A stretch of DNA of 64,000 nt from Ricordea florida (lineage: Eukaryota > Cnidaria > Anthozoa > Corallimorpharia > Ricordeidae), in contig OX453276.1 in NCBI GenBank assembly GCA_949710005.1, forward strand, positions 6,502,377 to 6,566,376, written 5' to 3'. The notes under the pieces are model-generated. The model made no database searches. It saw nothing but the letters and a program-made list of their open reading frames with translations, and was not told where the DNA came from. Shown in pieces: positions 1-64,000 of this stretch (position 1 is the stretch's first letter; every line of letters starts with the position of its first letter). Made by a program: the position numbers and the translations under genes.

Positions 1-248
1 TATCTTCTGATACACAAAAAACAGTCGGAGTGCCAGGGTATTCTACAGTCTAGCCATTTTTTCTTCCCATGTTCTTAATATTTTGCATGTTCGCTGCGCT
101 AACTCGTGAAAGGTTTTTTGAAAAGAATTTCATATATCCATGCTGACATGTATAAACAGAGCTATGTATTGGCAATGTTCAGTATTAATATTATTTGTTT
201 AGTACCGTGGGTACTAAACAGGCTAAGATGGCTACATATACACATACT

Positions 249-698
249 GCCGACCGGTTAGCTCAGTTGGTAGAGCACCGGGCTCTGGTGCGGGAGGTCA
301 TGAGTTCAAACCTCGGCCGGACCAACACTCGGAGTGTTAAAATAACTGAGGAGAAAGTGCTGTCTTTGTCATGTTATCTGCAAATGGTTAGACTTTATAG
401 TCTTCTCGGATAAGGACGATAAACCGTAGGTCCCGTCCCACAACACTGGATACTGATAATTTGTGGGACGTAAAAGAACCCATGGCACAGTTCGAGAAGT
501 GTAGGGAGTGTTCCCGGTGTCATGGTCTAGCTGACTTGTGCCGTCATTGGTCTGGGCGGGTGGGGTGAGATCATTCATGGACTGTGGTGGCAGCCAGAGG
601 CGCCTTCTATATGCTGATGTCCGATCTCACCCTCTGGTTCCTCTGTAATTCAGCTACAAGCTGCAAGTGAGGAAAGTGGCACCTTTACCTTTACCTTT
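249..698 (+). repeat. tRNA-derived SINE, copy 1
   Basis: The first 75 bases look like a tRNA: box A TTAGCTCAGTTGGTAGAGCA and box B GAGTTCAAACCTC. A non-tRNA body follows, ending in a repeated CTTTACC tail (about 676-698). The body matches the copy at 6287-6575 over the segment around TAGTCTTCTCGGATAAGGAC. The extended homologous body marks it as a SINE with a Pol III promoter, not a working tRNA gene. Confidence 0.75.
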
Positions 699-733
699 GA
701 CCGAGTTCTTTATTGCGTTTTAAAATGCTAAAA

Positions 734-764
<31 letters not shown>

Positions 765-862
765 AAAGCTTGATCAATAATGGATTTATTACATGGCCAT
801 TTTGCTTTGTTATGTTTTGCGGGACAATGCAGGAAATCCTGGGCAGGCAAGATAGGCCCATG

Positions 863-1040
863 TTGCCTGCTCGGGTAGCCAATCAGAACTCAGGATTCAC
901 CTCATCTTGCCTGCTCGAGTAGCCAATCAGAACTCAGGATTCACCTCATCTTGCCTGCTCGGGTAGCCAATCAGAACTCAGGATTCACCTCATCTTGCCT
1001 GCTCGGGTAGCCAATCAGAACTCAGGAGTCGCCTTTGTAT
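863..1040. repeat. 44-bp tandem repeat with CCAAT, about 4 copies
   Basis: Units begin TTGCCTGCTCGGGTAGCCAAT at 863, 907, 951 and 995, exactly 44 bases apart. A second array with the same unit lies at 1430-1530, and diverged single units occur near 10360 and 10545, so the sequence belongs to a dispersed element. Confidence 0.85.
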
Positions 1041-1429
1041 CCCAGCTATTTTCATATTGTTCATATTCCATATTTTTCTAATTTCATTTTTTGTTCGTTA
1101 TCATCATGTCACATTGTACCCGTGACACTCCCAGTTTAGAGTGCGTGTAAGCTTCAAACATAGCCGTTATATGCTTATAATTACAATATATTGTAACCAG
1201 TTATTAACAATAGAGCTTGTGTAGCTAACTGCAAAATTACTGTTTTTCTGAAGAATGTATTACACATTGTTGTAAGAGATTAGTCAGATTGAATGAATGC
1301 ACGAACAGAGTAGACAGAGCAGATTGTATCAGAGTGAAAACGGAGTGATAAACAGATCAAACTGAGAAAGATACAGTCCTCACTTGATTGTGAACCAGCG
1401 CCGGGAAGTAATTCCTGCACAGCCTCATC

Positions 1430-1530
1430 TTGCCTGCTCAGGTAGCCAATCAGAACTCAGGATTCACCTCATCTTGCCTGCTCGGGTAGCCAATCAAAAC
1501 TCAGGATTCACCTCATCTTGCCTGCTCGCG
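1430..1530. repeat. 44-bp tandem repeat, second array
   Basis: TTGCCTGC recurs at 1430, 1474 and 1518 (44-base period), the same unit as at 863-1040. Confidence 0.8.
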
Positions 1531-1656
1531 GAACCAGCGATAATTATAATAAGAAGTGTTTTTCATTTTTATATCCTATGTTTGATGCATGATATTTTTA
1601 TATACTTGTATCTATTTATTTGAATTCTTATTTTTATGTACTATTATATTTTTCAG

Positions 1657-1752
1657 GCTTACTGAGCTCTGGGATTATCCAAAGTATGGCTGCCCATTTA
1701 AACGTGGAAGCAAATATTTTTACTTCCATAATTCTGGGCTGCAAAACCAGAA
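1657..1752 (+). CDS. PREP: PREP exon (a): propeller entry, [11 protein letters not shown]
   Basis: TTTCAG acceptor at 1651-1656 and GTAAG donor at 1753. Encodes [11 protein letters not shown]...NSGLQNQ, matching the LYDYPKY region of PREP after the N-terminal segment. It begins with the last base of a codon and ends after two bases of the next, completed by T at 2103. It is the leftmost recognisable exon; earlier coding sequence must lie outside the window. Confidence 0.9.
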
Positions 1753-2102
1753 GTAAGACAGAAACAAAATAGATATCACAATATTTGTTGTATTGTGTCA
1801 TATTGATATATTATTTTTTTGCACATCTCCTACCAGAATGCCTCTTTAAAAAAATACTGAATTTTTAGCATGTTTGTATCTGTGATGCTGTCTTGTTTTC
1901 GGCCTTGTTGGACTAGTTTTTGAACATCCTGTAAAGTTTATTTAGAATTTATTTTTTCTCTGCTTTTGTAAGCGTTACCATTTCAAAATTTCAATTTTAC
2001 TTGGACACTCCAAAATACCAGCTGTGTTCAAGTGCATTTCCTGGTTAAATACAGTTCATTTATAATGAAAATTATTTTATTTATAATGAAAATTCAATGT
2101 AG

Positions 2103-2271
2103 TGTGATGTATGTTCAAGACACGCTGGATGGAGAAGCGAAAGTGTTCCTTGATCCTAACAAACTGTCCACAGATGGAACCACCGCCCTGGTTAGAAGGT
2201 CTTTTACAGACGATGGGCAACTGTTTGCTTATTCTTTGTCCAAGAAAGGTTCTGACTGGGTTACCATTAAG
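2103..2271 (+). CDS. PREP: PREP exon (b): propeller blade, [15 protein letters not shown]
   Basis: Acceptor ATGTAG ends at 2102, donor GTATTA at 2272. Codes for [19 protein letters not shown] and ends GSDWVTIK, the first propeller blade of PREP. Frame joins cleanly with both neighbours (169 bp, ends on a full codon). The acceptor lacks a strong pyrimidine tract, so the exact left border is slightly less certain than the others. Confidence 0.9.
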
Positions 2272-3195
2272 GTATTAATAATGTATAATACAACTGTGAT
2301 ACAAATGAATATATGAAAGACCATATGATACAACTGTGTTGACCCTTTCACTTCCAGAAGTGATCAACACGAAACGTCTCCTTTGCATAACATTACACTA
2401 AAGCAAACTGATTATGAGAATTGAACAAAATGATCAATTTAAAGATAGTTAGTTGACCTAATACCAAATTCTCAAAGTGGTCTGTAACAATTAATGTTTG
2501 GTACTCACTTAAGAGAATTGCTACTCTGATTTTTATAGTGAAAGGGTTTGAACCCTTAAGACCCCTTAAGCATCCAGGCATAAAAAAATCGATAATATCA
2601 ATGAAACCAATGAGTAATCATGAATAAGTAATCGCTGGTTGAGTAGTTGATGAGTCATTGATAATTCAATAATCTGTGAATAATAGATAGCTGACAAAAT
2701 TTTCCAACAAACATGTAACACCTTCCCAGCTCAATTTCTCTTTGCCAATTATTGTTGTCATGAACCATTATTAATGTAAATTTGTAACACAGGAAGTAAG
2801 TTTGTGTGAGGAAATTTTATTTGATTTGACATCAGTGAGTTGTGGGTATCATCAATGAATAATCAATAGACTACAATATTTTTGGTCATTGATTAATGAT
2901 TGATTACTCATTGATTATCCCTAATAATCAGTTATTAATCAGTTGATTACTCAATGATTACCCATCAATTACTCATTGATGTAATTCATCATCGATTTAT
3001 TACGTTTGATGTCACGTGGACTGAGTTTGTTCTTGTTTTTCCCCTTGCTCTGATGAGATCTTCCATATAAGGCTATCTGGTTTCCTCCCTTCCAAAATCT
3101 AACTCTTTAGATTCCATATTGATGTTGAAAACATTTGGCAAATGTGCCTGACACAGTTTCTTTTTTCATCTATTGGTTATATCCTATTTTTTCAG
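2272..3195. other. PREP intron: AT-rich with ATTGATTA clusters
   Basis: No gene. From about 2590 to 2995 the sequence is built from many near-copies of ATTGATTA/TAATCAAT in both orientations (for example 2880-2990). This is degenerate simple sequence. The neighbouring intron 1753-2102 shows nothing recognisable. Confidence 0.5.
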
Positions 3196-3297
3196 TTCAT
3201 GAAAGTTGAAGGCATTGAAGAGCTACCTGACTCATTAGAAAATGCGAAGTTCACCAGCATGGCATGGACACACGACAATAAAGGGCTCTTCTACAAT
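3196..3297 (+). CDS. PREP: PREP exon (c): [16 protein letters not shown]
   Basis: TTTTTTCAG acceptor ending 3195, GTAAGG donor at 3298; 34 full codons. Encodes [12 protein letters not shown]...[13 protein letters not shown], matching the human propeller segment with MAWTHDGKGMFYN. Confidence 0.93.
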
Positions 3298-4358
3298 GTA
3301 AGGATGACCTGCTAGAGTTTTACTATCAGCTGACTCTTGTTTCTTAGCTAATATTATCCATTATTAATATATATTATACCAACTCAGCAACCTGGGCATT
3401 TTGAGCAATCTGATTGGCTCTCTACCTCGGGATATTCAACAGTATCCACCTCAGGTGGATAACGTAGGGGCTTCTGGGTAATCCTTGTGCCAGTGAGGTT
3501 TTGGTTGGGGGAAAAAGCAAAATGGCATCCAAGCTATCAAAATACATGTATGACTGCCGTCAATTCAGGCTTTTCAGCGTTTTGAAAGAGGTTTCACTGG
3601 AAAATTAAGCAAAACATGAGGAAACTTTGACCAGGACAGGACCAAACAATAGTGGGAATGAATGACACAATAACACTGCCGGTGCAAAATAAATTCTGGT
3701 AAAAAGTCTCTCTGTCATAGTGATTACACTTCAAGAATTAATTTTTTCACCCTTTTTGTTATTGTTGGTGTCGTCGTTGTGTTTGCTTAAGCTCTCTACT
3801 GAGGCTGCTTCATTGGTATATACTAAAACAATTATTCTCTTCAAACTCGGTGAGTAGTGGCTTTAGGAATATTCTGCCACTATTCACCTCAATTTCTGAG
3901 AATAATTGTTAAATATTTCAACATATTTAGTGTGGCTGAAAGCATGCCAGTAATTCTGAGAAAGATAACTACTCTTCAGGACTTCGGAGTTAAAGCAACA
4001 AAAATAATTATTCTTTGACATATGAGGACTGCAACCATTCAGTAGTAAAACTAATGCCAGTTGTGAATAGCCTACATCAGTGTATCTAACTTTTCTCATG
4101 CTTCATCTGTTCTGTTGACACATACTTTTCTGATAATGAAATTGGACTGTGTGCATCTCTTATATACAGATTGCGAGTGTTAATGCTATTACTTTGTGTT
4201 TAGTTTAATTTTTGAGTCAATTAAAAACCCAGACTGACATACATTAGGTACTTATTGTGGGACAAATGTGCAATCAGATTATATAGATGTAAGTTGAATA
4301 CATGTAATTAAATGCGTAATAGGCTCATGATTCATTTTGTTGAACTTCGTTTCAACAG
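3298..4358. other. PREP intron with a DNA-transposon-like repeat
   Basis: About 3376-3925 holds a repeat whose order of segments (ACCAACTCAGCAACC, GATTGGCTCT, GGTAATCCTTG, AAAATGGC, GAGAATAATTGTTAA) recurs at 60269-60788. The remainder shows nothing recognisable. Confidence 0.55.
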
Positions 4359-4418
4359 AGATATCCAACAAGTTCAAAAGCAGATGGGACGGAAACTGAT
4401 CTCAACCTTAACCAAAAG
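4359..4418 (+). CDS. PREP: PREP exon (d): RYPTSSKADGTETDLNLNQK
   Basis: A 60-bp exon of 20 full codons with TTTCAACAG acceptor and GTGAAT donor. The product RYPTS...DGTETDLNLNQK corresponds to the [20 protein letters not shown] stretch of vertebrate PREP. Confidence 0.9.
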
Positions 4419-4499
4419 GTGAATCTATAATAAAATTTATTATTGTTTTGATTCACAAATGTCCCGCTATGAAGAATAGTATTATCAAAAAGTTTTCAT

Positions 4500-6170
4500 A
4501 GTAGCACCCCCTGAAAATTACGAGCCCCCAAAAGTAACGTCACAAGTTTCGCTAATGAATCCGGAAAATAGCAAACGCCCAAAATAAGCGACCTTCTGGA
4601 AAGTAGCAAGTCCTCAAAAACGTATCGTGAGTAAGCTTTTTTTCTTTGCGTTATAAACATACCAAATGCCTTTATTGTTTTCCAATTGCAATCCATAGTC
4701 AAAATTTTAATGCACACTTTACTATGGGCAATACAATATAATACAGTAATTTTATTAGACAATCCAAAAAATGGTTTTTCATGACTAATTTACAATAGTT
4801 ATGTAATAAAAAAAAAGATAGAAATCGATAATAAATGACATAAGTATATTAAATAGATTTAGGCAAGCCTAAAAGCGGAGCTCCTCACACAGAGCCTCAC
4901 ACATTGAAAGTGTTGTCACTATTATATATATTATATAAAAGTTATTAAATACGCCTGGTGTACGCAACTACTTAAAGAAGATTCGATAGCTCAAATAAAT
5001 CGTCAAAAAAAAAACATCTAGCTCACGACTCAACGGAAGAACCATTACCTGGTCAACAAAATTATAATAGTTTTAAAGCAACACCAAAAGCAGCTAGGCA
5101 GCTCTTTAACAAAGGAAAAATAGACACTCAGCTTTATGCTTATGTCCCTCCAAAAACGCTTGAAAACTTGTAGGAAGAAAATTTTTCCTCCAAAACCGCT
5201 ATGAATATAGAGATTACTTCATGGTTAGTGAGGGCGGACGATTTTTCGAACGAACGAGTGAGTTTACTTTTCTTCACAACGAGTGAAGAAAAATGGTACG
5301 GGCGAACTAACCATGAAGTAATTTGTTTATTTTTTAGGTACTGAGATTTACTCCTTACAAAATACTACAAACTGATCATGAATCACGCTGGGCTAGAAAA
5401 ATCAAGATACCACAACAAGGTGCAAAACGCACTTAGCAGGCTTTATTTTGGAGCATACCGAATAAACATGACAGTCAAGTTAAAAATGCGTTCAAAATTT
5501 ACTTCTCTAAAATGATACAAACATTGCACGAACTGGAAAATTCTACTTTAAACACTTTTGGAAATGTCGCTAGAAGTATAAGAACCAAAGACAGTTAAAA
5601 ACGTTTTAAAACGACTCGTGAATGACTCAGATCAGGAATGTCTTGTGTACGGGAAATACAATGTAAAATTACCTTTTTGTTTTGATCAGTTTAATGCGGC
5701 TCTTGCTTTTTCAAACACCACTTCTTTTGAGATGCTGAATCCGTAGCTTTTTTATTCAAATAACCGTTGCGAAAGAGAGAACGGAGCGAACTTGGCTCAT
5801 AATCTTTGTTTTCCTTCTTTCCCACTGCTACCGGACAAATTCACTCATGAACTGAATTGAGCTCGTTTGAAGGAATTTCTTCTACGGACCTTGATTCGCC
5901 TTTCAACGTCAAGAATTCTTTCAGTGAAGCGACGGGCTGTTCGGATTTGTTATTCGTATTTTTATTTTCTTGATCTTGTATGAAGTCCTGTATGACAGAC
6001 CATGCAACACAAATAATTATTTTAATTATGTTTATTTTCCATTTCTGGAAAGAGCCAGCACTGACCTTTTTTATGATTTTTAGTCCCCGAAAATAACAAC
6101 TCCCCGAGAGTCACGACACCCCGAAAGTAACAAGCCCCAAAGGCTGCTAATTCTGAAAGTAACAAGGATC
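4500..6170. pseudogene. Decayed mobile element with broken coding fragments
   Basis: Similar C-rich, GTAACAAGCCCC-type sequence flanks both ends (about 4503-4620 and 6080-6165). Between them are short stretches that translate like protein but are cut by stops, for example LPGQQNYNSFKATPKAARQL and following residues (near 5040-5170) and EPKTVKNVLKRLVNDSDQEC (near 5588-5650), both on the + strand. I do not recognise the source protein. A decayed transposon is the simplest reading. Confidence 0.3.
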
Positions 6171-6286
6171 ACTACTATGGGAACTTTATGGTAGCCTTAT
6201 TACAGTATGCAGTATAAAGTACTTAGAGCTGTCTACTGTAACACAGCTTCAAGTTAAGAAAATCGGCTGACTGCTCCAACGTTGTT

Positions 6287-6575
6287 AACTGACTGGTAAG
6301 CTCAGCTGGTAGAACACGGGACTATCATGTAACAGGTTATTGGTTTGAAACTTGGCCAGACCATCAATCAGTGTCTGTAAATTACCAAGGAGAAAGTGCT
6401 GCCTTTGCAATGACATCTGTAAATAGTTAGACTTTCTAGTCTTCTCGGATAAGGACCATAAACCATACATCTCGTCTTACAACTTTGATAACTTTGTGGG
6501 ATTTTAAAGCGGAACCCACGCACTGTTCACGAAGAATAGGGGACATAGTTCCTGGTGTTGTGGTCCAGTCCTTTT
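6287..6575 (+). repeat. tRNA-derived SINE, copy 2
   Basis: Box-A-like GTAAGCTCAGCTGGTAGAAC and box-B-like GGTTTGAAAC, followed by the same body as the copy at 249-698 (GTTAGACTTTCTAGTCTTCTC, then GATAAGGACCATAAACC). More diverged in the tRNA part than copy 1. Confidence 0.7.
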
Positions 6576-6850
6576 ACAATGTAATTTCATATGTCCTCTT
6601 CCATAATGAATATGTCATAGCACATTTGATTTTATATGTAGAATTTGTGCCTTATTAATTATAAATTATTTATTTAAGAAATAAACCACAGTTTCCATGG
6701 GTTTACTGGCATAATAAACCACGTAGGATGTTGTGAGAAGATATTGCAAGCCCTTGGAGTCTTTTCAAAGCATTATACAAAAATGTGTAAGACTTTTGAC
6801 AAGAATACTTACTACTCAGGTCCTTTTTTTACTGATTACTTTTATGGCAG

Positions 6851-6930
6851 CTTTATTACCATGTATTGGGAACAGCCCAATCTGAGGATATTCTTTTCTG
6901 TGAGTTCCCTGAGCATCCGAAGTGGTCCAT
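6851..6930 (+). CDS. PREP: PREP exon (e): [20 protein letters not shown]
   Basis: Acceptor TTTATGGCAG ends at 6850, donor GTGAGT at 6931. Encodes [16 protein letters not shown] and EFPEHPKWS, the next propeller blade. Ends after two bases of a codon, completed by C at 7420. Confidence 0.92.
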
Positions 6931-6961
6931 GTGAGTAACAAGATTATTGATCCCAAAATCC

Positions 6962-7108
6962 TTGGATCAATATCAGTTTCTGGGCAACCGTGCACCTACC
7001 CCTCCCCTAATCCAACAAGTTATAATGAGTTGAAAAGTTAGCGTTCAGTTGATGTTGGTTTAGGGGAGGGGTAGGTGCATGGTTGCCCAGAAACTGATAT
7101 TGATCCAA
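6962..7108. repeat. Palindromic MITE, copy A
   Basis: The left arm from GGATCAATATCAGTTTCTGG to CCCCTCCCCTAA is matched inverted by TTAGGGGAGGGG to CCAGAAACTGATATTGATCC, with a centre around AAGTTATAATGAGTTGAAAAG. The same core appears at 8245-8400 and 29722-29830. Confidence 0.85.
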
Positions 7109-7419
7109 ATCCTTTGGTTTCTCACCCTTGCTTAAGAGGTTTTTGGCCTGTTATTCACCCCTTCAGAAATTGTACAGTACCCTACTCAATACTTCTTGGC
7201 TAGAGCTGCACTTCCAAACTGGTTTCGACTTAATTCTGTCAAGATTTGATTTTGGTTATTAAGCGAGGTTCCTTCTTATCTTATGGTCATCGTAATTGTT
7301 GGCATCATCACTATTTGCTTTTTCTGTTGTTTTCTTCCAATCAAATTTGTCAAGCTGTAAGTAAATGATATGTTCAGATATGTAGGTCTTTAAATAGAAA
7401 TCTTGTTGTTGATATTCAG

Positions 7420-7535
7420 CGGTGCAGAAGTCAGTGATTGTGGACGTTATGTAATTCTGACCCCTTACGAAGGTTGTGCACCAGTGAACAGGCTTTTCTA
7501 CTGTGATCTACAGAAATTTAATGGAGAAATAACAG
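7420..7535 (+). CDS. PREP: PREP exon (f): [19 protein letters not shown]
   Basis: ATATTCAG acceptor, GTGAAG donor at 7536. Encodes [11 protein letters not shown]...[12 protein letters not shown]...GEIT, corresponding to the GAELSDDGRYVLLSI and VNRLWYCDLQ region. Leaves one base (G) that joins GT of the next exon to give Gly. Confidence 0.92.
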
Positions 7536-7819
7536 GTGAAGAGCAGTACTAGCTGAATAGCTTTGGAAACTTGACAGGTCATGGTAAACGGAAAATAACA
7601 GGTTCGACTCCTATTGTGACAAATCAGATGTTCGTTTTAGTTTGTCTGTGATAGTGCTTAAAAATGCACCTTTGAAAAATTTTCCAGGCTTAAAATATGC
7701 TAACTTTATTGTTTCACAACCCTTTCTTTTTGTCATTCAAATCCTACCAGAATGTTGGGTGTTTGTTCCATGAACCTAGTTTAACAGTGTTGTTTCCACA
7801 AGTCTCCCGTAACTCAGAA

Positions 7820-8040
7820 GCCTGTGCCAGGCTCTCGCTTCGTGGGCACGATCGAAACAGCGGGCGAGCGAGGTCGAGCGAAAATCGGTAGGAGTCCGGG
7901 AAGGAAAAAAAGCGACTCCCACCGATTTGCGTTCTCGCTGTCCCGGGAGCCAGACACAGGCTACTTACTAGCTCAGTGGTAGAGTGTCTGAACTAGTGAT
8001 CAGAAGGTCATAGATTTGACGGCTATAATGAGAACTTGGA
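7820..8040. repeat. GC-rich inverted repeat followed by tRNA-like sequence
   Basis: AGCCTGTG...CAGCGGGCGAG...GGAGTC is mirrored by GACTCCCACCGATT...CTCGCTG...CACAGGCT (7820-7965). Then comes TAGCTCAGTGGTAGAGTG with a degenerate box B near 8020, a probable SINE head. Not a functional tRNA: the arms do not pair well. Confidence 0.5.
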
Positions 8041-8244
8041 TTCTCTTTTTCCAAGTTTACCTGTGACTGTGCAGAAGAATACATCTTTCACAAATTGTCC
8101 AGGCTCAAAACATAACGTCATCATTATTTCTGGTCCTGATAAAGTTTGTATAGTTGATAAAGATTCTTAGCACTCACTCTAATCTCGTATCTGTTGTTTA
8201 TCCAGTAGTAACGTCATGAATTCCCTGTTGATCTCAGTTAGCTA

Positions 8245-8400
8245 ATTGGGATCAAAGTAAGTACTGGACAGCTGTGCACCTACCCCTTCCCTAACCCGAC
8301 ATTAACGACATTAACGACATTAACTTTTTAACTTATTATAACTTGTTGGGTTAGGAGAGGCGTGGATGCACAGTTGCCAAGACACTTACATTGATCTACT
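8245..8400. repeat. Palindromic MITE, copy B, with ACGACATTA triplication
   Basis: Diverged copy of the 6962-7108 element: GTGCACCTACCCCTTCCCTAA and the inverted GTTAGGAGAGGCGTGGATGCAC, flanked by GATC-type ends. A small internal tandem of ACATTAACG sits at about 8300-8325. Confidence 0.7.
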
Positions 8401-8499
8401 AATTGCTCAGCTCTGCACTGAATAGTCTTGTGAATGTCTTACATTAAAAAATACGTGTTAAATGTTTATCACAGTGGCAGCTGGTAAAAGGATTTTCCC

Positions 8500-8802
8500 C
8501 TTTCATCAGGGGCTACTAGATTATTACTCATCATTAGGTCCAGACCAACAAAAAGTCCTTCGTCCGATTTAATACGGCGCTGGACGAAGACCTCTCGCGA
8601 CATCGTCGGTCGCTCGGCCGCTTCGCAACCTCCCTCGGCCGCCTCGCAACCTCCCTGGGCCCGCTTCTCAACCTCCCTTAGCCGATTCGCAAACTCACTC
8701 GGCCGCTTTGTGGCCTGAAAAGCTCGCTTCGCTCGCTTAGAAACTTGTGAGGTCTGCTGGTGAAAAGTCTACATTTGGTTGTAAATCTTCTTCTCTTCAC
8801 AG
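8500..8802. other. Intron segment: GC-rich repeat, CCTCGGCCGCTTCGCAA units
   Basis: 8540-8720 contains four near-copies of (C/T)CGGCCGCTTCGCAACCTCC. The inverted form is at 29640-29720 (GAGGTTACGAAGCGGCCGA). No gene seen. Confidence 0.5.
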
Positions 8803-8852
8803 GTAAACTTCAGTATGAGAAAGTAGTGGACAACTTTGACGCAGAATATGAG
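8803..8852 (+). CDS. PREP: PREP exon (g): GKLQYEKVVDNFDAEYE
   Basis: A 50-bp exon, TTCTCTTCACAG acceptor and GTAAGA donor. Encodes KLQYEKVVDNFDAEYE, aligning with WVKLIDNFEGEYD of human PREP. Confidence 0.9.
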
Positions 8853-10749
8853 GTAAGAACAACCTTCAAGATACACTTAACGTATGGTCCCTAGGGAACA
8901 GTTTTGTTCTACCAAGTCGAGAGGAACATCACGGACTCGAGGGACCATATTATATTAAGTGCTTTGTTACATATTTAGAAGATCACGCCATTTTCAATTA
9001 AGTGATCACGTGCTGTTCTATTCGCGCGGACAACAACTGCGCAATTGTATCCCGGTCGGGATACATTTGAATTTGATCAGGGGCACGTGACCAAGAATCA
9101 ACCAATCACAGTGGTAGTTCTGTTTAGTGAGAGTCTAGCTATGTAACAATTAGCAGTTATTCACCAAATGCAAAGTGAATGTAAATAATTATAATAATTA
9201 TAATTAATAACAAAGTGTATACCAACTCAGCAACCTTGGTATTTTTCGTATTGTTATTGGATCACCTTCTCAGAATGTTGAACACTTTTCACCTCAGACA
9301 GTCCTATCAGGTGAACTGTGCAGGGGCTTCTGGGAAATCCATGTGCAATTGAGTTTTTTTGACAAAAAAAATGGAATGGCAGCATTGATTCTTGCTTTGC
9401 ACCTGTTTCTCGCAGATGTCACTGAAGTTGCTTTATTGGTATTTAGAAAATATCCCAAGGAAAATACTCGCGCTGATTGGTTAAAAATCATGTTTCTATT
9501 TCACAATTAGATTATGAGATCGAGATTTCTATGGGGAGATAGTTGATGAGGCCAAAGGCCGAATCAAGCGAATAATCTAATTGTTTTAGTAAAAATCATA
9601 ATAAACAAATCATGTGTCGGTGAAAAAAAAAACACCAAAATACTCAATCTTCCTGCGAAACTTTGCTAAAAGCGGCAATACGTCGCCATTTTGAAAACCA
9701 AGTGCTGTGTAATGGCTGATAGTCTGCAGTAGCTCAACCAATCATCATGGAAGTCCATGAAGTCCATTTTCTTCGTGTTTCTATCGCGATATAGAAACAC
9801 TCGTGAAAGTATGGAGAACTCAAGAAAGCTGTGAAAACACTCGCCTGTCGGCTCTTGTTCCCACAGCATTTCTCGTTCTCCCAAACTTTCACTCGTGTTT
9901 TTATTAAACAATTAGATTGTGAGCTCGAGATTTCTATTGCGTGATAGTTGACAAGGGCGCAGCCTGAGTCAACTATCACGCGATAGAAATCGAAAGCGAA
10001 TGATCTAATTGTGTTAGTATAAATCTACTAGTCGTTTAAAACTTTGTCTTTTCTGGAACAGCCTCGACCAGTAAACTGTCTAAATCTTCTTCACGGACAC
10101 TTCGAAAACGTGAAGAAGCGGCCGCCATCTTGTTAGCAAGGGCACACTGCTACGCTACTCACTATCTGTCACAGAATAGATAGTGGGTAGTGTAGCCAAT
10201 CAGAGCGCGGCATTTGTGATAGAACGCTAGTAGATTTATATTAAATTTCGATAGAAACACGGAAAAAATACTAAAACAGTTATCCTCTTCAATCTTGGTA
10301 AATCGTGGCTCTAAAAATATTTACCTTGCTTAGTAAATATTCTGCTACTATGCATTTCGATGGTAGCCAATCAGAACCCAGGATTCACCTCATCTTGGCC
10401 GAGTGTTTTGGGGTGTTTTTATTGACCAAGATGTTGTCAGGGTCAATAAAAATGCAAAAAGAAACGAGGCGAATACCCATCCATCTTGACCGAACCAGCC
10501 AATGCGAGAATCCGGAGCAGGCAAGATAGGCCCATGTTGCCCGCTCAGGTAGCCAATTAGAATGCAGGATTAACCTCATCTTACCCACTTGTGGAACCAG
10601 CCATGTAATAAATCTACTTATTGACCAAGGGTGAGGTTGAGATGGCTCTGTATTTATGTGAGCTCTGCAAGCGGAGAGGATGACCTCAATTCCGCACTGT
10701 GTTTGGCTACGCAAAAAAATGATCAAATTTCTGTTGTTTTTTTGAACAG
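8853..10749. other. PREP intron packed with foldback repeats
   Basis: About 8890-9140 is a repeat shared with 58440-58670 (CCCGGTCGGGATACATTTGA). About 9215-9330 is a diverged copy of the ACCAACTCAGCAACC element. 9495-9600 and 9903-10020 are palindromes with ACAATTAGATTRTGAG arms, also seen at 38090-38160. 10360-10620 holds units of the TAGCCAATCAGAAC repeat. No coding exon is recognisable. Confidence 0.55.
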
Positions 10750-10845
10750 TACATCACAAATGAAGGTACCCTCTTCACTTTCAAGACAAACTTAAAGGCT
10801 CCTAGATACAAGTTGATTAATATTGATTTTTCAAAGCCGGAAATG
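10750..10845 (+). CDS. PREP: PREP exon (h): [20 protein letters not shown]
   Basis: Acceptor TTTGAACAG, donor GTGAGT at 10846; 32 full codons. Encodes [14 protein letters not shown]...[11 protein letters not shown], matching VTNEGTVFTFKTN...INIDF of PREP. It is the last exon before virus-like element 1, which occupies most of the following intron. Confidence 0.93.
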
Positions 10846-12210
10846 GTGAGTAAAACAGTTATCTTTTTTTTTCTGTTCTGTTCTTTTTTTTTGGCTTCTC
10901 GGAATTACAAAGTCGTGAACAAAATTAAAATAGTTTGCACGGACTTTCAACAATGATATTTTGAAGTAAAATTAGTTTTTTTAAAAAGTACAGGTAATAG
11001 GGAAAACTGTGTACGTTACGGTAAGTTCAAATAATTGCAAATGTTACTCAAGTTTAAATTATAACCAGACTATTCACCATTCCCTATTTTCGCGTTAACT
11101 CACCGAGTAAATAAGTTCTTTCGCTTGGTTGTTGAATGAAAAAATTTTGGTGCACGCGATATGGAGAAAGTGCAAAAGCCGATATCTGACCTAACATTAG
11201 ACTTAACACGTGTCCCCAGAGCATTTTTGAACCCTCTTTAGATTTTCCTGTTTTCTCCCCCCACCCCACCCCACATATTCCCCCATTCTTCGTAGTTTTG
11301 AAACCTTAGATTTTGTACCCCCAGTTCTCTCAGTGTTGCACTGCCCAAATAGTGACAACGGCAACGAGAGTAAGCGCCCTGAGTATAAACCTCTTCTTCT
11401 CATATAATTACTGCAACCAAGGAGAGTAGATAATGGGAACAGGAACTTTTGCCGCATCCTACCTTCTCATAGCTCGGTGTTTGTTTTCGTGCTGTTCCTG
11501 AATGTTATGTTAGACATCGGTCAGAGACTTAAGATGTTCATATGTTCATATATGCGTTATTGGCCAAATATGAGGTGAAGATATCTGCATATTGGTGAAG
11601 TTCCTTTTTGCGTTTTTATTGACTGAGACGAAGTCAAGGTGAATAAAAACGCGAAAAATGAACGAGGTCAATGTGCAGTCGCCTTGACCGAACAAGGTTG
11701 GTCAGTAAAAGATACATGATTATATGACCATTTTTTTTTGTTTTATTTCGTGGTACAAAGCGGGTAATCCCGATAGGGGCGTATTACCCGCTTGGATACC
11801 TATTCAGAACTCAAGGTTTGCCTTATGCACCTATCAGTGTTAAGCCGGCGGGGGGGGGGGGGGGTTCAGGGCATGGGATGGGGAGGATTTGATTGTCTTT
11901 GTTGGCCCTGGGGTAGGGCATTTGACTGACCTTGTTCTCCCGGGGGAGAGAATATTTGAATCTTTCTTTGCCAGCCTTGGGATATTTGACAGCGATGTGC
12001 AGCCCGGGGTGGGGAAATTTGGTTGCATTTGACTGGAATGATTTGCCCGTGGGCAGGAAATTTGACGGCAAATTTTTCAAAAATGTCAAATCCCCACCCC
12101 ATGCCCTGACTCCCCGCCTCCGGCTTAACATTGATAGATGCATTATCTTTACTAGCTGCTTGTGGAACAAGCCACATAAGAAAGGCCAATTCACATGTTG
12201 ATTTTTCTCT
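10846..12210. other. PREP intron left of element 1
   Basis: Nothing recognisable in 10850-11590. About 11600-11825 is a MITE-like repeat (CGTTTTTATTGACTGAG / GTGAATAAAAACGCG inverted arms), and 11831-12137 is a separate foldback. The last bases (TGATTTTTCTCTTTTTA, ending 12215) are the pyrimidine tract of the original acceptor, now separated from its exon by element 1. Confidence 0.6.
11831..12137. repeat. Foldback element, 307 bp
   Basis: Left end CTATCAGTGTTAAGCCGG, a long G run, then CAGGGCATGGGATGGGG; the right end is the inverted CCCCACCCCATGCCCTG...CCGGCTTAACATTGATAG. The interior is composed of diverged GGAAATTTGAC units. Confidence 0.75.
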
Positions 12211-12215
12211 TTTTA
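12211..12215. repeat. Target-site duplication of element 1, left (TTTTA)
   Basis: TTTTA immediately before AGAGAGGGAG; the same five bases follow the right terminus at 28506-28510. A sixth matching base is absent on either side. Confidence 0.8.
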
Positions 12216-12835
12216 AGAGAGGGAGAAAACTGCGGCTCTGGAACACAGGAAATTTGACAAGGATTTTCTAGCTTATAAGCTAAATTGGTTTCCAAAATTT
12301 GATCAGGAATTTAGCCAGCAGCATAAAAGACAAAAAAATACTTGTCGAATTCCTAAGACCCAGAAGACCTAGTCAAACCCCCAAGTCTTCACAAAGCACT
12401 AGCCAAGCTGTCGCTAGGTATTGTTGAAGCCTCTGCAAAGTTTTGGCGAACCTGATACCAAGCCGGGAATTCTGGAACACAGGAAATTTGACAAGTATTT
12501 TCTAGCTTATAAGCTAAATTGGTTTCCAAAATTTGATCAGGAATTTAACCAGCAGCATAAAAGCCAATAAATACTTGTCGAAATCCCTAAGACCCAAAAG
12601 ACCTTGTCAAGCCCTCAAGCCTTCACAAAGCACTAGCCAAGCCGCCGCTTGGTATTGTTGAAGCCTCCGCAAAGTTTTGATGAACCCATCACCAAGCGGG
12701 GACACGTGAATTTTGATCAGCAGCATAAAAGCCGGGAATTTTGGCAAGGATTTCTGGAACAGGCGGATTAAAAATTTGAAAAGCGGCTTAAAGATTTGAT
12801 ATTTCTTACAAAAGTAATTATGGATCAGCTAAGAA
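12216..12835 (+). repeat. Element 1 left terminal inverted repeat, 620 bp
   Basis: Pairs base for base with 27886-28505, ending after the first five codons (ATGGATCAGCTAAGAA) of both terminal genes. Contains an internal direct duplication of 234-bp period: TCTGGAACACAGGAAATTTG starts at 12237 and again at 12471. The inner 60 bases (GCTTAAAGATTTGATATTT...ATGGATC) are strongly conserved with element 2, while the middle is not. Confidence 0.92.
12790..12814 (+). promoter_or_regulatory. Putative promoter of polymerase gene (TTGATATTT class)
   Basis: TAAAGATTTGATATTTCTTA lies just before the ATG at 12820. The same sequence precedes the zinc-repeat gene through the inverted repeat (about 27907-27931) and both terminal genes of element 2 (about 40101-40125 and 55441-55465). 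Related ATTGATATTTAAAAAGA precedes the FCDFIEE genes. Confidence 0.5.
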
Positions 12836-15800
12836 GAGAATTGAATTTTAAGCAATTAACCAAATTGCTCACATTTTATAAAATTCCAGGTAGATCAGAA
12901 ATGACTACTAAAGAGGATAAAGCGATAGCGTTGGGAATTATACCAGAAGTAATTAATAATATTCAACAAATCATAGATAATAGAACAGAAATTTTTAGAA
13001 CAATTGATAATATGCCGAGGAGAAGAGCGAATCAGCCGCAACCTCCTCTTCCAATACCACAAATAAGACCAAATTTACCGCCTCTAAATATTCCTCAACC
13101 AATTCAAATTCCAGGCACGCCGCCAGGTTCGCCAGAAAGATTTATACCAACGACCCCTCCCGGAACACCGCCACCAAACCAACCTAGAATAAATATTAAT
13201 AAATATAATCCAAAAAGACCTTCTCCGCCCAAACCAACGCGCCCACCACCTCCCATTCCAACAAAACCCAAAAAACAAGTAATAAAAAATGAATCAGTTA
13301 AAAATACTCCCTTTTTGGGGAATGTACTAAACAAGTTTTGGGATTTTGTGAAACCATATATTCCAGAAAAAGTAAAAAATAAAACAGAGGAGTTAGCTAA
13401 AAATTTTATAGATAGATACAAAAAAGCGAATGAACCGAAAAATCAGCCAAAAAGAACAAAATCAAAAAGAGATTACGAGAAGGAGGGGGTAAGACCAAAA
13501 ACAAAAAGGTTGAAAGAAGAAGAATTAATTATTAAAGAAACTACGAGAAAATTCAAAAATGGCTATTTGAAGCAACACGTAATAGATGGGAAAAAAGGAT
13601 ATACTATTGGAGAATTCATGAGGAAAATAAAACCAAAGGTTATGGATATTATTAATAAGGATAAGAAACCAAAAAAGGTTAAGGTTATATTATCATCCAA
13701 GTTTGTGAAATCTCCTTTGCAAAATAACCAAATTAAGGAAGAGGTTGAAAAATACTTTGGCGCCAGACCAAAAATAATTACAGAGGCAAGCGATTTGACA
13801 AAAGAATATGATGATATAATTAAAGATATATTCTTTGAGGTCGAAAGATTTCAAGAAAATACAGATTCTGGTGTTTTTCAATTTGATTCAGTAGCGCGAT
13901 TTGACATTGGGATAGCGCCTTACACAGTTACTTCTGGGAGTTCATATATACCAACGCCAGAAAGATTAGCGGCAAAAAAAGCTACTATTAACATTCAAAA
14001 TAAGTGTGAAGATTGCGGGCAACTTTCATTAACGGAGGCTGTGTTCCCAAGAAAACATAATAGAGAGAGAGCAAATAATGAATTGTTGGAAAATTGCAAA
14101 AAATTAAACTTTTCTGGTATAGAGGGCGCAATGAAATTAAAAGATTTTGCCAAGTTTGAAAAACAAAACCCATATCCAGTCAATGTGCTGAAATATGACG
14201 AAGAAGCTGATAAAATATATACCGCGAGATTGAGCGACAAATGTTATTGCAAGAAAGAAGAAAAATGCAAGAATTGCGGTTGCATGAAAAAAGAGTGCAA
14301 GAAAAAACAGAAATGCAAGAAAAAAGACTGCAAAAAACACGAATGTGAAGAATGCGGGTGCAAGAAATGCGATTGCAATAATTACGAATGCAAGTTGTGT
14401 GATTGTAAATTTATAAATTTACTTTTAATAACTAATGGTGAAAAAACCCATTATATTTTGGTAAATAACGCAAGCAGACTTTTGTCATCTGAAATTGATG
14501 ATAATAAACACAAAAAACATTTCTGTTTTAGGTGCTTCAACTCATTTTACGATGAAAGGATTTTGCAAGAACACAAAGAATATTGCGATTCACACGGCGA
14601 AGTTAAAATTAAAATGCCAAAGAACGAGGATGGCAGCCCGAAATTTATTTACTTTAAAAATTTTAAAAATAAAATGCGTGCGCCCTTTGGTATCTATGTT
14701 GATTTTGAGGGCCAGCTAATACCAATACATACTTGTTCGCCAAGCGAAATTAAAAGCTTTACAAAAAATTACCAAATGCACAAAGCATCTGGTTTCTGCT
14801 ATTATATTAAGTGTTTTGATGAAAGTATATTGCCAAAGGATTTTAATATCTGCGTGAACTACACCGCAAAATCTGATGACGAGGATGTTGCGCAGATATT
14901 CACAGAATATTTAGAAAGAGATGTCAGGAAAATTTTCCAGTTAATAGAAGAAAAAAAGGAAACTTTTAAAGTTTATGATAAAAAGAATATGTCAAAAACA
15001 GATAAAAAAGAATATGAAAATGCAACTCACTGCCATATATGCGAGCGCGAATTTTCTGAAGAAGAGGATTTTGGAAAAGTAATAGATCATTGTCATCTTA
15101 CCGGAAAATATCGTGGCGCAGCGCATAAAATTTGCAACTTAAAATATGTGATCCCCAAATTTGTTCCAGTAGTAATTCATAATCTATCGGGGTATGATTC
15201 TCATCTGTTCATTAAGAATCTTGGGAAAACAAAGGGAGGAATGAGCTGTTTGGCTAACACCGATGAAAAGTATATTAGTTTCTCGAAGAAAATTTTAATT
15301 AACTATGATTGCGATCACGATTGCGATCATGATTTTGAGCACGATTGTGATTGCGAAGATGAGGATGAAAAAGAAAAGCCCATTACTAGAACAATAAGAT
15401 TCATTGATTCTTATAAATTTATGCAATTCTCCCTTAGTGGATTGGTTGACAATCTTACAAAATGCGGAAAATGTGAGTCGTGCAAACCAGGAGAATGCTT
15501 GAAAAGATACGTAAAAGATGGAAAGATTATTACTTTTAATGGCGTTGGTAATTGCGAACAATGCAAGAATTGCAAGTTATTAGGAAGTATGTGTTTTTCT
15601 CCAATAGATAAAAATATGGCGATAACTAAAAAACATTTCACAGGAGAAAAGTTAAAACTATTGTTGAGAAAGGGTGTGTTCCCTTATGATTATTTTGATC
15701 GAATTGAAAAACTTAATGAAACCCAACTCCCACCAAAGGAAGAGTTTTTCTCAAAACTAAATAATCACGGTATTTCAGACGAAGATTATGAACATGCTAA

Positions 15801-17364
15801 AAAGGTGTGGGAAACATTCGGAATGAAAACAATTAGAGATTATCACGATTTATATCTAAAAACAGATGTGCTGCAGCTAGCCGACGTATTCGAGAACTTT
15901 AGGGATGTGTGTATTAATAATTATAGTTTAGATCCCGCCCACTATTTTACATCCCCGGGATTATCTTGGGATGCAATGTTAAAATTAACTAAAGTTAGTT
16001 TGGAATTGTTTACAGACGTTAATATGTTGCTTTTTATTGAGAAAGGGATTAGAGGCGGAACATCCCAAATATCAAAAAGATATGCAAAAGCTAATAACCC
16101 CTATATGACAGATTTTGAAATAAATAAACTTATAAGTTATATTATTTATCTTGACGCGAATAACTTATACGGAGCCGCAATGAGCAAGAAATTACCAAAA
16201 CGCGGATTTAGATGGATTCCAAATGAAGAGCTCGTAAATTGGAGAGACATGTCTTGTATAGTTGAGGTTGATTTGGAATACCCAAAAAATCTTCATGATA
16301 GTCATAAAGATCTGCCTTTAGCACCAGAAAAACTTACCGTTAATAAGGTTAAGAAATTAATACCGAACCTATTAGATAAGAAAAGATATGTAGTTCATCA
16401 CGAAACCCTGAAATTTTATGAAAAACAAGGATTAAAAATAACAAAGATTCATAAGGGAATCAAATTTCAAGAGTCAAAGTGGTTACAGACTTATATCGAT
16501 AGGAATACTGAATTGAGAAAACACGCGAAGAATGACTTTGAAAAGGATTTCTTCAAACTAATGAATAACTCCGTATTCGGAAAAACAATGGAAAATATGA
16601 GAAAAAGGATAGACGTTAGATTGGTTAATAATATAGAATCAGCCAAAAAATTAATAAGAAAACCGAACTTTAATCATTTTACTATCTTTTCTGAGGATCT
16701 AGCCGCCATAAATATGAAGAAAACAGAAATAAGATTTAATAAACCGGTTTACGTGGGGTTTTCCATTTTGGATCTAAGTAAGCAAATAATGTACGATTTT
16801 CATTATAATTATATCAAAGAGAAATATGGAGAAAAAGCCGAATTACTTATGACTGATACCGATAGTCTTGTATATAATATAGAAACGGAAGATTTCTATG
16901 AAGATATAAGTCAAGATGTTCGGGAAAAGTTCGACACTAGCAACTATCCTAAAAATCACAAATCTGGTATTTGGGATGATGCAAACAAAAAAGTAATTGG
17001 CAAGTTTAAGGATGAGTTTGGTGGAAGTATACCTACGGAATTTGTGGGTTTGGGGGCAAAACAATATGCCTTATTAATGGACAACGGTAAAGAGATAAAG
17101 AAGAATAAAGGAACGAAGAAATTAGTTGTCAAGAAAACAATAAGTTTTAATGATTTCAAAAATTGTCTGAATACTAAAGAACCGCAAATGAGATCGCAAA
17201 ATTTAATAGGATCAAAACTACATAATATTTACACAAAAACAGTTAATAAGAAAGCGCTATCTGCTTATGACGATAAGAGAATCATTCAAAAAGACGGAAT
17301 ACATACTCTTCCTTATGGGCATTATCGCACTAAAACAGAATTGGGCGGCAACTCAGTATCATAA
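12820..17364 (+). CDS. polB: Protein-primed family B DNA polymerase
   Basis: Replicates the element from protein-primed ends. 1514 residues from ATG 12820; the frame stays open upstream but has only a TTG. Residues 1-40 form a SAP-like helix pair (GRSEM..K), 75-160 are Pro-rich (PPGTPP), 474-530 are a Cys/Lys cluster (CKNCGCMKKEC), Exo I is DFEG (Asp628), and an endonuclease-VII-like zinc site is CHIC...DHCHLTGKYRGAAH (738-765). Next come Exo II HNLSGYDSH (787), an Asp/His/Cys run (829-850), Exo III YLKTDVLQLADVFE (1012), motif A YLDANNLYG (1112), motif B KLMNNSVFGKT (1246) and motif C DTDS (1346). All polymerase and exonuclease acidic residues are present, so it should be active. The 3' end overlaps the integrase gene tail to tail by 43 bp. 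Confidence 0.95.
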   Translation: MDQLRRELNFKQLTKLLTFYKIPGRSEMTTKEDKAIALGIIPEVINNIQQIIDNRTEIFRTIDNMPRRRANQPQPPLPIPQIRPNLPPLNIPQPIQIPGTPPGSPERFIPTTPPGTPPPNQPRININKYNPKRPSPPKPTRPPPPIPTKPKKQVIKNESVKNTPFLGNVLNKFWDFVKPYIPEKVKNKTEELAKNFIDRYKKANEPKNQPKRTKSKRDYEKEGVRPKTKRLKEEELIIKETTRKFKNGYLKQHVIDGKKGYTIGEFMRKIKPKVMDIINKDKKPKKVKVILSSKFVKSPLQNNQIKEEVEKYFGARPKIITEASDLTKEYDDIIKDIFFEVERFQENTDSGVFQFDSVARFDIGIAPYTVTSGSSYIPTPERLAAKKATINIQNKCEDCGQLSLTEAVFPRKHNRERANNELLENCKKLNFSGIEGAMKLKDFAKFEKQNPYPVNVLKYDEEADKIYTARLSDKCYCKKEEKCKNCGCMKKECKKKQKCKKKDCKKHECEECGCKKCDCNNYECKLCDCKFINLLLITNGEKTHYILVNNASRLLSSEIDDNKHKKHFCFRCFNSFYDERILQEHKEYCDSHGEVKIKMPKNEDGSPKFIYFKNFKNKMRAPFGIYVDFEGQLIPIHTCSPSEIKSFTKNYQMHKASGFCYYIKCFDESILPKDFNICVNYTAKSDDEDVAQIFTEYLERDVRKIFQLIEEKKETFKVYDKKNMSKTDKKEYENATHCHICEREFSEEEDFGKVIDHCHLTGKYRGAAHKICNLKYVIPKFVPVVIHNLSGYDSHLFIKNLGKTKGGMSCLANTDEKYISFSKKILINYDCDHDCDHDFEHDCDCEDEDEKEKPITRTIRFIDSYKFMQFSLSGLVDNLTKCGKCESCKPGECLKRYVKDGKIITFNGVGNCEQCKNCKLLGSMCFSPIDKNMAITKKHFTGEKLKLLLRKGVFPYDYFDRIEKLNETQLPPKEEFFSKLNNHGISDEDYEHAKKVWETFGMKTIRDYHDLYLKTDVLQLADVFENFRDVCINNYSLDPAHYFTSPGLSWDAMLKLTKVSLELFTDVNMLLFIEKGIRGGTSQISKRYAKANNPYMTDFEINKLISYIIYLDANNLYGAAMSKKLPKRGFRWIPNEELVNWRDMSCIVEVDLEYPKNLHDSHKDLPLAPEKLTVNKVKKLIPNLLDKKRYVVHHETLKFYEKQGLKITKIHKGIKFQESKWLQTYIDRNTELRKHAKNDFEKDFFKLMNNSVFGKTMENMRKRIDVRLVNNIESAKKLIRKPNFNHFTIFSEDLAAINMKKTEIRFNKPVYVGFSILDLSKQIMYDFHYNYIKEKYGEKAELLMTDTDSLVYNIETEDFYEDISQDVREKFDTSNYPKNHKSGIWDDANKKVIGKFKDEFGGSIPTEFVGLGAKQYALLMDNGKEIKKNKGTKKLVVKKTISFNDFKNCLNTKEPQMRSQNLIGSKLHNIYTKTVNKKALSAYDDKRIIQKDGIHTLPYGHYRTKTELGGNSVS

Positions 17365-18314
17365 GGAATAACTTGTAATTCTTCGCGAACAAATCCCCGA
17401 TGAGGTCCATCAATTAAATAATATAAAACCGGCTGATTGGGCGAAATTATACTTTTAGAAATATAATAAACTTTGATACTCCAAATAGGATCAGTAGCCC
17501 GCCTTCTTTCTCCACCCTCAAGTTCGCCCGGCGATAATAAATATCTAACTTTAACAATAGGCGGCAATCTAACCTCATCAACCCCTACCACCCGCTGATA
17601 ATTTTTGGGTTCAACATCAACCTCTTTCAGTTTTATAGCTTCATCGGGCTCTTTACCGGTTATTCTCTTTTTCGTATTATTCAAGGTTTTTAGAATATCT
17701 GGTAATCTTTTCACCCATACACGCGATCGATCATCGCCAATCATTTCTTGCGCATATTGATGACTAAATAATCTTTCTCCTAATATTCTATTTGCGTTTT
17801 CAACAAATGCTTGAGCTCTGTGATTACCAGCTTCACTTCTTTGTATCCTAACATTATGGTAATTCATGAGTTTACTAACTTCTCCCATAAATTCTTTCCC
17901 GGGATCAACCATTAAAGTTTTTGGGTATTTCAATCTTCTAGAATATATTTTCTTAAAAGCTTCTGATATCTCTCGACTTTCTTTTGAGGTTAATGCTTCA
18001 GCATCTTTATATCTCGAGGCGATATCAACCACAACTAACGCGTATTTATATGTTTTTCTTCCAACTCTATCATGAGGCAAAAATAATAAATCTGCTTGGT
18101 GAATCTGATTGGGTTTATCCACAGTCCAGTGCGGCCTAGGTATATATTTAGGAGCGGGTAGATAGATTTGCCATATTGCTTGTTTTTGCAACCATTGTTT
18201 TGTTTCATTTTCACTTACTCTAGCCTTCTCAGCCAATTTAGGAATTGCAGAATATCCTTTCCAATATCCTTCAGTTGAATAATATATTTTTGAGAGAATA
18301 TTTTCGTTGCTCAT
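17322..18314 (-). CDS. int: Retroviral-type (DD35E) integrase
   Basis: 330 residues. Inserts linear element DNA into the host chromosome. An N-terminal helical region (residues 1-60) precedes the rve catalytic core. The catalytic triad is Asp75 (QADLLF), Asp137 (MVDPGKEF) and Glu172 (FVENANRIL), a D-x61-D-x34-E spacing. The C-terminal part (GERRRATDPIWS to GPHRGFVREELQVIP) resembles the small beta-barrel/chromo-like tail seen in Polinton integrases. ATG at 18314 is 31 bases from the divergent start at 18346. No frameshift or missing residue seen. Confidence 0.95.
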   Translation of the reverse strand: MSNENILSKIYYSTEGYWKGYSAIPKLAEKARVSENETKQWLQKQAIWQIYLPAPKYIPRPHWTVDKPNQIHQADLLFLPHDRVGRKTYKYALVVVDIASRYKDAEALTSKESREISEAFKKIYSRRLKYPKTLMVDPGKEFMGEVSKLMNYHNVRIQRSEAGNHRAQAFVENANRILGERLFSHQYAQEMIGDDRSRVWVKRLPDILKTLNNTKKRITGKEPDEAIKLKEVDVEPKNYQRVVGVDEVRLPPIVKVRYLLSPGELEGGERRRATDPIWSIKVYYISKSIISPNQPVLYYLIDGPHRGFVREELQVIPYDTELPPNSVLVR

Positions 18315-18345
18315 TTAAAAATAAACAAGTATCTTATAAATTGAA
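18315..18345. promoter_or_regulatory. 31-bp divergent promoter, integrase / micro-ORF
   Basis: All control sequence for two diverging genes must fit here or inside the genes. On the + strand GTATCTTATAAATTG precedes ATG 18346. The opposite strand reads ATTTTTAAATG into the integrase start. The TATCTTATAAATT box is repeated before the capsid gene (18542-18554) and at the equivalent places in element 2. Confidence 0.45.
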
Positions 18346-18528
18346 ATGGTTGAGGAGGGCGAAGAAGAAATAAAATTTACCGAATACCAAATCAACATTA
18401 TGAAAAAAATTATTAGGAAAAAAATTCTATATATGGTAGACGGCGATCAAATTTTTAATATTTTAATTTTAATTCCCAGCGCGAGAGAAGGTTTATTAAA
18501 ACATATTTCCAAGTTAGAAAAGGTTTAA
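18346..18528 (+). CDS. Conserved micro-protein between integrase and capsid genes
   Basis: 60 residues, acidic start (MVEEGEEE), then a basic, helix-prone middle (IMKKIIRKKI) and LIPSAREGLLKHISKLEKV. No known domain recognised. It is considered real because element 2 keeps the same frame, length (59 residues) and nearly the same sequence at the same position (49715-49894), and because it has its own TATCTTATAAATT box. Function unknown; a small virion or regulatory protein is possible. Confidence 0.65.
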   Translation: MVEEGEEEIKFTEYQINIMKKIIRKKILYMVDGDQIFNILILIPSAREGLLKHISKLEKV

Positions 18529-18558
18529 AGGTTAACCAAAGTATCTTATAAATTTACA

Positions 18559-19800
18559 ATGACGTCTGAAAAAATTAATCCAAACAGAATTCCAAAAGAA
18601 CCCTTTGGCTTGAAAGCAGAATCAACCCTGAATAGAATTACTCTAAATCCATCCTCAGCCAGTCCGGAAGAAACATTATACATAAATATTCCAAAACTCG
18701 CAGAGAATTTGGTGATTGTGCCCGGAAGTGTATCTCTTCTATTTGACTTAGATGTTGAGGGTCATGCGAATAATACGGTTGTAAATAATTTGGGCCGTAA
18801 TCTTGTAACAAGACTGAAAGTTCTTTTTGGGGGAGAAACATTGCAAGATACTCAAGGATATGATTTATTTCAAACCTATCACGATTTATTCTTAACCGAA
18901 GAAGAGCGAGAAGATAGATTAAAACAAGGTATTTCTTCTCTAAATATTAGAAAACTTAGAACAAAATCTGGAGACGCAAAAACACAAGATGGAAAAGAAG
19001 TTGTTCTAGCTAATGTTCACGGTTCAAAGTACAGAATACCAATAAATCACCCTATTCTAAACGATCACGGTGTTTTTTATCCGAAAGCGCTGGAAAATCA
19101 TCTTATATTTGAGATTACACTTGCCCCAATCCCTAATATTGTTATTTATTCTGATACAGCTAAAGCACCATCATATTCAATCAAAAACTTAGAGTTAGAA
19201 TATTCTTCAATTTCTAGTGAATACTTAGCCCGCGAGGCTCAGGCGGCTTATCAAGTCGGCAAAGGATTTTTTTATGAAAATGTTACTTTGCACAAAACTT
19301 TTACATTTTCCATTGCTGGAGATGGCGTTATTAATCAGCATATTAATTTACCGAGAAGATCAATGACAGGAATATTGTTTTTGTTTTTATCACCTCAAAC
19401 CCCAGGAGCAAGGGATTCTGAAAATTTTTATAATCCGGGCATATCTTCCGTTGAAATTGATGTTGATGGTGTACCAAATAGAATATACTCTAGGGGAATG
19501 ATTCCTTCCGATCTTTGGGAATCCGTGAAGAAAAGATTTCGTCGGGATGACGGTTTGCAAATTTCTTTGAAAGAAAAAGAATTTTACGCGGATAAGTTTG
19601 CTCTTTGGGTTGATACTAGAACTCATCCAGATAATGGTATTCACGGCGGCGGACTTGCTCTAAATAATACTCATGACGGTGTAAAAATAGAAATTAAAAG
19701 GAAACAAGGCGGAACTGGAACCATAACTTGTCATATGTTTGTCGTGGCTGACGCAATGCTGGAGATTATGAATTCAAGTTTGAGATCAATTAAGTACTGA
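18559..19800 (+). CDS. Putative major capsid protein (double jelly-roll)
   Basis: 413 residues, lacking membrane segments and rich in predicted beta structure. Two halves can be seen: 1-200 (SLLFDLDVEGHANN, LFGGETLQDTQGYDLFQTYH) and 230-413 (INLPRRSMTGILFLF, GGTGTITCHMFVVADAMLEI). Directly upstream of the packaging ATPase, the usual place of the hexon gene in Polinton/adintovirus-like elements. It is the most conserved structural protein between the two elements (about a dozen differences by eye). Major capsid assignment rests on position, length, fold impression and conservation; no structure comparison was run. An abundant non-capsid protein is the alternative. Confidence 0.65.
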   Translation: MTSEKINPNRIPKEPFGLKAESTLNRITLNPSSASPEETLYINIPKLAENLVIVPGSVSLLFDLDVEGHANNTVVNNLGRNLVTRLKVLFGGETLQDTQGYDLFQTYHDLFLTEEEREDRLKQGISSLNIRKLRTKSGDAKTQDGKEVVLANVHGSKYRIPINHPILNDHGVFYPKALENHLIFEITLAPIPNIVIYSDTAKAPSYSIKNLELEYSSISSEYLAREAQAAYQVGKGFFYENVTLHKTFTFSIAGDGVINQHINLPRRSMTGILFLFLSPQTPGARDSENFYNPGISSVEIDVDGVPNRIYSRGMIPSDLWESVKKRFRRDDGLQISLKEKEFYADKFALWVDTRTHPDNGIHGGGLALNNTHDGVKIEIKRKQGGTGTITCHMFVVADAMLEIMNSSLRSIKY

Positions 19801-19857
19801 CTGAAGGGAAGAACCTGACCTAAATTTAAAAAAACATTTAGTTATGATACAAAAATC

Positions 19858-20484
19858 ATGGAAGATTTGCGCGATAAAATACCATTTCATTGTATTATAA
19901 CTGGACCGACAAATTGCGGAAAAACAAAGTACTTAATTGAACAACTCCGAGGTTCTTTCCGGAAAGTTTTTGAATATATTGTTTTAATTTGTCCGACTTA
20001 TTCTAAAAATAAAACTTATCATAATTTTGCTAATAAGGATGAGCGTTTTTTTGTATTATCTCCGGATGCAAGTAACGTAGAGGAGATTAATGAGTTACTA
20101 ACTGATTGTCAAACTTTATTCTCCGGCACAAATACTCTAATAATTTTAGATGATTGCGCCGTTTCTAATGATCTGAAAAAGCGATCAAATAAGTTTATAG
20201 ATTTAGCATTCTCCGGAAGGCATCATGGTTTATCTGTTTGGGTTCTAACCCAGCAATTAACATCAATAGCAAAACCATTTCGAGAAAATGTAGCCTGCGT
20301 TGTTACTTTTCATAATCCGTCGCAGAAAGGCATGAAAATGTTTTTCGAAGATTACGGCGGAGATTTGGATTATGAATTGGGGAAAAAGTTTGTACAACTC
20401 CTGAAAACTGAAAAATATTCTAGATTATGTTTATCTTTGCGTTACCCATTTAATTGCTATTTAGAGATACCCGAAGTGATTTAA
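19858..20484 (+). CDS. A32/FtsK-HerA-type genome packaging ATPase
   Basis: 208 residues. Expected to pump element DNA into capsids. Walker A is GPTNCGKT (residues 16-23), Walker B LIILDD (94-99) and a sensor-type WVLTQQL (128-134). Size and motif spacing match the compact packaging ATPases of Polintons and virophages. The start MEDLRDK was chosen because element 2 keeps it while the upstream bases shift frame. Followed after 7 bases by the next gene. Confidence 0.9.
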   Translation: MEDLRDKIPFHCIITGPTNCGKTKYLIEQLRGSFRKVFEYIVLICPTYSKNKTYHNFANKDERFFVLSPDASNVEEINELLTDCQTLFSGTNTLIILDDCAVSNDLKKRSNKFIDLAFSGRHHGLSVWVLTQQLTSIAKPFRENVACVVTFHNPSQKGMKMFFEDYGGDLDYELGKKFVQLLKTEKYSRLCLSLRYPFNCYLEIPEVI

Positions 20485-20491
20485 CAAAAAG

Positions 20492-21046
20492 ATGACAAAG
20501 CCGGAAGATTACATTGACCAACCGACAGAAAAAACTGACCGACCGGAGGGAGGGCCTGGAAAAAGTGAGGATCTTGAAATCAAACAAGAATCTCTTGCGA
20601 TTCTAGCAGTTCTTGGAACAACAAAGGAATATTTAGGAGCTGATATGAGTCTGGGTGATGTAAAAAAATTATCGGAAAAAGATGTAGAAAAATATTTTAA
20701 TCGTTATCAATCGGTAATGGGTAAGAAAATTAATGGAGGATTGGTAGATTCTTCCCTAGAATTAGTTTCCAAACTTATTTCGTATTTAGTTCCGGTAGAT
20801 GACATAGATGCTCTTTGCGATGATTTGAAGAAAGATAATTTGGTTAATCGAGAATTAACAAACTTTGTAGGTCTCTTGGCATTAAAAGGAGGAAGACTGA
20901 CAGCACTTGCTAGCGGGATATTCCAGGTTGCTAAACACGTTAAATTCAACAAAAATCAACAAAAATCAAGAGAAGAACCAGTAAATGGTAGCACAACTAG
21001 TCAGGAAACTAAGCAATCTACTGAAGGTGTTGATACTGTGTATTAA
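20492..21046 (+). CDS. Conserved protein after the ATPase, function unknown
   Basis: 184 residues. Hydrophilic ends flank a conserved middle with SLGDVKKLSEKDVEKYFNRY, GGLVDSSLELVSKLISY and LKGGRLTALASGIFQVAKHV. Helical, with a mildly hydrophobic C-terminal helix. Seven bases after the ATPase stop, so probably co-transcribed. The element 2 counterpart (185 residues) is close in the core and variable in the tails. No family recognised; a minor virion or assembly protein is a guess. Confidence 0.75.
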   Translation: MTKPEDYIDQPTEKTDRPEGGPGKSEDLEIKQESLAILAVLGTTKEYLGADMSLGDVKKLSEKDVEKYFNRYQSVMGKKINGGLVDSSLELVSKLISYLVPVDDIDALCDDLKKDNLVNRELTNFVGLLALKGGRLTALASGIFQVAKHVKFNKNQQKSREEPVNGSTTSQETKQSTEGVDTVY

Positions 21047-21083
21047 ACAGATCTAAAAACTTATTTGTTGCATCTAAATAACA

Positions 21084-21512
21084 ATGTCTGAACAAAATGA
21101 GCAAAACTCTGAGCGAATTACTGCTGATCCAGTACCTGAGAATACTGATACTAAAAAGAAGGATAAGGATCCTAAAAAGGTCGCAGCGGGAAAGAAATTA
21201 GCGGAATATAATAAAAAAGCAAAAGAAGCATTGGCAAGGGAGATGAAAAGAGAGGAAAAAATAAAACAGGAAGAAGAGCCAAATGAAAATACATATAGTG
21301 AAGCAAAATCGTGGCTTCCAGAGATATCTTTTACTACTGTTTTATCCGTTGTCGGACTTGGATTTACAGCAATTGATCTTTTTATGAGGTATAAGGAAAA
21401 AGCTCGGACTGAATATTCAAATAGGATAGCTGATTTATCACAAGTACCACAAACACCGCAACCAAAAAAGATACCATTTTCTGCAACCCCAAAATCTTTG
21501 GGAATGGAATAA
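21084..21512 (+). CDS. Single-pass membrane protein with charged N-terminus
   Basis: 142 residues. Residues 25-75 are very charged (DPKKVAAGKKLAEYNKKAKE, then EEKIKQEEE), a transmembrane helix follows at about 83-102 (TVLSVVGLGFTAIDLFMRY), and a Pro-rich tail ends in ATPKSLGME. Its own box, GATCTAAAAAC, ends 24 bases before the ATG. Counterpart in element 2: 137 residues with identical tail. Function unknown. Confidence 0.75.
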   Translation: MSEQNEQNSERITADPVPENTDTKKKDKDPKKVAAGKKLAEYNKKAKEALAREMKREEKIKQEEEPNENTYSEAKSWLPEISFTTVLSVVGLGFTAIDLFMRYKEKARTEYSNRIADLSQVPQTPQPKKIPFSATPKSLGME

Positions 21513-21558
21513 CTGAATAAAGTTATTTAAAAGTTTCTCAATGGTACAGTAAAAAATT

Positions 21559-21777
21559 ATGTCGACAGAAAACAAACTTGTGAAAACTGTAACTGATTCA
21601 GCTGTGGTTATCGGATTAAGCGCGGGGGTAGGCTATGTGGCAAAAAAGATGATGAAAGAATCCTTTTTGAGTGATCCATCCATGAGTATTACAAATTACG
21701 CAAAATGGGTTGTGGTATTATCCGGAAGCATGTATCTTAAAACATATTTAGAGGATCAAAAGATTTTACCAAAATAA
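21559..21777 (+). CDS. Small two-helix membrane protein
   Basis: 72 residues with hydrophobic segments at about 14-30 (AVVIGLSAGVGYVAKK) and 45-60 (WVVVLSGSMYLKTYL). Nearly identical in element 2 (WVAVISGS the main difference). ATTTAAAAG box about 30 bases upstream. A holin-like or virion membrane role is possible, unproven. Confidence 0.75.
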   Translation: MSTENKLVKTVTDSAVVIGLSAGVGYVAKKMMKESFLSDPSMSITNYAKWVVVLSGSMYLKTYLEDQKILPK

Positions 21778-21781
21778 AATT

Positions 21782-22174
21782 ATGGCAGCAATAGCGATGA
21801 TGATTGGCGGGGCCATCTTGAATGCAACAGCATTTACTGGTGGAAATTATCTTGCAAAATATTTATCAGGGCGCAATGAGGATACAGAAAAAATACGACA
21901 CGACAAAGCAATGGAAAAATATCAAAGAGATTACCAAGAATATCAGGAAAAAAGGCAAAAAATGCTTGATTGGAAAATGAAAAGAAAAGATGAAAAATAT
22001 CAGGCATCAAAAAATATTTCTGCTACAAATCAGGCTTTTGAATTGTACGCTCAAATGAATGAACCCAAATTCACTGATTATTACAAACCAAGTAATGATC
22101 AAAAGACTGGTGAAATGGTATATGTCGGAGCGGGGATGATGGGATTAGGATATGCAATAAGTAAAGTATTATAA
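21782..22174 (+). CDS. Small protein with hydrophobic ends and charged coiled middle
   Basis: 130 residues: glycine-rich hydrophobic N-terminus (MIGGAILNATAFTGGNYLAK), charged helical middle (KIRHDKAMEKYQRDYQEYQE), then PKFTDYYKPSNDQ and a hydrophobic GAGMMGLGYAISKVL C-terminus. Starts 4 bases after the preceding stop; in element 2 the two genes overlap by one base (TAATG). No family recognised. Confidence 0.75.
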   Translation: MAAIAMMIGGAILNATAFTGGNYLAKYLSGRNEDTEKIRHDKAMEKYQRDYQEYQEKRQKMLDWKMKRKDEKYQASKNISATNQAFELYAQMNEPKFTDYYKPSNDQKTGEMVYVGAGMMGLGYAISKVL

Positions 22175-22362
22175 TGTTATGTAACTTGTAATCCAGAAAT
22201 TAGAATAAGTTAAATAACATAATTAAAGTATTCGTATACCATATAATTCCTCAGTTATCATAATTTTTACCACATTTTTTTCTTTTTCTTCAAAATCATC
22301 AATTTTTCTTTTATTTCCGACTCAAGTTAGTCTAAAGACTTCTTACTGTTGAGTAAAAAATC
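22175..22362. pseudogene. Remnant of a lost FCDFIEE-family gene and its hairpin
   Basis: Element 2 has a minus-oriented (relative to the capsid block) gene of 156 residues here. In element 1 only its borders remain: a degenerate form of the convergent hairpin (TGTTATGTAAC...GTTAAATAACA, 22175-22219), and on the other strand AAAAATTGATGATTTTGAAG (about 22282-22302) where element 2 has AAAAATTGATATTTAAAAAG. The frame between is broken by stops, so the gene has been deleted or has decayed. Confidence 0.6.
22331..22340 (+). promoter_or_regulatory. Putative structural-gene promoter box TCTAAAGACT
   Basis: Ends 23 bases before ATG 22363. The same box with the same spacing precedes other structural genes here (GATCTAAAAAC 21050-21060; ATTTAAAGATA 23586-23596; AATCTAAAGATG 25902-25913) and their element 2 counterparts (45511-45520, 44457-44467, 43751-43760, 42081-42090, all on the - strand). 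Confidence 0.55.
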
Positions 22363-23583
22363 ATGGCGGAATATATACCATTAAAAGATTTACCAGGAGA
22401 TAATGATGAGGATGGGGATGATGATAATGAAGACTGGGATTGGGATGATACAACTTTCCAACCCACAAACACATCTACAAACCCCATAGAATATCCCGGT
22501 TATGGTGAGGATGAAGTAAGAAGACGAGAAGAATGGGATATTCCATCTGAAAGAATTAATTTGGGCGATGAGGATTATGATAGAAGGGTAGAAGCAGCCC
22601 AATATCTAAAACGCTATTTTCCTGAATTCGATCCGAAGAATGCATCATTTAATGTTGAATTTGGAGAAGATGGCAGTATAATCGGGAGATTAAGTAATAG
22701 GTCAAAAGCCGCAACACATATCATACTTGACAAAGATGGTAATCTTAGGATCGAAGATTTGCCAAAAGGAATGAGAAAAGAACTGGGCGCAGATTATGAA
22801 ACAATGTTTGAAAAATATAATAATGCCGCTTCAGAATTAAAACAGGTTGGTGAAAAAATTAAGGAATTAGATAATGCATTGCAAGGATTTAAAGCAACAG
22901 CAGAAGTATATCCCCTAGAGATTGAACGATATGCGGAAAGAGAAAAAGAACTTAGGGAATTCATTGAGAGACAACAGTCACAAAAAGCAGAGACTAAAAG
23001 CCTTTTCGATCAAACCGTTAAACAGAATATAGAATTAAAAATACAAGCGGAAAAACTTTTGGAAGAGGTAAAATTAAACAAAGAAGAAATAGATAAATAC
23101 GAGAAGGGTAAATCAAATGAAACAAAATTAAAACAAAGCAATGAACGATTAAAATCTGAGGTTGATAAATTAAGAGAACAGCTTAGAAATAAAGAAATTT
23201 CAAACGCAGAACGATTATCAGATATTGAGGACCGAAAAGATGAAATATTTAAAAATTTGCCGTTACGGGAGAAACTAAAATATATATTCAAAAAATATGG
23301 TTTTACAGTTTTTGCTGTTCTAAGCGCGGTTGGTGTGGTAATTGGAGTTATAGTTTCTAATCTTTCAAAGGGTTTATCTGCTTTGGGGAAAGGAGTGGGA
23401 AATGGTTTGAAAACTATTGGTAAAAAACTGGGTGAAATATTGCCGGGGATGGTTGGCGCAATAGTTAGCTTTCTTTTCAAAACCGCGGGGCAGGTTGTTG
23501 GATTTTTAGGTGAGAATGCTTGGCTTTTGATAATGGCTGTAGTTCTATATTTTGTGGAAAGTATAAAAAGGAAGAGAAAGTAA
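22363..23583 (+). CDS. Coiled-coil membrane protein with invariant C-terminal module
   Basis: 406 residues. Acidic N-terminus (DNDEDGDDDNEDWDWDD), a segment near 70-130, a long coiled coil at about 145-290, then a hydrophobic C-terminal module: helix 1 at about 314-333 (FAVLSAVGVVIGVIVSNL), Gly/Lys-rich GVGNGLKTIGKKLGEILPGM, helix 2 at about 362-382 and helix 3 at about 387-401 (WLLIMAVVLYFVESI), basic end KRKRK. The counterpart in element 2 shares the C-terminal module almost residue for residue but has an unrelated-looking, shorter N-terminus. Likely a virion membrane-associated protein; function unknown. Confidence 0.75.
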   Translation: MAEYIPLKDLPGDNDEDGDDDNEDWDWDDTTFQPTNTSTNPIEYPGYGEDEVRRREEWDIPSERINLGDEDYDRRVEAAQYLKRYFPEFDPKNASFNVEFGEDGSIIGRLSNRSKAATHIILDKDGNLRIEDLPKGMRKELGADYETMFEKYNNAASELKQVGEKIKELDNALQGFKATAEVYPLEIERYAEREKELREFIERQQSQKAETKSLFDQTVKQNIELKIQAEKLLEEVKLNKEEIDKYEKGKSNETKLKQSNERLKSEVDKLREQLRNKEISNAERLSDIEDRKDEIFKNLPLREKLKYIFKKYGFTVFAVLSAVGVVIGVIVSNLSKGLSALGKGVGNGLKTIGKKLGEILPGMVGAIVSFLFKTAGQVVGFLGENAWLLIMAVVLYFVESIKRKRK

Positions 23584-23621
23584 CAATTTAAAGATAACAT
23601 GCCGTTCAGTAAAAACACAAT

Positions 23622-24245
23622 ATGGCTGACTACAATGGAAATCTTTATCCTCAATTACCTAATAATAATGCCCAAACTCAAAAGGGAGAAAGCACAATCA
23701 ATTTCAGATTACAGAAATCAAGTGAAGTTTTGCAAAATCTCGAGAAGGAAATTAAACATTACGAAGAAGTGAGGAAAAAATATAATAGAGCAAGAGGAAT
23801 ATGCACGAAAATTAGTGTTTCTGGAGGATTTGTTTCAGTTCTTCTATCAGCCAGCGGATTAGGAACTTCTCTCACAGGTTTAGGAGCAATAGTTGGCGTA
23901 CCTTTAGGTGTGGTTGGGGGTGTTTTTGGGGTTTTCTCAATCGTATTTGGTTTTGCATCCAAGAATCTTTCTGGGAAAGTTAGTAAACATGAGCAAACAG
24001 TTGCCATTGCAAAATCAAAATTAAACACCATTAACGATTTAGTCTCAAAAGCTCTGAAAGATAATGAAATATCCGATCAAGAATTCTCCATAATTCTGGC
24101 GGAATTGGAAAAGTTTCAAAAACTGAAACAAGAAATACGACAAAAATTCAGAAAAGATTCGGAAAAAAACTTCGACATGAGTATAATAAGGAAGAAAGTA
24201 CGAGAAGATCTATTAAAAGAACTTATCGGAGAGAAAGGACATTAA
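23622..24245 (+). CDS. Membrane protein with long Gly/Val-rich hydrophobic core
   Basis: 207 residues. Helical N-terminal region (LEKEIKHYEEVRKKYNRARG), a hydrophobic stretch at about 68-112 (SGLGTSLTGLGAIVGVPLGV and onward), then KVSKHEQTVAIAKSKLNTIN and a charged helical tail. Element 2 keeps KHEQTV and ISDQEFS. ATTTAAAGATA box 26 bases upstream. Function unknown; a membrane-active virion protein is possible. Confidence 0.75.
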   Translation: MADYNGNLYPQLPNNNAQTQKGESTINFRLQKSSEVLQNLEKEIKHYEEVRKKYNRARGICTKISVSGGFVSVLLSASGLGTSLTGLGAIVGVPLGVVGGVFGVFSIVFGFASKNLSGKVSKHEQTVAIAKSKLNTINDLVSKALKDNEISDQEFSIILAELEKFQKLKQEIRQKFRKDSEKNFDMSIIRKKVREDLLKELIGEKGH

Positions 24246-24359
24246 AACTTGTATATGAAAAAACAGAGGTTGGTTGTAATTGTTTTGCTGGAGTTAATTA
24301 ATTTTACATCTTATTCTTCGCTGATTTAAAGCTCAAAAATTGAGAAACAAAAGAATAAG

Positions 24360-25886
24360 ATGTTATTTAGCGATTTCAAATCAAAATACCCAAAAGCAAA
24401 CTTGGGAAAATTCACATTCGTCAATGACTCATTCGGAGGATATGTTAAATGGAATGTTAATGGAGTAACGGTTATGTCTGATGATGATCCTTCTGGAAAA
24501 ACATGGACCGCAAATCTTTCTAATAATTTGAAAACATTATTATGGGAAGATTTGGGGTTAGAAAATAAAGTTAAGGTAAGTTCATTTCCCAAAAGTTTAA
24601 CATTTACAAGCAAAACATATCCAATACCTGGAGTTAGATTCGATGAATTTACAAACGATGTGACAAAAATGCTGACCGAACTGGATATATACGTTACAGA
24701 TAAAAAGAAATTCACTGCAAATATGAGAAACATATTTAAATCACAAGTTGTAACATTTAATTCAGCAAAGGAATGTAAAAGATGGTTGAGTAAGCCTGAT
24801 ATTAATTATTGGCCCCAGCAACTTAACTTTGCGGTTTGGTGCGCAACATCTGGTTGTGGGATAAGTCTTTTTGAAAGCCTAAATTATCCCAAAGTTATTA
24901 GAAGTTTTTTCATATTTCACATATACTTTACAATAAGAAGAATAATATATGAATTAAATGTACCATTGCCCGACGAACAAACTTTTTCAATAAAAAATAA
25001 TTCATATGATAAAGTTGCATATAATCGATTGTGTAAAGAATTTGGGATTAGTAATAATTCTGACTTTAGGTGGAAGGGCGGAAGAAATCATGGTTTGGGT
25101 GATATATTTATTTATTACAGCTCGGGAGGAAATGAAAATTTATATATTGTAAGAAATTATGATCATGATGCAAATACTTGGCCAGGCCAAAATAAATTTT
25201 CTGACGAAGGTTATAAAGATGGAGATGGAAATAAAATCTCGTTTATCAGAAATGATCTATTTAGTGATTTCAAATATGCTTGGTTTATTCCCGCGGAAGG
25301 ACATGGGCACACCAACGCGGGGCTTGGAAGAATAAATCGATCCGCAGAGGCTTTTGTTTACTGCATATTAGGATCACAAGTTAATACAAGAAACCCAATT
25401 TATGGCGACGGCGGTGGAGCAATAGAAACACAACAAGAATTCAAAACCCTATTTGAGAGTAGTGTAAAAGAAAATGATATTTCTAAATCTATTCAAAATT
25501 ACCAAAAATCTGTGCAGGAAACTAAATTACGGCTTGATTTGGCTGTTGCTCCGGGTGTTTGGTTAATGCCAAGTAATATGATCATAAACACGGAGAGCGT
25601 GGTTGGGTATAATAATAAACTCAAGAAAGCCACTGAAGATATGAATTTTGGAGTAAATAATGCATTAAATATTGAAACAAAAAATGTCGGAATACCTAAT
25701 AGTTTAGGAACATCAAAGGTTTTATTAAATACTAATCCTCAACCAATGAAACCCAAATCAAATGAAAAGGAGGAAACTGGAGAAGGGGAAGAACAAGTTA
25801 GTAATATAGAAACATCTCCTCATCAAAATAATCTTATTGTTTTAGGGATTGGCGGGGCATTATTATCCTGGTTTTTGTTTCGCTAA
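24360..25886 (+). CDS. Large conserved protein with C-terminal membrane anchor
   Basis: 508 residues. No signal peptide. Conserved blocks: WNVNGVTVMSDDDPSGKTWT near 35-55, LNFAVWCATSGCGISLF near 156-172, HIYFTIRRIIYELNVPLP near 180-200, AWFIPAEGHGHTNAGLGRIN near 310, and TESVVGYNN near 415. Pro/Glu-rich linker and one C-terminal transmembrane helix (LIVLGIGGALLSWFLFR). Second-largest product after the polymerase and conserved in element 2 (538 residues, with an extra loop before NHGAGDIFIDY). Family not recognised; a surface or vertex protein anchored in a membrane is a reasonable guess. Confidence 0.75.
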   Translation: MLFSDFKSKYPKANLGKFTFVNDSFGGYVKWNVNGVTVMSDDDPSGKTWTANLSNNLKTLLWEDLGLENKVKVSSFPKSLTFTSKTYPIPGVRFDEFTNDVTKMLTELDIYVTDKKKFTANMRNIFKSQVVTFNSAKECKRWLSKPDINYWPQQLNFAVWCATSGCGISLFESLNYPKVIRSFFIFHIYFTIRRIIYELNVPLPDEQTFSIKNNSYDKVAYNRLCKEFGISNNSDFRWKGGRNHGLGDIFIYYSSGGNENLYIVRNYDHDANTWPGQNKFSDEGYKDGDGNKISFIRNDLFSDFKYAWFIPAEGHGHTNAGLGRINRSAEAFVYCILGSQVNTRNPIYGDGGGAIETQQEFKTLFESSVKENDISKSIQNYQKSVQETKLRLDLAVAPGVWLMPSNMIINTESVVGYNNKLKKATEDMNFGVNNALNIETKNVGIPNSLGTSKVLLNTNPQPMKPKSNEKEETGEGEEQVSNIETSPHQNNLIVLGIGGALLSWFLFR

Positions 25887-25936
25887 TATTTTGATTAAAT
25901 GAATCTAAAGATGAACGTGATGTAATCAAAACAAAA

Positions 25937-26572
25937 ATGCTGAGTATTACAATATATGATTCTGAAACCCGGGTTTATTTAGATCCGCCGCTGAAAAATC
26001 TTCGGGAGATACAGCTCCTGGATTGCAATTTAAAGACCAAAAAGTTGATTAATTTCAAGGACCACCAGACATTATTCAATGATAAGAATAAATTCTTCAT
26101 AAAAATTCAATCCGGTACATATTCTCTTCGTAATTTTCAATCAGTCTTTCTTAATGATCCTGAAGTGGAAAAAATAACAATAATTGAGACTGATACTGTT
26201 GACTATCTTTATTCAAATAAGAACTTCAAAATTGGCCTTTCTAGTGGGTTGGCGATTGGTTTAGGAGTTCCTGAAGTTATAAATCCTGGTAAATTATATC
26301 CAATAAATATACAAATTAGAGAGCCTTTGAGACTTATGTGCAGTATAGTGGATAATAAGTCATCATATACGAATAACGCCAAATATGAAGAACTTGTGAA
26401 ACTCGCGCCCTCGCACCTACTCGCAAACATACCATCAAAGGATTACCCAACAATTCCGGTTCAAAAATATGAGAATCCCATAAACCACTTTGATTTAAGT
26501 ATCTTAGACAACGAATGGAAAAAACTTGATCTGAAGGGTTCACCCATAACTTTCAGTTTAAGATTTAGATAA
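25937..26572 (+). CDS. Putative penton / minor capsid protein
   Basis: 211 residues, no membrane helix, beta-rich. Features such as LREIQLLDCNL near 20, a Gly-Thr-Tyr turn (IQSGTYSLRNF here, IIPPGTYTL in element 2) near 55-65, and a final strand ITFSLRFR resemble the single-jelly-roll minor capsid proteins of Polinton/virophage-like viruses, which pair with the major capsid protein at vertices. Last gene of the structural block, ending five bases before a hairpin. Assignment is by pattern and position, not by structure. Confidence 0.5.
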   Translation: MLSITIYDSETRVYLDPPLKNLREIQLLDCNLKTKKLINFKDHQTLFNDKNKFFIKIQSGTYSLRNFQSVFLNDPEVEKITIIETDTVDYLYSNKNFKIGLSSGLAIGLGVPEVINPGKLYPINIQIREPLRLMCSIVDNKSSYTNNAKYEELVKLAPSHLLANIPSKDYPTIPVQKYENPINHFDLSILDNEWKKLDLKGSPITFSLRFR

Positions 26573-26577
26573 TTTTT

Positions 26578-26609
26578 TGTTATGTAACCAGTAATTAGGT
26601 TATATAACA
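26578..26609. terminator. Hairpin between convergent genes (element 1)
   Basis: TGTTATGTAACC and GGTTATATAACA, 12-base arms with one G-T pair, 8-base loop AGTAATTA. Lies between the stops of the putative penton gene (26572) and the FCDFIEE gene (26623). On the reverse strand it is identical to the hairpin at 46065-46096 of element 2. Candidate bidirectional transcription-end or RNA-processing signal. Confidence 0.65.
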
Positions 26610-26622
26610 TAATTAGATAATA

Positions 26623-27348
26623 TTAATCTTCATCGCCCCATACCTCTTCTTTCAAAAACTTTAACTCTTCAAAATCAATACACCAATCTAAATATCTAGT
26701 TGGGCGCCAAGCAACAGCCATTAGTTCATCATGTAAGTCTTTATAGAATTTACGTTTGTGTATTGCTTTCATTAAATCATCATGTAAATCTTCGTAAAAT
26801 TTATTTTTATGCTCTAACTTATGAGGATTTATTTCTATCATTATATCAATAAATTCAACAATAAAATTATTATCAAACTTATTAATATCACATTCCTTAT
26901 CATAATAACCAAAATACCCTGGCACCCCCTCATTAGCAATTTGGTGAAGAAATTCCTCATAAGCGGCATGATCATCATTTTCAATGCCATTTTTACAATT
27001 TAATGTATCTTTACGAAACTTAAATTTAATCCATTCATGTTCAAACCATTCATTATATCGTTCATTTGCACAATTTAATGAATCTTTTACAAACTCATCA
27101 ACGCATATCCCATTAACAAAAAATTTTGCCTCAGTTTGATAGTTAATAACATTTCCATTATATTCATCATCATTATAAATAATGCCAAATTCAATATCAC
27201 TATTTTCAACAATAAAACCTCGAATTTTTGGTATAATTTTTAACAAATCCTTTTTAACTTCTTCTATAAAATCGCAAAACCCCAGTTCTTTTTCATTATG
27301 GTAATTTAAATAAAAATTTTCTTCCAATCTATATATTTGCCTTTCCAT
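26623..27348 (-). CDS. FCDFIEE-family protein, long form
   Basis: 241 residues, acidic, low in known motifs. N-terminal signature NEKELGFCDFIEEVKKDLL is shared with both family members of element 2. The C-terminal third has a tandem duplication: HKNKFYEDLHDDLMKAI followed by HKRKFYKDLHDELMAVA, then RPTRYLDW and an acidic end. ATTGATATTTAAAAAG box (27372-27392) about 25 bases upstream. Lies among the genes read against the capsid block, so probably an accessory or host-interaction protein. Function unknown. Confidence 0.75.
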   Translation of the reverse strand: MERQIYRLEENFYLNYHNEKELGFCDFIEEVKKDLLKIIPKIRGFIVENSDIEFGIIYNDDEYNGNVINYQTEAKFFVNGICVDEFVKDSLNCANERYNEWFEHEWIKFKFRKDTLNCKNGIENDDHAAYEEFLHQIANEGVPGYFGYYDKECDINKFDNNFIVEFIDIMIEINPHKLEHKNKFYEDLHDDLMKAIHKRKFYKDLHDELMAVAWRPTRYLDWCIDFEELKFLKEEVWGDED

Positions 27349-27371
27349 CTTTTATTTTTTATTTTATATTT

Positions 27372-27392
27372 TCTTTTTAAATATCAATTTTG
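27372..27392 (-). promoter_or_regulatory. Putative accessory-gene promoter, ATTGATATTTAAAAAG
   Basis: On the - strand CAAAATTGATATTTAAAAAG precedes the FCDFIEE gene by about 25 bases. The same box precedes its two relatives in element 2 (40635-40655 and 45542-45561). Confidence 0.55.
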
Positions 27393-27442
27393 TTATTAAA
27401 CCAAAATAAGGGTTTCATAACACAATTACCCATTCTTCGCTT

Positions 27443-27901
27443 TTATTTTAAATCATAAAATAATTTCATTCTGCAATCCTTGCAAGAGGATTTTTGCTTA
27501 TCATGTTCGCATATTTGTGATCCAACACATTCTACACATTGTTGTTTTTGTTTATTATGTCTGCAAATATGCGAACCTCCACATTCCTTACAATGTTGTT
27601 TTTGTTTATTATGTACGCATATTTGCGATCCTCCACATTCCTTACAGTGATATTTATATTTATTATGTATCAAGCAATTATACCCATTACATTCGCTGCA
27701 AAATTTTTTTATTTTTCCATGATCACAAATAATTCTACTAGTAAGGGCAACTTTTTCAATTAAATCAGCAATTTCCTCATCTTTGTGTTTTGTAATTTCA
27801 TCAATTAGTTCTTGCTTATTCATTTTTGCTCTTCCTTTTATTTCAAAGTCTTTCGCTATTATTCTTATTTCGTAAATATATAATTTTCTTAGCTGATCCA
27901 T
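27443..27901 (-). CDS. SAP-like plus zinc-repeat protein
   Basis: 152 residues from the ATG at 27901 (the longer frame starts with TTG). Residues 1-45 form a SAP/Rho-N-like helical unit (IYEIRIIAKDFEIKGRAKM) shared with the polymerase N-terminus. Residues 60-140 are five repeats of about 18 residues with C-x-H-x6-C-x2-C spacing (CVHNKQKQHCKEC), expected to bind zinc. Similar Cys/His repeat proteins occur in large DNA viruses and algae. Promoter, start codon and first five codons lie in the inverted repeat and are the same as those of the polymerase. Probably a nucleic-acid binding regulator; the DNA end is an attractive target. Confidence 0.8.
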   Translation of the reverse strand: MDQLRKLYIYEIRIIAKDFEIKGRAKMNKQELIDEITKHKDEEIADLIEKVALTSRIICDHGKIKKFCSECNGYNCLIHNKYKYHCKECGGSQICVHNKQKQHCKECGGSHICRHNKQKQQCVECVGSQICEHDKQKSSCKDCRMKLFYDLK

Positions 27902-28505
27902 AATTACTTTTGTAAGAAATATCAAATCTTTAAGCCGCTTTTCAAATTTTTAATCCGCCTGTTCCAGAAATCCTTGCCAAAATTCCCGGCTTTTATGCTG
28001 CTGATCAAAATTCACGTGTCCCCGCTTGGTGATGGGTTCATCAAAACTTTGCGGAGGCTTCAACAATACCAAGCGGCGGCTTGGCTAGTGCTTTGTGAAG
28101 GCTTGAGGGCTTGACAAGGTCTTTTGGGTCTTAGGGATTTCGACAAGTATTTATTGGCTTTTATGCTGCTGGTTAAATTCCTGATCAAATTTTGGAAACC
28201 AATTTAGCTTATAAGCTAGAAAATACTTGTCAAATTTCCTGTGTTCCAGAATTCCCGGCTTGGTATCAGGTTCGCCAAAACTTTGCAGAGGCTTCAACAA
28301 TACCTAGCGACAGCTTGGCTAGTGCTTTGTGAAGACTTGGGGGTTTGACTAGGTCTTCTGGGTCTTAGGAATTCGACAAGTATTTTTTTGTCTTTTATGC
28401 TGCTGGCTAAATTCCTGATCAAATTTTGGAAACCAATTTAGCTTATAAGCTAGAAAATCCTTGTCAAATTTCCTGTGTTCCAGAGCCGCAGTTTTCTCCC
28501 TCTCT
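27886..28505 (-). repeat. Element 1 right terminal inverted repeat, 620 bp
   Basis: Reverse complement of 12216-12835; carries the same 234-bp internal duplication. Its inner end holds the promoter and start of the zinc-repeat gene. Its outer end reads GTTTTCTCCCTCTCT and serves as the pyrimidine tract in front of the PREP exon. Confidence 0.92.
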
Positions 28506-28510
28506 TTTTA
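28506..28510. repeat. Target-site duplication of element 1, right (TTTTA)
   Basis: TTTTA after the terminal CTCCCTCTCT. Its last A and the next G form the AG of the PREP acceptor at 28512. Confidence 0.8.
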
Positions 28511-28511
28511 G

Positions 28512-28616
28512 GAACACTGGACTACTTTGGTTGAAGAAGATGAAAAAGATGTATTAGAGTGGGCCGCCTGTGTTAAGCAAAACTTGCTCGTTCTTTGCTA
28601 TCTTCACGATGTGAAG
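28512..28616 (+). CDS. PREP: PREP exon (i): directly after element 1, [11 protein letters not shown]
   Basis: Encodes [21 protein letters not shown]...LCYLHDVK, matching EKDVLEWVACV and LCYLHDVK of PREP; donor GTAAAG at 28617. The acceptor is unusual: its AG (28510-28511) consists of the last base of the TTTTA target duplication and the single remaining intron base. The pyrimidine tract before it is the terminus of element 1. Confidence 0.93.
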
Positions 28617-28657
28617 GTAAAGTAAGGACTTACACTCCCAGACATTATATATATATA

Positions 28658-29183
28658 CAGGAGCCCATTACCAGGAGCGTGATTCTCCCATACTGGGTCT
28701 GGCCATCAGCACAGTCGCAAAAGTGTCTATTTTTAGATTTCCTTTTTCCGCGAAACAAATAAAGGGTGTCTTTTCTGACCAATCACAATGGGGGATTTTA
28801 TTACGTCACTGGACAAAGTAACGTGCAAGAAAACGCTGTATGGCTCACACTGAATACTCATAACACTGAAGGAGCTCAACTCGATTTAATACGATGCCAG
28901 AAATTCAAACACAGTTTGTGGCTTAGTAATTACTTTTATTAAATTTGCTTTTATTGCACGATCGGCTTCTCTATCGTAAAGACAGGAATGGTTTAAGCTG
29001 TCTTGGACCACGTAAGTACAGAAAACGGACTGTGCCAATAGTTTTCGCCATGTTTTTCGCTTCTGTGGCAGTCATCATGGTAATTGCTTTTCGCGGGAAA
29101 TCGGAATCCAAAAATAGACACTTTTGTGACTGTGCTGATGGCAGGATGTACCGTACATTCACGCTCCTGGTAATGGGCTCCTG
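28658..29183. mobile_element. Non-autonomous foldback DNA element, 526 bp
   Basis: Termini CAGGAGCCCATTACCAGGAG and its inverse CTCCTGGTAATGGGCTCCTG; the imperfect inverted arms extend about 100 bases and include CATCAGCACAGTC and AAAAGTGTCTATTTTTAG. Flanked by ATATATA on both sides, so it inserted into a TA-rich site. No transposase. Confidence 0.8.
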
Positions 29184-29352
29184 ATATATATTTATTATAT
29201 AGACACGAGTGTTTTACTGGAAAATATACCACTCGTAAAATTCATAAAAACTACATCCGGGACCCGAGTGGTTTATCGATGACGTAATTTCGGTAATTTC
29301 CCTCCGAAATTCTTTTTGTCTATATAATAAAAAGAACATTACACGGCGGCTT

Positions 29353-29459
29353 GAAGATACGAATTTTATTTTCTCGTGGCAAAAATAATATTTTACTCAC
29401 TCGCTGCGCTCGTTCGTAAAATATTGTTTTGCCACTCGAAAATAAAATTCGTATCTTCG
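29353..29459. repeat. Near-perfect palindrome, 107 bp
   Basis: GAAGATACGAATTTTATTTTC and its inverse GAAAATAAAATTCGTATCTTC flank a centre with ACTCACTCGCTGCGCTCGTTCG. Probably the core of a larger foldback spanning about 29310-29480. Confidence 0.8.
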
Positions 29460-29721
29460 CGCCACCGTATAATATCCTCTATATATATATATATATATGC
29501 GATCTCGACCCAGCATGAGGTTAATATGGCTGCAGGTTGGCCGAATTCGTCTTTGCTCTTTTACTAACGGACACGCGGTCGAGGTCAATGAAAACGCAAA
29601 GAAGAGTGTGGCCAATGTGCAAAAGTTAGTGTTAATGTGTAGGGCCGAGGGAGGTTACGAAGCGGCCGAAGGAGGTGGCGAAGCGGCCGAGCGACCGACG
29701 ACGTCGCGAGAGGTCTTCGTC

Positions 29722-29830
29722 AACTACCCCTCCCCTAACCCAACAAGTTATAATAAGTTAAAAAGTTAGCGTTAATGTTGAGTTAGGGGAGGGGTAGGTG
29801 CACAGCTGCCCGGATACTTACATTGATCCA
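29722..29830. repeat. Palindromic MITE, copy C
   Basis: ACTACCCCTCCCCTAACCCA and the inverse TTAGGGGAGGGGTAGGTGCA around AAGTTATAATAAGTTAAAAAG; the same element as 6962-7108 and 8245-8400. The left flank runs into a GCGGCCGA-rich repeat (29640-29720). Confidence 0.75.
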
Positions 29831-31590
29831 AACATTGTTTGTGTTTCAATTCCCCACTAACACAGCACCAGTTTGTTTAAAAACTAACTGAACTTCTTCA
29901 TATTTTCAGGGCGTAAAATAAACCTTTTTTTTCCGGTAGCCACTTGGCTCCTAAATATCTTAAAGTGGTAGCCAATTCCAAAACGTTGGTGGCCATTATG
30001 TTTTGCACGTGCTACAAAGAGGACACTAGAATGGTTCATATACAATGCGAAAGGTTACGTAAATACAAGATGGCGTCTAGTGGATTTACGTTCGTACATG
30101 TGCTGCGTTTTGGAATTGAGTTCTTAAAACGAGGAACTTTGCTGTAGATATATCTTTACAAATATTCAACAATCACTAGATCTCTAGGTAAGATGTGATT
30201 AGAAATTCTAGTCGCCAATTTGGCGACTAACTTTCAGGATTTGGTCGCCAAAGTGGAAAATTTAGTCGCATTGGCGCCTGTATAAGGCGCAATTTGACGC
30301 CCTGATTTTCATTAATAAGTTTTATCATTATATCTCTCAGTTAGTACACGCGCTGTGATTGATCAATTTAGCATGCCGTACTTCACTGTATGGCCCGCTA
30401 AAATCAAAAGTTTGTTTTGATCGCCAAAATGTGTCCAGAGATATAAGTATCTTACAAAACCTCTTTTTCTCGGTCCGTACTGTAATTTAGGAATCCTCGT
30501 TTTGTGAATCAGTATTGGGTGTTTTAGCTGAAATCAATACGAATGTTAATGTAACGAATGTTCTGGGACCATTATCTGTGCAAAACATGTTTTTACTGGG
30601 AACAGTGTTTGGCATAATGAAGAGGTCGTAATTATCTACAAACTCACCAGTTTCTATCTTAATTGCCTAAAAGCTCAAAGATACATACCTCTTACAAACC
30701 TCGTTTTCTCGGTCCATACTGTAAGATCTTCGTTTTTTCTGATTGGATTTATGGACCAAGCGCGAAACGACTTCTTCATTATGCCAAATACTGTTTCTAG
30801 TAAAAACATGTTTTTTAAAAAATCTATGCTTCTAAAAGTTGCCTAGCACAGATATTCTTCCCAGAGCATTCGTTACATTAACATTCGTATTTATTTCGGC
30901 TAAACCACCCAATCACAACACTGATTAGAATCACCATAGCAACAAATAAGTCCTCTTCAAGTGCGAAGGCTTTTTCCTGAGTTGTTGAATTATGATTAGC
31001 AGTTATACACAGATTTCTTCTTTCAGGCATTCCCTTTGTGATTTCTCGGAAACTGTAATACGTACAGTATTATTTAGTGGTAACAGGACTTCGTGTCGTC
31101 CTATTGACCTTCTATTTTAATTATTAAGTCCCAGTAGTGACCACCATACAATTTCTCACTACAATATTTACTGCTCATCAACCTTTCATGTTATTAGAGT
31201 AATGAAAATGATTACCAACATAGAGTTGTATTGATATTTAAACAAATTTTCCTCCCTAGTACCTTAACAAATATATGAGAACAGTTTAGAGAAAATGAAG
31301 GATTAATTCGCTCTGTTACTATGCTTCTCATATAGAAATCGATTTTCCATTAGGATATCGTTTGATTTTGTTACCACTCGTGAGGTTACAGACCAAATTG
31401 AACTCACTCAGTCCAATTATTGCTATTAATCTTTTTCTAGAGTGTTCTCCACCTCCATAATCTGAATGGTGACTGGCTGGTGACCTTTCCATTGGATATC
31501 GGTAGCATTGTGAGCTACTCCGGGCGAAAGAGAGACACAGAGGTTTGTCACGCAACGGGTCACGCAACAGATGTTATGTTTGACATATAA

Positions 31591-32230
31591 TTAAACACGA
31601 AGACGCGGTATAAAAGGTGCGGTACCTTAGGTACGTCAGGATCACTTGTCGATCAACCGTTGACTCAAACAATACAATACAAGACAGCCTCCTGGCAATC
31701 AATCTGTAGCATTTCTTTGCCTTCCTTGTTTCCAAGAGTTACTGTGCTAATTTTGAAATTCGAAATGGTTTGCTTACATTACGCTATCGTGCAACTTCCT
31801 CGACGATACACCGGTTAAAATGATTAAAGAAAAAATGTATAAACAAGATCCATTTATTCGACATCAAATAGGAAACTAAACTACGTTCTCTACGTGCTCC
31901 GTCTTTGTTTGGTTTGATCGTTGGTCGCCAACAAGTTCGAGCCGAATTCGATATGCAAATTCGAGCTGAATTCGGTATGCAAATTCGATCTGAATTCGAT
32001 ATGCAAATTCAATCTGAATTAGAGATGCAAATTCAAGCTGAATTCGATATGCAAATCTGAGCTGAATTCGGTATGCAAATTCGATCTGAATTCGATATGC
32101 AAATTCAATCTGAATTAGAGATGCAAATTCAAGCTGATTTCGATATGCAAATCTGAGCTGAATTCGATATGCAAATTTGAGCTGAGGCAGGGGACGGAGC
32201 TATCCCTTTTATAGCGCGTCTTCGTGTTTA
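31591..32230. repeat. Inverted repeat with TATAAAAGG arms around octamer array
   Basis: Left arm TTAAACACGAAGACGCGGTA followed by TAAAAGG (31591-31617) is matched inverted by CCCTTTTATAGCGCG and TCTTCGTGTTTA (32204-32230). Both arms contain a TATAAAAGG box facing inward. Inside lies the 24-bp array. No open reading frame of note. Confidence 0.65.
31937..32185. repeat. 24-bp tandem array with ten ATGCAAAT octamers
   Basis: ATGCAAAT occurs ten times, from 31953 to 32169, exactly 24 bases apart. Units have the form ATGCAAATTCRAGCTGAATTCG; variants such as AATTAGAGATGC alternate in a repeated order, so a block of several units was itself duplicated. Confidence 0.9.
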
Positions 32231-32250
32231 AGACCTGTCAGACCAAAAGG

Positions 32251-32395
32251 GGCATATAATTCATGGTAGGCCACCATATAGTCACCATATATAGTGTTTA
32301 CAGTGGTATACAAGGGTTTACAGGGATATACCTTTGTAATCCCTTGTATACCCCTGTAAACACTATATATGGTGGCCTAGTGTGAATTATATGCC
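32251..32395. repeat. Palindromic element, about 145 bp
   Basis: GGCATATAATTCATGG...CACCATATATAGTGTTTACAG is mirrored by CTGTAAACACTATATATGGTG...GTGTGAATTATATGCC. The centre (32300-32350) contains a second small palindrome, TATACAAGGG/CCCTTGTATA. Confidence 0.8.
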
Positions 32396-33220
32396 TCAAA
32401 AGGCCATTTTATTAGATATCCTTAGTGTCTTGGCCCTCATGTAGTCAACTCTCTTTAACCCTTTCACTGCCAAGATCGGATATAAATTCTCCTGAGTAAG
32501 CGCTATACAGTTCCTTATGTTTTAGTTCGGAGAATATGGCGGTTGATGGATTTAGCATCCTTGATGTGATTAGGTTCTCAATTCTCATAATCTGTTTGTG
32601 CAGTAGTGCATTGGAATTATCAAGAGAATTTATACATGGGTCACCTGTGGCATTGAAAGGGTTAAAGCGACCGCCCTTGGTGCAAGGAAAAGTGGTCGCC
32701 TAATAGAAACGTAAAGAACTTAAGCCAAAACTTGCGTGGATCCACTGATTATTACTACTTGGTACCTTATCAATTAGTATGAGGCTCATCAGGCGTGAAT
32801 CCAATGTAAAATGGTGTATTTAATGAAATGTTGATTTAAATCTTAACAAATAGGGACCCTCTGGTTCTGTCCTCGTGTACCGGTACACAAGAGCTGATGC
32901 GAAAGACCAAACAATACGTTAGAGCTAAACAATGACTTCTAAACAAAGAAAATGCAACGATTATTACCTCGTGTACCGGTGTACGAGGACAGATCCGACC
33001 CTCTATAGGCCTGGCTGGACATCTAAGTTGGTAGAGCATCGCACCGGAATTCTTGAGGTCATGGACTTCAAGCCCGTTTCAGCCTGTTTTTGTCTTCTCT
33101 TCCTGGAAGTAGATAGATAAGGAAGTTGCGGATAGTACGCGCACTGTGATACACGCACTGTGATACGCGCACTGTAATAGTACACTCAGATAGTACGCGC
33201 ACTGTGATTGGTCAATTTAG

Positions 33221-33505
33221 GGACGGACCATCACAAAAGTGAATTGGGGGGGGGGGGAATTTTCAGCTTGCACGAATTTTTATTTTCGCTCACTGCTTGT
33301 GCAGGAATTTTTTTTTCAGGTGAACCCCTCGGCACGAATTTTTTTTTACTATGTGTGAAAAAGTCACAATTGGACCTTCCTTCTGCATGAATTTTTTTTT
33401 TACCTTCTTCTTTGCATGAATTTTTTTTCTTGGCATTTTCCCTTGCATGAATTTTTTTTTTGTTTTTTTCCCCACCCCCCCATCACTTTTCTAATGGTCC
33501 GTCCC
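33221..33505. mobile_element. Nested foldback element, 285 bp, with TTAG duplication
   Basis: Ends GGACGGACCATCACAAAAGTG and the inverse CACTTTTCTAATGGTCCGTCC. TTAG stands on both sides (33217-33220, 33506-33509). The host repeat exists without this insertion at about 56795-56880 (AATTTAGCGGGCCGTAC on the - strand), which shows the empty site. The interior consists of GCATGAATTTTTTTT-type units. Confidence 0.85.
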
Positions 33506-33751
33506 TTAGCGGGTCGTACTTCACTGTACGGCCCGCTAAATTCAAAAGTTTGTTTTGCTCGCCAAAGTGTGTCTAGAGATATAATAAATATCTTACAAAA
33601 CCTCATTTTCTCGATCCGTATTTCAAGTTACAGTAACTTACGGTCCGTACTTTAAGTTACAGTAACTTACAGTACGGACCTCGAGCTCGGTTAGTGAGAA
33701 GTCCATGTGAATCAATTCAGTTTTCCAATGTTATTTTCTCTGTAATTTCAG

Positions 33752-33832
33752 ATATTCTACAAGGTTACATCGTTCCTTACTCCAGGGATCATCTACCACT
33801 GTGATCTCACTCAAGAAAACCTTCAACCCGAG
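33752..33832 (+). CDS. PREP: PREP exon (j): [20 protein letters not shown]
   Basis: TAATTTCAG acceptor ends at 33751; donor GTTGGT at 33833 is weak. Codes for [20 protein letters not shown] and seven further residues, aligning with [20 protein letters not shown]. Starts and ends on whole codons. Between the end of the previous exon (LHDVK) and this one, about 35 residues of the family are not represented. Confidence 0.92.
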
Positions 33833-34273
33833 GTTGGTTAGGTGTTTGTAATTATTCTGTAACTCTGGAAAATGTAAAATACGAACAAATAAGCATTCAA
33901 CCATTTCGTTCATTTGTCAGTGACTTAAGATCGGCCGTTCAGATTAATTAAGAGACCAGCTATGAATTATGGCACAGTGTAGCTACTGTTGTTGTTATTG
34001 TTATTATTGTTGTTATTGCTGTTGTTATTGTTATTATTATTGTTATTGTTGTTGCTATTGTTATTGTTATTTTTATTGTTATTATTTCTGTTGTTATTAC
34101 TATTCCTATTTTAATTATTATTGTTACTGTTATTGTTATCGTCTGTTATTGTTGTCGTTATTGTTATTATTTCTGGTGTTATTGTTGGTTTTATTATTGT
34201 TACTGCTATTGTTGATTTGTTGTTGTCCTTGTTATTTCTGTTGTTATTATTGTTATTTTTATTGTCTTTGCAG
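33833..34273. other. Short PREP intron with TTATTG-rich low-complexity tract
   Basis: 33980-34270 is made of (TTATTGTTG)n-like sequence, T-rich on the + strand, running straight into the TTTGCAG acceptor of the next exon. It may act as an extended pyrimidine tract. No gene. Confidence 0.7.
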
Positions 34274-34387
34274 GTTTTTCGTGACACCAAGATCGAAGGT
34301 TTTGATGCCAGTCAATTTCAGACCGTCCAAGTGTTTTATCCCAGCAAAGATGGAACTGAGATTCCAATGTTCATTGTCCACAAGAAG
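34274..34387 (+). CDS. PREP: PREP exon (k): [20 protein letters not shown]
   Basis: CTTTGCAG acceptor directly follows a 300-bp TTATTG-rich low-complexity tract. Encodes [13 protein letters not shown]...[18 protein letters not shown], the link from the propeller into the hydrolase domain. 38 whole codons; donor GTACCT. Confidence 0.94.
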
Positions 34388-36558
34388 GTACCTAGCTCAA
34401 TTTATCGTAGTTAAATTAGCAAGTGTGTAAGTTTACCTAATTTGTTCTTTGAGCATGTATGTTACATGGCATGATTCATTCTACACGCTCGTTTGTGTTT
34501 TCGAAAATTTGCTTTTCGAAAAGGTTCTTTTGAGGGGCGGGATTAATCCAACATGCTATTCTTGTAATGCGAACTTTTAATTTTATTAATCATAAAAGTT
34601 GGCTTATCCTCGGTATAAAAGCCTTTTACCTTCACGAGTCATGTAGAACAAAGAAAACAAAGGAGACAAAGCTATAAAGACTAGAACAATCACAGTGGAA
34701 AAACAAAACGAAGAAAAAATTCACAGGTTTTTACACCAAGGTAAACCCTAAAAATTACAATTTCTTCTTTTGTGATTGTCTTAAAAAAACTCTTATTTTC
34801 CACTATAAATTCACTTGCCAAGTTGATATCGGACAGTTTGTTATTGGACAGTTTGTTATCTGACAGTTCAATAAGCCAGTCACATTCAAAGTTGTAGTTT
34901 ACTGCGATTTTCATAATTCTGCGAACTCCCGCGTTCAATTTCCAACCGCCAACTGGCGTCTTTGCTTCCGTCAATCAAACTTCCGAACATTTTCCGAGTC
35001 CAGGTCGACCATCCGCCATTGAAAGAAAATGCCACGTAAGTTCGGCTCTTCTCTTCGATGGCGAATTATTCGCCTGAATATGACCCACCGTGTCTCTCCT
35101 AGTGATATTTGCGATATTTGATCCCTGGGCAAAACATTTGTACACAAAGTGCTTAGAATTTACCGGAAAACAGGAGGAGTTGAAGACGCCCGTGCGAGAG
35201 AAACGAGGGGAAGACCAAGAAATCGCAATCCGATGCGACAAGACAACAGTCGAGATCTTTTCACTTTTACTTCAACTTACAATATCAATTTTTAATTTCT
35301 TACCTGGTCATCAGTTTGATCTATGATTTGTGTATCTTCTATGTGTGGTACTTCAATCGCTACATCATCAAAAGACTCTGAATCGGCCAAACTAGAACTG
35401 ACATCAAGAGAATCCGCCATCTTCGCCGTCACACGTGTGTTGATCCAGCTGGGCGGAGTCAGTGCTTCGGAAACTGTTCGACTGCCATTCGAGCGACATC
35501 CGAAGTTTGATTGACGGAAGCAAAGAAGCCAGTTGGCGGTTGGAAATTGAACGCGGGAGTTCGCAGAATTATGAAAATCGCAGTAAATCAATCAATAACA
35601 ACATTGATTACAATCAACATTGAAACAGTGCACAAACTCCTAAACTGGGGCTTTGTTCAGATAGAGAATTTTTTCCTCTTGAACAATGACAGTATTTCAT
35701 AATTTGGCTCTGATTAATTGGTAATAAGACTTCATGTCCTCCAATTCGGTCTGTTATCATACTCGTGATAAACATTTGTCGAACTCGATTTTGTTATCAC
35801 TCGTATGATTACAGACCGAATTGGACTCCACTCACTCACTCCACTTTTTTTTTAACAACAATAATCTTTATTTTTGTTTCCTTGTAAATTTAAAATTTAC
35901 ATTTTGTCTGGCCCGCAGGTAGGAAAGACTAATCTAGGCCGGCCAGTAAATATATAAGTAGTCTAAACTATATCATACATTGGTGGAAATAATAATAACA
36001 GTAATATAGTAATTGTTACTTTATATTTTCTAGAATTAAGTTCTAATTCAGTCCTATTACCATTAGTTATTATAACATAGCTTTCGGAAAGCGCGCGCTA
36101 TTATTGGCTTAGTCGCGCGCTCCCATTTGCCCATGGGCTGACGTCAAATTGGGAGTCTTATGTTATAAACGAAATGGTAAACGCAGCAGCTGTGTAGTCA
36201 TCGCGTTATGGACGCACTTAGGAGTTTGCTAAGCACTCAAGAAGCTTGAGATCCTCTGGGCTGCGCTGGAGCATCTCTTACGCTTCTTTCGTGCCTAGCA
36301 ACCTCCCGCGTGCTTCCATAACTCGATGGTTGCACAGCTGCACGTTTACTATTTCTTCATTGAACAAAAAAGTTTAAGGAGGAAACATATGCGTCGGACT
36401 GCTCAGTTTTCGAATACCTTTTGTTTGCTTCGATTTATATTTATGGCGATTCTTTCTTTTTCTCTCATATACAGTTTGTGTTTAACTTCAATACGCCCTC
36501 TCTGAGTAAGCAGTTGCATAGCTTTCTTTTCTTTTCTTTTTTTACCCCTTTTTTCTAG
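34388..36558. other. PREP intron with a 690-bp inverted-repeat element
   Basis: Holds the element at 34898-35587 and, around 36060-36360, a GC-rich repeat (GGAAAGCGCGCGCTATTATTGG). 35700-36050 and 36360-36550 show nothing recognisable. No exon-like sequence seen. Confidence 0.5.
34898..35587. mobile_element. Inverted-repeat DNA element, about 690 bp
   Basis: Left arm TTTACTGCGATTTTCATAATTC through AACTCCCGCGTTCAATTTCC (34898-34985) is matched inverted at 35505-35587. Arms about 80-90 bases and nearly perfect. No transposase-like protein inside. Confidence 0.8.
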
Positions 36559-36707
36559 GGAATTGCTCTGGACGGCAGCCATCCTTTGTACCTGTATGGC
36601 TACGGAGGATTTAATATTTCCATCACCCCCGACTTCAGTGTGACACGTGTCGTCTTTATGCAGCATCTCGGGGGCATAATCGCTGTTCCTAACCTGAGGG
36701 GTGGGGG
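36559..36707 (+). CDS. PREP: PREP exon (l): [20 protein letters not shown]
   Basis: TTTTCTAG acceptor, donor GTAAGT at 36708. Encodes [16 protein letters not shown]...[13 protein letters not shown], containing the family-typical YGYGGF and N(I/L)RGGGEYG motifs of S9A peptidases (oxyanion-hole region). Confidence 0.95.
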
Positions 36708-38213
36708 GTAAGTAGATAATGGCCTTGGAAAGTGGTTATTAATAGGGAGTTTAAGCAAAGCACGGCGGTGAAGTCAATTACAAAACAAGGCACAAAACAA
36801 TGCCATCAATGTACGAAACGAAACTGCACGTGCAAAATATGAGCTGGTAGGTTTCTTTTTTCCATGTAAAATAACTTCATGAAATTACCATTTCGAAGAG
36901 GTGAGTACACAACAGCAAAATTATCCAGAGAAACTTGGAAAAGAATGCAAACAGAAAAAAAAAAACTAAAAACTTCCAAATTTTGAAAGAAATGTGGAAA
37001 GAAAATAGTGACACGAGCCTGTCGCCATTGTAATAGGACGAAAACAAACTCATCTTTTCATTCGTGCTGTCTTCCTCGTCGTGTCTGCTCAAGCTCCCTA
37101 TTGTTAAACTTCAAGGGGGTGGGGTGGGGTGGCAGTTGTCCACAGGGAGCGAAGGGAAGACCCATTTTAACACTCATGGTTGACTGTTATAAATCCTATG
37201 GACCTTTCATCCTTTTTTCTTTCTAAGATCAAGGACGTTCGTTTGTCAATCATTTCTCTGCTTAATAACAACGCTGCAAAATAGGGAAGTCAGTCGTTGT
37301 GCGCGGAGCATTAGTTTTAATGAATGGCCGTTTTTATGCTAGAGATGTTAATCTCGTCTGAGACGATAAAGCCGTCTCGAGACAACATAAACTTTAGGGC
37401 TTCTGTTTAACGTGTAGTATTAGAACAGTAAATATGAAAGACGCATTTAACGTCTGTCTACGTTAACGTCTTCCTTTAACCCTTTCACTCCCAAGGGGTC
37501 TCCATTTAACGAGTACAATCGTCTGGCGTTAGGCAGAGTAAAATCTGTAAAGTCACTCTTGGTAGTGAAAGGGTTAAGGGAGATAGCTTTTTAAGGGAGA
37601 TAGTTTTTTAAGGGAGATTTGTTTTTAACCCTTTCACTCCCAAGGGGTCTCCCTGTGACGAGTAATCGTCTGGTGTTAGACGTGTTTAGTATAAGAACGG
37701 GACACCCTTAACTAGGGCACATTTATTCCAAACTCGGACGCGCTAAAAGTTAGTCGTTTCTATTGTCCTCCAAGTATAGATCCCAGTCATTTTGAGAAAA
37801 AAAAAACTTTTCTGTTAGACCGTTTACTTAAGTGCGTCCCGTTATTATACCAGTCGTCTTTGACGTTTAGCGCGTCTAAATGACATTAGTAAAAATCTAC
37901 TTGTAGACTAATGCAAATGCCGCAATCTGATTGGCTGAGCTACTGCAGACTATCAGCCATTAGACAGCACTTGGTTGAAGATCGTTTCAAAATGGCGACG
38001 TGTGGGCGCTTTTAGCGAAGTTTCGCAGCAAGATTGAGTATTTTGGTGTTTTTTTTTACCGACACATGATTTGTTTATTATTATTTTTACTAAAACAATT
38101 AGATTATCCGATCTCGATTTCTATGGGGTGATAGTTGATGAGGCCAAATAATCTAATAGTTAATAAGCCTCTCTAGCATAATAACAGTCAATCTTTATTA
38201 TCTTTCATCTTAG
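36708..38213. other. PREP intron with CCCTTTCACTCCCAAGGGG repeats
   Basis: AACCCTTTCACTCCCAAGGGG occurs at about 37478 and 37627, each followed by similar sequence containing CGTCTGG. 38090-38160 holds the ACAATTAGATTATCCGATCT palindrome family. The rest shows nothing recognisable. Confidence 0.5.
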
Positions 38214-38330
38214 TGAGTATGGAGAAACTTGGCATCAGGCAGGAATATTCGCCAATAAACAGAACGTGTTTGACGATTTCCAACACGCTGCCATGTACCT
38301 GGCTCAGGAAAAATACACATCACCAGAGAA
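38214..38330 (+). CDS. PREP: PREP exon (m): [20 protein letters not shown]
   Basis: Acceptor CATCTTAG, donor GTAAGT at 38331. Encodes [10 protein letters not shown]...[24 protein letters not shown], matching [22 protein letters not shown] of PREP. Phase 2 on entry, leaves AA to join G of the next exon. Confidence 0.95.
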
Positions 38331-39420
38331 GTAAGTGTCTTTATCCTCTACCTGATGAAGCACTCTGACAAAATATCGCGAAATTTGGCCCTGGTGCTAA
38401 TAAACACTCAACAGAGTTCAGAAAGAAAATTGCCACGGAACAACATCCGCTCTGGAGACACAAAACACACCATAAACAAGACCAGGGTGCGGCAAAATTT
38501 GGCAAATTAATTCCCTGATGCAAATACGCTTTGCTGGGCGCCAGGAAGAGCCCCTGAGTTCCCGTTAGGCATTTCCGGGGCCACGGGCTAAGAAACGTGA
38601 AGAGGCATTGCTTGCACAGAGACTTCTTGCTCGAAGTGATAATTCATTCCACTTGGTCAATCTTTGTATGTCGTTTTTGAGTAAGATTGCTGGAAATAGA
38701 GCCACACAGACCGCTTCACCCATGAAGAAGACAGGCAGGAGTGTCGAAACGCCCGGTCACCGTATTGTAACAAAAGTTACAATCATTTCCTTTAACCAGC
38801 ATGGCATTAAACTATGTCTGATCATACACTTTTCTGTATTATGAACTTATCGTTTAACCCAGTTGAAGTTACAAACAAGTCAAGAATCGGTCTGTAGAAA
38901 TGCAACGGAAACAACGAACAACGGAACCTGCAGACAGAAAACGTGAAGTGCCATTTCCGTTCAGGAATCAAGATGGAAACGCGATTGAAGCAGTCAATTA
39001 CGAAGTGTCGTGTGACCCTTTTTCCGGAAACAGAATTTTCCCTGTTTCCTTCACGTTTCAGAATTGTGGTATCGCGTTTTTTCGTCCGGTGTTCGTAATC
39101 ATCCTCGAAATTGTCGGAACAACTGCTTATACGTAGCTACGCTAAGGGTGTTGATTAGGCATCGGAGATCAGAGAATTGTCCGGCTACTACAAAGGATTC
39201 TCCGGCTACCACGAAGAATTCTCCGGCTACTACGAAAAATTCTCCGGTCAAATTTAGGTGGCTTGAGCTAGCTTTAAATTCGGACATGGAGCGCTTTCAG
39301 AATATTCTCCTGTTACTTTACACAATTCTCCTGTACGCTATGGGAGTCAAACATGCGAAAACTCTACCAAGGGAAAACTCTACCAAACAAGTTGTTTCTT
39401 TCTTCTTTCCTAATAAATAG
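38331..39420. other. PREP intron with TTCTCCGGCTACTAC microsatellite
   Basis: 39170-39255 has four units of the form ATTCTCCGGCTACTACRAAG. The same sequence and its right flank (GACATGGAGCGYTTTCAGAA) occur at about 58325-58440. No exon is seen. Confidence 0.5.
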
Positions 39421-39516
39421 GATCACTATTTGCGGTGGCTCCAATGGTGGACTACTAGTTGGTGCCTGCATTAACCAAAGACCAGATCTGTTTGGCTGTG
39501 CGGTTTCTCAAGTTCC
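39421..39516 (+). CDS. PREP: PREP exon (n): nucleophile elbow GGSNGG (catalytic Ser)
   Basis: Encodes [21 protein letters not shown] and [17 protein letters not shown] is the nucleophile elbow carrying the catalytic Ser (Ser554 in human numbering). The donor GTAAGT at 39517 is followed within nine bases by the left end of element 2; the target duplication GTAGC occupies donor positions +5 to +9. Confidence 0.95.
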
Positions 39517-39520
39517 GTAA

Positions 39521-39525
39521 GTAGC
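39521..39525. repeat. Target-site duplication of element 2, left (GTAGC)
   Basis: GTAGC precedes AGAGAGAGGG and recurs at 56041-56045. It is intron position +5 to +9 after the PREP exon ending 39516. Confidence 0.8.
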
Positions 39526-40137
39526 AGAGAGAGGGAAAACTACGGTTTTAGGACACAGGAATTTTGACAAGGATTTTCTAGCTTATAAGCTAAATTGGGT
39601 TTTGAAAATTAACCAGGAATTTAATCAGGAATTTATAGGGTAATATTTTGCTGATTAAGTTTTGGGAGCTAGGACAATGCTAGCATAGATCAGTAGAATG
39701 CTAAGTTTCTGCAAAGTTTCAGCCAAGCCCACTCGCCAAGAGGGGCCGACAGGCGGAGCGAGCTGCACGAGCGGAGGGCGAGACTGCCCTTGGCTGGCTA
39801 AGTCTCAGCAAAGTTTCGGCAAAGCCTCATGCCAAGTCTGGGATAAATTTTGGGACACAGGAATTTTGACAAGGATTTTCTAGCTTGCTAAGTTTCTGCA
39901 AAGTTTCAGCCAAGCCCACTCGCCAAGAGGGGCCGACAGGCGGAGCGAGCTGCACGAGCGGAGGGCGAGACTGCCCCGTCTGGCTAAGTCTATGCAAAGT
40001 TTCGGCAAAGCTGCATGACAAGTCTGGGACGAGTTTTGGGACACAGGGATTTATTGGGTAATATTTCTCGGACAGGGGGGAAAAATTTGAAAAGTGGTTT
40101 AAAGATTTGATATTTTCTACAAAAGTAATTATGGATC
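39526..40137 (+). repeat. Element 2 left terminal inverted repeat, 612 bp
   Basis: Matches 55429-56040 inverted, ending at ATGGATC. Contains a direct duplication with GCTAAGTTTCTGCAAAGTTTC at about 39700 and 39888, including a GC-rich segment (GGCGGAGCGAGCTGCACGAG). Tip, TTTTCTAGCTTATAAGCTAA and the inner promoter region are shared with element 1. Confidence 0.92.
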
Positions 40138-40580
40138 GGTTAAGAGAATTATATATTTTTGAACTAAGAATAATAGCGAAAGATCTTGAAATTAAAGGAA
40201 GAGCAAAAATGAGTAAGCAAGAACTAATTGATGAAATTTCAAATTTTAAAGATGAGGAAATTACTGATTTAATTGAAAAAGTTTTCCCTATTAGCAGAAT
40301 TATTTGTGATCATGAAAAAATAAAAAAATTTTGTAGCGAGTGTAATGGGTATAATTGTGAGCATAATAAATATAAATATCGTTGTAAGGAATGTGCAGGA
40401 TCGCAAATATGTGAACATAATAAACAAAAACAACATTGCAAAGAATGCGTTGGATCGCAAATATGTAAACATAATAAACAAAAACAACAATGTAAAGAAT
40501 GCAGAGGATCACAAATTTGTGAACATGACAAGCAAAAAGCTTCTTGCAAGGCTTGCAGAATGAAATTATTAAATTATTAA
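40131..40580 (+). CDS. SAP-like plus zinc-repeat protein (element 2)
   Basis: 149 residues from ATG 40131. N-terminal SAP-like unit (IFELRIIAKDLEIKGRAKM) and five C-x-H-x6-C-x2-C repeats (CEHNKQKQHCKEC). Close relative of the element 1 protein at 27443-27901. The start codon is in the inverted repeat, so its promoter is the same as that of the polymerase at the other end. Confidence 0.8.
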   Translation: MDRLRELYIFELRIIAKDLEIKGRAKMSKQELIDEISNFKDEEITDLIEKVFPISRIICDHEKIKKFCSECNGYNCEHNKYKYRCKECAGSQICEHNKQKQHCKECVGSQICKHNKQKQQCKECRGSQICEHDKQKASCKACRMKLLNY

Positions 40581-40634
40581 AAATAAAAGCTAAGAATGAG
40601 TGGGTGTGTTATGAAACCTTTATTTTGGTTCAAT

Positions 40635-40655
40635 AAAAAATTGATATTTAAAAAG
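40635..40655 (+). promoter_or_regulatory. Putative accessory-gene promoter (element 2, first)
   Basis: AAAAAATTGATATTTAAAAAG ends 23 bases before ATG 40679; the same box as at 27372-27392 and 45542-45561. Confidence 0.55.
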
Positions 40656-40678
40656 ATAAAATATATAATAAAAAAAAT

Positions 40679-41374
40679 ATGGAAAGGCGAATAAATTTAA
40701 GGTATGAAAATGAAAAAGAATTGCGTTTTTGCGATTTTATAGAAGAAATTAAAAAGGATTTATTAAAAAGGATTTCAAAAATTAGAGGTTTTATTGTAAA
40801 AAATAGTGGTATTCTTTTTGGTATAATTTATAATAATGATTATAATGGATGGGTTATTAACTATAAAACTGAGGAAGAATTTTGTGTTAATGGTATATGC
40901 TCTGAAAAGTTTGTAAAAGATTCATTAAATTGTGCAAATGAATCTTTTAAAGAAAATGTTGATGAAAATGAATGGATCAAATTTAAGTTTCGCAAAGACA
41001 TATTAAATTGTAAAAATGGTGTTAGCAATGATGATGATGCTGCTTTTGAGGAATATCTTAGCAAAATTTCTTATGGGGGACTATCAGGGTATTATGATAA
41101 GGAATGTGATATTAATAAGTTTGATAATAATTTTATTATTGATGTTATTTATATAATGATAGTAATAAATCCTCTCAAGTTAGAACATAAAAATAAATTT
41201 TACAAAGATTTACATGTTGATTTAATGAAAGCAATACACAAACGTAAATTTTATAAAGACTTGCGCGATGAATTAATTCCAATAACATGGCACCCATCTA
41301 GATATTTAGATTGGTGTGTTGATTTTGAAGAGTTAAGGTTTTTGGAAGAAGAGGTATTCGGTGAAGAAGATTAA
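40679..41374 (+). CDS. FCDFIEE-family protein, long form (element 2)
   Basis: 231 residues, counterpart of 26623-27348. NEKELRFCDFIEEIKKDLL near the start, then the tandem HKNKFYKDLHVDLMKAI / HKRKFYKDLRDELI, WHPSRYLDW and an acidic tail. More diverged between the two elements than the capsid genes, as expected for a host-facing accessory protein (inference). Stop lies 3 bases before the hairpin. Confidence 0.75.
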   Translation: MERRINLRYENEKELRFCDFIEEIKKDLLKRISKIRGFIVKNSGILFGIIYNNDYNGWVINYKTEEEFCVNGICSEKFVKDSLNCANESFKENVDENEWIKFKFRKDILNCKNGVSNDDDAAFEEYLSKISYGGLSGYYDKECDINKFDNNFIIDVIYIMIVINPLKLEHKNKFYKDLHVDLMKAIHKRKFYKDLRDELIPITWHPSRYLDWCVDFEELRFLEEEVFGEED

Positions 41375-41377
41375 TTA

Positions 41378-41409
41378 TGTTATATAACCCAATTACTGGT
41401 TACATAACA
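41378..41409. terminator. Hairpin between convergent genes (element 2, left)
   Basis: TGTTATATAACC, loop CAATTACT, GGTTACATAACA. Between the stops of the FCDFIEE gene (41374) and the putative penton gene (41425). Differs from the other intact hairpins by one loop base. Confidence 0.65.
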
Positions 41410-41424
41410 AAAGTCCTCGTTAAT

Positions 41425-42057
41425 TTATCTAAATCTTAAACTAAAAGTTATTGGCAATCCCCTTAATTCAAGTTTTTTCCAATCATTGTCTAAGATAGTT
41501 AAATCAAAGTGGTTTATGGGACTTTCATATTTTTGAATTGGAATTACCGGATAATCTTGTGAAGGAATGTTTGCTAGTAAATTAGATGGCGCGAGTTTTA
41601 CAAGTTCTCCATATTTGGTGTTATTCATATATGACGACTTATTATCCACTATGCTACAGATAAGTCTCAACGGCCCCCTAATCTGAATATTTATGGGGTA
41701 TAATTTACCAGGATTTAAAACTATAGGAACCCCTAAACTAAGTGACAATTCTCTTGTAATTATAACTTTGGAGTTCTTATTTGAATAAAGATAGTCAATG
41801 GTATCAGTCTCAATTATTGTTATTTTTTCCAAACCAGGATCATTAAGAAAGATTGATTGAATGCCGCGAAGAGTATATGTGCCTGGCGGAATTATGAAGC
41901 TCTGATTCTTGCCATATAATATTGTCTGTTCGTCCTTGAAATTAATCAATCTTTTGGTTTGCATATTACAATCAAGGAGTTGTATTTCCCGAAGATTTTC
42001 CAGCGGTGGATCTAAATAAACCCGGGTTTCAGAATCATACATTGTAATACTTAGCAT
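41425..42057 (-). CDS. Putative penton / minor capsid protein (element 2)
   Basis: 210 residues. Beta-rich; LREIQLLDCN near 20, IIPPGTYTLRGIQSIF near 60, final strand ITFSLRFR. IPPGTYTL-type turns are common in small jelly-roll capsid proteins of this virus group. Clear counterpart of 25937-26572. Box ATCTAAAGAT (42081-42090, - strand) lies 24 bases upstream. Confidence 0.5.
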   Translation of the reverse strand: MLSITMYDSETRVYLDPPLENLREIQLLDCNMQTKRLINFKDEQTILYGKNQSFIIPPGTYTLRGIQSIFLNDPGLEKITIIETDTIDYLYSNKNSKVIITRELSLSLGVPIVLNPGKLYPINIQIRGPLRLICSIVDNKSSYMNNTKYGELVKLAPSNLLANIPSQDYPVIPIQKYESPINHFDLTILDNDWKKLELRGLPITFSLRFR

Positions 42058-42106
42058 TTTGTTTTGATTACATCATATTCATCTTTAGATTTATATAATC
42101 AAAACA

Positions 42107-43723
42107 TTAACGAAATAAAAACCAGGATAATAATCCTCCGGCAAGAATTAAAATAATAAGATTATTTTGGTGAGAAGATGTTTCTTCTATGTTACTAATT
42201 TCTTCTTCTTCATTTTTTGATTCAACGACTTTGTTTTGTTTAGGTTTTTCCGGTTGAGGATTGGTATTTAATAAAACCTTTGAGGTTCCTAAACTGTGAC
42301 TTATTCCGACATTTTTTGTCTGCGCATTTATTGTATTATTTACCCCAAAAGTCATATCTTCTGTTACCCTTTTCAAATCATTATTATACCCAATAACGCT
42401 TTCCGTATTTATTATTAAATTGCTCGGCATTAGCCAAACGCCAGGAGCCACAGCCAAATCAAGGCGAGATTTTGATTCTTGAACTGCTGTTTGATATCTT
42501 TGAATTGATTGGGATACATCATTTTCAATCACCGAACTTTCAAATAAATGTATAAAGTTTTGTTGAGTTTCAAAACCTCCACCTCCTTTACTAACAATTG
42601 AAGTTCTAGTATTAACTTGTGCGCCCAAAACGCAATAAACAAAAGCCTCAATCGATCTATTTATTCTTCCCAATCCGGCCTTTGTTAATCCATGACCCGA
42701 TTCTGGTATAAACCAAGCATATTGAAAATCAACAAAATGATCATTTCGAAGCATTGAAACTAAATTCCCCATATTTTTTCTTCCTCCGTCATCGTAAAAT
42801 TTATGATCGCGGCTCGGCCAAATATTAGCTTCTGTATCATAATTTCTTATAACCCTCACATTTTGTAATCCACCTCCCTTCGATTGCGCGGCTTCACTTC
42901 CCGGAACTGCATCATGGTCTGTATAGCCTTCCCCATAATCAATGAATATATCACCAGCCCCATGGTTTGCTCCGCCCTTGAATCTAAAATCTGCTAAAGT
43001 TTTGTTCCATCCCTTGTAATCTTGATCATTGCTTAACCCAAATTCTGCGCATAATCTATTATAAGCATTTTTGTCGTACTGATTATTTTTCAAAGAAAAA
43101 GTTTCTCCCCCAGGTAATGGAACATTTAATTCCTGTATTATTCTTCTTATTGTAAAGTAAATGTGAAATACGAAAAAACTTCTAATAACTTTGGGGTATC
43201 CAAAAATATCACTTAAACTTACTCCGCATCCTGACGATGCGCACCAAACCGCCATGTTTAATTGTTGCGGCCACTGTTTAATATTTGGTTTACTTAACCA
43301 GGTTCTAGTTTCTTTTCCACTGGTAAATCCCACAGTTTGATTTTTAAAAATATTCTTCATTGTCGCAGTGAAACTATCTTTTTCTGAAACATATATATTC
43401 AGATTGGTTAATAATTTTGTAACATCAAGAGCAAATTCGTTGAATTTAATTCCGGGTATTGGATATGTTTGTTTTGTAAATGTTAAACTTTTGGGAAATG
43501 AACTTACCTTTACTTTATTTTCCAAGCCTAAATCTTCCCGCAATAACTTTTTCAAATTATCGGAAAGATCATCAGTCCATGTTTTTCCAGTAGGATCATC
43601 ATCGGACATAATTGTTGTCCCATTAACTTTCCATTTAACATATCCGCCATATAAATCATGCACATAACTGAATTTTGAAATATTTGCTTTTGGGTAGCGG
43701 TTAATGAAATCGCTAAATAACAT
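42107..43723 (-). CDS. Large conserved protein with C-terminal anchor (element 2)
   Basis: 538 residues, counterpart of 24360-25886. Shares GGYVKW.VNGTTIMSDDDP, MAVWCASSGCGVSLSD, HIYFTIRRIIQELNVPLP, AWFIPESGHGLTKAGLGRIN and TESVIGYNN. About 30 residues longer, mostly in a Gly/Asp-rich loop around DHDAVPGSEAAQSKGGG, which looks like a surface loop. C-terminal helix LIILILAGGLLSWFLFR. Function unknown. Confidence 0.75.
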   Translation of the reverse strand: MLFSDFINRYPKANISKFSYVHDLYGGYVKWKVNGTTIMSDDDPTGKTWTDDLSDNLKKLLREDLGLENKVKVSSFPKSLTFTKQTYPIPGIKFNEFALDVTKLLTNLNIYVSEKDSFTATMKNIFKNQTVGFTSGKETRTWLSKPNIKQWPQQLNMAVWCASSGCGVSLSDIFGYPKVIRSFFVFHIYFTIRRIIQELNVPLPGGETFSLKNNQYDKNAYNRLCAEFGLSNDQDYKGWNKTLADFRFKGGANHGAGDIFIDYGEGYTDHDAVPGSEAAQSKGGGLQNVRVIRNYDTEANIWPSRDHKFYDDGGRKNMGNLVSMLRNDHFVDFQYAWFIPESGHGLTKAGLGRINRSIEAFVYCVLGAQVNTRTSIVSKGGGGFETQQNFIHLFESSVIENDVSQSIQRYQTAVQESKSRLDLAVAPGVWLMPSNLIINTESVIGYNNDLKRVTEDMTFGVNNTINAQTKNVGISHSLGTSKVLLNTNPQPEKPKQNKVVESKNEEEEISNIEETSSHQNNLIILILAGGLLSWFLFR

Positions 43724-43846
43724 CTTATTCTTTGTTTTCCAATTTATCTGATCTTTAGATTAAGAATAAGATGTAAATTTAATTAACCTCTTTTCTAATA
43801 CCTGCAAAAAAATTCCATCCTACTTCGGTTTTTTCGTATGAAATTT

Positions 43847-44431
43847 TCAACGTTCTCGATTGTTCAGATCTTTTAATATATCCGCAATAACCGCGGTCCT
43901 TATCTGTTTTATGTTCATGTTTTTTTCCGTATGATTTTTTTGCCGTATTTCTAGTTTTAGTTTTTCAAACTTTTCTGACTCTGATAAAATTAGAGAAAAT
44001 TCTTGGTCAGATATAGTTTTATCTTTCAATGCTTTTGAAACCAAATCGTTAATGGTGTTTACTTTTGCCTTTGCCAGAGAAACTGTTTGTTCATGTTTAC
44101 TAACATTATGAGAAAGTCTTTTTGATATAGCGGCACAACCAACCGATACCCCGCCGCATACACCGCCCACAACACCTAACGGTACGCCAATAATAGCTCC
44201 AAAACCAGTAAGAGATGTACCCAAACCACTTGCTGAAAGGATAACTGAAAACACACCACTTCCAACACTGATTTTTGTAAATATTCCTCTTGCCCTATTG
44301 TATTTTTTTCTTACTTCCTCGTAATGAACAATTTCCTTATTAAGATTATTTAATACTTCGCATGACTTTAAAATCCTGAAATTTTTTGGTTCTTCAGCTA
44401 ATTGAGGATAAATTCCGTTGTATTGATCCAT
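43847..44431 (-). CDS. Membrane protein with Gly/Val-rich core (element 2)
   Basis: 194 residues, counterpart of 23622-24245: helical N-terminus (HYEEVRKKYNRARG), hydrophobic core with SGLGTSLTGFGAIIGVPLGV, then KHEQTVSLAKAKVNTIN and ISDQEFS. ATCTAAAGATA-type box (44457-44467, - strand) 26 bases before the ATG. Confidence 0.75.
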   Translation of the reverse strand: MDQYNGIYPQLAEEPKNFRILKSCEVLNNLNKEIVHYEEVRKKYNRARGIFTKISVGSGVFSVILSASGLGTSLTGFGAIIGVPLGVVGGVCGGVSVGCAAISKRLSHNVSKHEQTVSLAKAKVNTINDLVSKALKDKTISDQEFSLILSESEKFEKLKLEIRQKNHTEKNMNIKQIRTAVIADILKDLNNRER

Positions 44432-44489
44432 ATTGTATTTTACTGGTCAGTGTGATATCTTTAGATCACAAAGAGGTCGCGAAGCAGAT

Positions 44490-45485
44490 CTACTTTCTCT
44501 TCCTTTTTATACTTTCCACAAAATATAGAACTACGGCCATTATCAAAAGCCAAGCATTCTTTCCTAAAAATCCAATAACCTGTCCTGCGGTTTTGAAAAG
44601 AAAGCCAACTATTGCTCCGACCATTCCTGGTAATATTTCACCCAGTTTTTTACCTATAGTTTTCAACCCATTTCCAACTCCCCTTCCCAAAGCAGATAAA
44701 CCCTTTGAAAGATTAGAAACTATTACCCCAATGATTACGCCTACCGCACTTAAAATACCAAAAACTGTAAAACCATACTTTTTGAAGATATACTTGATTC
44801 TTTCTCGTAATGACATTCCTTCTTGAATTCTTTCTCTTTCTGCTACTTCGTTTGCTATATCTTCTTCGTTTTCTATAATCTCGGCATTTAAATTTTCAAT
44901 CTCCGACTCTTCTTCTGGCGTTTTCAATGGTTTTTCTTCAAGAAATTTTTTTCTTTCGAGTCTCTCATTTTGTTTTTCTTTTTTGTTAGCAATTTCTGTT
45001 TCGAGTTGTTCTGCTATTTCCACCCTAGTTGGCCCCAAAGCATCTTTTAATTTTCCGGGTTTAAGTTTTTCCTTTATTTCTCCTGTTTTTTTATCATATC
45101 TTCTAAAATCATCCTCATTAGCAATATAAACATATGTTCCTCCAGACGGCCCGTCAACTGCTAGTAATTCTATACCTAACTTATTTTTCTGAAATCTCGG
45201 AAGAAATTTTTTGAAATCTGCTTTTAACCGAACTTTTCCTATTTCTTTTTTTGCGGCTTTTAATTCTTTTTCTTTATTTCCTAACAAGGGGTCTTTTTCA
45301 TTAACGCCATCAATTGCTGTTTCTTCTTCCTCTTCTTCGTAACCATTATTTTGATAGCCTGTTGATGTGTATGTTTCAAGTTCTATATTACCAGGATCCC
45401 TCGCCAAATCATCATCGTCATTACCCCCCGCCTCATTTAAATCAGTTGGATCTAAATCTTCTCGTGAATAGCCTCCTTCTGCCAT
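44490..45485 (-). CDS. Coiled-coil membrane protein with invariant C-terminus (element 2)
   Basis: 331 residues from the ATG equivalent to element 1 (an in-frame upstream ATG adds MSKKI). The last 100 residues (IKYIFKKYGFTVFGILSAVG to ESIKRKRK) are nearly identical to 22363-23583. The N-terminal 230 are shorter and largely unrelated, with an acidic start and a coiled coil around 165-230. Such a split points to domain replacement or very fast change of the N-terminal part. Confidence 0.75.
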   Translation of the reverse strand: MAEGGYSREDLDPTDLNEAGGNDDDDLARDPGNIELETYTSTGYQNNGYEEEEEETAIDGVNEKDPLLGNKEKELKAAKKEIGKVRLKADFKKFLPRFQKNKLGIELLAVDGPSGGTYVYIANEDDFRRYDKKTGEIKEKLKPGKLKDALGPTRVEIAEQLETEIANKKEKQNERLERKKFLEEKPLKTPEEESEIENLNAEIIENEEDIANEVAERERIQEGMSLRERIKYIFKKYGFTVFGILSAVGVIIGVIVSNLSKGLSALGRGVGNGLKTIGKKLGEILPGMVGAIVGFLFKTAGQVIGFLGKNAWLLIMAVVLYFVESIKRKRK

Positions 45486-45510
45486 GATTTTTTTACTCAT
45501 CAGTAAGAAA

Positions 45511-45520
45511 TCTTTAGATT
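45511..45520 (-). promoter_or_regulatory. Putative structural-gene promoter box AATCTAAAGA
   Basis: On the - strand, 25 bases before the ATG at 45485; the same box and spacing as other structural genes of both elements. Confidence 0.55.
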
Positions 45521-45541
45521 ACCTTGAGTCGGAAATAAAAG

Positions 45542-45561
45542 AAAAATTGATATTTAAAAAG
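45542..45561 (+). promoter_or_regulatory. Putative accessory-gene promoter (element 2, second)
   Basis: AAAAATTGATATTTAAAAAG ends 28 bases before ATG 45590. Lies back to back with the structural box at 45511-45520, so this 100-bp gap serves two diverging genes of different classes. Confidence 0.55.
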
Positions 45562-45589
45562 AAAAAATATAAAAGAAAAGTAAAAAAAG

Positions 45590-46060
45590 ATGAAAGACAC
45601 GGTTGATATTAAGTATTTTAATGAAAAAGAACTGGGTTTTTGTGATTTTATAGAGGAAATAAAAGAAGATTTGTTAAAAAATATATCAAAAAATCTTGCA
45701 TTTATTGATTATGATAAAATGTATAATATTCTTTTTAATTTTTATTATATTGATACTGATTATGATATTATTAAAAAATATTCCGAGTGTGATCTTTTAT
45801 ATGATATAGAGGAGTGGGCAACTAGGATTGGTCATTTCTATTTTATATCTGAAATAATAGGTGATTTTTATGATTTTAAAAGATATCCTATTCATTCAGT
45901 TAATTTTTCCATAAAAATGAATTCTTATAAAATAAGTCATAAAGAGAAATTCTACAAAAGTCTAGATAAAGAAATAGTTGAGGCGGTATGGCAAGCAAGC
46001 AGATATTTGGGGTTTGAAGATTTAAGAGATTTGGAAGAAAGATGGGCACGAAGTAAATAA
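45590..46060 (+). CDS. FCDFIEE-family protein, short form, only in element 2
   Basis: 156 residues. Shares FNEKELGFCDFIEEIKEDLL and a C-terminal HKEKFYKSLDKEIVEAVWQA / SRYLGFEDLRDLEERW with the long forms, but has one copy of the HK.KFYK unit instead of two and a different Tyr/Asp-rich middle. Inserted in the structural block on the opposite strand, with its own promoter and a hairpin after its stop. The matching place in element 1 keeps only remnants (22175-22362). Confidence 0.75.
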   Translation: MKDTVDIKYFNEKELGFCDFIEEIKEDLLKNISKNLAFIDYDKMYNILFNFYYIDTDYDIIKKYSECDLLYDIEEWATRIGHFYFISEIIGDFYDFKRYPIHSVNFSIKMNSYKISHKEKFYKSLDKEIVEAVWQASRYLGFEDLRDLEERWARSK

Positions 46061-46064
46061 CTTT

Positions 46065-46096
46065 TGTTATATAACCTAATTACTGGTTACATAACA
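46065..46096. terminator. Hairpin between convergent genes (element 2, right)
   Basis: TGTTATATAACC, loop TAATTACT, GGTTACATAACA; on the opposite strand identical to the element 1 hairpin at 26578-26609. Lies between the stops of the short FCDFIEE gene (46060) and the 132-residue protein gene (46107). Confidence 0.65.
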
Positions 46097-46106
46097 AAAT
46101 AATAAT

Positions 46107-46505
46107 TTATAATATTTTACTTACCGCGTAACCCAATCCCAGCATTCCGGCTCCGACATATATCATTTCTCCGGTCTTTTGATCATCGCTTGGTTTGTAA
46201 TAATCAGAGAATTTGGGTTCAGTCATTTTGCCGTACAATTCAAAAGCCTGATTTGTAGCCGAAATATTTTTTGATGCCTGATATTTTTCATCTTTTTTCT
46301 TCATTTTCCAATCAAGCATTTTTTGCCTTTTTTCCTGATATGCTGCGTAATCTCTTTGATATTTTTCCATTGCTTTATCGTGTCTTATTTTTTCTGTATC
46401 CACATTGCGCCCAGATAAATATTTTGCGATCATATTTCCTCCAGTAAATGCTCCCGCATTCATTATTGCACCTATCCCCATCATTGCTATTGATGCTAAT
46501 GCCAT
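46107..46505 (-). CDS. Small protein with hydrophobic ends (element 2)
   Basis: 132 residues, counterpart of 21782-22174 (GAFTGGNMIAKYLSGRN, DTEKIRHDKAMEKYQRDY, PKFSDYYKPSDDQKTGEM). The frame is open further upstream but the start at 46505 matches element 1 and overlaps the stop of the preceding gene by one base (TAATG), so coupled expression is likely. Confidence 0.75.
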   Translation of the reverse strand: MALASIAMMGIGAIMNAGAFTGGNMIAKYLSGRNVDTEKIRHDKAMEKYQRDYAAYQEKRQKMLDWKMKKKDEKYQASKNISATNQAFELYGKMTEPKFSDYYKPSDDQKTGEMIYVGAGMLGLGYAVSKIL

Positions 46506-46723
46506 TATTTTGGTAAAATCTTTTGATCCTCTAAATATGTTTTTAGATACATGCTCCCAGATATTACGGCAACCCATTTTGCGTAATTTGTAATACTCAT
46601 GGACGGATCACTCAAAAATGATTCTTTCATCATCTTTTTTGCCACATACCCAACTCCCGCGCTTAAACCGATAAGCACAGCTGAATCAGTTACAGTTTTC
46701 ACAAGTTTGTTTTCTGTTGACAT
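46505..46723 (-). CDS. Small two-helix membrane protein (element 2)
   Basis: 72 residues, only a few substitutions from the element 1 protein at 21559-21777. Two hydrophobic segments, C-terminus YLEDQKILPK. TTTAAAAG-type box at about 46747-46757 on the - strand. Confidence 0.75.
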   Translation of the reverse strand: MSTENKLVKTVTDSAVLIGLSAGVGYVAKKMMKESFLSDPSMSITNYAKWVAVISGSMYLKTYLEDQKILPK

Positions 46724-46769
46724 AATTTTTTACTGTACCATTGAGAAACTTTTAAATGACTTTATTCAG

Positions 46770-47183
46770 TTATTCCATTCCCAAAGATTTTGGAGTTGCA
46801 GAAAATTGTATCTTTTTTGGTTGCGGTAATTGAGGAACTTGCGATAAATCAGCTATCCTATTTGAATATTCATCTCTAGCTTTTTCCTTATATCTCATAA
46901 AAAGATCAATTGCTGTAAAAACTAATCCGACAACAGATAAAACAGAAGTAAAAGATAACTCCGGAAGCCATGATTTTGATTCACTTTTCTCTGTAGTTTT
47001 TGGGGCTTCTTCGTTTTTCATCTCTCTAGCTAATGCTTCTTTTGCTTTTTTATTATATTCCGCTAATTTCTTTCCAGCAGCGACCTTTTTGGGATCCTTC
47101 TCCCTCTTTTTAGTATCTGGTTTGGGATCTGCAGTAATCTGCTCCGCATCTCCTCCTGCACTTTGTTCAGATTGTTCAGACAT
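46770..47183 (-). CDS. Single-pass membrane protein, charged N-terminus (element 2)
   Basis: 137 residues, counterpart of 21084-21512. DPKKVAAGKKLAEYNKKAKE, a shorter Glu-rich spacer than in element 1, transmembrane helix SVLSVVGLVFTAIDLFMRY, tail QFSATPKSLGME. Box GATCTAAAAAC on the - strand (47208-47218) 25 bases upstream. Confidence 0.75.
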   Translation of the reverse strand: MSEQSEQSAGGDAEQITADPKPDTKKREKDPKKVAAGKKLAEYNKKAKEALAREMKNEEAPKTTEKSESKSWLPELSFTSVLSVVGLVFTAIDLFMRYKEKARDEYSNRIADLSQVPQLPQPKKIQFSATPKSLGME

Positions 47184-47219
47184 TGTTATTTAGATGCTAT
47201 AAATAAGTTTTTAGATCTG

Positions 47220-47777
47220 TTAATATACTGTATCGACACCTTCAGTAGATTGCTTAGTTTCCTGGTCAGTTGTGTTATAATTTATTGGTTCTTGTTGATT
47301 TTTGTTGAATTTAACGTGTTTAGCAACCTGGAATATACCGCTAGCAAGTGCTGTCAGTCTTCCTCCTTTTAATGCCAAGAGACCTACAAAGTTTGTTAAT
47401 TCTCGATTAACCAAATTATCTTTCTTCAAATCATCGCAAAGAGCATCTATGTCATCTACCGGAACTAAATACGAAATAAGTTTGGAAACTAATTGAAGGG
47501 ACGAATCTACTAATCCTCCATTAATTTTCTTACCCATTACCGCTTGGTAACGATTAAAATATTTTTCTACATCTTTTCCCGGTAATTTCTTTATATCACC
47601 CAGACTCATTTCATCCCCCAAATATTCTTTTGTTGTTCCCAAGGCTGCGAGAATTGCGAGAGATTCTTGTTTGATTTCAAGATCCTCACTTTGATTAGTA
47701 TCATTTTTTCCAGATCCTCCCTGCGGACGGTCAGTTTTTTCTGTCGTTTGGTCAATATAATCTTCCGGCTTTGTCAT
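47220..47777 (-). CDS. Conserved protein after the ATPase (element 2)
   Basis: 185 residues from MTKPEDYID, the start shared with element 1; 12 more codons are open upstream. Core GKKINGGLVDSSLQLVSKLI and LLALKGGRLTALASGIFQVA are conserved. Starts 5 bases after the ATPase stop. Function unknown. Confidence 0.75.
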   Translation of the reverse strand: MTKPEDYIDQTTEKTDRPQGGSGKNDTNQSEDLEIKQESLAILAALGTTKEYLGDEMSLGDIKKLPGKDVEKYFNRYQAVMGKKINGGLVDSSLQLVSKLISYLVPVDDIDALCDDLKKDNLVNRELTNFVGLLALKGGRLTALASGIFQVAKHVKFNKNQQEPINYNTTDQETKQSTEGVDTVY

Positions 47778-47782
47778 ATTTG

Positions 47783-48409
47783 TTAAATCACTTCTGGTAT
47801 CTCTAAATAGCAATTAAACGGATATCGCAAAGATAAACATAACCTAGAATATTTTTCAGTTTTCAGGAGTTGTACAAACTTTTTCCCCAATTCAGAATCC
47901 AAATCACCTCCGTAATCTTCGAAAAACATTTTCATCCCTTTCTGAGAAGGATTATGAAAAGTAACGACGCAGGCAACATTTTCCCGGAATGGTTTTGCTA
48001 TTGAAGTTAATTGCTGAGTGAGAACCCAAACTGATAATCCGTGATGCCTTCCAGAGAATGCTAAATCTATAAACTTATTGGATCTTTTCTTCAAATCAGC
48101 GGAAACGGCGCAATCATCTAAAATTATTAGAGTATTTGTTCCGGAGAATAAAGTTTGGCAAACAGTTAGTAACTCATTAATCTCCTCTACGTTACTTGCA
48201 TCCGGAGATAATACATAAAAACGCTCATCCTTATTAGCAAAATTATGATAAGTTTCATTTTTAGAATAAGTCGGACAAATTAAAACAATATATTCAAAAA
48301 CTTTTCGGAAAGGACCGCGGAGCTGTTCAATTAAGTACTTTGTTTTTCCGCAATTTGTGGGTCCAGTTATAATACAATGAAATGGTATTTTATCTCGCAA
48401 ATCTTCCAT
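47783..48409 (-). CDS. A32/FtsK-HerA-type packaging ATPase (element 2)
   Basis: 208 residues from MEDLRDKIPF. GPTNCGKT Walker A, LIILDD Walker B, WVLTQQL sensor region. About half a dozen substitutions from the element 1 protein by eye. An in-frame ATG five codons upstream is not conserved. Confidence 0.9.
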   Translation of the reverse strand: MEDLRDKIPFHCIITGPTNCGKTKYLIEQLRGPFRKVFEYIVLICPTYSKNETYHNFANKDERFYVLSPDASNVEEINELLTVCQTLFSGTNTLIILDDCAVSADLKKRSNKFIDLAFSGRHHGLSVWVLTQQLTSIAKPFRENVACVVTFHNPSQKGMKMFFEDYGGDLDSELGKKFVQLLKTEKYSRLCLSLRYPFNCYLEIPEVI

Positions 48410-48442
48410 GATTTTTTGTATCATAACTAAATGTTTTTAAAT

Positions 48443-49684
48443 TTAGTACTTAATTGATCTCAAACTTGAATTCATAATCTCCATCATTGCATCGGCTACG
48501 ACAAACATATGACAAGTTATGGTTCCAGTTCCGCCTTGTTTCCTTTTAATTTCTATTTTTACGCCATCGTGAGTATTATTTAGAGCAAGTCCACCGCCAT
48601 GAATACCATTATCTGGATGAGTTCTAGTATCAACCCAAAGAGCAAACTTATCCGCGTAAAATTCTTTTTCTTTCAATGAAATTTGCAAACCATCATCCCG
48701 ACGAAATCTTTTCTTCACGGATTCCCAAAGATCGGACGGAATCATCCCCCTAGAGTATATTCTATTCGGTACGCCATCAACATCAATTTCAACGGAAGAT
48801 ATTCCTGGATTATAAAAATTTTCAGAATCCCTTGCTCCCGCAGCTTGAGACGCTAAAAACAAAAACAATATTCCCGTCATTGATCTTCTCGGTAAATTAA
48901 TATGCTGATTAATAACACCATCTCCGGCAATGGAAAATGTAAAAGTTTTGTGTAAGGTAACATTTTCATAAAAGAATCCTTTGCCGACTTGATAAGCTGC
49001 TTGAGCCTCACGAGCTAAGTATTCGCTTGAAATTGAGGAATATTCTAACTCTAAGTTTTTGATCGAATATGATGGTGCTTTGGCTGTATCAGAATAAATA
49101 AGAATATTAGCGATCGGGGCAAGCGTAATCTCAAATATAAGATGATTTTCCAACGCTTTCGGATAAAAAACACCGTGATCGTTTAGAATAGGATGATTTA
49201 TCGGTATTCTATACTTTGTTCCATGTACATTGGCGAGAGCAACTTCTTTTACATCTTGTGTTTTCATATCCCCAGATTTTGTTCTAAGTTTTCTAATATT
49301 TAACGAAGAAATACCCTGTTTTAATCTATCCTCACGCTCTTCTTCAGTTAAGAATAAATCATGATATGTTTGAAATAAATCATATCCTTGAGTATCTTGC
49401 AATGTTTCTCCTCCAAAAAGAACTTTTAGTCTGGTTACAAGATTACGGCCCAAATTATTAACGACTGTGTTATTAGCATGACCCTCAACATCTAAATCAA
49501 ATAGAAGAGATACGCTTCCGGGCACAATCACCAAATTCTCGGAAAGTTTTGGAATATTTATATATAATGTTTCTCCCGGGCTGGCTGAGGATGGATTTAG
49601 AGTAATTCGATTTAGGGTTGATTCTGCTTTCAAGCCAAAGGGTTCTTTTGGAATTCTGTTTGGATTAATTTTTTCAGACGTCAT
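48443..49684 (-). CDS. Putative major capsid protein (element 2)
   Basis: 413 residues, same length as 18559-19800 with about a dozen differences by eye, several in the LFLASQAAGARDS loop. Precedes the ATPase in transcription direction. TATCTTATAAATT box just upstream (49687-49700, - strand). Same reservations about the assignment as for element 1. Confidence 0.65.
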   Translation of the reverse strand: MTSEKINPNRIPKEPFGLKAESTLNRITLNPSSASPGETLYINIPKLSENLVIVPGSVSLLFDLDVEGHANNTVVNNLGRNLVTRLKVLFGGETLQDTQGYDLFQTYHDLFLTEEEREDRLKQGISSLNIRKLRTKSGDMKTQDVKEVALANVHGTKYRIPINHPILNDHGVFYPKALENHLIFEITLAPIANILIYSDTAKAPSYSIKNLELEYSSISSEYLAREAQAAYQVGKGFFYENVTLHKTFTFSIAGDGVINQHINLPRRSMTGILFLFLASQAAGARDSENFYNPGISSVEIDVDGVPNRIYSRGMIPSDLWESVKKRFRRDDGLQISLKEKEFYADKFALWVDTRTHPDNGIHGGGLALNNTHDGVKIEIKRKQGGTGTITCHMFVVADAMMEIMNSSLRSIKY

Positions 49685-49714
49685 TGTAAATTTATAAGAT
49701 ACTTTGGTTAACCT

Positions 49715-49894
49715 TTAAACCTTTTCTAACTTGGAAATATGTTTTAATAAACCTTCTCTAGCCTCGGGAATTAAAATTAAAACATTAAAAATTTGATCGC
49801 CATCTTCCATATATAGAATTTTTTTTCTAATAATTTTTTTCATAATGTTGATTTGGTATTCGGTAAATTTTATTTCTTCTTCCTCCTCAACCAT
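49715..49894 (-). CDS. Conserved micro-protein (element 2)
   Basis: 59 residues, one fewer than the counterpart at 18346-18528; starts MVEEEEEIKFTEYQINIMKK and ends in EGLLKHISKLEKV. Same position between the divergent integrase start (49926) and the capsid gene. Conservation of frame and length is the main evidence that it is a gene. Confidence 0.65.
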   Translation of the reverse strand: MVEEEEEIKFTEYQINIMKKIIRKKILYMEDGDQIFNVLILIPEAREGLLKHISKLEKV

Positions 49895-49925
49895 TTCAAT
49901 TTATAAGATACTTGTTTATTTTTAA

Positions 49926-50933
49926 ATGATGACAAAAATATCAGCTTCGCCGGCCACGCTCCTTGAGCGGATATATTATTCGGCTGAAGGATATTGGAAA
50001 GGATATTCCGCAATTCCTAAATTAGCTGAGAAAGCGAAAGTAAGTGAAAATGCTGCAAAACAATGGTTGCAAAAACAAGCTATATGGCAAATCTATCTAC
50101 CTGCCCCAAAATATATACCTAGGCCGCACTGGACTGTGGATAAACCCAATCAGATTCACCAAGCAGATTTATTATTTTTACCGCATGATAAAGTTAGAAG
50201 AAAAACATATAAATATGCGTTAGTTGTGGTTGATATCGCCTCGAGATATAAAGATGCTGAAGCATTAACCTCAAAAGAAAGTCGAGAGATATCAGAAGCT
50301 TTTAAGAAAATATATTCTAGAAGATTGAAATACCCAAAAACATTAATGGTTGATCCTGGGAAAGAATTTATGGGAGAAGTTAGTAAACTCATGAATTACC
50401 ATAATGTGAGAATACAAAGAAGTGAAGCTGGTAATCATAGAGCACAAGCATTTGTGGAAAACGCAAATAGAATATTAGGAGAAAGATTATTTAGTCATCA
50501 ATATGCGCAGGAAATGATTAGTGATGATCGATCAAGGGTATGGGTGAAAAGATTGCCAGCTATTCTAAAAACTTTAAATAATACACTGATGAGAATAACT
50601 GGTAAAGAGCCCGATGAGGCTATAAAACTGAAAAGGGTTGATATTGAAACTAAAAATTACCAGCGTGCGGTGGGGCTTGATGAGATTAGATTGCCGCCTA
50701 TTGTTAAAGTTAGATATTTATTATCGTCAGGTGAACTTGAGGGAGGAGAAAGAAGGCGGGCCACTGATCCTATTTGGAGTATTAAAGTTTATAATATCAC
50801 CAGAAGTGTTATTTCTACCAATCAGCCGGTTTTATATTATTTAATTGATGGGCCGCGGCGAGGATTTGTAAGGGAAGAATTGCAAGTTATTCCTTATGAT
50901 ACTGAGTTGCCACCCAATTCTGTTTTGGCCTGA
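49926..50933 (+). CDS. int: Retroviral-type (DD35E) integrase (element 2)
   Basis: 335 residues. N-terminus differs for about 13 residues from element 1, then SAEGYWKGYSAIPKLAEKAK onward is closely similar. Triad QADLLF / MVDPGKEFMG / FVENANRIL intact with DD35E spacing. C-terminal ERRRATDPIWSIKVY and RRGFVREELQVIPYD as in element 1. Overlaps the polymerase 3' end by 40 bp on the other strand. Confidence 0.95.
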   Translation: MMTKISASPATLLERIYYSAEGYWKGYSAIPKLAEKAKVSENAAKQWLQKQAIWQIYLPAPKYIPRPHWTVDKPNQIHQADLLFLPHDKVRRKTYKYALVVVDIASRYKDAEALTSKESREISEAFKKIYSRRLKYPKTLMVDPGKEFMGEVSKLMNYHNVRIQRSEAGNHRAQAFVENANRILGERLFSHQYAQEMISDDRSRVWVKRLPAILKTLNNTLMRITGKEPDEAIKLKRVDIETKNYQRAVGLDEIRLPPIVKVRYLLSSGELEGGERRRATDPIWSIKVYNITRSVISTNQPVLYYLIDGPRRGFVREELQVIPYDTELPPNSVLA

Positions 50934-53900
50934 TAATGACCATATGGAAGAGTATGTATACCATCTTTTTGAATGATTCTCTTATCGTCAAAGGCAGATA
51001 GCGCTTTTTTGTTAACTGTTTTCGTATAAATATTGTGTAGTTTTGATCCGATTAAATTTTGCGATCTCATTTGTGGTTCTTTAGTATTCAAACAATTTTT
51101 GAAATCACTGAAACTTATTGTTTTCTTAACAACTAATTTCTTTGTTCCTTTATTCTTCTTTATCTCTTTGCCGTTGTCCATTAATAATGCATATTGCTTA
51201 GCGCCTAATCCTACAAATTCTGTGGGGATACTCCCGCCAAACTCATCTTTGAACTTGCCAATTACTTTTTTGTTCGCATCGTCCCAAATGCCAGATTTGT
51301 GGTCTTTTGGGTAGTTGCTAGTGTCAAACTTTTCACTAACATCTAGCTTTATATCGTCATAGAAATCCTCTGTTTCTATGTTATATACAAGGCTGTCAGT
51401 ATCAGTCATAAGTAATTCGGCTTTTTCTCCATATTTCTCTTTGATATAATTATAATGAAAGTCGTACATTATTTGTTTGCTTAGGTCCAAAATGGAAAAC
51501 CCCACATAAACTGGTTTATTAAATCTTATTTCTGTTTTCTTCATATTTATGGCGGCTAGATCCTCAGAAAAGATAGTAAAATGATTAAAGTTCGGTTTTC
51601 TTATTAATTTTTTAGCCGATTCTATATTATTAACTAATCTAACGTCTATCCTTTTTCTCATATTTTCCATTGTTTTGCCAAATACGGAGTTATTCATAAG
51701 TTTGAAGAAATCCTTTTCAAAGTCGTTTTTCGCATATTTTCTCAATTCAGTATTCCGATCGATGTAAACCTGTAACCACTTTGACTCTTGAAATTTAATT
51801 CCCTTATGAATCTTTGTTATTTTTAATCCTTGTTTTTCATAAAATTTTAGGGTTTCATGATGAACTACATATCTTTTCTTATCAAATAGGTTTGGTATTA
51901 ATTTCTTGACTTTATTAACGGCAAATTTTTCTGGCGCCAAAGGTAGATCTTTATGAGTATCATGAAGATTTTTTGGGTATTCCAAATCAACCTCAACTAT
52001 GCAAGGTATATTCCTCCAATTTTCGAGATCTTCATTTGGAATCCATTTAAATCCTCGTTTTGGTAATTTCTTGCTCATCGCGGCGCCATATAAGTTATTC
52101 GCGTCAAGATAAATAATATAACTTATAAGTTTATTTATTTCAAAATCTGTCATATAGGGGTTATTGGCTTTAGCATATCTTTTTGATACTTGGGATGTTC
52201 CACCTCTAATCCCTTTCTCGATAAACAGCAGCATATTAACGTCGGTAAACAATTCCAAACTAACTTTAGTTATTTTTAACATCGCATCCCATGATAATCC
52301 CGGCGATGTAAAATAGTGAGCGGGATCTAAACCATAATTATTAATACACACATCTCTAAAGCTCTCAAATACGTCAGCAAGCTGTAATACATCTGTTTTT
52401 AGGTATAAATCGTGATAATCTCTCATTGTTTTCACGTCAAATGTTTCCCAAACCTTTTTAGCGTGTTCGTAATCTTCATCCGAAATATCTTGATTATTAA
52501 GAATTGACTTAAATGCTTCCTTTGGTGGAATTTCTGTTTCATTAAGTTTATCAATTCGGTCAAAATAATCATAAGGGAACACGCCCTTTCTCAACAATAG
52601 TTTTAACTTTTCTCCTGCGAAATGTTTTTTAGTTATCGTCATATTTTTATCTATTGGTGAAAAACACATACTTCCTAATAACTTACAATTCTTGCATTGA
52701 TCGCAATTACCGACGCCATTAAAAGTAATAATCTTTCCATCTTTTACGTATCTTTTCAAACATTTTCCTGATTTGCATGACTCGCATTTTCCGCATTTTG
52801 TAAGATTGTCAACCAATCCGCTAAGAGAGCATTGCATAAATTTATAAGAATCAATGAATCTTATTGTTCTAGTAATTGGCTTTTCGCTGTCATCTTCATC
52901 CTCATCACAATCACAATCACAATCGCGATCACAATCATAGTTAATTAAAATTTTCTTTGAGAAACTAATATACTTTTCATCGGTGTTGGCCAAACAGCTC
53001 ATTTCACCTTTTGTTTTGCCGAGATTCTTAATGAACAGATGGGAATCATACCCCGACAAATTATGAATTACTACTGGAATGAATTTGGGAATCACATATT
53101 TTAAGTTGCAAATATTATGCGCCGCTCCCCTATATTTTCCAGTAAGATGGCAATGATCTATTACTTTTTTAAAATCTTCTTCTTCGCTTTCAGAAAATTT
53201 GCGCTCACATATATGGCACTGAGTTGCATTTTCATAATCTTTTTTATCCATTTCTGGCATATTCTTTTTATCATAAACTTTAAAAGTTTCCTTTTTTTCT
53301 TCTATTAGCTCAAAAATTTTCCTAACATCTCTTTCCAAATATTCTGTAAATATCTGCGCGACATCTTCATCATCAGATTTTGCGGTATAATTCACGCAGA
53401 TTTTAAAATCCTTTGGCAATATACTTTCATCGAAACATTTAATATAATAGCAGAACCCCGATGCTTTGTGCATTTGGTAATTTTTTGTAAAGCTTTTAAT
53501 TTCGCTTGGCGAACAAGTATGTATTGGTATTAGTCGACCTTCAAAATCTACATAAACAACAAACGGGGATCGCATTTTATTTTTAAAATTTTTAAAGTAA
53601 ATAAATTTTGGACCGCCATCTTCATTCTTTGGCATTTTTATTTTAACCTCGCCGTGCGAATCACAGTATTCTTTGTGTTCTTGTAAAATCCTTTCATCAT
53701 AAAATGAGTTGAAACATCTAAGACAGAAATGTTTTTTGTTCTTATTTTTGTCAATTTCAGATGATAAAAGTCTGCTAACATTATTTACTAAAATGTAGTG
53801 GGATTTTTCATCATTATTTATTAAAAGTAATGTTATAAATTTGCAGTCACATAACTTGCATTCATAATTATTGCAATCGCATTTCTTGCATCCGCATTCT

Positions 53901-55435
53901 TCACATTCGTGTTTTTTGCAGTCTTTTTTCTCACATTTCTGTTTTTTCTTACACTCTTTTTTCATACAACCACAATTCTTACATTTTTCTTCTTTCTTGC
54001 AATAACATTTATCGCTTAATCTCGCGGCATATATTTTATCGGCTTCTTCGTCATATTTCAATACATTAACTGGATATGGGTTTTGTTTTTCAAACTTGAC
54101 AAAATCTTTTAATTTCATTGCACCTTCTATGCCAGAAAAGTTTAATTTTTTGCAATTTTCCAGCAATTCATTATTTACCCTCTCTCTATGATGTTTTCTT
54201 GGAAACACCGCCTCTGTTAATGAAAGTTGACCGCAATCTTCACACTTATTTTGTATATTAATAGTAGCCTTTTTTGCCGCTAATCTTTCTGGCGTTGGTA
54301 TATATGAACTCCCAGAAATAACTGTGTAAGGCACGATTCCGATGTCAAAACGGGATACAGAATCGAATTCAAAATCGCCATGCTCGTATTTTTCTTGAAA
54401 TTTTTCAAGCTCATAAAGTATATTTTTAATCATATCATCATATTCTTTTGACAAATCGCTTGCCTCTGTAATTATTTTTGGTTTGGCATGAAAGTATTTT
54501 TCAACCTCTTCCCTAATTTGTTTATTTTCAGATTTTTTTACAAACTTGGCAGATAGTATAACCTTAACCTTTTTTGGTTTCTTATCCTTATTAATAATAT
54601 CTATAACCCTTAGTTTTATTTTTTTCATGAATTCTTCAATAGTATATCCTTTTATCCCATCTATAGTGTGCTGCTTCAAATAGCCATCCTTGAATTTTCT
54701 CACAATTTCTTTGATAATTAATTCTTCTTCTTTCAACCTTTTTGTTTTTAGCCTTGCACCCTCCTTCTTGTAATCTCTTTTTGATTTTGTTTGGCTTGGC
54801 TGATTTATTCCATTCGCTTTTTTATATCTATCTATAAAATTTTTAGCTAATTCCTCTGTTTTATTTTTTACTTTTTCTGGAATATATGGTTTTACAAAAT
54901 CCCAAAACTTGTTTAATACATTTCCCAAAAAGGGGGTTTGTTTGGTATTTTTAACCGGTTCATTTTTTATTACTTGTTTTTTAGTTTTTGTTGGAATGGG
55001 AGGTGGCGGTCTCGTTGGTTTGGGTGGAGAAGGCCTTTTTGGTTTATTTGATGGGGGTGTGCCTGGTGGAGTTCCTGGCCTATATCTATCTGGTGAGCCT
55101 GGTGGTGTTTCTGGTACATAACTATCTGGTGAGCCTGGTGGTGTTTCTGGAATTTGAATTGGTTGAGGAATATTTGACCTCTTTGGTAATTTAATATTCG
55201 GAATTGGAAGAGGTAAATTTGGCTGATTCATTGGCCTCATTGGCATATTGTGCAGCTCATTAACAATCCCTGCAATATTATTAATTATTACCAGAATATT
55301 ATTGGCTATTTCGGGTATATTAACCAAAACATTAATAAGTTCTGCTTTTTTAAACCCAGATCGCCCCCTAATATTATACCACCTAGCTAAGGATTTTAGT
55401 TGTGGTACTTTCAATCTCTTCAATTGTTGATCCAT
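50894..55435 (-). CDS. polB: Protein-primed family B DNA polymerase (element 2)
   Basis: 1513 residues from the ATG at 55435 in the inverted repeat. Same domain order as element 1: SAP-like unit (LKSLARWYNIRGRSGFKKAE), Pro-rich spacer with tandem ETPPGSPD/Y units, Cys/Lys cluster, YVDFEGRLIP, CHIC...DHCHLTGKYRGAAH zinc site, HNLSGYDSH, an Asp/Cys run (shorter, with less His), YLKTDVLQLADVFE, YLDANNLYG, KLMNNSVFGKT and DTDS (about residue 1345). The C-terminal two thirds are much more alike than the first 300 residues. Confidence 0.95.
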   Translation of the reverse strand: MDQQLKRLKVPQLKSLARWYNIRGRSGFKKAELINVLVNIPEIANNILVIINNIAGIVNELHNMPMRPMNQPNLPLPIPNIKLPKRSNIPQPIQIPETPPGSPDSYVPETPPGSPDRYRPGTPPGTPPSNKPKRPSPPKPTRPPPPIPTKTKKQVIKNEPVKNTKQTPFLGNVLNKFWDFVKPYIPEKVKNKTEELAKNFIDRYKKANGINQPSQTKSKRDYKKEGARLKTKRLKEEELIIKEIVRKFKDGYLKQHTIDGIKGYTIEEFMKKIKLRVIDIINKDKKPKKVKVILSAKFVKKSENKQIREEVEKYFHAKPKIITEASDLSKEYDDMIKNILYELEKFQEKYEHGDFEFDSVSRFDIGIVPYTVISGSSYIPTPERLAAKKATINIQNKCEDCGQLSLTEAVFPRKHHRERVNNELLENCKKLNFSGIEGAMKLKDFVKFEKQNPYPVNVLKYDEEADKIYAARLSDKCYCKKEEKCKNCGCMKKECKKKQKCEKKDCKKHECEECGCKKCDCNNYECKLCDCKFITLLLINNDEKSHYILVNNVSRLLSSEIDKNKNKKHFCLRCFNSFYDERILQEHKEYCDSHGEVKIKMPKNEDGGPKFIYFKNFKNKMRSPFVVYVDFEGRLIPIHTCSPSEIKSFTKNYQMHKASGFCYYIKCFDESILPKDFKICVNYTAKSDDEDVAQIFTEYLERDVRKIFELIEEKKETFKVYDKKNMPEMDKKDYENATQCHICERKFSESEEEDFKKVIDHCHLTGKYRGAAHNICNLKYVIPKFIPVVIHNLSGYDSHLFIKNLGKTKGEMSCLANTDEKYISFSKKILINYDCDRDCDCDCDEDEDDSEKPITRTIRFIDSYKFMQCSLSGLVDNLTKCGKCESCKSGKCLKRYVKDGKIITFNGVGNCDQCKNCKLLGSMCFSPIDKNMTITKKHFAGEKLKLLLRKGVFPYDYFDRIDKLNETEIPPKEAFKSILNNQDISDEDYEHAKKVWETFDVKTMRDYHDLYLKTDVLQLADVFESFRDVCINNYGLDPAHYFTSPGLSWDAMLKITKVSLELFTDVNMLLFIEKGIRGGTSQVSKRYAKANNPYMTDFEINKLISYIIYLDANNLYGAAMSKKLPKRGFKWIPNEDLENWRNIPCIVEVDLEYPKNLHDTHKDLPLAPEKFAVNKVKKLIPNLFDKKRYVVHHETLKFYEKQGLKITKIHKGIKFQESKWLQVYIDRNTELRKYAKNDFEKDFFKLMNNSVFGKTMENMRKRIDVRLVNNIESAKKLIRKPNFNHFTIFSEDLAAINMKKTEIRFNKPVYVGFSILDLSKQIMYDFHYNYIKEKYGEKAELLMTDTDSLVYNIETEDFYDDIKLDVSEKFDTSNYPKDHKSGIWDDANKKVIGKFKDEFGGSIPTEFVGLGAKQYALLMDNGKEIKKNKGTKKLVVKKTISFSDFKNCLNTKEPQMRSQNLIGSKLHNIYTKTVNKKALSAFDDKRIIQKDGIHTLPYGHYQAKTELGGNSVS

Positions 55436-56040
55436 AATTACTTTTGTAGAAAATATCAAATCTTTAAACCACTTTTCAAATTTTTCCCCCCTGTCCGAGA
55501 AATATTACCCAATAAATCCCTGTGTCCCAAAACTCGTCCCAGACTTGTCATGCAGCTTTGCCGAAACTTTGCATAGACTTAGCCAGACGGGGCAGTCTCG
55601 CCCTCCGCTCGTGCAGCTCGCTCCGCCTGTCGGCCCCTCTTGGCGAGTGGGCTTGGCTGAAACTTTGCAGAAACTTAGCAAGCTAGAAAATCCTTGTCAA
55701 AATTCCTGTGTCCCAAAATTTATCCCAGACTTGGCATGAGGCTTTGCCGAAACTTTGCTGAGACTTAGCCAGCCAAGGGCAGTCTCGCCCTCCGCTCGTG
55801 CAGCTCGCTCCGCCTGTCGGCCCCTCTTGGCGAGTGGGCTTGGCTGAAACTTTGCAGAAACTTAGCATTCTACTGATCTATGCTAGCATTGTCCTAGCTC
55901 CCAAAACTTAATCAGCAAAATATTACCCTATAAATTCCTGATTAAATTCCTAGTTAATTTTCAAAACCCAATTTAGCTTATAAGCTAGAAAATCCTTGTC
56001 AAAATTCCTGTGTCCTAAAACCGTAGTTTTCCCTCTCTCT
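55429..56040 (-). repeat. Element 2 right terminal inverted repeat, 612 bp
   Basis: Inverse of 39526-40137 with the same internal duplication. Holds the polymerase promoter and start. Short frames inside it occur in both repeats but only reflect the duplication. Confidence 0.92.
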
Positions 56041-56045
56041 GTAGC
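56041..56045. repeat. Target-site duplication of element 2, right (GTAGC)
   Basis: Follows CCCTCTCTCT; together they read as a pyrimidine tract plus GTAG, a 3' splice-site consensus. Confidence 0.8.
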
Positions 56046-56254
56046 TGTATTTCAGCTTTTTTTCAGAATTTAAACAGGGGAAACTCTTAAAACACCCCCC
56101 CCCCCCAAAAAAAAAAAAAAAGAAAAAAAAAAACAGAAAGAAAGAAAGATAAAAAATTAAACCTAAGAAATAGTCTCTCGCCATATATAAGAGAAAAGCA
56201 CAGAACTGCTAAAGACGAAGGTCATTCTCAAAGAAAAAAAGACGCCGCACCACA

Positions 56255-56600
56255 GTACAGTAGTCCAGTAGTTCTTCAAAGAATAGTCGCACAGCATGGT
56301 TTGATACACAGTTGAAAACGTTAGAACCACACTATATAATAAAACAAACAGTACCACAGTACAGTACTGTTCGGTAGCTTTCCAAAGAATGGTCACACTG
56401 CATGATTTAATCCAAAGATTAAAAAGTTAGAACCACACTGTATAGTAAAACGAACAATACCTCAGTACAGTACTGTTCAGTAGCTTTAAAAAGAATGATC
56501 ACACTGCATGGTTTGATCCAGAGATGAAAACGTTAGAACCACACTGTATAGTAAAACAAACAGTACCACAGTACAGTACTGTTCAGTAGCTTTCAATAGA
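56255..56600. repeat. 106-bp tandem repeat, about 3.5 copies
   Basis: ACAGTACTGT recurs at 56361, 56467 and 56573 (106-base period), with a diverged unit from about 56255. Units contain GTTAGAACCACACTGTATAG and CACACTGCATGGTTTGATCC. Confidence 0.85.
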
Positions 56601-56890
56601 TACCTCTTATTAATCGAGTTCGAGGTCCGTACTGTAAAATACGGACCGAGTTTTTTCCCGTCGATTTATGGCCCAAGCGCGAAGCGCGCGGGCCATAAAT
56701 CAACGGGAAAAAACGAGGATCCGTATTTTACAGTACGGACCGAGAAAACGAGGTTAATAAGATATTTATTATATCTCTGGAGTCATTTTGGCGACCAAAA
56801 CAAACTTTAGCGGGCCGTACAGTGAAGTACGGCCCGCTAAATTGACCAATCACAGCGCGCGTACTAACTGAGAGATATAATAAAATGGAA
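56600..56890. repeat. Foldback element with GTCCGTACTGTAAAATACGGAC
   Basis: GAGGTCCGTACTGTAAAATACGG...CCCGTCGATTTATGG is mirrored by CCATAAATCAACGGG...CCGTATTTTACAGTACGGACC. Then AGCGGGCCGTACAGTGAAGTACGGCCCGCT forms a second palindrome (about 56808-56840), the uninterrupted form of the site split at 33221-33505. Confidence 0.8.
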
Positions 56891-57028
56891 TAGAGTGACT
56901 TACACTTTGCCGGGTAAAATGGTGAAACTATTTTATCTAGATTACAACGAAATGCAGCCCTTCTCACCACCGCCATGTATTTCAAATTTGTGGTGACTCA
57001 AACTTAGCTTCTGCGCCTTCCTTTGCAG

Positions 57029-57076
57029 AGTCATGGACATGCTCAAGTTTCACAAGTTCACTATTGGGCACGCGTG
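57029..57076 (+). CDS. PREP: PREP exon (o): VMDMLKFHKFTIGHAW
   Basis: A 48-bp exon 1 kb downstream of element 2. CCTTTGCAG acceptor, GTACGT donor. Encodes VMDMLKFHKFTIGHAW with split codons at both ends that join exon (n) and exon (p) in frame. It is the natural splice partner of exon (n) across element 2. Confidence 0.93.
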
Positions 57077-58227
57077 GTACGTAGGTTAAAATAGCGAACA
57101 TAAGCAAAGATGACTACGACGCCGACGATGTCACCGACGAAAGCATTACACTGCTTTGCTATTTAAACAATAGAGTATTTCTGTCGAGGAACTATCGGCT
57201 GATAGTTGCCCCGCGGAAATTTGATGTTGTTTAAACAAATATTGCTATGTTTTAAGAACGTCAAATTTCCAACGGGCAACTATTAGACCGATAGTTCCGA
57301 GACATAAACACTCTTTTGTCTTTATTGTTCACCACTAAATTTTGTTTCGCGCGCCAGTTGAAAAACAGTCAAACCCACTTAATGCAGATCAAATTAGATA
57401 TTTATTCATGTGTACCTTATTTTATCGGAGGGTACAACCTCATTGACAAGGATAGTTACATCTTCTTTGCTGACCTCGGCGAAGCGAGTAGCCGTACTTA
57501 TTAACATTTTCACGGACGAGTACTATCCATCCGGGTATTTTCCTCGGAAGGGCACTATGAGCTGATAGTGTCTCTCCGCGGACGAACACTATCGCATCAC
57601 TTGATCTATTTAAACCAATTAGAATCGCAGAAAAAATTTGGTAGTGAACTATAATGCATTGTAGCTGGCGGGCTTGTTTTATTTTCTTTCCATTCTCCAT
57701 TCAAATTGTGAAAATCTTAAGTCAAGGAAGTTTTGGTGTTGCTCATTCACATCCTCGAGAAAACTTGAGAAATGGCCATTTTACGTTGTTGTTTTTTGCG
57801 TAGGTCGGCAAAGAAACCTACCAGACTTTATTTTGCACGTGCAGTTTCATTGGATCTTTCGTTAATGCTTGTGTGTGGTGCCGTCCTTGTCGACGTCGTC
57901 GTCGTGGTTTGCTTAAGCTCCTTAATGAGGCCCACAAGACCAGTGCGTATTCCGTTTTCTGTAGCATGAAGCAACTGGGAGTTCTTTTACTCCCTACCCA
58001 CCCCACGTACCCCCTTCCTGCTGGATGAGGTGCTAGTCTTACACAGACTTACCCCTGCAGGGGTACCCCTGCGTTATAGTTTATATTTCCCGTTCTTATT
58101 TGTTCACGTGTGTGTGGAGAAACAGTGTGGAAGTAAGTTTCTTGTCTAATGAAACCAGGCATTGCTATCAATTATCTTAAAATTAAATAATTGTTTTAAT
58201 TATATTTATATATATCAATCTGCTTAG
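57077..58227. other. PREP intron with a diverged palindrome
   Basis: 57165-57315: AACAATAGAGTATTTCTG...AACTATCGGCTGATAGTTG is partly mirrored by CAACTATTAGACCGATAGTT...AAACACTC. A related segment lies at about 57530-57600 (GAGCTGATAGTGTC). No exon-like sequence otherwise. Confidence 0.5.
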
Positions 58228-58281
58228 GACGACTGATTTTGGCTCCCCTGACAAAAAGGAGGACTTCGAATGGATCGTCAA
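58228..58281 (+). CDS. PREP: PREP exon (p): TTDFGSPDKKEDFEWIVK
   Basis: CTGCTTAG acceptor, GTAAGT donor at 58282; 54 bp. Encodes the TTDFGSPDK...FEWIVK helix-loop that precedes YSPLHN in PREP. Confidence 0.93.
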
Positions 58282-58793
58282 GTAAGTGCTATGGTAATTC
58301 CCCTTCGCAAATACAAGGTGTTCATTGGGCATCGGGGATCGGAGAATTCTCCGGCTACTACAAAGTTTTCTCCGGTCAAATTTAGATGGCCTAAGTTAGT
58401 TTTAAATTCAGACATGGAGCGTTTTCAGAAAAACGAAACTAACTAGTTTCCCCAGGGACCATACATTAAGTGATTTGTTAAATATTTAGACTTTTCCTTA
58501 GAAAAAAAAAAACAAACAAACAAACGAAGACGGTTCAACTTAAGCGCGGGCAACAACTATGCAATTGTATCCCGGTCGGGATACATTTGAATTTGATCAG
58601 GGGCACATGACCAAAAATCAACCGATCACAGTGCTCGTTTTGTTGCATGAAAGTCTAGGTATATAACATATAACGTTATTTCTTTAGTCCAAGGGTCTGT
58701 TGTTTATTTTCCTAGGATATAACACATAGATATGAATATAAATACCTATTTCAAAGAGATTTGTTCTTATTTCTGTTTTCTATGCTTATCTAG
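58282..58793. other. PREP intron with copies of two dispersed repeats
   Basis: 58325-58440 matches 39160-39300 (TTCTCCGGCTACTAC and flank); 58440-58670 matches 8890-9140 (GCAATTGTATCCCGGTCGGG). No coding sequence. Confidence 0.55.
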
Positions 58794-58950
58794 GTATTCT
58801 CCCTTGCACAACATAAAAATCCCTGAAAATGGCGTCCAATACCCAGCTTTGCTGTTACTGACCGCTGACCACGATGACCGTGTAGTTCCGTTACATTCCC
58901 TGAAGTACATTGCAGAGTTGCAGAATTCTGTTGGCAGGTGGGAGAAGCAG
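58794..58950 (+). CDS. PREP: PREP exon (q): catalytic Asp, [16 protein letters not shown]
   Basis: TTATCTAG acceptor, GTAAAT donor. Encodes [17 protein letters not shown], then [25 protein letters not shown] carries the catalytic aspartate (human Asp641 region). Confidence 0.95.
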
Positions 58951-59551
58951 GTAAATGTCGCCATGTTATTTATATTTTTCCCCTCGTGAGCTCCGTTTTG
59001 CGCCCGATGGTGAAAATCGTTTAAGACTCTCTGTCGCTGTGGAATATCCCTCTTTTGGTAAGGGCCCATTACTTGTAGCAAACAATCCCAATACTCCCAT
59101 TTTAGTGAAGCATTTCGCGCCAATTTCGCAACCGCCAGCCAATCAGCACCCGACATCGTCGTTCATATGCCCATATTTATCTATATGGGAATATAGCCAT
59201 CGTTTAGGCAGCGCCTAGACGACTTGAAAACTGTTTGTGCCACCATAAAATAAGACTTAATGGGGAAGTTGGCGTGAGACAACCACTCATTTCGCGAACA
59301 ATTTTTCAGCCTCAACTTTGTTAACTAATTGACCACTTTCTAGTCGTTATTATTGTCATTATTATTATTAATGCCAAGGTAACCGTTGGCTGATTTTATA
59401 CCACGTGACGTCTTTTATCCAGTGGGATCTCGTAAGAATTCACGGTTAAGATATGACCCCGGATGTACCCTAGTTTTTGTCACGTGAAGCGATGTGATCA
59501 ATCGTACATGTCCTGTGTCCTGTATCTTTTTTCTCTCTCTTTTTCTTGCAG
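58951..59551. other. PREP intron, nothing recognised
   Basis: No exon, no clear inverted repeat. Only a short ATTATTATTATT run near 59355. Confidence 0.4.
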
Positions 59552-59620
59552 ACGAATCCTTTGTTGATCAGGGTCGACACTGAAGCAGGACATGGGTTCG
59601 GGAAACCCACAGCAAAAATA
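59552..59620 (+). CDS. PREP: PREP exon (r): catalytic His, [15 protein letters not shown]
   Basis: Strong TTTTTCTTGCAG acceptor, GTAAGT donor. 23 codons encoding [20 protein letters not shown], which carries the catalytic histidine (human His680). Confidence 0.95.
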
Positions 59621-61025
59621 GTAAGTTGTTCGTGCAAACCATATGTTTTGATCGGCAATTTTCGATGACCTCGCACTGATTAGTGATTTCGGGTTTCCTA
59701 AGAGAGGGTTTCGTTTTCTGACGTACAGTCACAAATCTCCGTCTTCCTAGTGCGCCTGCGTGATCCTAATGTGCAATTTTTAAATGGGAGGTTCAAATAT
59801 AGAGAGACGATGTTCACACAGAAAACTCGTAGTTTACTTCTTAGCAATTATTCTAAAGCCCCTATTCACCGAGATTGAAGAGAATAATTGCTTTAGTATT
59901 TACCACTGAAACAACCACAGTCACAGACTCAGAGACAGCTGCAAAGGGAGAATTCACGCCCGCCTTTTCTTTTAGCAAAAACTCACTTGCACAAGGCTTT
60001 CCCAGCATCCCCGGTACTAGTCACCTTTTAGGAGGCGAGTGGTGTTAAATATCCTGGAATAGCGAGCCAATCAGATTACTCAAAAAGCCAAGGTCACTTC
60101 GTTAGTCACATACTTCCGAATGTACAGCTTAAATCTGGAAAAAAGAAACATTTTTTATTTCCTTTATCTTTTTCTTAGCCCATAAACAGACGAGGGAGAA
60201 ACGATATATATATATATATATTCATCTCGTGCGCACACCTTCAAAATCTCACGCCACGCCCCTTTAAGATATACCAACTCACCAACCTTGGCATTTTGTG
60301 AAATCTGATTGGCTCTTCACCACGGGTTATCCACTTCCTAGGAGGTGAATATCCCGTGGGTAATCCTTGTACCAGTGAGTGTGTTTTTGGAGATAAAACA
60401 AAATGGCGTACAAGCTACCGAAATATGGCCGCCGTCGATTCTCTCTTTACAGCTTTCTTGAAGAGGTTTTGCTAGGGAAGTTACAAAACACTACCACGAT
60501 AAAACGGTGACCAGGGCAGGATCAAACAATAGCGCAAATGATCGACAAAATTAAAAATGCATGTGCGAAACAATCCGGGAAGGCTCTTTTTTGTACGAAG
60601 TACGCCTCAAGAATTACATTTTTTCACCGGTTGTGTTTCTTCGGCTTCGGCGTCGTGTTTGCTTAATTCCTCCTACTGAGGTCGCTATATTGTTATATAC
60701 TAGAACAATTATCCTCTTCAATCTCTGTGAATAGTGTAAATATTCTGCCACTATTAACCTCGATTTCTGAGAATAATTGTTAAGTATACTACGTAAGTTA
60801 TACCACCCTCACAAAGAAGAAGTGATGAACCTGATTTTTCTTGTTTGTTTTGTTTTGTTTTGTTTTTTTTCTGCGTTCCTATTTCCCATCGATGCAGCTC
60901 CAGTTTCTTTACAAGCTAACTCCTTTGTACTTTCTGCGTTATAATGGCCTGCATTACGGACCTACAGACTTAAGTACGTATTGTAGTACCCTTCTCAGTC
61001 AAATCCTAATTTTTTTGTCTCGCAG
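59621..61025. other. PREP intron with ACCAACTCACCAACC repeat
   Basis: 60269-60788 carries a copy of the repeat at 3376-3925, ending in an inverted pair (ACAATTATCCTCTTCAATCT and GAGAATAATTGTTAAGTATA). Similar fragments are at 59830-60060. A short TATATATA run is at about 60205-60225. Confidence 0.55.
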
Positions 61026-61091
61026 ATTGAGGAATACTCCGACATTTACGCCTTCATCGCACGCAATATTCAACTCCAATGGCAGGAATGA
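61026..61091 (+). CDS. PREP: PREP terminal exon with stop codon
   Basis: Acceptor TCTCGCAG, then IEEYSDIYAFIARN and eight more residues, then TGA at 61089-61091, matching the C-terminal helix IEEVSDMFAFIARCLN of PREP. Confidence 0.92.
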   Translation: MEEYSDIYAFIARNIQLQWQE

Positions 61092-61156
61092 CTTACTTTC
61101 GAAGCAAAAGCTTCTGAATCTAGTATCATTACGACGATAATATCAATTATATCTAC

Positions 61157-61162
61157 AATAAA
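61157..61162 (+). promoter_or_regulatory. Poly(A) signal AATAAA of PREP
   Basis: AATAAA lies 66 bases after the PREP stop codon and is followed by GT/T-rich sequence (TTGTTGCCAGTGTTCG), the usual layout of an animal cleavage/polyadenylation site. Transcript ends were not observed. Confidence 0.6.
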
Positions 61163-61170
61163 TTGTTGCC

Positions 61171-61750
61171 AGTGTTCGATTAGAGTTTCAGCAACTTATC
61201 TGGCTCTCTCTAATTATTTAAAATGTTATTCTATACTAAGAGAAAATGAGGTAAGAGAACATATCTTCCATACTGGGCTCTCTTACTATGATAGGGGACA
61301 GAATCTATTTTTAGATCAGGAAACTATTTTAACTGACCAATGGCTGATGTCCTTCTCATCACGTGGTTGTAATTTCAATGCGCCATGTGGAAACCGCGCA
61401 GCCATGGAACGAGATATAAATAGATTCCGTGCTAAAAATAGATTCTGTCCACTTATCATATCAGGCGGGTTATGTTTTCTTTCCTCCTTTTCTCTTGTCC
61501 ATGCTAAACCAGCAATGATAATATAACTACAATATGTCTTTAAACTGCGTGGAGGTGCTTTATTAAGAGATAAAAGCTGAAATAGCTTGGGTCTCTCCTT
61601 TGCACCTTTAGCCGGCGTGTCACGCAACGCTCGTTCCCTCACCCAACGGCTGCTCAAATTCGGAGAAGTGTTGCATGACGAACCCGACAACCGGCTGTAA
61701 AGGAGGCTACAATCCTGGCAAAAACTTTGGGACACTTGGTAAAACAAGTT
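61171..61750. other. Downstream of PREP: small inverted-repeat element
   Basis: GATAGGGGACAGAATCTATTTTTAG (about 61290-61315) and CTAAAAATAGATTCTGTCCACTTATC (about 61435-61460) are inverted. 61600-61745 is a further dispersed-looking repeat. A long minus-strand frame here crosses these repeats and is not taken as a gene. Confidence 0.5.
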
Positions 61751-63142
61751 AACCTAGAGGCAGTATCTCCCCCCTCCCCTACATTAAATGTTGATTTGTC
61801 GCCATGTATGATGACAGTGGCTTTCAACATTGTTAGGGGGAGCGGGGGTGGTTAAAATAACAGATAACCCAAAGGCAGTACCTCCCCCCTCCCCTAGATT
61901 CAATGTTGATTTGTTGCCATGTATGATGACAGTGGCTATCAACATTGTTAGGGGGAGAGGGGGGGTGGTTAAAATAACAGATAACCCAAAGGCAGTACCT
62001 CCCCCCTCCCCTACCTTAAATGTTGATTTGTCGCCATGTATGATGACAGTGGCTTTCAACATTGTTAGGGGGAGGGGGGGTGGTTAAAATAACAGATAAC
62101 CCAAAGGCAGTACCTCCCCCCTCCCCTAGATTCAATGTTGATTTGTTGCCATGTATGATGACAGTGGCTATCAACATTGTTAGGGGGAGAGGGGGGGTGG
62201 TTAAAATAACAGATAACCCAAAGGCAGTACCTCCCCCCTCCCCTACCTTAAATGTTGATTTGTCGCCATGTATGATGACAGTGGCTTTCAACATTGTTAG
62301 GGGGAGGGGGGGTGGTTAAAATAACAGATAACCTAAAGGCAGTACCTCCCCCCTCCCCTAGATTCAATGTTGATTTGTTGCCATGTATGATGACAGTGGC
62401 TATCAACATTGTTAGGGGGAGAGAGGGGGTGGTTAAAATAACAGATAACCCAAAGGCAGTACCTCCCCCCTCCCCTAGATTCAATGTTGATTTGTCGCCA
62501 TGTATGATGACAGTGGCTTTCAACATTGTTAGGGGGAGGGGGGGTGGTTAAAATAACAGATAACCCAAAGGCAGTACCTCCCCCCTCCCCTAGATTCAAT
62601 GTTGATTTGTTGCCATGTATGATGACAGTGGCTATCAACATTGTTAGGGGGAGAGGGGGGGTGGTTAAAATAACAGATAACCCAAAGGCAGTACCTCCCC
62701 CCTCCCCTACATTAAATGTTGATTTGTCGCCATGTATGATGACAGTGGCTTTCAACATTGTTAGGGGGAGGGGGGGTGGTTAAAATAACAGATAACCCAA
62801 AGGCAGTACCTCCCCCCTCCCCTAGATTCAATGTTGATTTGTTGCCATGTATGATGACAGTGGCTATCAACATTGTTAGGGGGAGAGAGGGGGTGGTTAA
62901 AATAACAGATAACCCAAAGGCAGTACCTCCCCCCTCCCCTAGATTCAATGTTGATTTGTTGCCATGTATGATGACAGTGGCTATCAACATTGTTAGGGGG
63001 AGAGGGGGGGTGGTTAAAATAACAGATAACCCAAAGGCAGTATCTCCCCCCTCCCCCACATTCAATGTTGATTTGTTGCCGTGTCTACTGCTACAATGAT
63101 GACAGTGGCTATCAACATTGTTAGGGGGGAGGGGGTAGTTAT
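61751..63142. repeat. 232-bp dimeric tandem repeat, about 6 dimers / 12 monomers
   Basis: Monomers of about 115-117 bp run AACAGATAACCCAAAGGCAG, CCTCCCCCCTCCCCTA, AATGTTGATTTGT, GCCATGTATGATGACAGTGG, CAACATTGTTAGGGGGAG. Two kinds alternate: GGCTTTCAACATT with TGTCGCC, and GGCTATCAACATT with TGTTGCC, which makes a 232-bp higher-order unit (GGTTAAAAT at 61850, 61967, 62082). Both strands stay open for long stretches because of the repeat; no gene is implied. Confidence 0.95.
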
Positions 63143-64000
63143 AATAACAGCAAAGAACGGCAAACAATCTTTTTCGGTCTTAGTATTTTAATACACTTCA
63201 CATATCTGCATCCGAGGTGGGGAATTCCTTTAGTGTCCTAGATAATTTTGGCCAGAATTGTAGATTGTTTTTACAAACTGATGCGATCTGGACAGGGAGG
63301 TTAGCAAGAGACGTTTCAAAGCTTATTTAAATCAGGTAAAGGTTTGTGGAAGACCTTTGGATTTCCCTTAAAAGTACCTCGAGTGTTTTCAGCAGTTCAA
63401 ATAAAAACAAAGCAGCCGTTTTTGTATTTCTGTTATAGATTTAATTAAGGCAAAGATTTTAACATTTTCACTCCTTAGATCTAAAGAGAAATTCTCCTCA
63501 CTTCCATTCACGGTCTTACATGTTATAATGGAGAATTTGTTCTTACAGGGTTGCAACGGTCAGGTAAAATTCAGGGAATTTTGCAAAAAGTCAGGGAAAG
63601 TCTTAGTTCTTAACAAAATCAGTGAAAAGTCAGGGAATTTTGTTTTCATGATTCCACCACGTTTTGTGAAGTGATCGATGTGTGGTGAATTATGCGTTCA
63701 AATGCCGTGTTTTTGGTCAGTGTTTTTTGTTGTGAATACCTCCCTTCAAATATTAAAAGAGAAATCCGAAGAAGCCTGGGAACCCCTGTTTTCCTTCGGC
63801 CATTTTTATCAAAGCATGGTAGAGTGTGGTGTGGTTGTTAACTGATTGTTTTGAGGTCAGGAAAAAGTCAGGGAATGTTTTTGGTTCTAATGAGTGTCAA
63901 CCCTGTCTTAGATCACTTCAATATTGATCCTTGAGTTGATAATATTTTCATTTCTCATCACCTGTCACGTTGATAATATATTGATAGTTTTGAGAAGAAG
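63143..64000. other. Right edge: noncoding, GTCAGGGAATTTT repeats
   Basis: No gene. 63560-63650 and 63855-63905 contain several near-copies of AAAGTCAGGGAATTTTG, part of a dispersed repeat. The rest shows nothing recognisable. Confidence 0.45.

What the first reader, a model, noticed from the sequence alone, without database searches (positions are those of the whole stretch)
28490..28515. Element 1 ends one base from a PREP exon and supplies its polypyrimidine tract
The host acceptor before insertion was TTTTTCTCTTTTTAG|GAACAC. After insertion the exon is preceded by the viral terminus GTTTTCTCCCTCTCT, then the duplicated TTTTA and G. The viral tip replaces the host pyrimidine tract and the AG is rebuilt from the target duplication, so a 16-kb virus insertion could stay neutral to splicing.
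Basis: partly seen in the sequence, partly recalled or inferred. Interest (0 to 1): 0.9.

Follow-up and report, generated by a model that had tools for sequence, protein, structure and literature searches.

The report
Virus insertion splits PREP splice acceptor
A recently inserted 16-kb virus-like element sits six bases before an exon of a coral-like animal's PREP gene and its end happens to supply a good pyrimidine tract, but the insertion leaves the splicing branch point on the far side, so normal splicing is possible but not shown, and the position looks like chance rather than targeting.

Summary
Element 1 (12216-28505, Maverick/Polinton-like) is followed by a 5-bp target duplication TTTTA, one host G, and PREP exon 9 (28512); the duplication, not the element, is one base from the exon. 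Viral tip plus TTTTAG scores as a stronger acceptor core (14.5) than the empty site (11.6). Neutrality is only partly supported. The right junction has no good branch point within reach, and AGs 20 and 28 nt upstream would frameshift PREP. One native PREP acceptor (exon 16) has an equally A-free zone, so neutrality is weakened, not excluded. The pyrimidine tip is a family trait, present in the 38 other copies examined. At those 38 sites, 1 acceptor edge and 2 donor edges were found (random 5.3% and 6.4%), so splice-site targeting is not supported, though the donor test is insensitive. A second, opposite element abuts the exon 15 donor, a geometry that could favour circular RNA of exons 9-15. 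No RNA data were available.

The parts
10750..10845 (+). PREP exon 8 (donor ATG|gtgagt)
   Evidence: tblastn and spliced frame
12190..12202 (+). host branch-point candidates TTCAC (A12193) and TTGAT (A12201), left on the far side of the element
   Evidence: sequence; scores 3.3 and 3.5, (recalled consensus weights)
12211..12215 (+). left copy of target duplication TTTTA
12216..28505 (+). Element 1, Maverick/Polinton-like provirus, 16,290 bp, tips (AG)3//(CT)3
   Evidence: terminal repeats; integrase rve and A32-like ATPase; DNA polymerase motifs (motif meaning recalled)
12216..12221 (+). AGAGAG: element start that gives the left junction new acceptor AGs
   Evidence: scores 5.9, 6.8, 7.3
12216..12835 (+). 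left terminal inverted repeat of Element 1
   Evidence: 0 mismatches with 27886-28505
27886..28505 (+). right terminal inverted repeat of Element 1
28482..28491 (+). competing AGs (CCAG at 28482-28483, GCAG at 28490-28491), 28 and 20 nt before exon 9; both frameshift
28492..28505 (+). viral pyrimidine tip TTTTCTCCCTCTCT
   Evidence: 18/18 pyrimidine together with TTTT of the duplication
28506..28511 (+). right copy of TTTTA plus host G: rebuilt AG
28512..28616 (+). PREP exon 9, one match in the assembly
   Evidence: Peptidase_S9_N 1.7e-06
39421..39516 (+). PREP exon 15 (donor CC|gtaagtagc)
   Evidence: Peptidase_S9 5e-10
39526..56040 (-). Element 2, opposite orientation, 16,515 bp, tips (AG)4//(CT)4, duplication GTAGC at 39521-39525 and 56041-56045; starts at +10 from exon 15
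   Evidence: 88% identical to Element 1 over 9.6 kb

Best explanation
A young Maverick/Polinton-like provirus inserted, presumably by its own retroviral-type integrase, with a 5-bp duplication, into the pyrimidine tract of PREP intron 8. Shown by sequence: the acceptor is split, with branch-point candidates and host tract on the left and AG and exon on the right. Shown: the element's family-wide (CT)n end gives the right half a new tract, and its 5'-AG gives the left half a new AG. Inferred: exon 9 at 28512 is still recognised, because its tract and AG are the strongest pair nearby, probably using a weak viral branch adenosine; its efficiency is reduced, with some use of the AGs at -28/-20 or of the left junction. 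Inferred: the position is a chance draw, and the pyrimidine tip exists for the element's own replication or integration, not for PREP.
For: Junction sequence and duplication. Core acceptor 14.5 versus 11.6 at the empty site; left-junction AGs 5.9-7.3; CCAG at -28 scores 8.0. Branch-point scan. The tip does not depend on the site: both 60-nt tips equal Element 1's in 20 of 20 fetched copies (partly by construction, as these headed an identity-ranked list), and the last 12 or more bases are all pyrimidine in the 18 of 18 Element 2-like copies too, with varied sequence. Element 1's tip before 5000 random PREP intronic sites gives a core of 7.4 or more in 13.7%, against 1.2% without it and 0.04% with the purine strand; 4 of 40 junction faces of the 20 copies carry such a core. 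No targeting seen: 1 of 38 acceptor edges and 2 of 38 donor edges, random 5.3% and 6.4%. (AG)3//(CT)3 ends are a published Maverick motif (PMC8097293, section 7 read). First-AG rule and bypass of AGs nearer than 12-15 nt: PMC1431707 passages. AG depletion from branch point +8 onward: PMC10655562 passages.
Against: No RNA was examined. The acceptor matrix is trained on 19 sites of one gene (leave-one-out 0.2-14.7) and the branch-point weights are recalled human-like preferences. Of 19 native acceptors, exons 15 and 16 also lack an A at 12 nt or more within the AG-free zone, so full neutrality is not excluded. Two elements abutting splice sites of one gene is unlikely under uniform insertion (about 4e-5 to 6e-5, post hoc), and a further copy sits on what looks like a start codon; both sit uneasily with pure chance. 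The targeting test misses weak donors: Element 2's own site scores only 1.3 in it.
Confidence: 0.66

Rival explanations
1. One reading: the rebuilt tract and AG with a cryptic viral branch point splice exon 9 as well as before.
For: Second strongest core acceptor of 20; exon 16 of the same gene has an equally A-free zone; PREP frame open, exon 9 with one match in the assembly.
Against: Best reachable branch adenosine scores 0.4; better ones lie before AGs that the first-AG rule would use. The insertion is young (0 mismatches in 620 nt), so an open frame does not show function.
Confidence: 0.22
2. Acceptor trap: host branch point, host tract and the element's AG at the left junction capture exon 8, giving a truncated PREP with a viral tail.
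For: Complete acceptor set within 24 nt at the left junction; it would be transcribed well before the right junction (inference); the three possible reading frames stop within the element.
Against: AAG and GAG acceptors score lower than the right TAG (5.9-7.3 versus 14.5). Sense-strand AATAAA in Element 1 is not enriched (36, expected 41).
Confidence: 0.2
3. The integrase targets splice sites or exon edges.
For: Both elements of the window abut PREP splice sites; a further copy sits on the apparent start codon of a P450 gene.
Against: 1 of 38 and 2 of 38 other sites have acceptor or donor edges, not above random; duplications share no clear motif. One other site lies in a piece of another Maverick's ATPase gene (shared peptides seen by eye), one in a weakly transposase-like frame (0.058, below cut-off). 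Limit: the donor test misses Element 2 itself.
Confidence: 0.04
4. Assembly or chimera artefact.
For: Only one assembly was seen.
Against: Duplications at both elements and 5-bp ones at 34 of 38 further copies, open PREP frame, near-identical repeats.
Confidence: 0.02

Closest known systems
Maverick/Polinton elements (vertebrate set of PMC8097293; passages and section 7 seen)
   Same: Size 16-17 kb, hundreds-of-base terminal repeats, rve integrase, family B polymerase motifs, A32-like ATPase, (AG)3//(CT)3 ends.
   Different: Target duplication is 5 bp here, 6 bp there; capsid match is below cut-off and no protease was found.
Introners (PMC9860276, passages)
   Same: Transposon end and target duplication together supply parts of a splice site.
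   Different: Introners create a new intron inside an exon; here a 1.4-kb intron already existed and the insertion split its acceptor.
Inverted repeats flanking exons that promote circular RNA (PMC8516420, passages)
   Same: Two oppositely oriented, mutually complementary repeats flank exons 9-15.
   Different: Repeats are 16-kb proviruses directly abutting the two splice sites; no circular RNA was tested.

Membership tests
Maverick/Polinton | retroviral-type (rve) integrase | tested here: met
   PF00665 2.1e-09 and 2.5e-09, above cut-off, both elements
[quoted passage not shown]
   1522- and 1521-aa frames with DTDS and NNLYG motifs (motif meaning recalled); no Pfam polymerase match
Maverick/Polinton | A32-type packaging ATPase | tested here: met
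   PF04665 6.8e-12, 45.8 bits against cut-off 22.8 (Element 1 only)
Maverick/Polinton | double jelly-roll major capsid protein | tested here: inconclusive
   Capsid_N 17.2 bits, below cut-off 24; no structure predicted
Maverick/Polinton | adenoviral-type protease | tested here: inconclusive
   no match among the 19 frames scanned; not every frame was scanned
Maverick/Polinton | long terminal inverted repeats with (AG)3//(CT)3 ends | tested here: met
   Element 1: 620 nt, 0 mismatches; end motif as in PMC8097293
Maverick/Polinton | 6-bp target duplication (vertebrate Mavericks) | tested here: not met
   5 bp at Elements 1 and 2 and at 34 of 38 other sites; others 10 bp, 6 bp and two with none. 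PMC12220804 passages give 5-6 bp for Polinton-like viruses, so I say Maverick/Polinton-like and do not file it as a vertebrate-type Maverick.
Introner | creates a new intron in a previously continuous exon | tested here: not met
   a 1,371-nt intron 8 remains when the element is set aside
circular-RNA-promoting inverted repeats | back-spliced exon 15 to exon 9 RNA | not testable with these tools
   no RNA data

The most novel reading that the evidence does not exclude
The two proviruses act together on PREP RNA. Element 1 (6 nt before exon 9) and Element 2 (from +10 after exon 15) are opposite and about 88% complementary over 9.6 kb, and their abutting ends pair in a co-fold. This brings the exon 15 donor to the exon 9 acceptor and favours a 764-nt circular RNA of exons 9-15, or skipping of them (frameshift, losing the exon with GGSNGG, the recalled active-site serine motif). 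In competition, Element 1's own perfect 620-bp repeats form a hairpin that hides the decoy AGAGAG and brings host branch point and exon 9 AG back together, so the insert loops itself out.
Probability: 0.12. Interest if true: 0.68.

Novelty: new member of a known kind. Interest (0 to 1): 0.42.

Why it matters
It gives a natural case of a 16-kb insertion between branch point and AG of a conserved gene with one copy of the exon in the assembly, so it tests how far a donated pyrimidine tract can stand in for a whole acceptor. More generally, (AG)n//(CT)n Maverick ends carry a pyrimidine tract outward in either orientation and an AG inward, so insertions can create acceptor-like junctions (4 of 40 faces here).

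Tried and rejected
Splice-site targeting: not supported on 38 other sites, though the window's pair stays odd and the donor test is insensitive. Shared target motif: none clear; only a weak A at -6 (20 of 36) and T at 0 (16 of 36). Element as introner: rejected (pre-existing intron). Relatives in viral contigs: none in five scans; one 5-kb bacterial-bin contig in genome contigs, not used. Alternative allele of exon 9: none, one match in the assembly. Residual terminal repeats elsewhere in the window: none by blastn. My first argument that the A-free zone is unique to exon 9 was dropped: exon 16 shares it and exon 15 nearly does. My label of 7.4 as the median native score (notebook) was wrong: it is the 13th of 19. 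A motif pattern for relatives' junction matched none of 10 because it was too strict, and was replaced by alignment. Genes near other insertions: 57 of 183 open frames listed, from 18 of 20 sites, gave a 7tm_1 match by L010, a Spermine_synt_N match in a member I did not identify, and four weak ones. A notebook remark that the L010/L011 site is reverse-transcriptase-like was by eye and is not supported (no Pfam match). Published reports of Maverick insertions at splice sites: none seen (listings and abstract starts; passages of a few).

Full report
WHAT IS THERE. The window lies in a 538-Mb assembly (G000, contig C5). PREP (prolyl endopeptidase) runs through it on the + strand. I placed 20 exons by tblastn with a recalled human PREP and by splice signals; the first exons lie outside what I mapped. 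The spliced frame is open to a stop and matches a solved prolyl endopeptidase over 640 residues (9q5g, 1079.5 bits). The most similar named relatives listed are corals (Acropora palmata 81%, Desmophyllum pertusum 78%), so the host is probably a stony coral or close to one; this is inference. Two 16-kb elements sit in introns 8 and 15 of this count, in opposite orientation, 88% identical over 9.6 kb with weaker matches elsewhere.

THE JUNCTION. Element 1 runs 12216-28505. Its terminal repeats are 620 nt with no mismatch. The target duplication is TTTTA, followed on the right by one host G and exon 9. The element itself ends six bases from the exon; the duplication ends one base from it. Element 2 (39526-56040) has terminal repeats of 612 nt with one mismatch, duplication GTAGC, and begins at +10 from the end of exon 15, leaving the donor GTAAGT intact.

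THE FAMILY. Both elements encode an rve integrase, and Element 1 an A32-like ATPase. Both have a frame of about 1520 aa with DTDS and NNLYG motifs, with an endonuclease VII-like stretch seen in Element 1. The major capsid match is below cut-off. Ends are (AG)3//(CT)3 and (AG)4//(CT)4; (AG)3//(CT)3 is a published Maverick end motif, in a set where duplications are 6 bp (PMC8097293, passages and section 7). I fetched host flanks of 20 further copies with Element 1's tip and 18 with tips like Element 2's. Exactly 5-bp duplications occur in 19 of 20 and 15 of 18 (where the script preferred 5-bp solutions among tip placements); exceptions are one of 10 bp, one of 6 bp and two with none. Both samples head identity-ranked hit lists (40 of 650 and 40 of 735 candidates scored) and so lean to close or young copies. 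Four single-end hits were not fetched.

SPLICING. I scored acceptors with a matrix from the 19 other PREP acceptors. Empty site 11.6; right junction 14.5, above 18 of 19 native sites and above all 1341 other AGs scored in host introns. By this core measure the viral tip improves the acceptor. The branch point changes the picture. The host candidates A12193 and A12201 stay at the left junction. There the host tract runs straight into the element's AGAGAG, making AGs that score 5.9, 6.8 and 7.3 with a candidate branch point 16-28 nt away. At the right junction the AG-free zone is 18 nt and all pyrimidine. Any branch adenosine must lie in or before GCAG (-20) or CCAG (-28, score 8.0). Splicing at either AG shifts the frame. 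The A of CCAG could work, since AGs nearer than 12-15 nt to a branch point can be bypassed (PMC1431707 passages), but it scores 0.4 on a recalled scale where native bests are 0.8-6.1. Against my own criticism, native exon 16 has no A in its 19-nt zone and exon 15 none at 12 nt or more. I therefore expect retained but reduced use of 28512, and cannot exclude neutrality or a trap.

WHY THE TIP IS PYRIMIDINE-RICH. It is a family property, not a PREP adaptation. All 40 tips of the 20 other copies match Element 1 over 60 nt, partly by construction of the list; the 18 Element 2-like copies vary in sequence but likewise end in a pyrimidine run of at least 12 nt. Because the repeats are inverted, the right end reads as pyrimidine on the upper strand in either orientation. 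Short tandem repeats at ends fit protein-primed replication with sliding back (recalled). Four of 40 junction faces of the 20 copies carry a core of 7.4 or more, near the 13.7% found when the tip is set before random PREP intronic sites.

CHANCE OR TARGETING. In this gene a 5-bp intronic target lies within 4 nt of an exon edge with P = 0.008; two such events have P about 4e-5 to 6e-5, post hoc. Across 38 other sites, a scored acceptor edge with open frame occurs at 1 and a donor edge at 2, against 5.3% and 6.4% of random positions. The acceptor test finds Element 1 (11.6); the donor test is weak, since Element 2's own site scores only 1.3. One further copy sits on the ATG of what looks like the first exon of a P450 gene: the two downstream frames match Pfam p450 (78.5 and 192.1 bits), the first exon itself has no Pfam match, so its assignment is by position and by eye. 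I conclude that splice-site targeting is not supported, with the pair in PREP left as an unexplained coincidence.

MOST NOVEL READING. Element 1 abuts the exon 9 acceptor and Element 2 the exon 15 donor, in opposite orientation. Their abutting 300-nt ends pair in a co-fold at -265.8 kcal/mol, and Element 1's own ends pair at -239.3 with AGAGAG inside the stem (no shuffled control, kinetics ignored). Complementary repeats in flanking introns can promote back-splicing (PMC8516420 passages), and hairpins can shorten the distance between branch point and acceptor in yeast (PMC12350175 passages). Exons 9-15 total 764 nt, not a multiple of 3. No RNA was tested.

Noticed in passing
39516-39526 and 56040-57029: Element 2 begins at +10 from the exon 15 donor; its right tip plus GTAG makes another strong acceptor-like site (10.6) 984 nt before exon 16.
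   Followed up: yes
L028, L029, L050 (G000:C5:6201184-6217577): A copy of the Element 1 family sits on the apparent start codon of a cytochrome P450 gene; the duplication AATGG repeats the ATG after the element. The first exon itself has no Pfam match.
   Followed up: partly
G000:C5: Contig C5, about 7% of the assembly, holds 11 of the 40 element copies with both flanks read, four of them within 6.20-6.56 Mb.
   Followed up: no
L026/L027: One copy has an apparent 10-bp duplication CCGTTGCCAG instead of 5 bp.
   Followed up: no
L038/L039: One copy appears nested in the ATPase gene of another Maverick (shared peptides seen by eye).
   Followed up: no
61747-63158: Satellite of alternating 115/117-nt units beyond the PREP stop codon.
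   Followed up: no
12796-17364: The long polymerase-like frame carries an endonuclease VII-like stretch (phrog_423, residues 730-781).
   Followed up: no
12237-12702 and 28019-28484: Each terminal repeat of Element 1 holds two copies of a roughly 234-nt unit.
   Followed up: no
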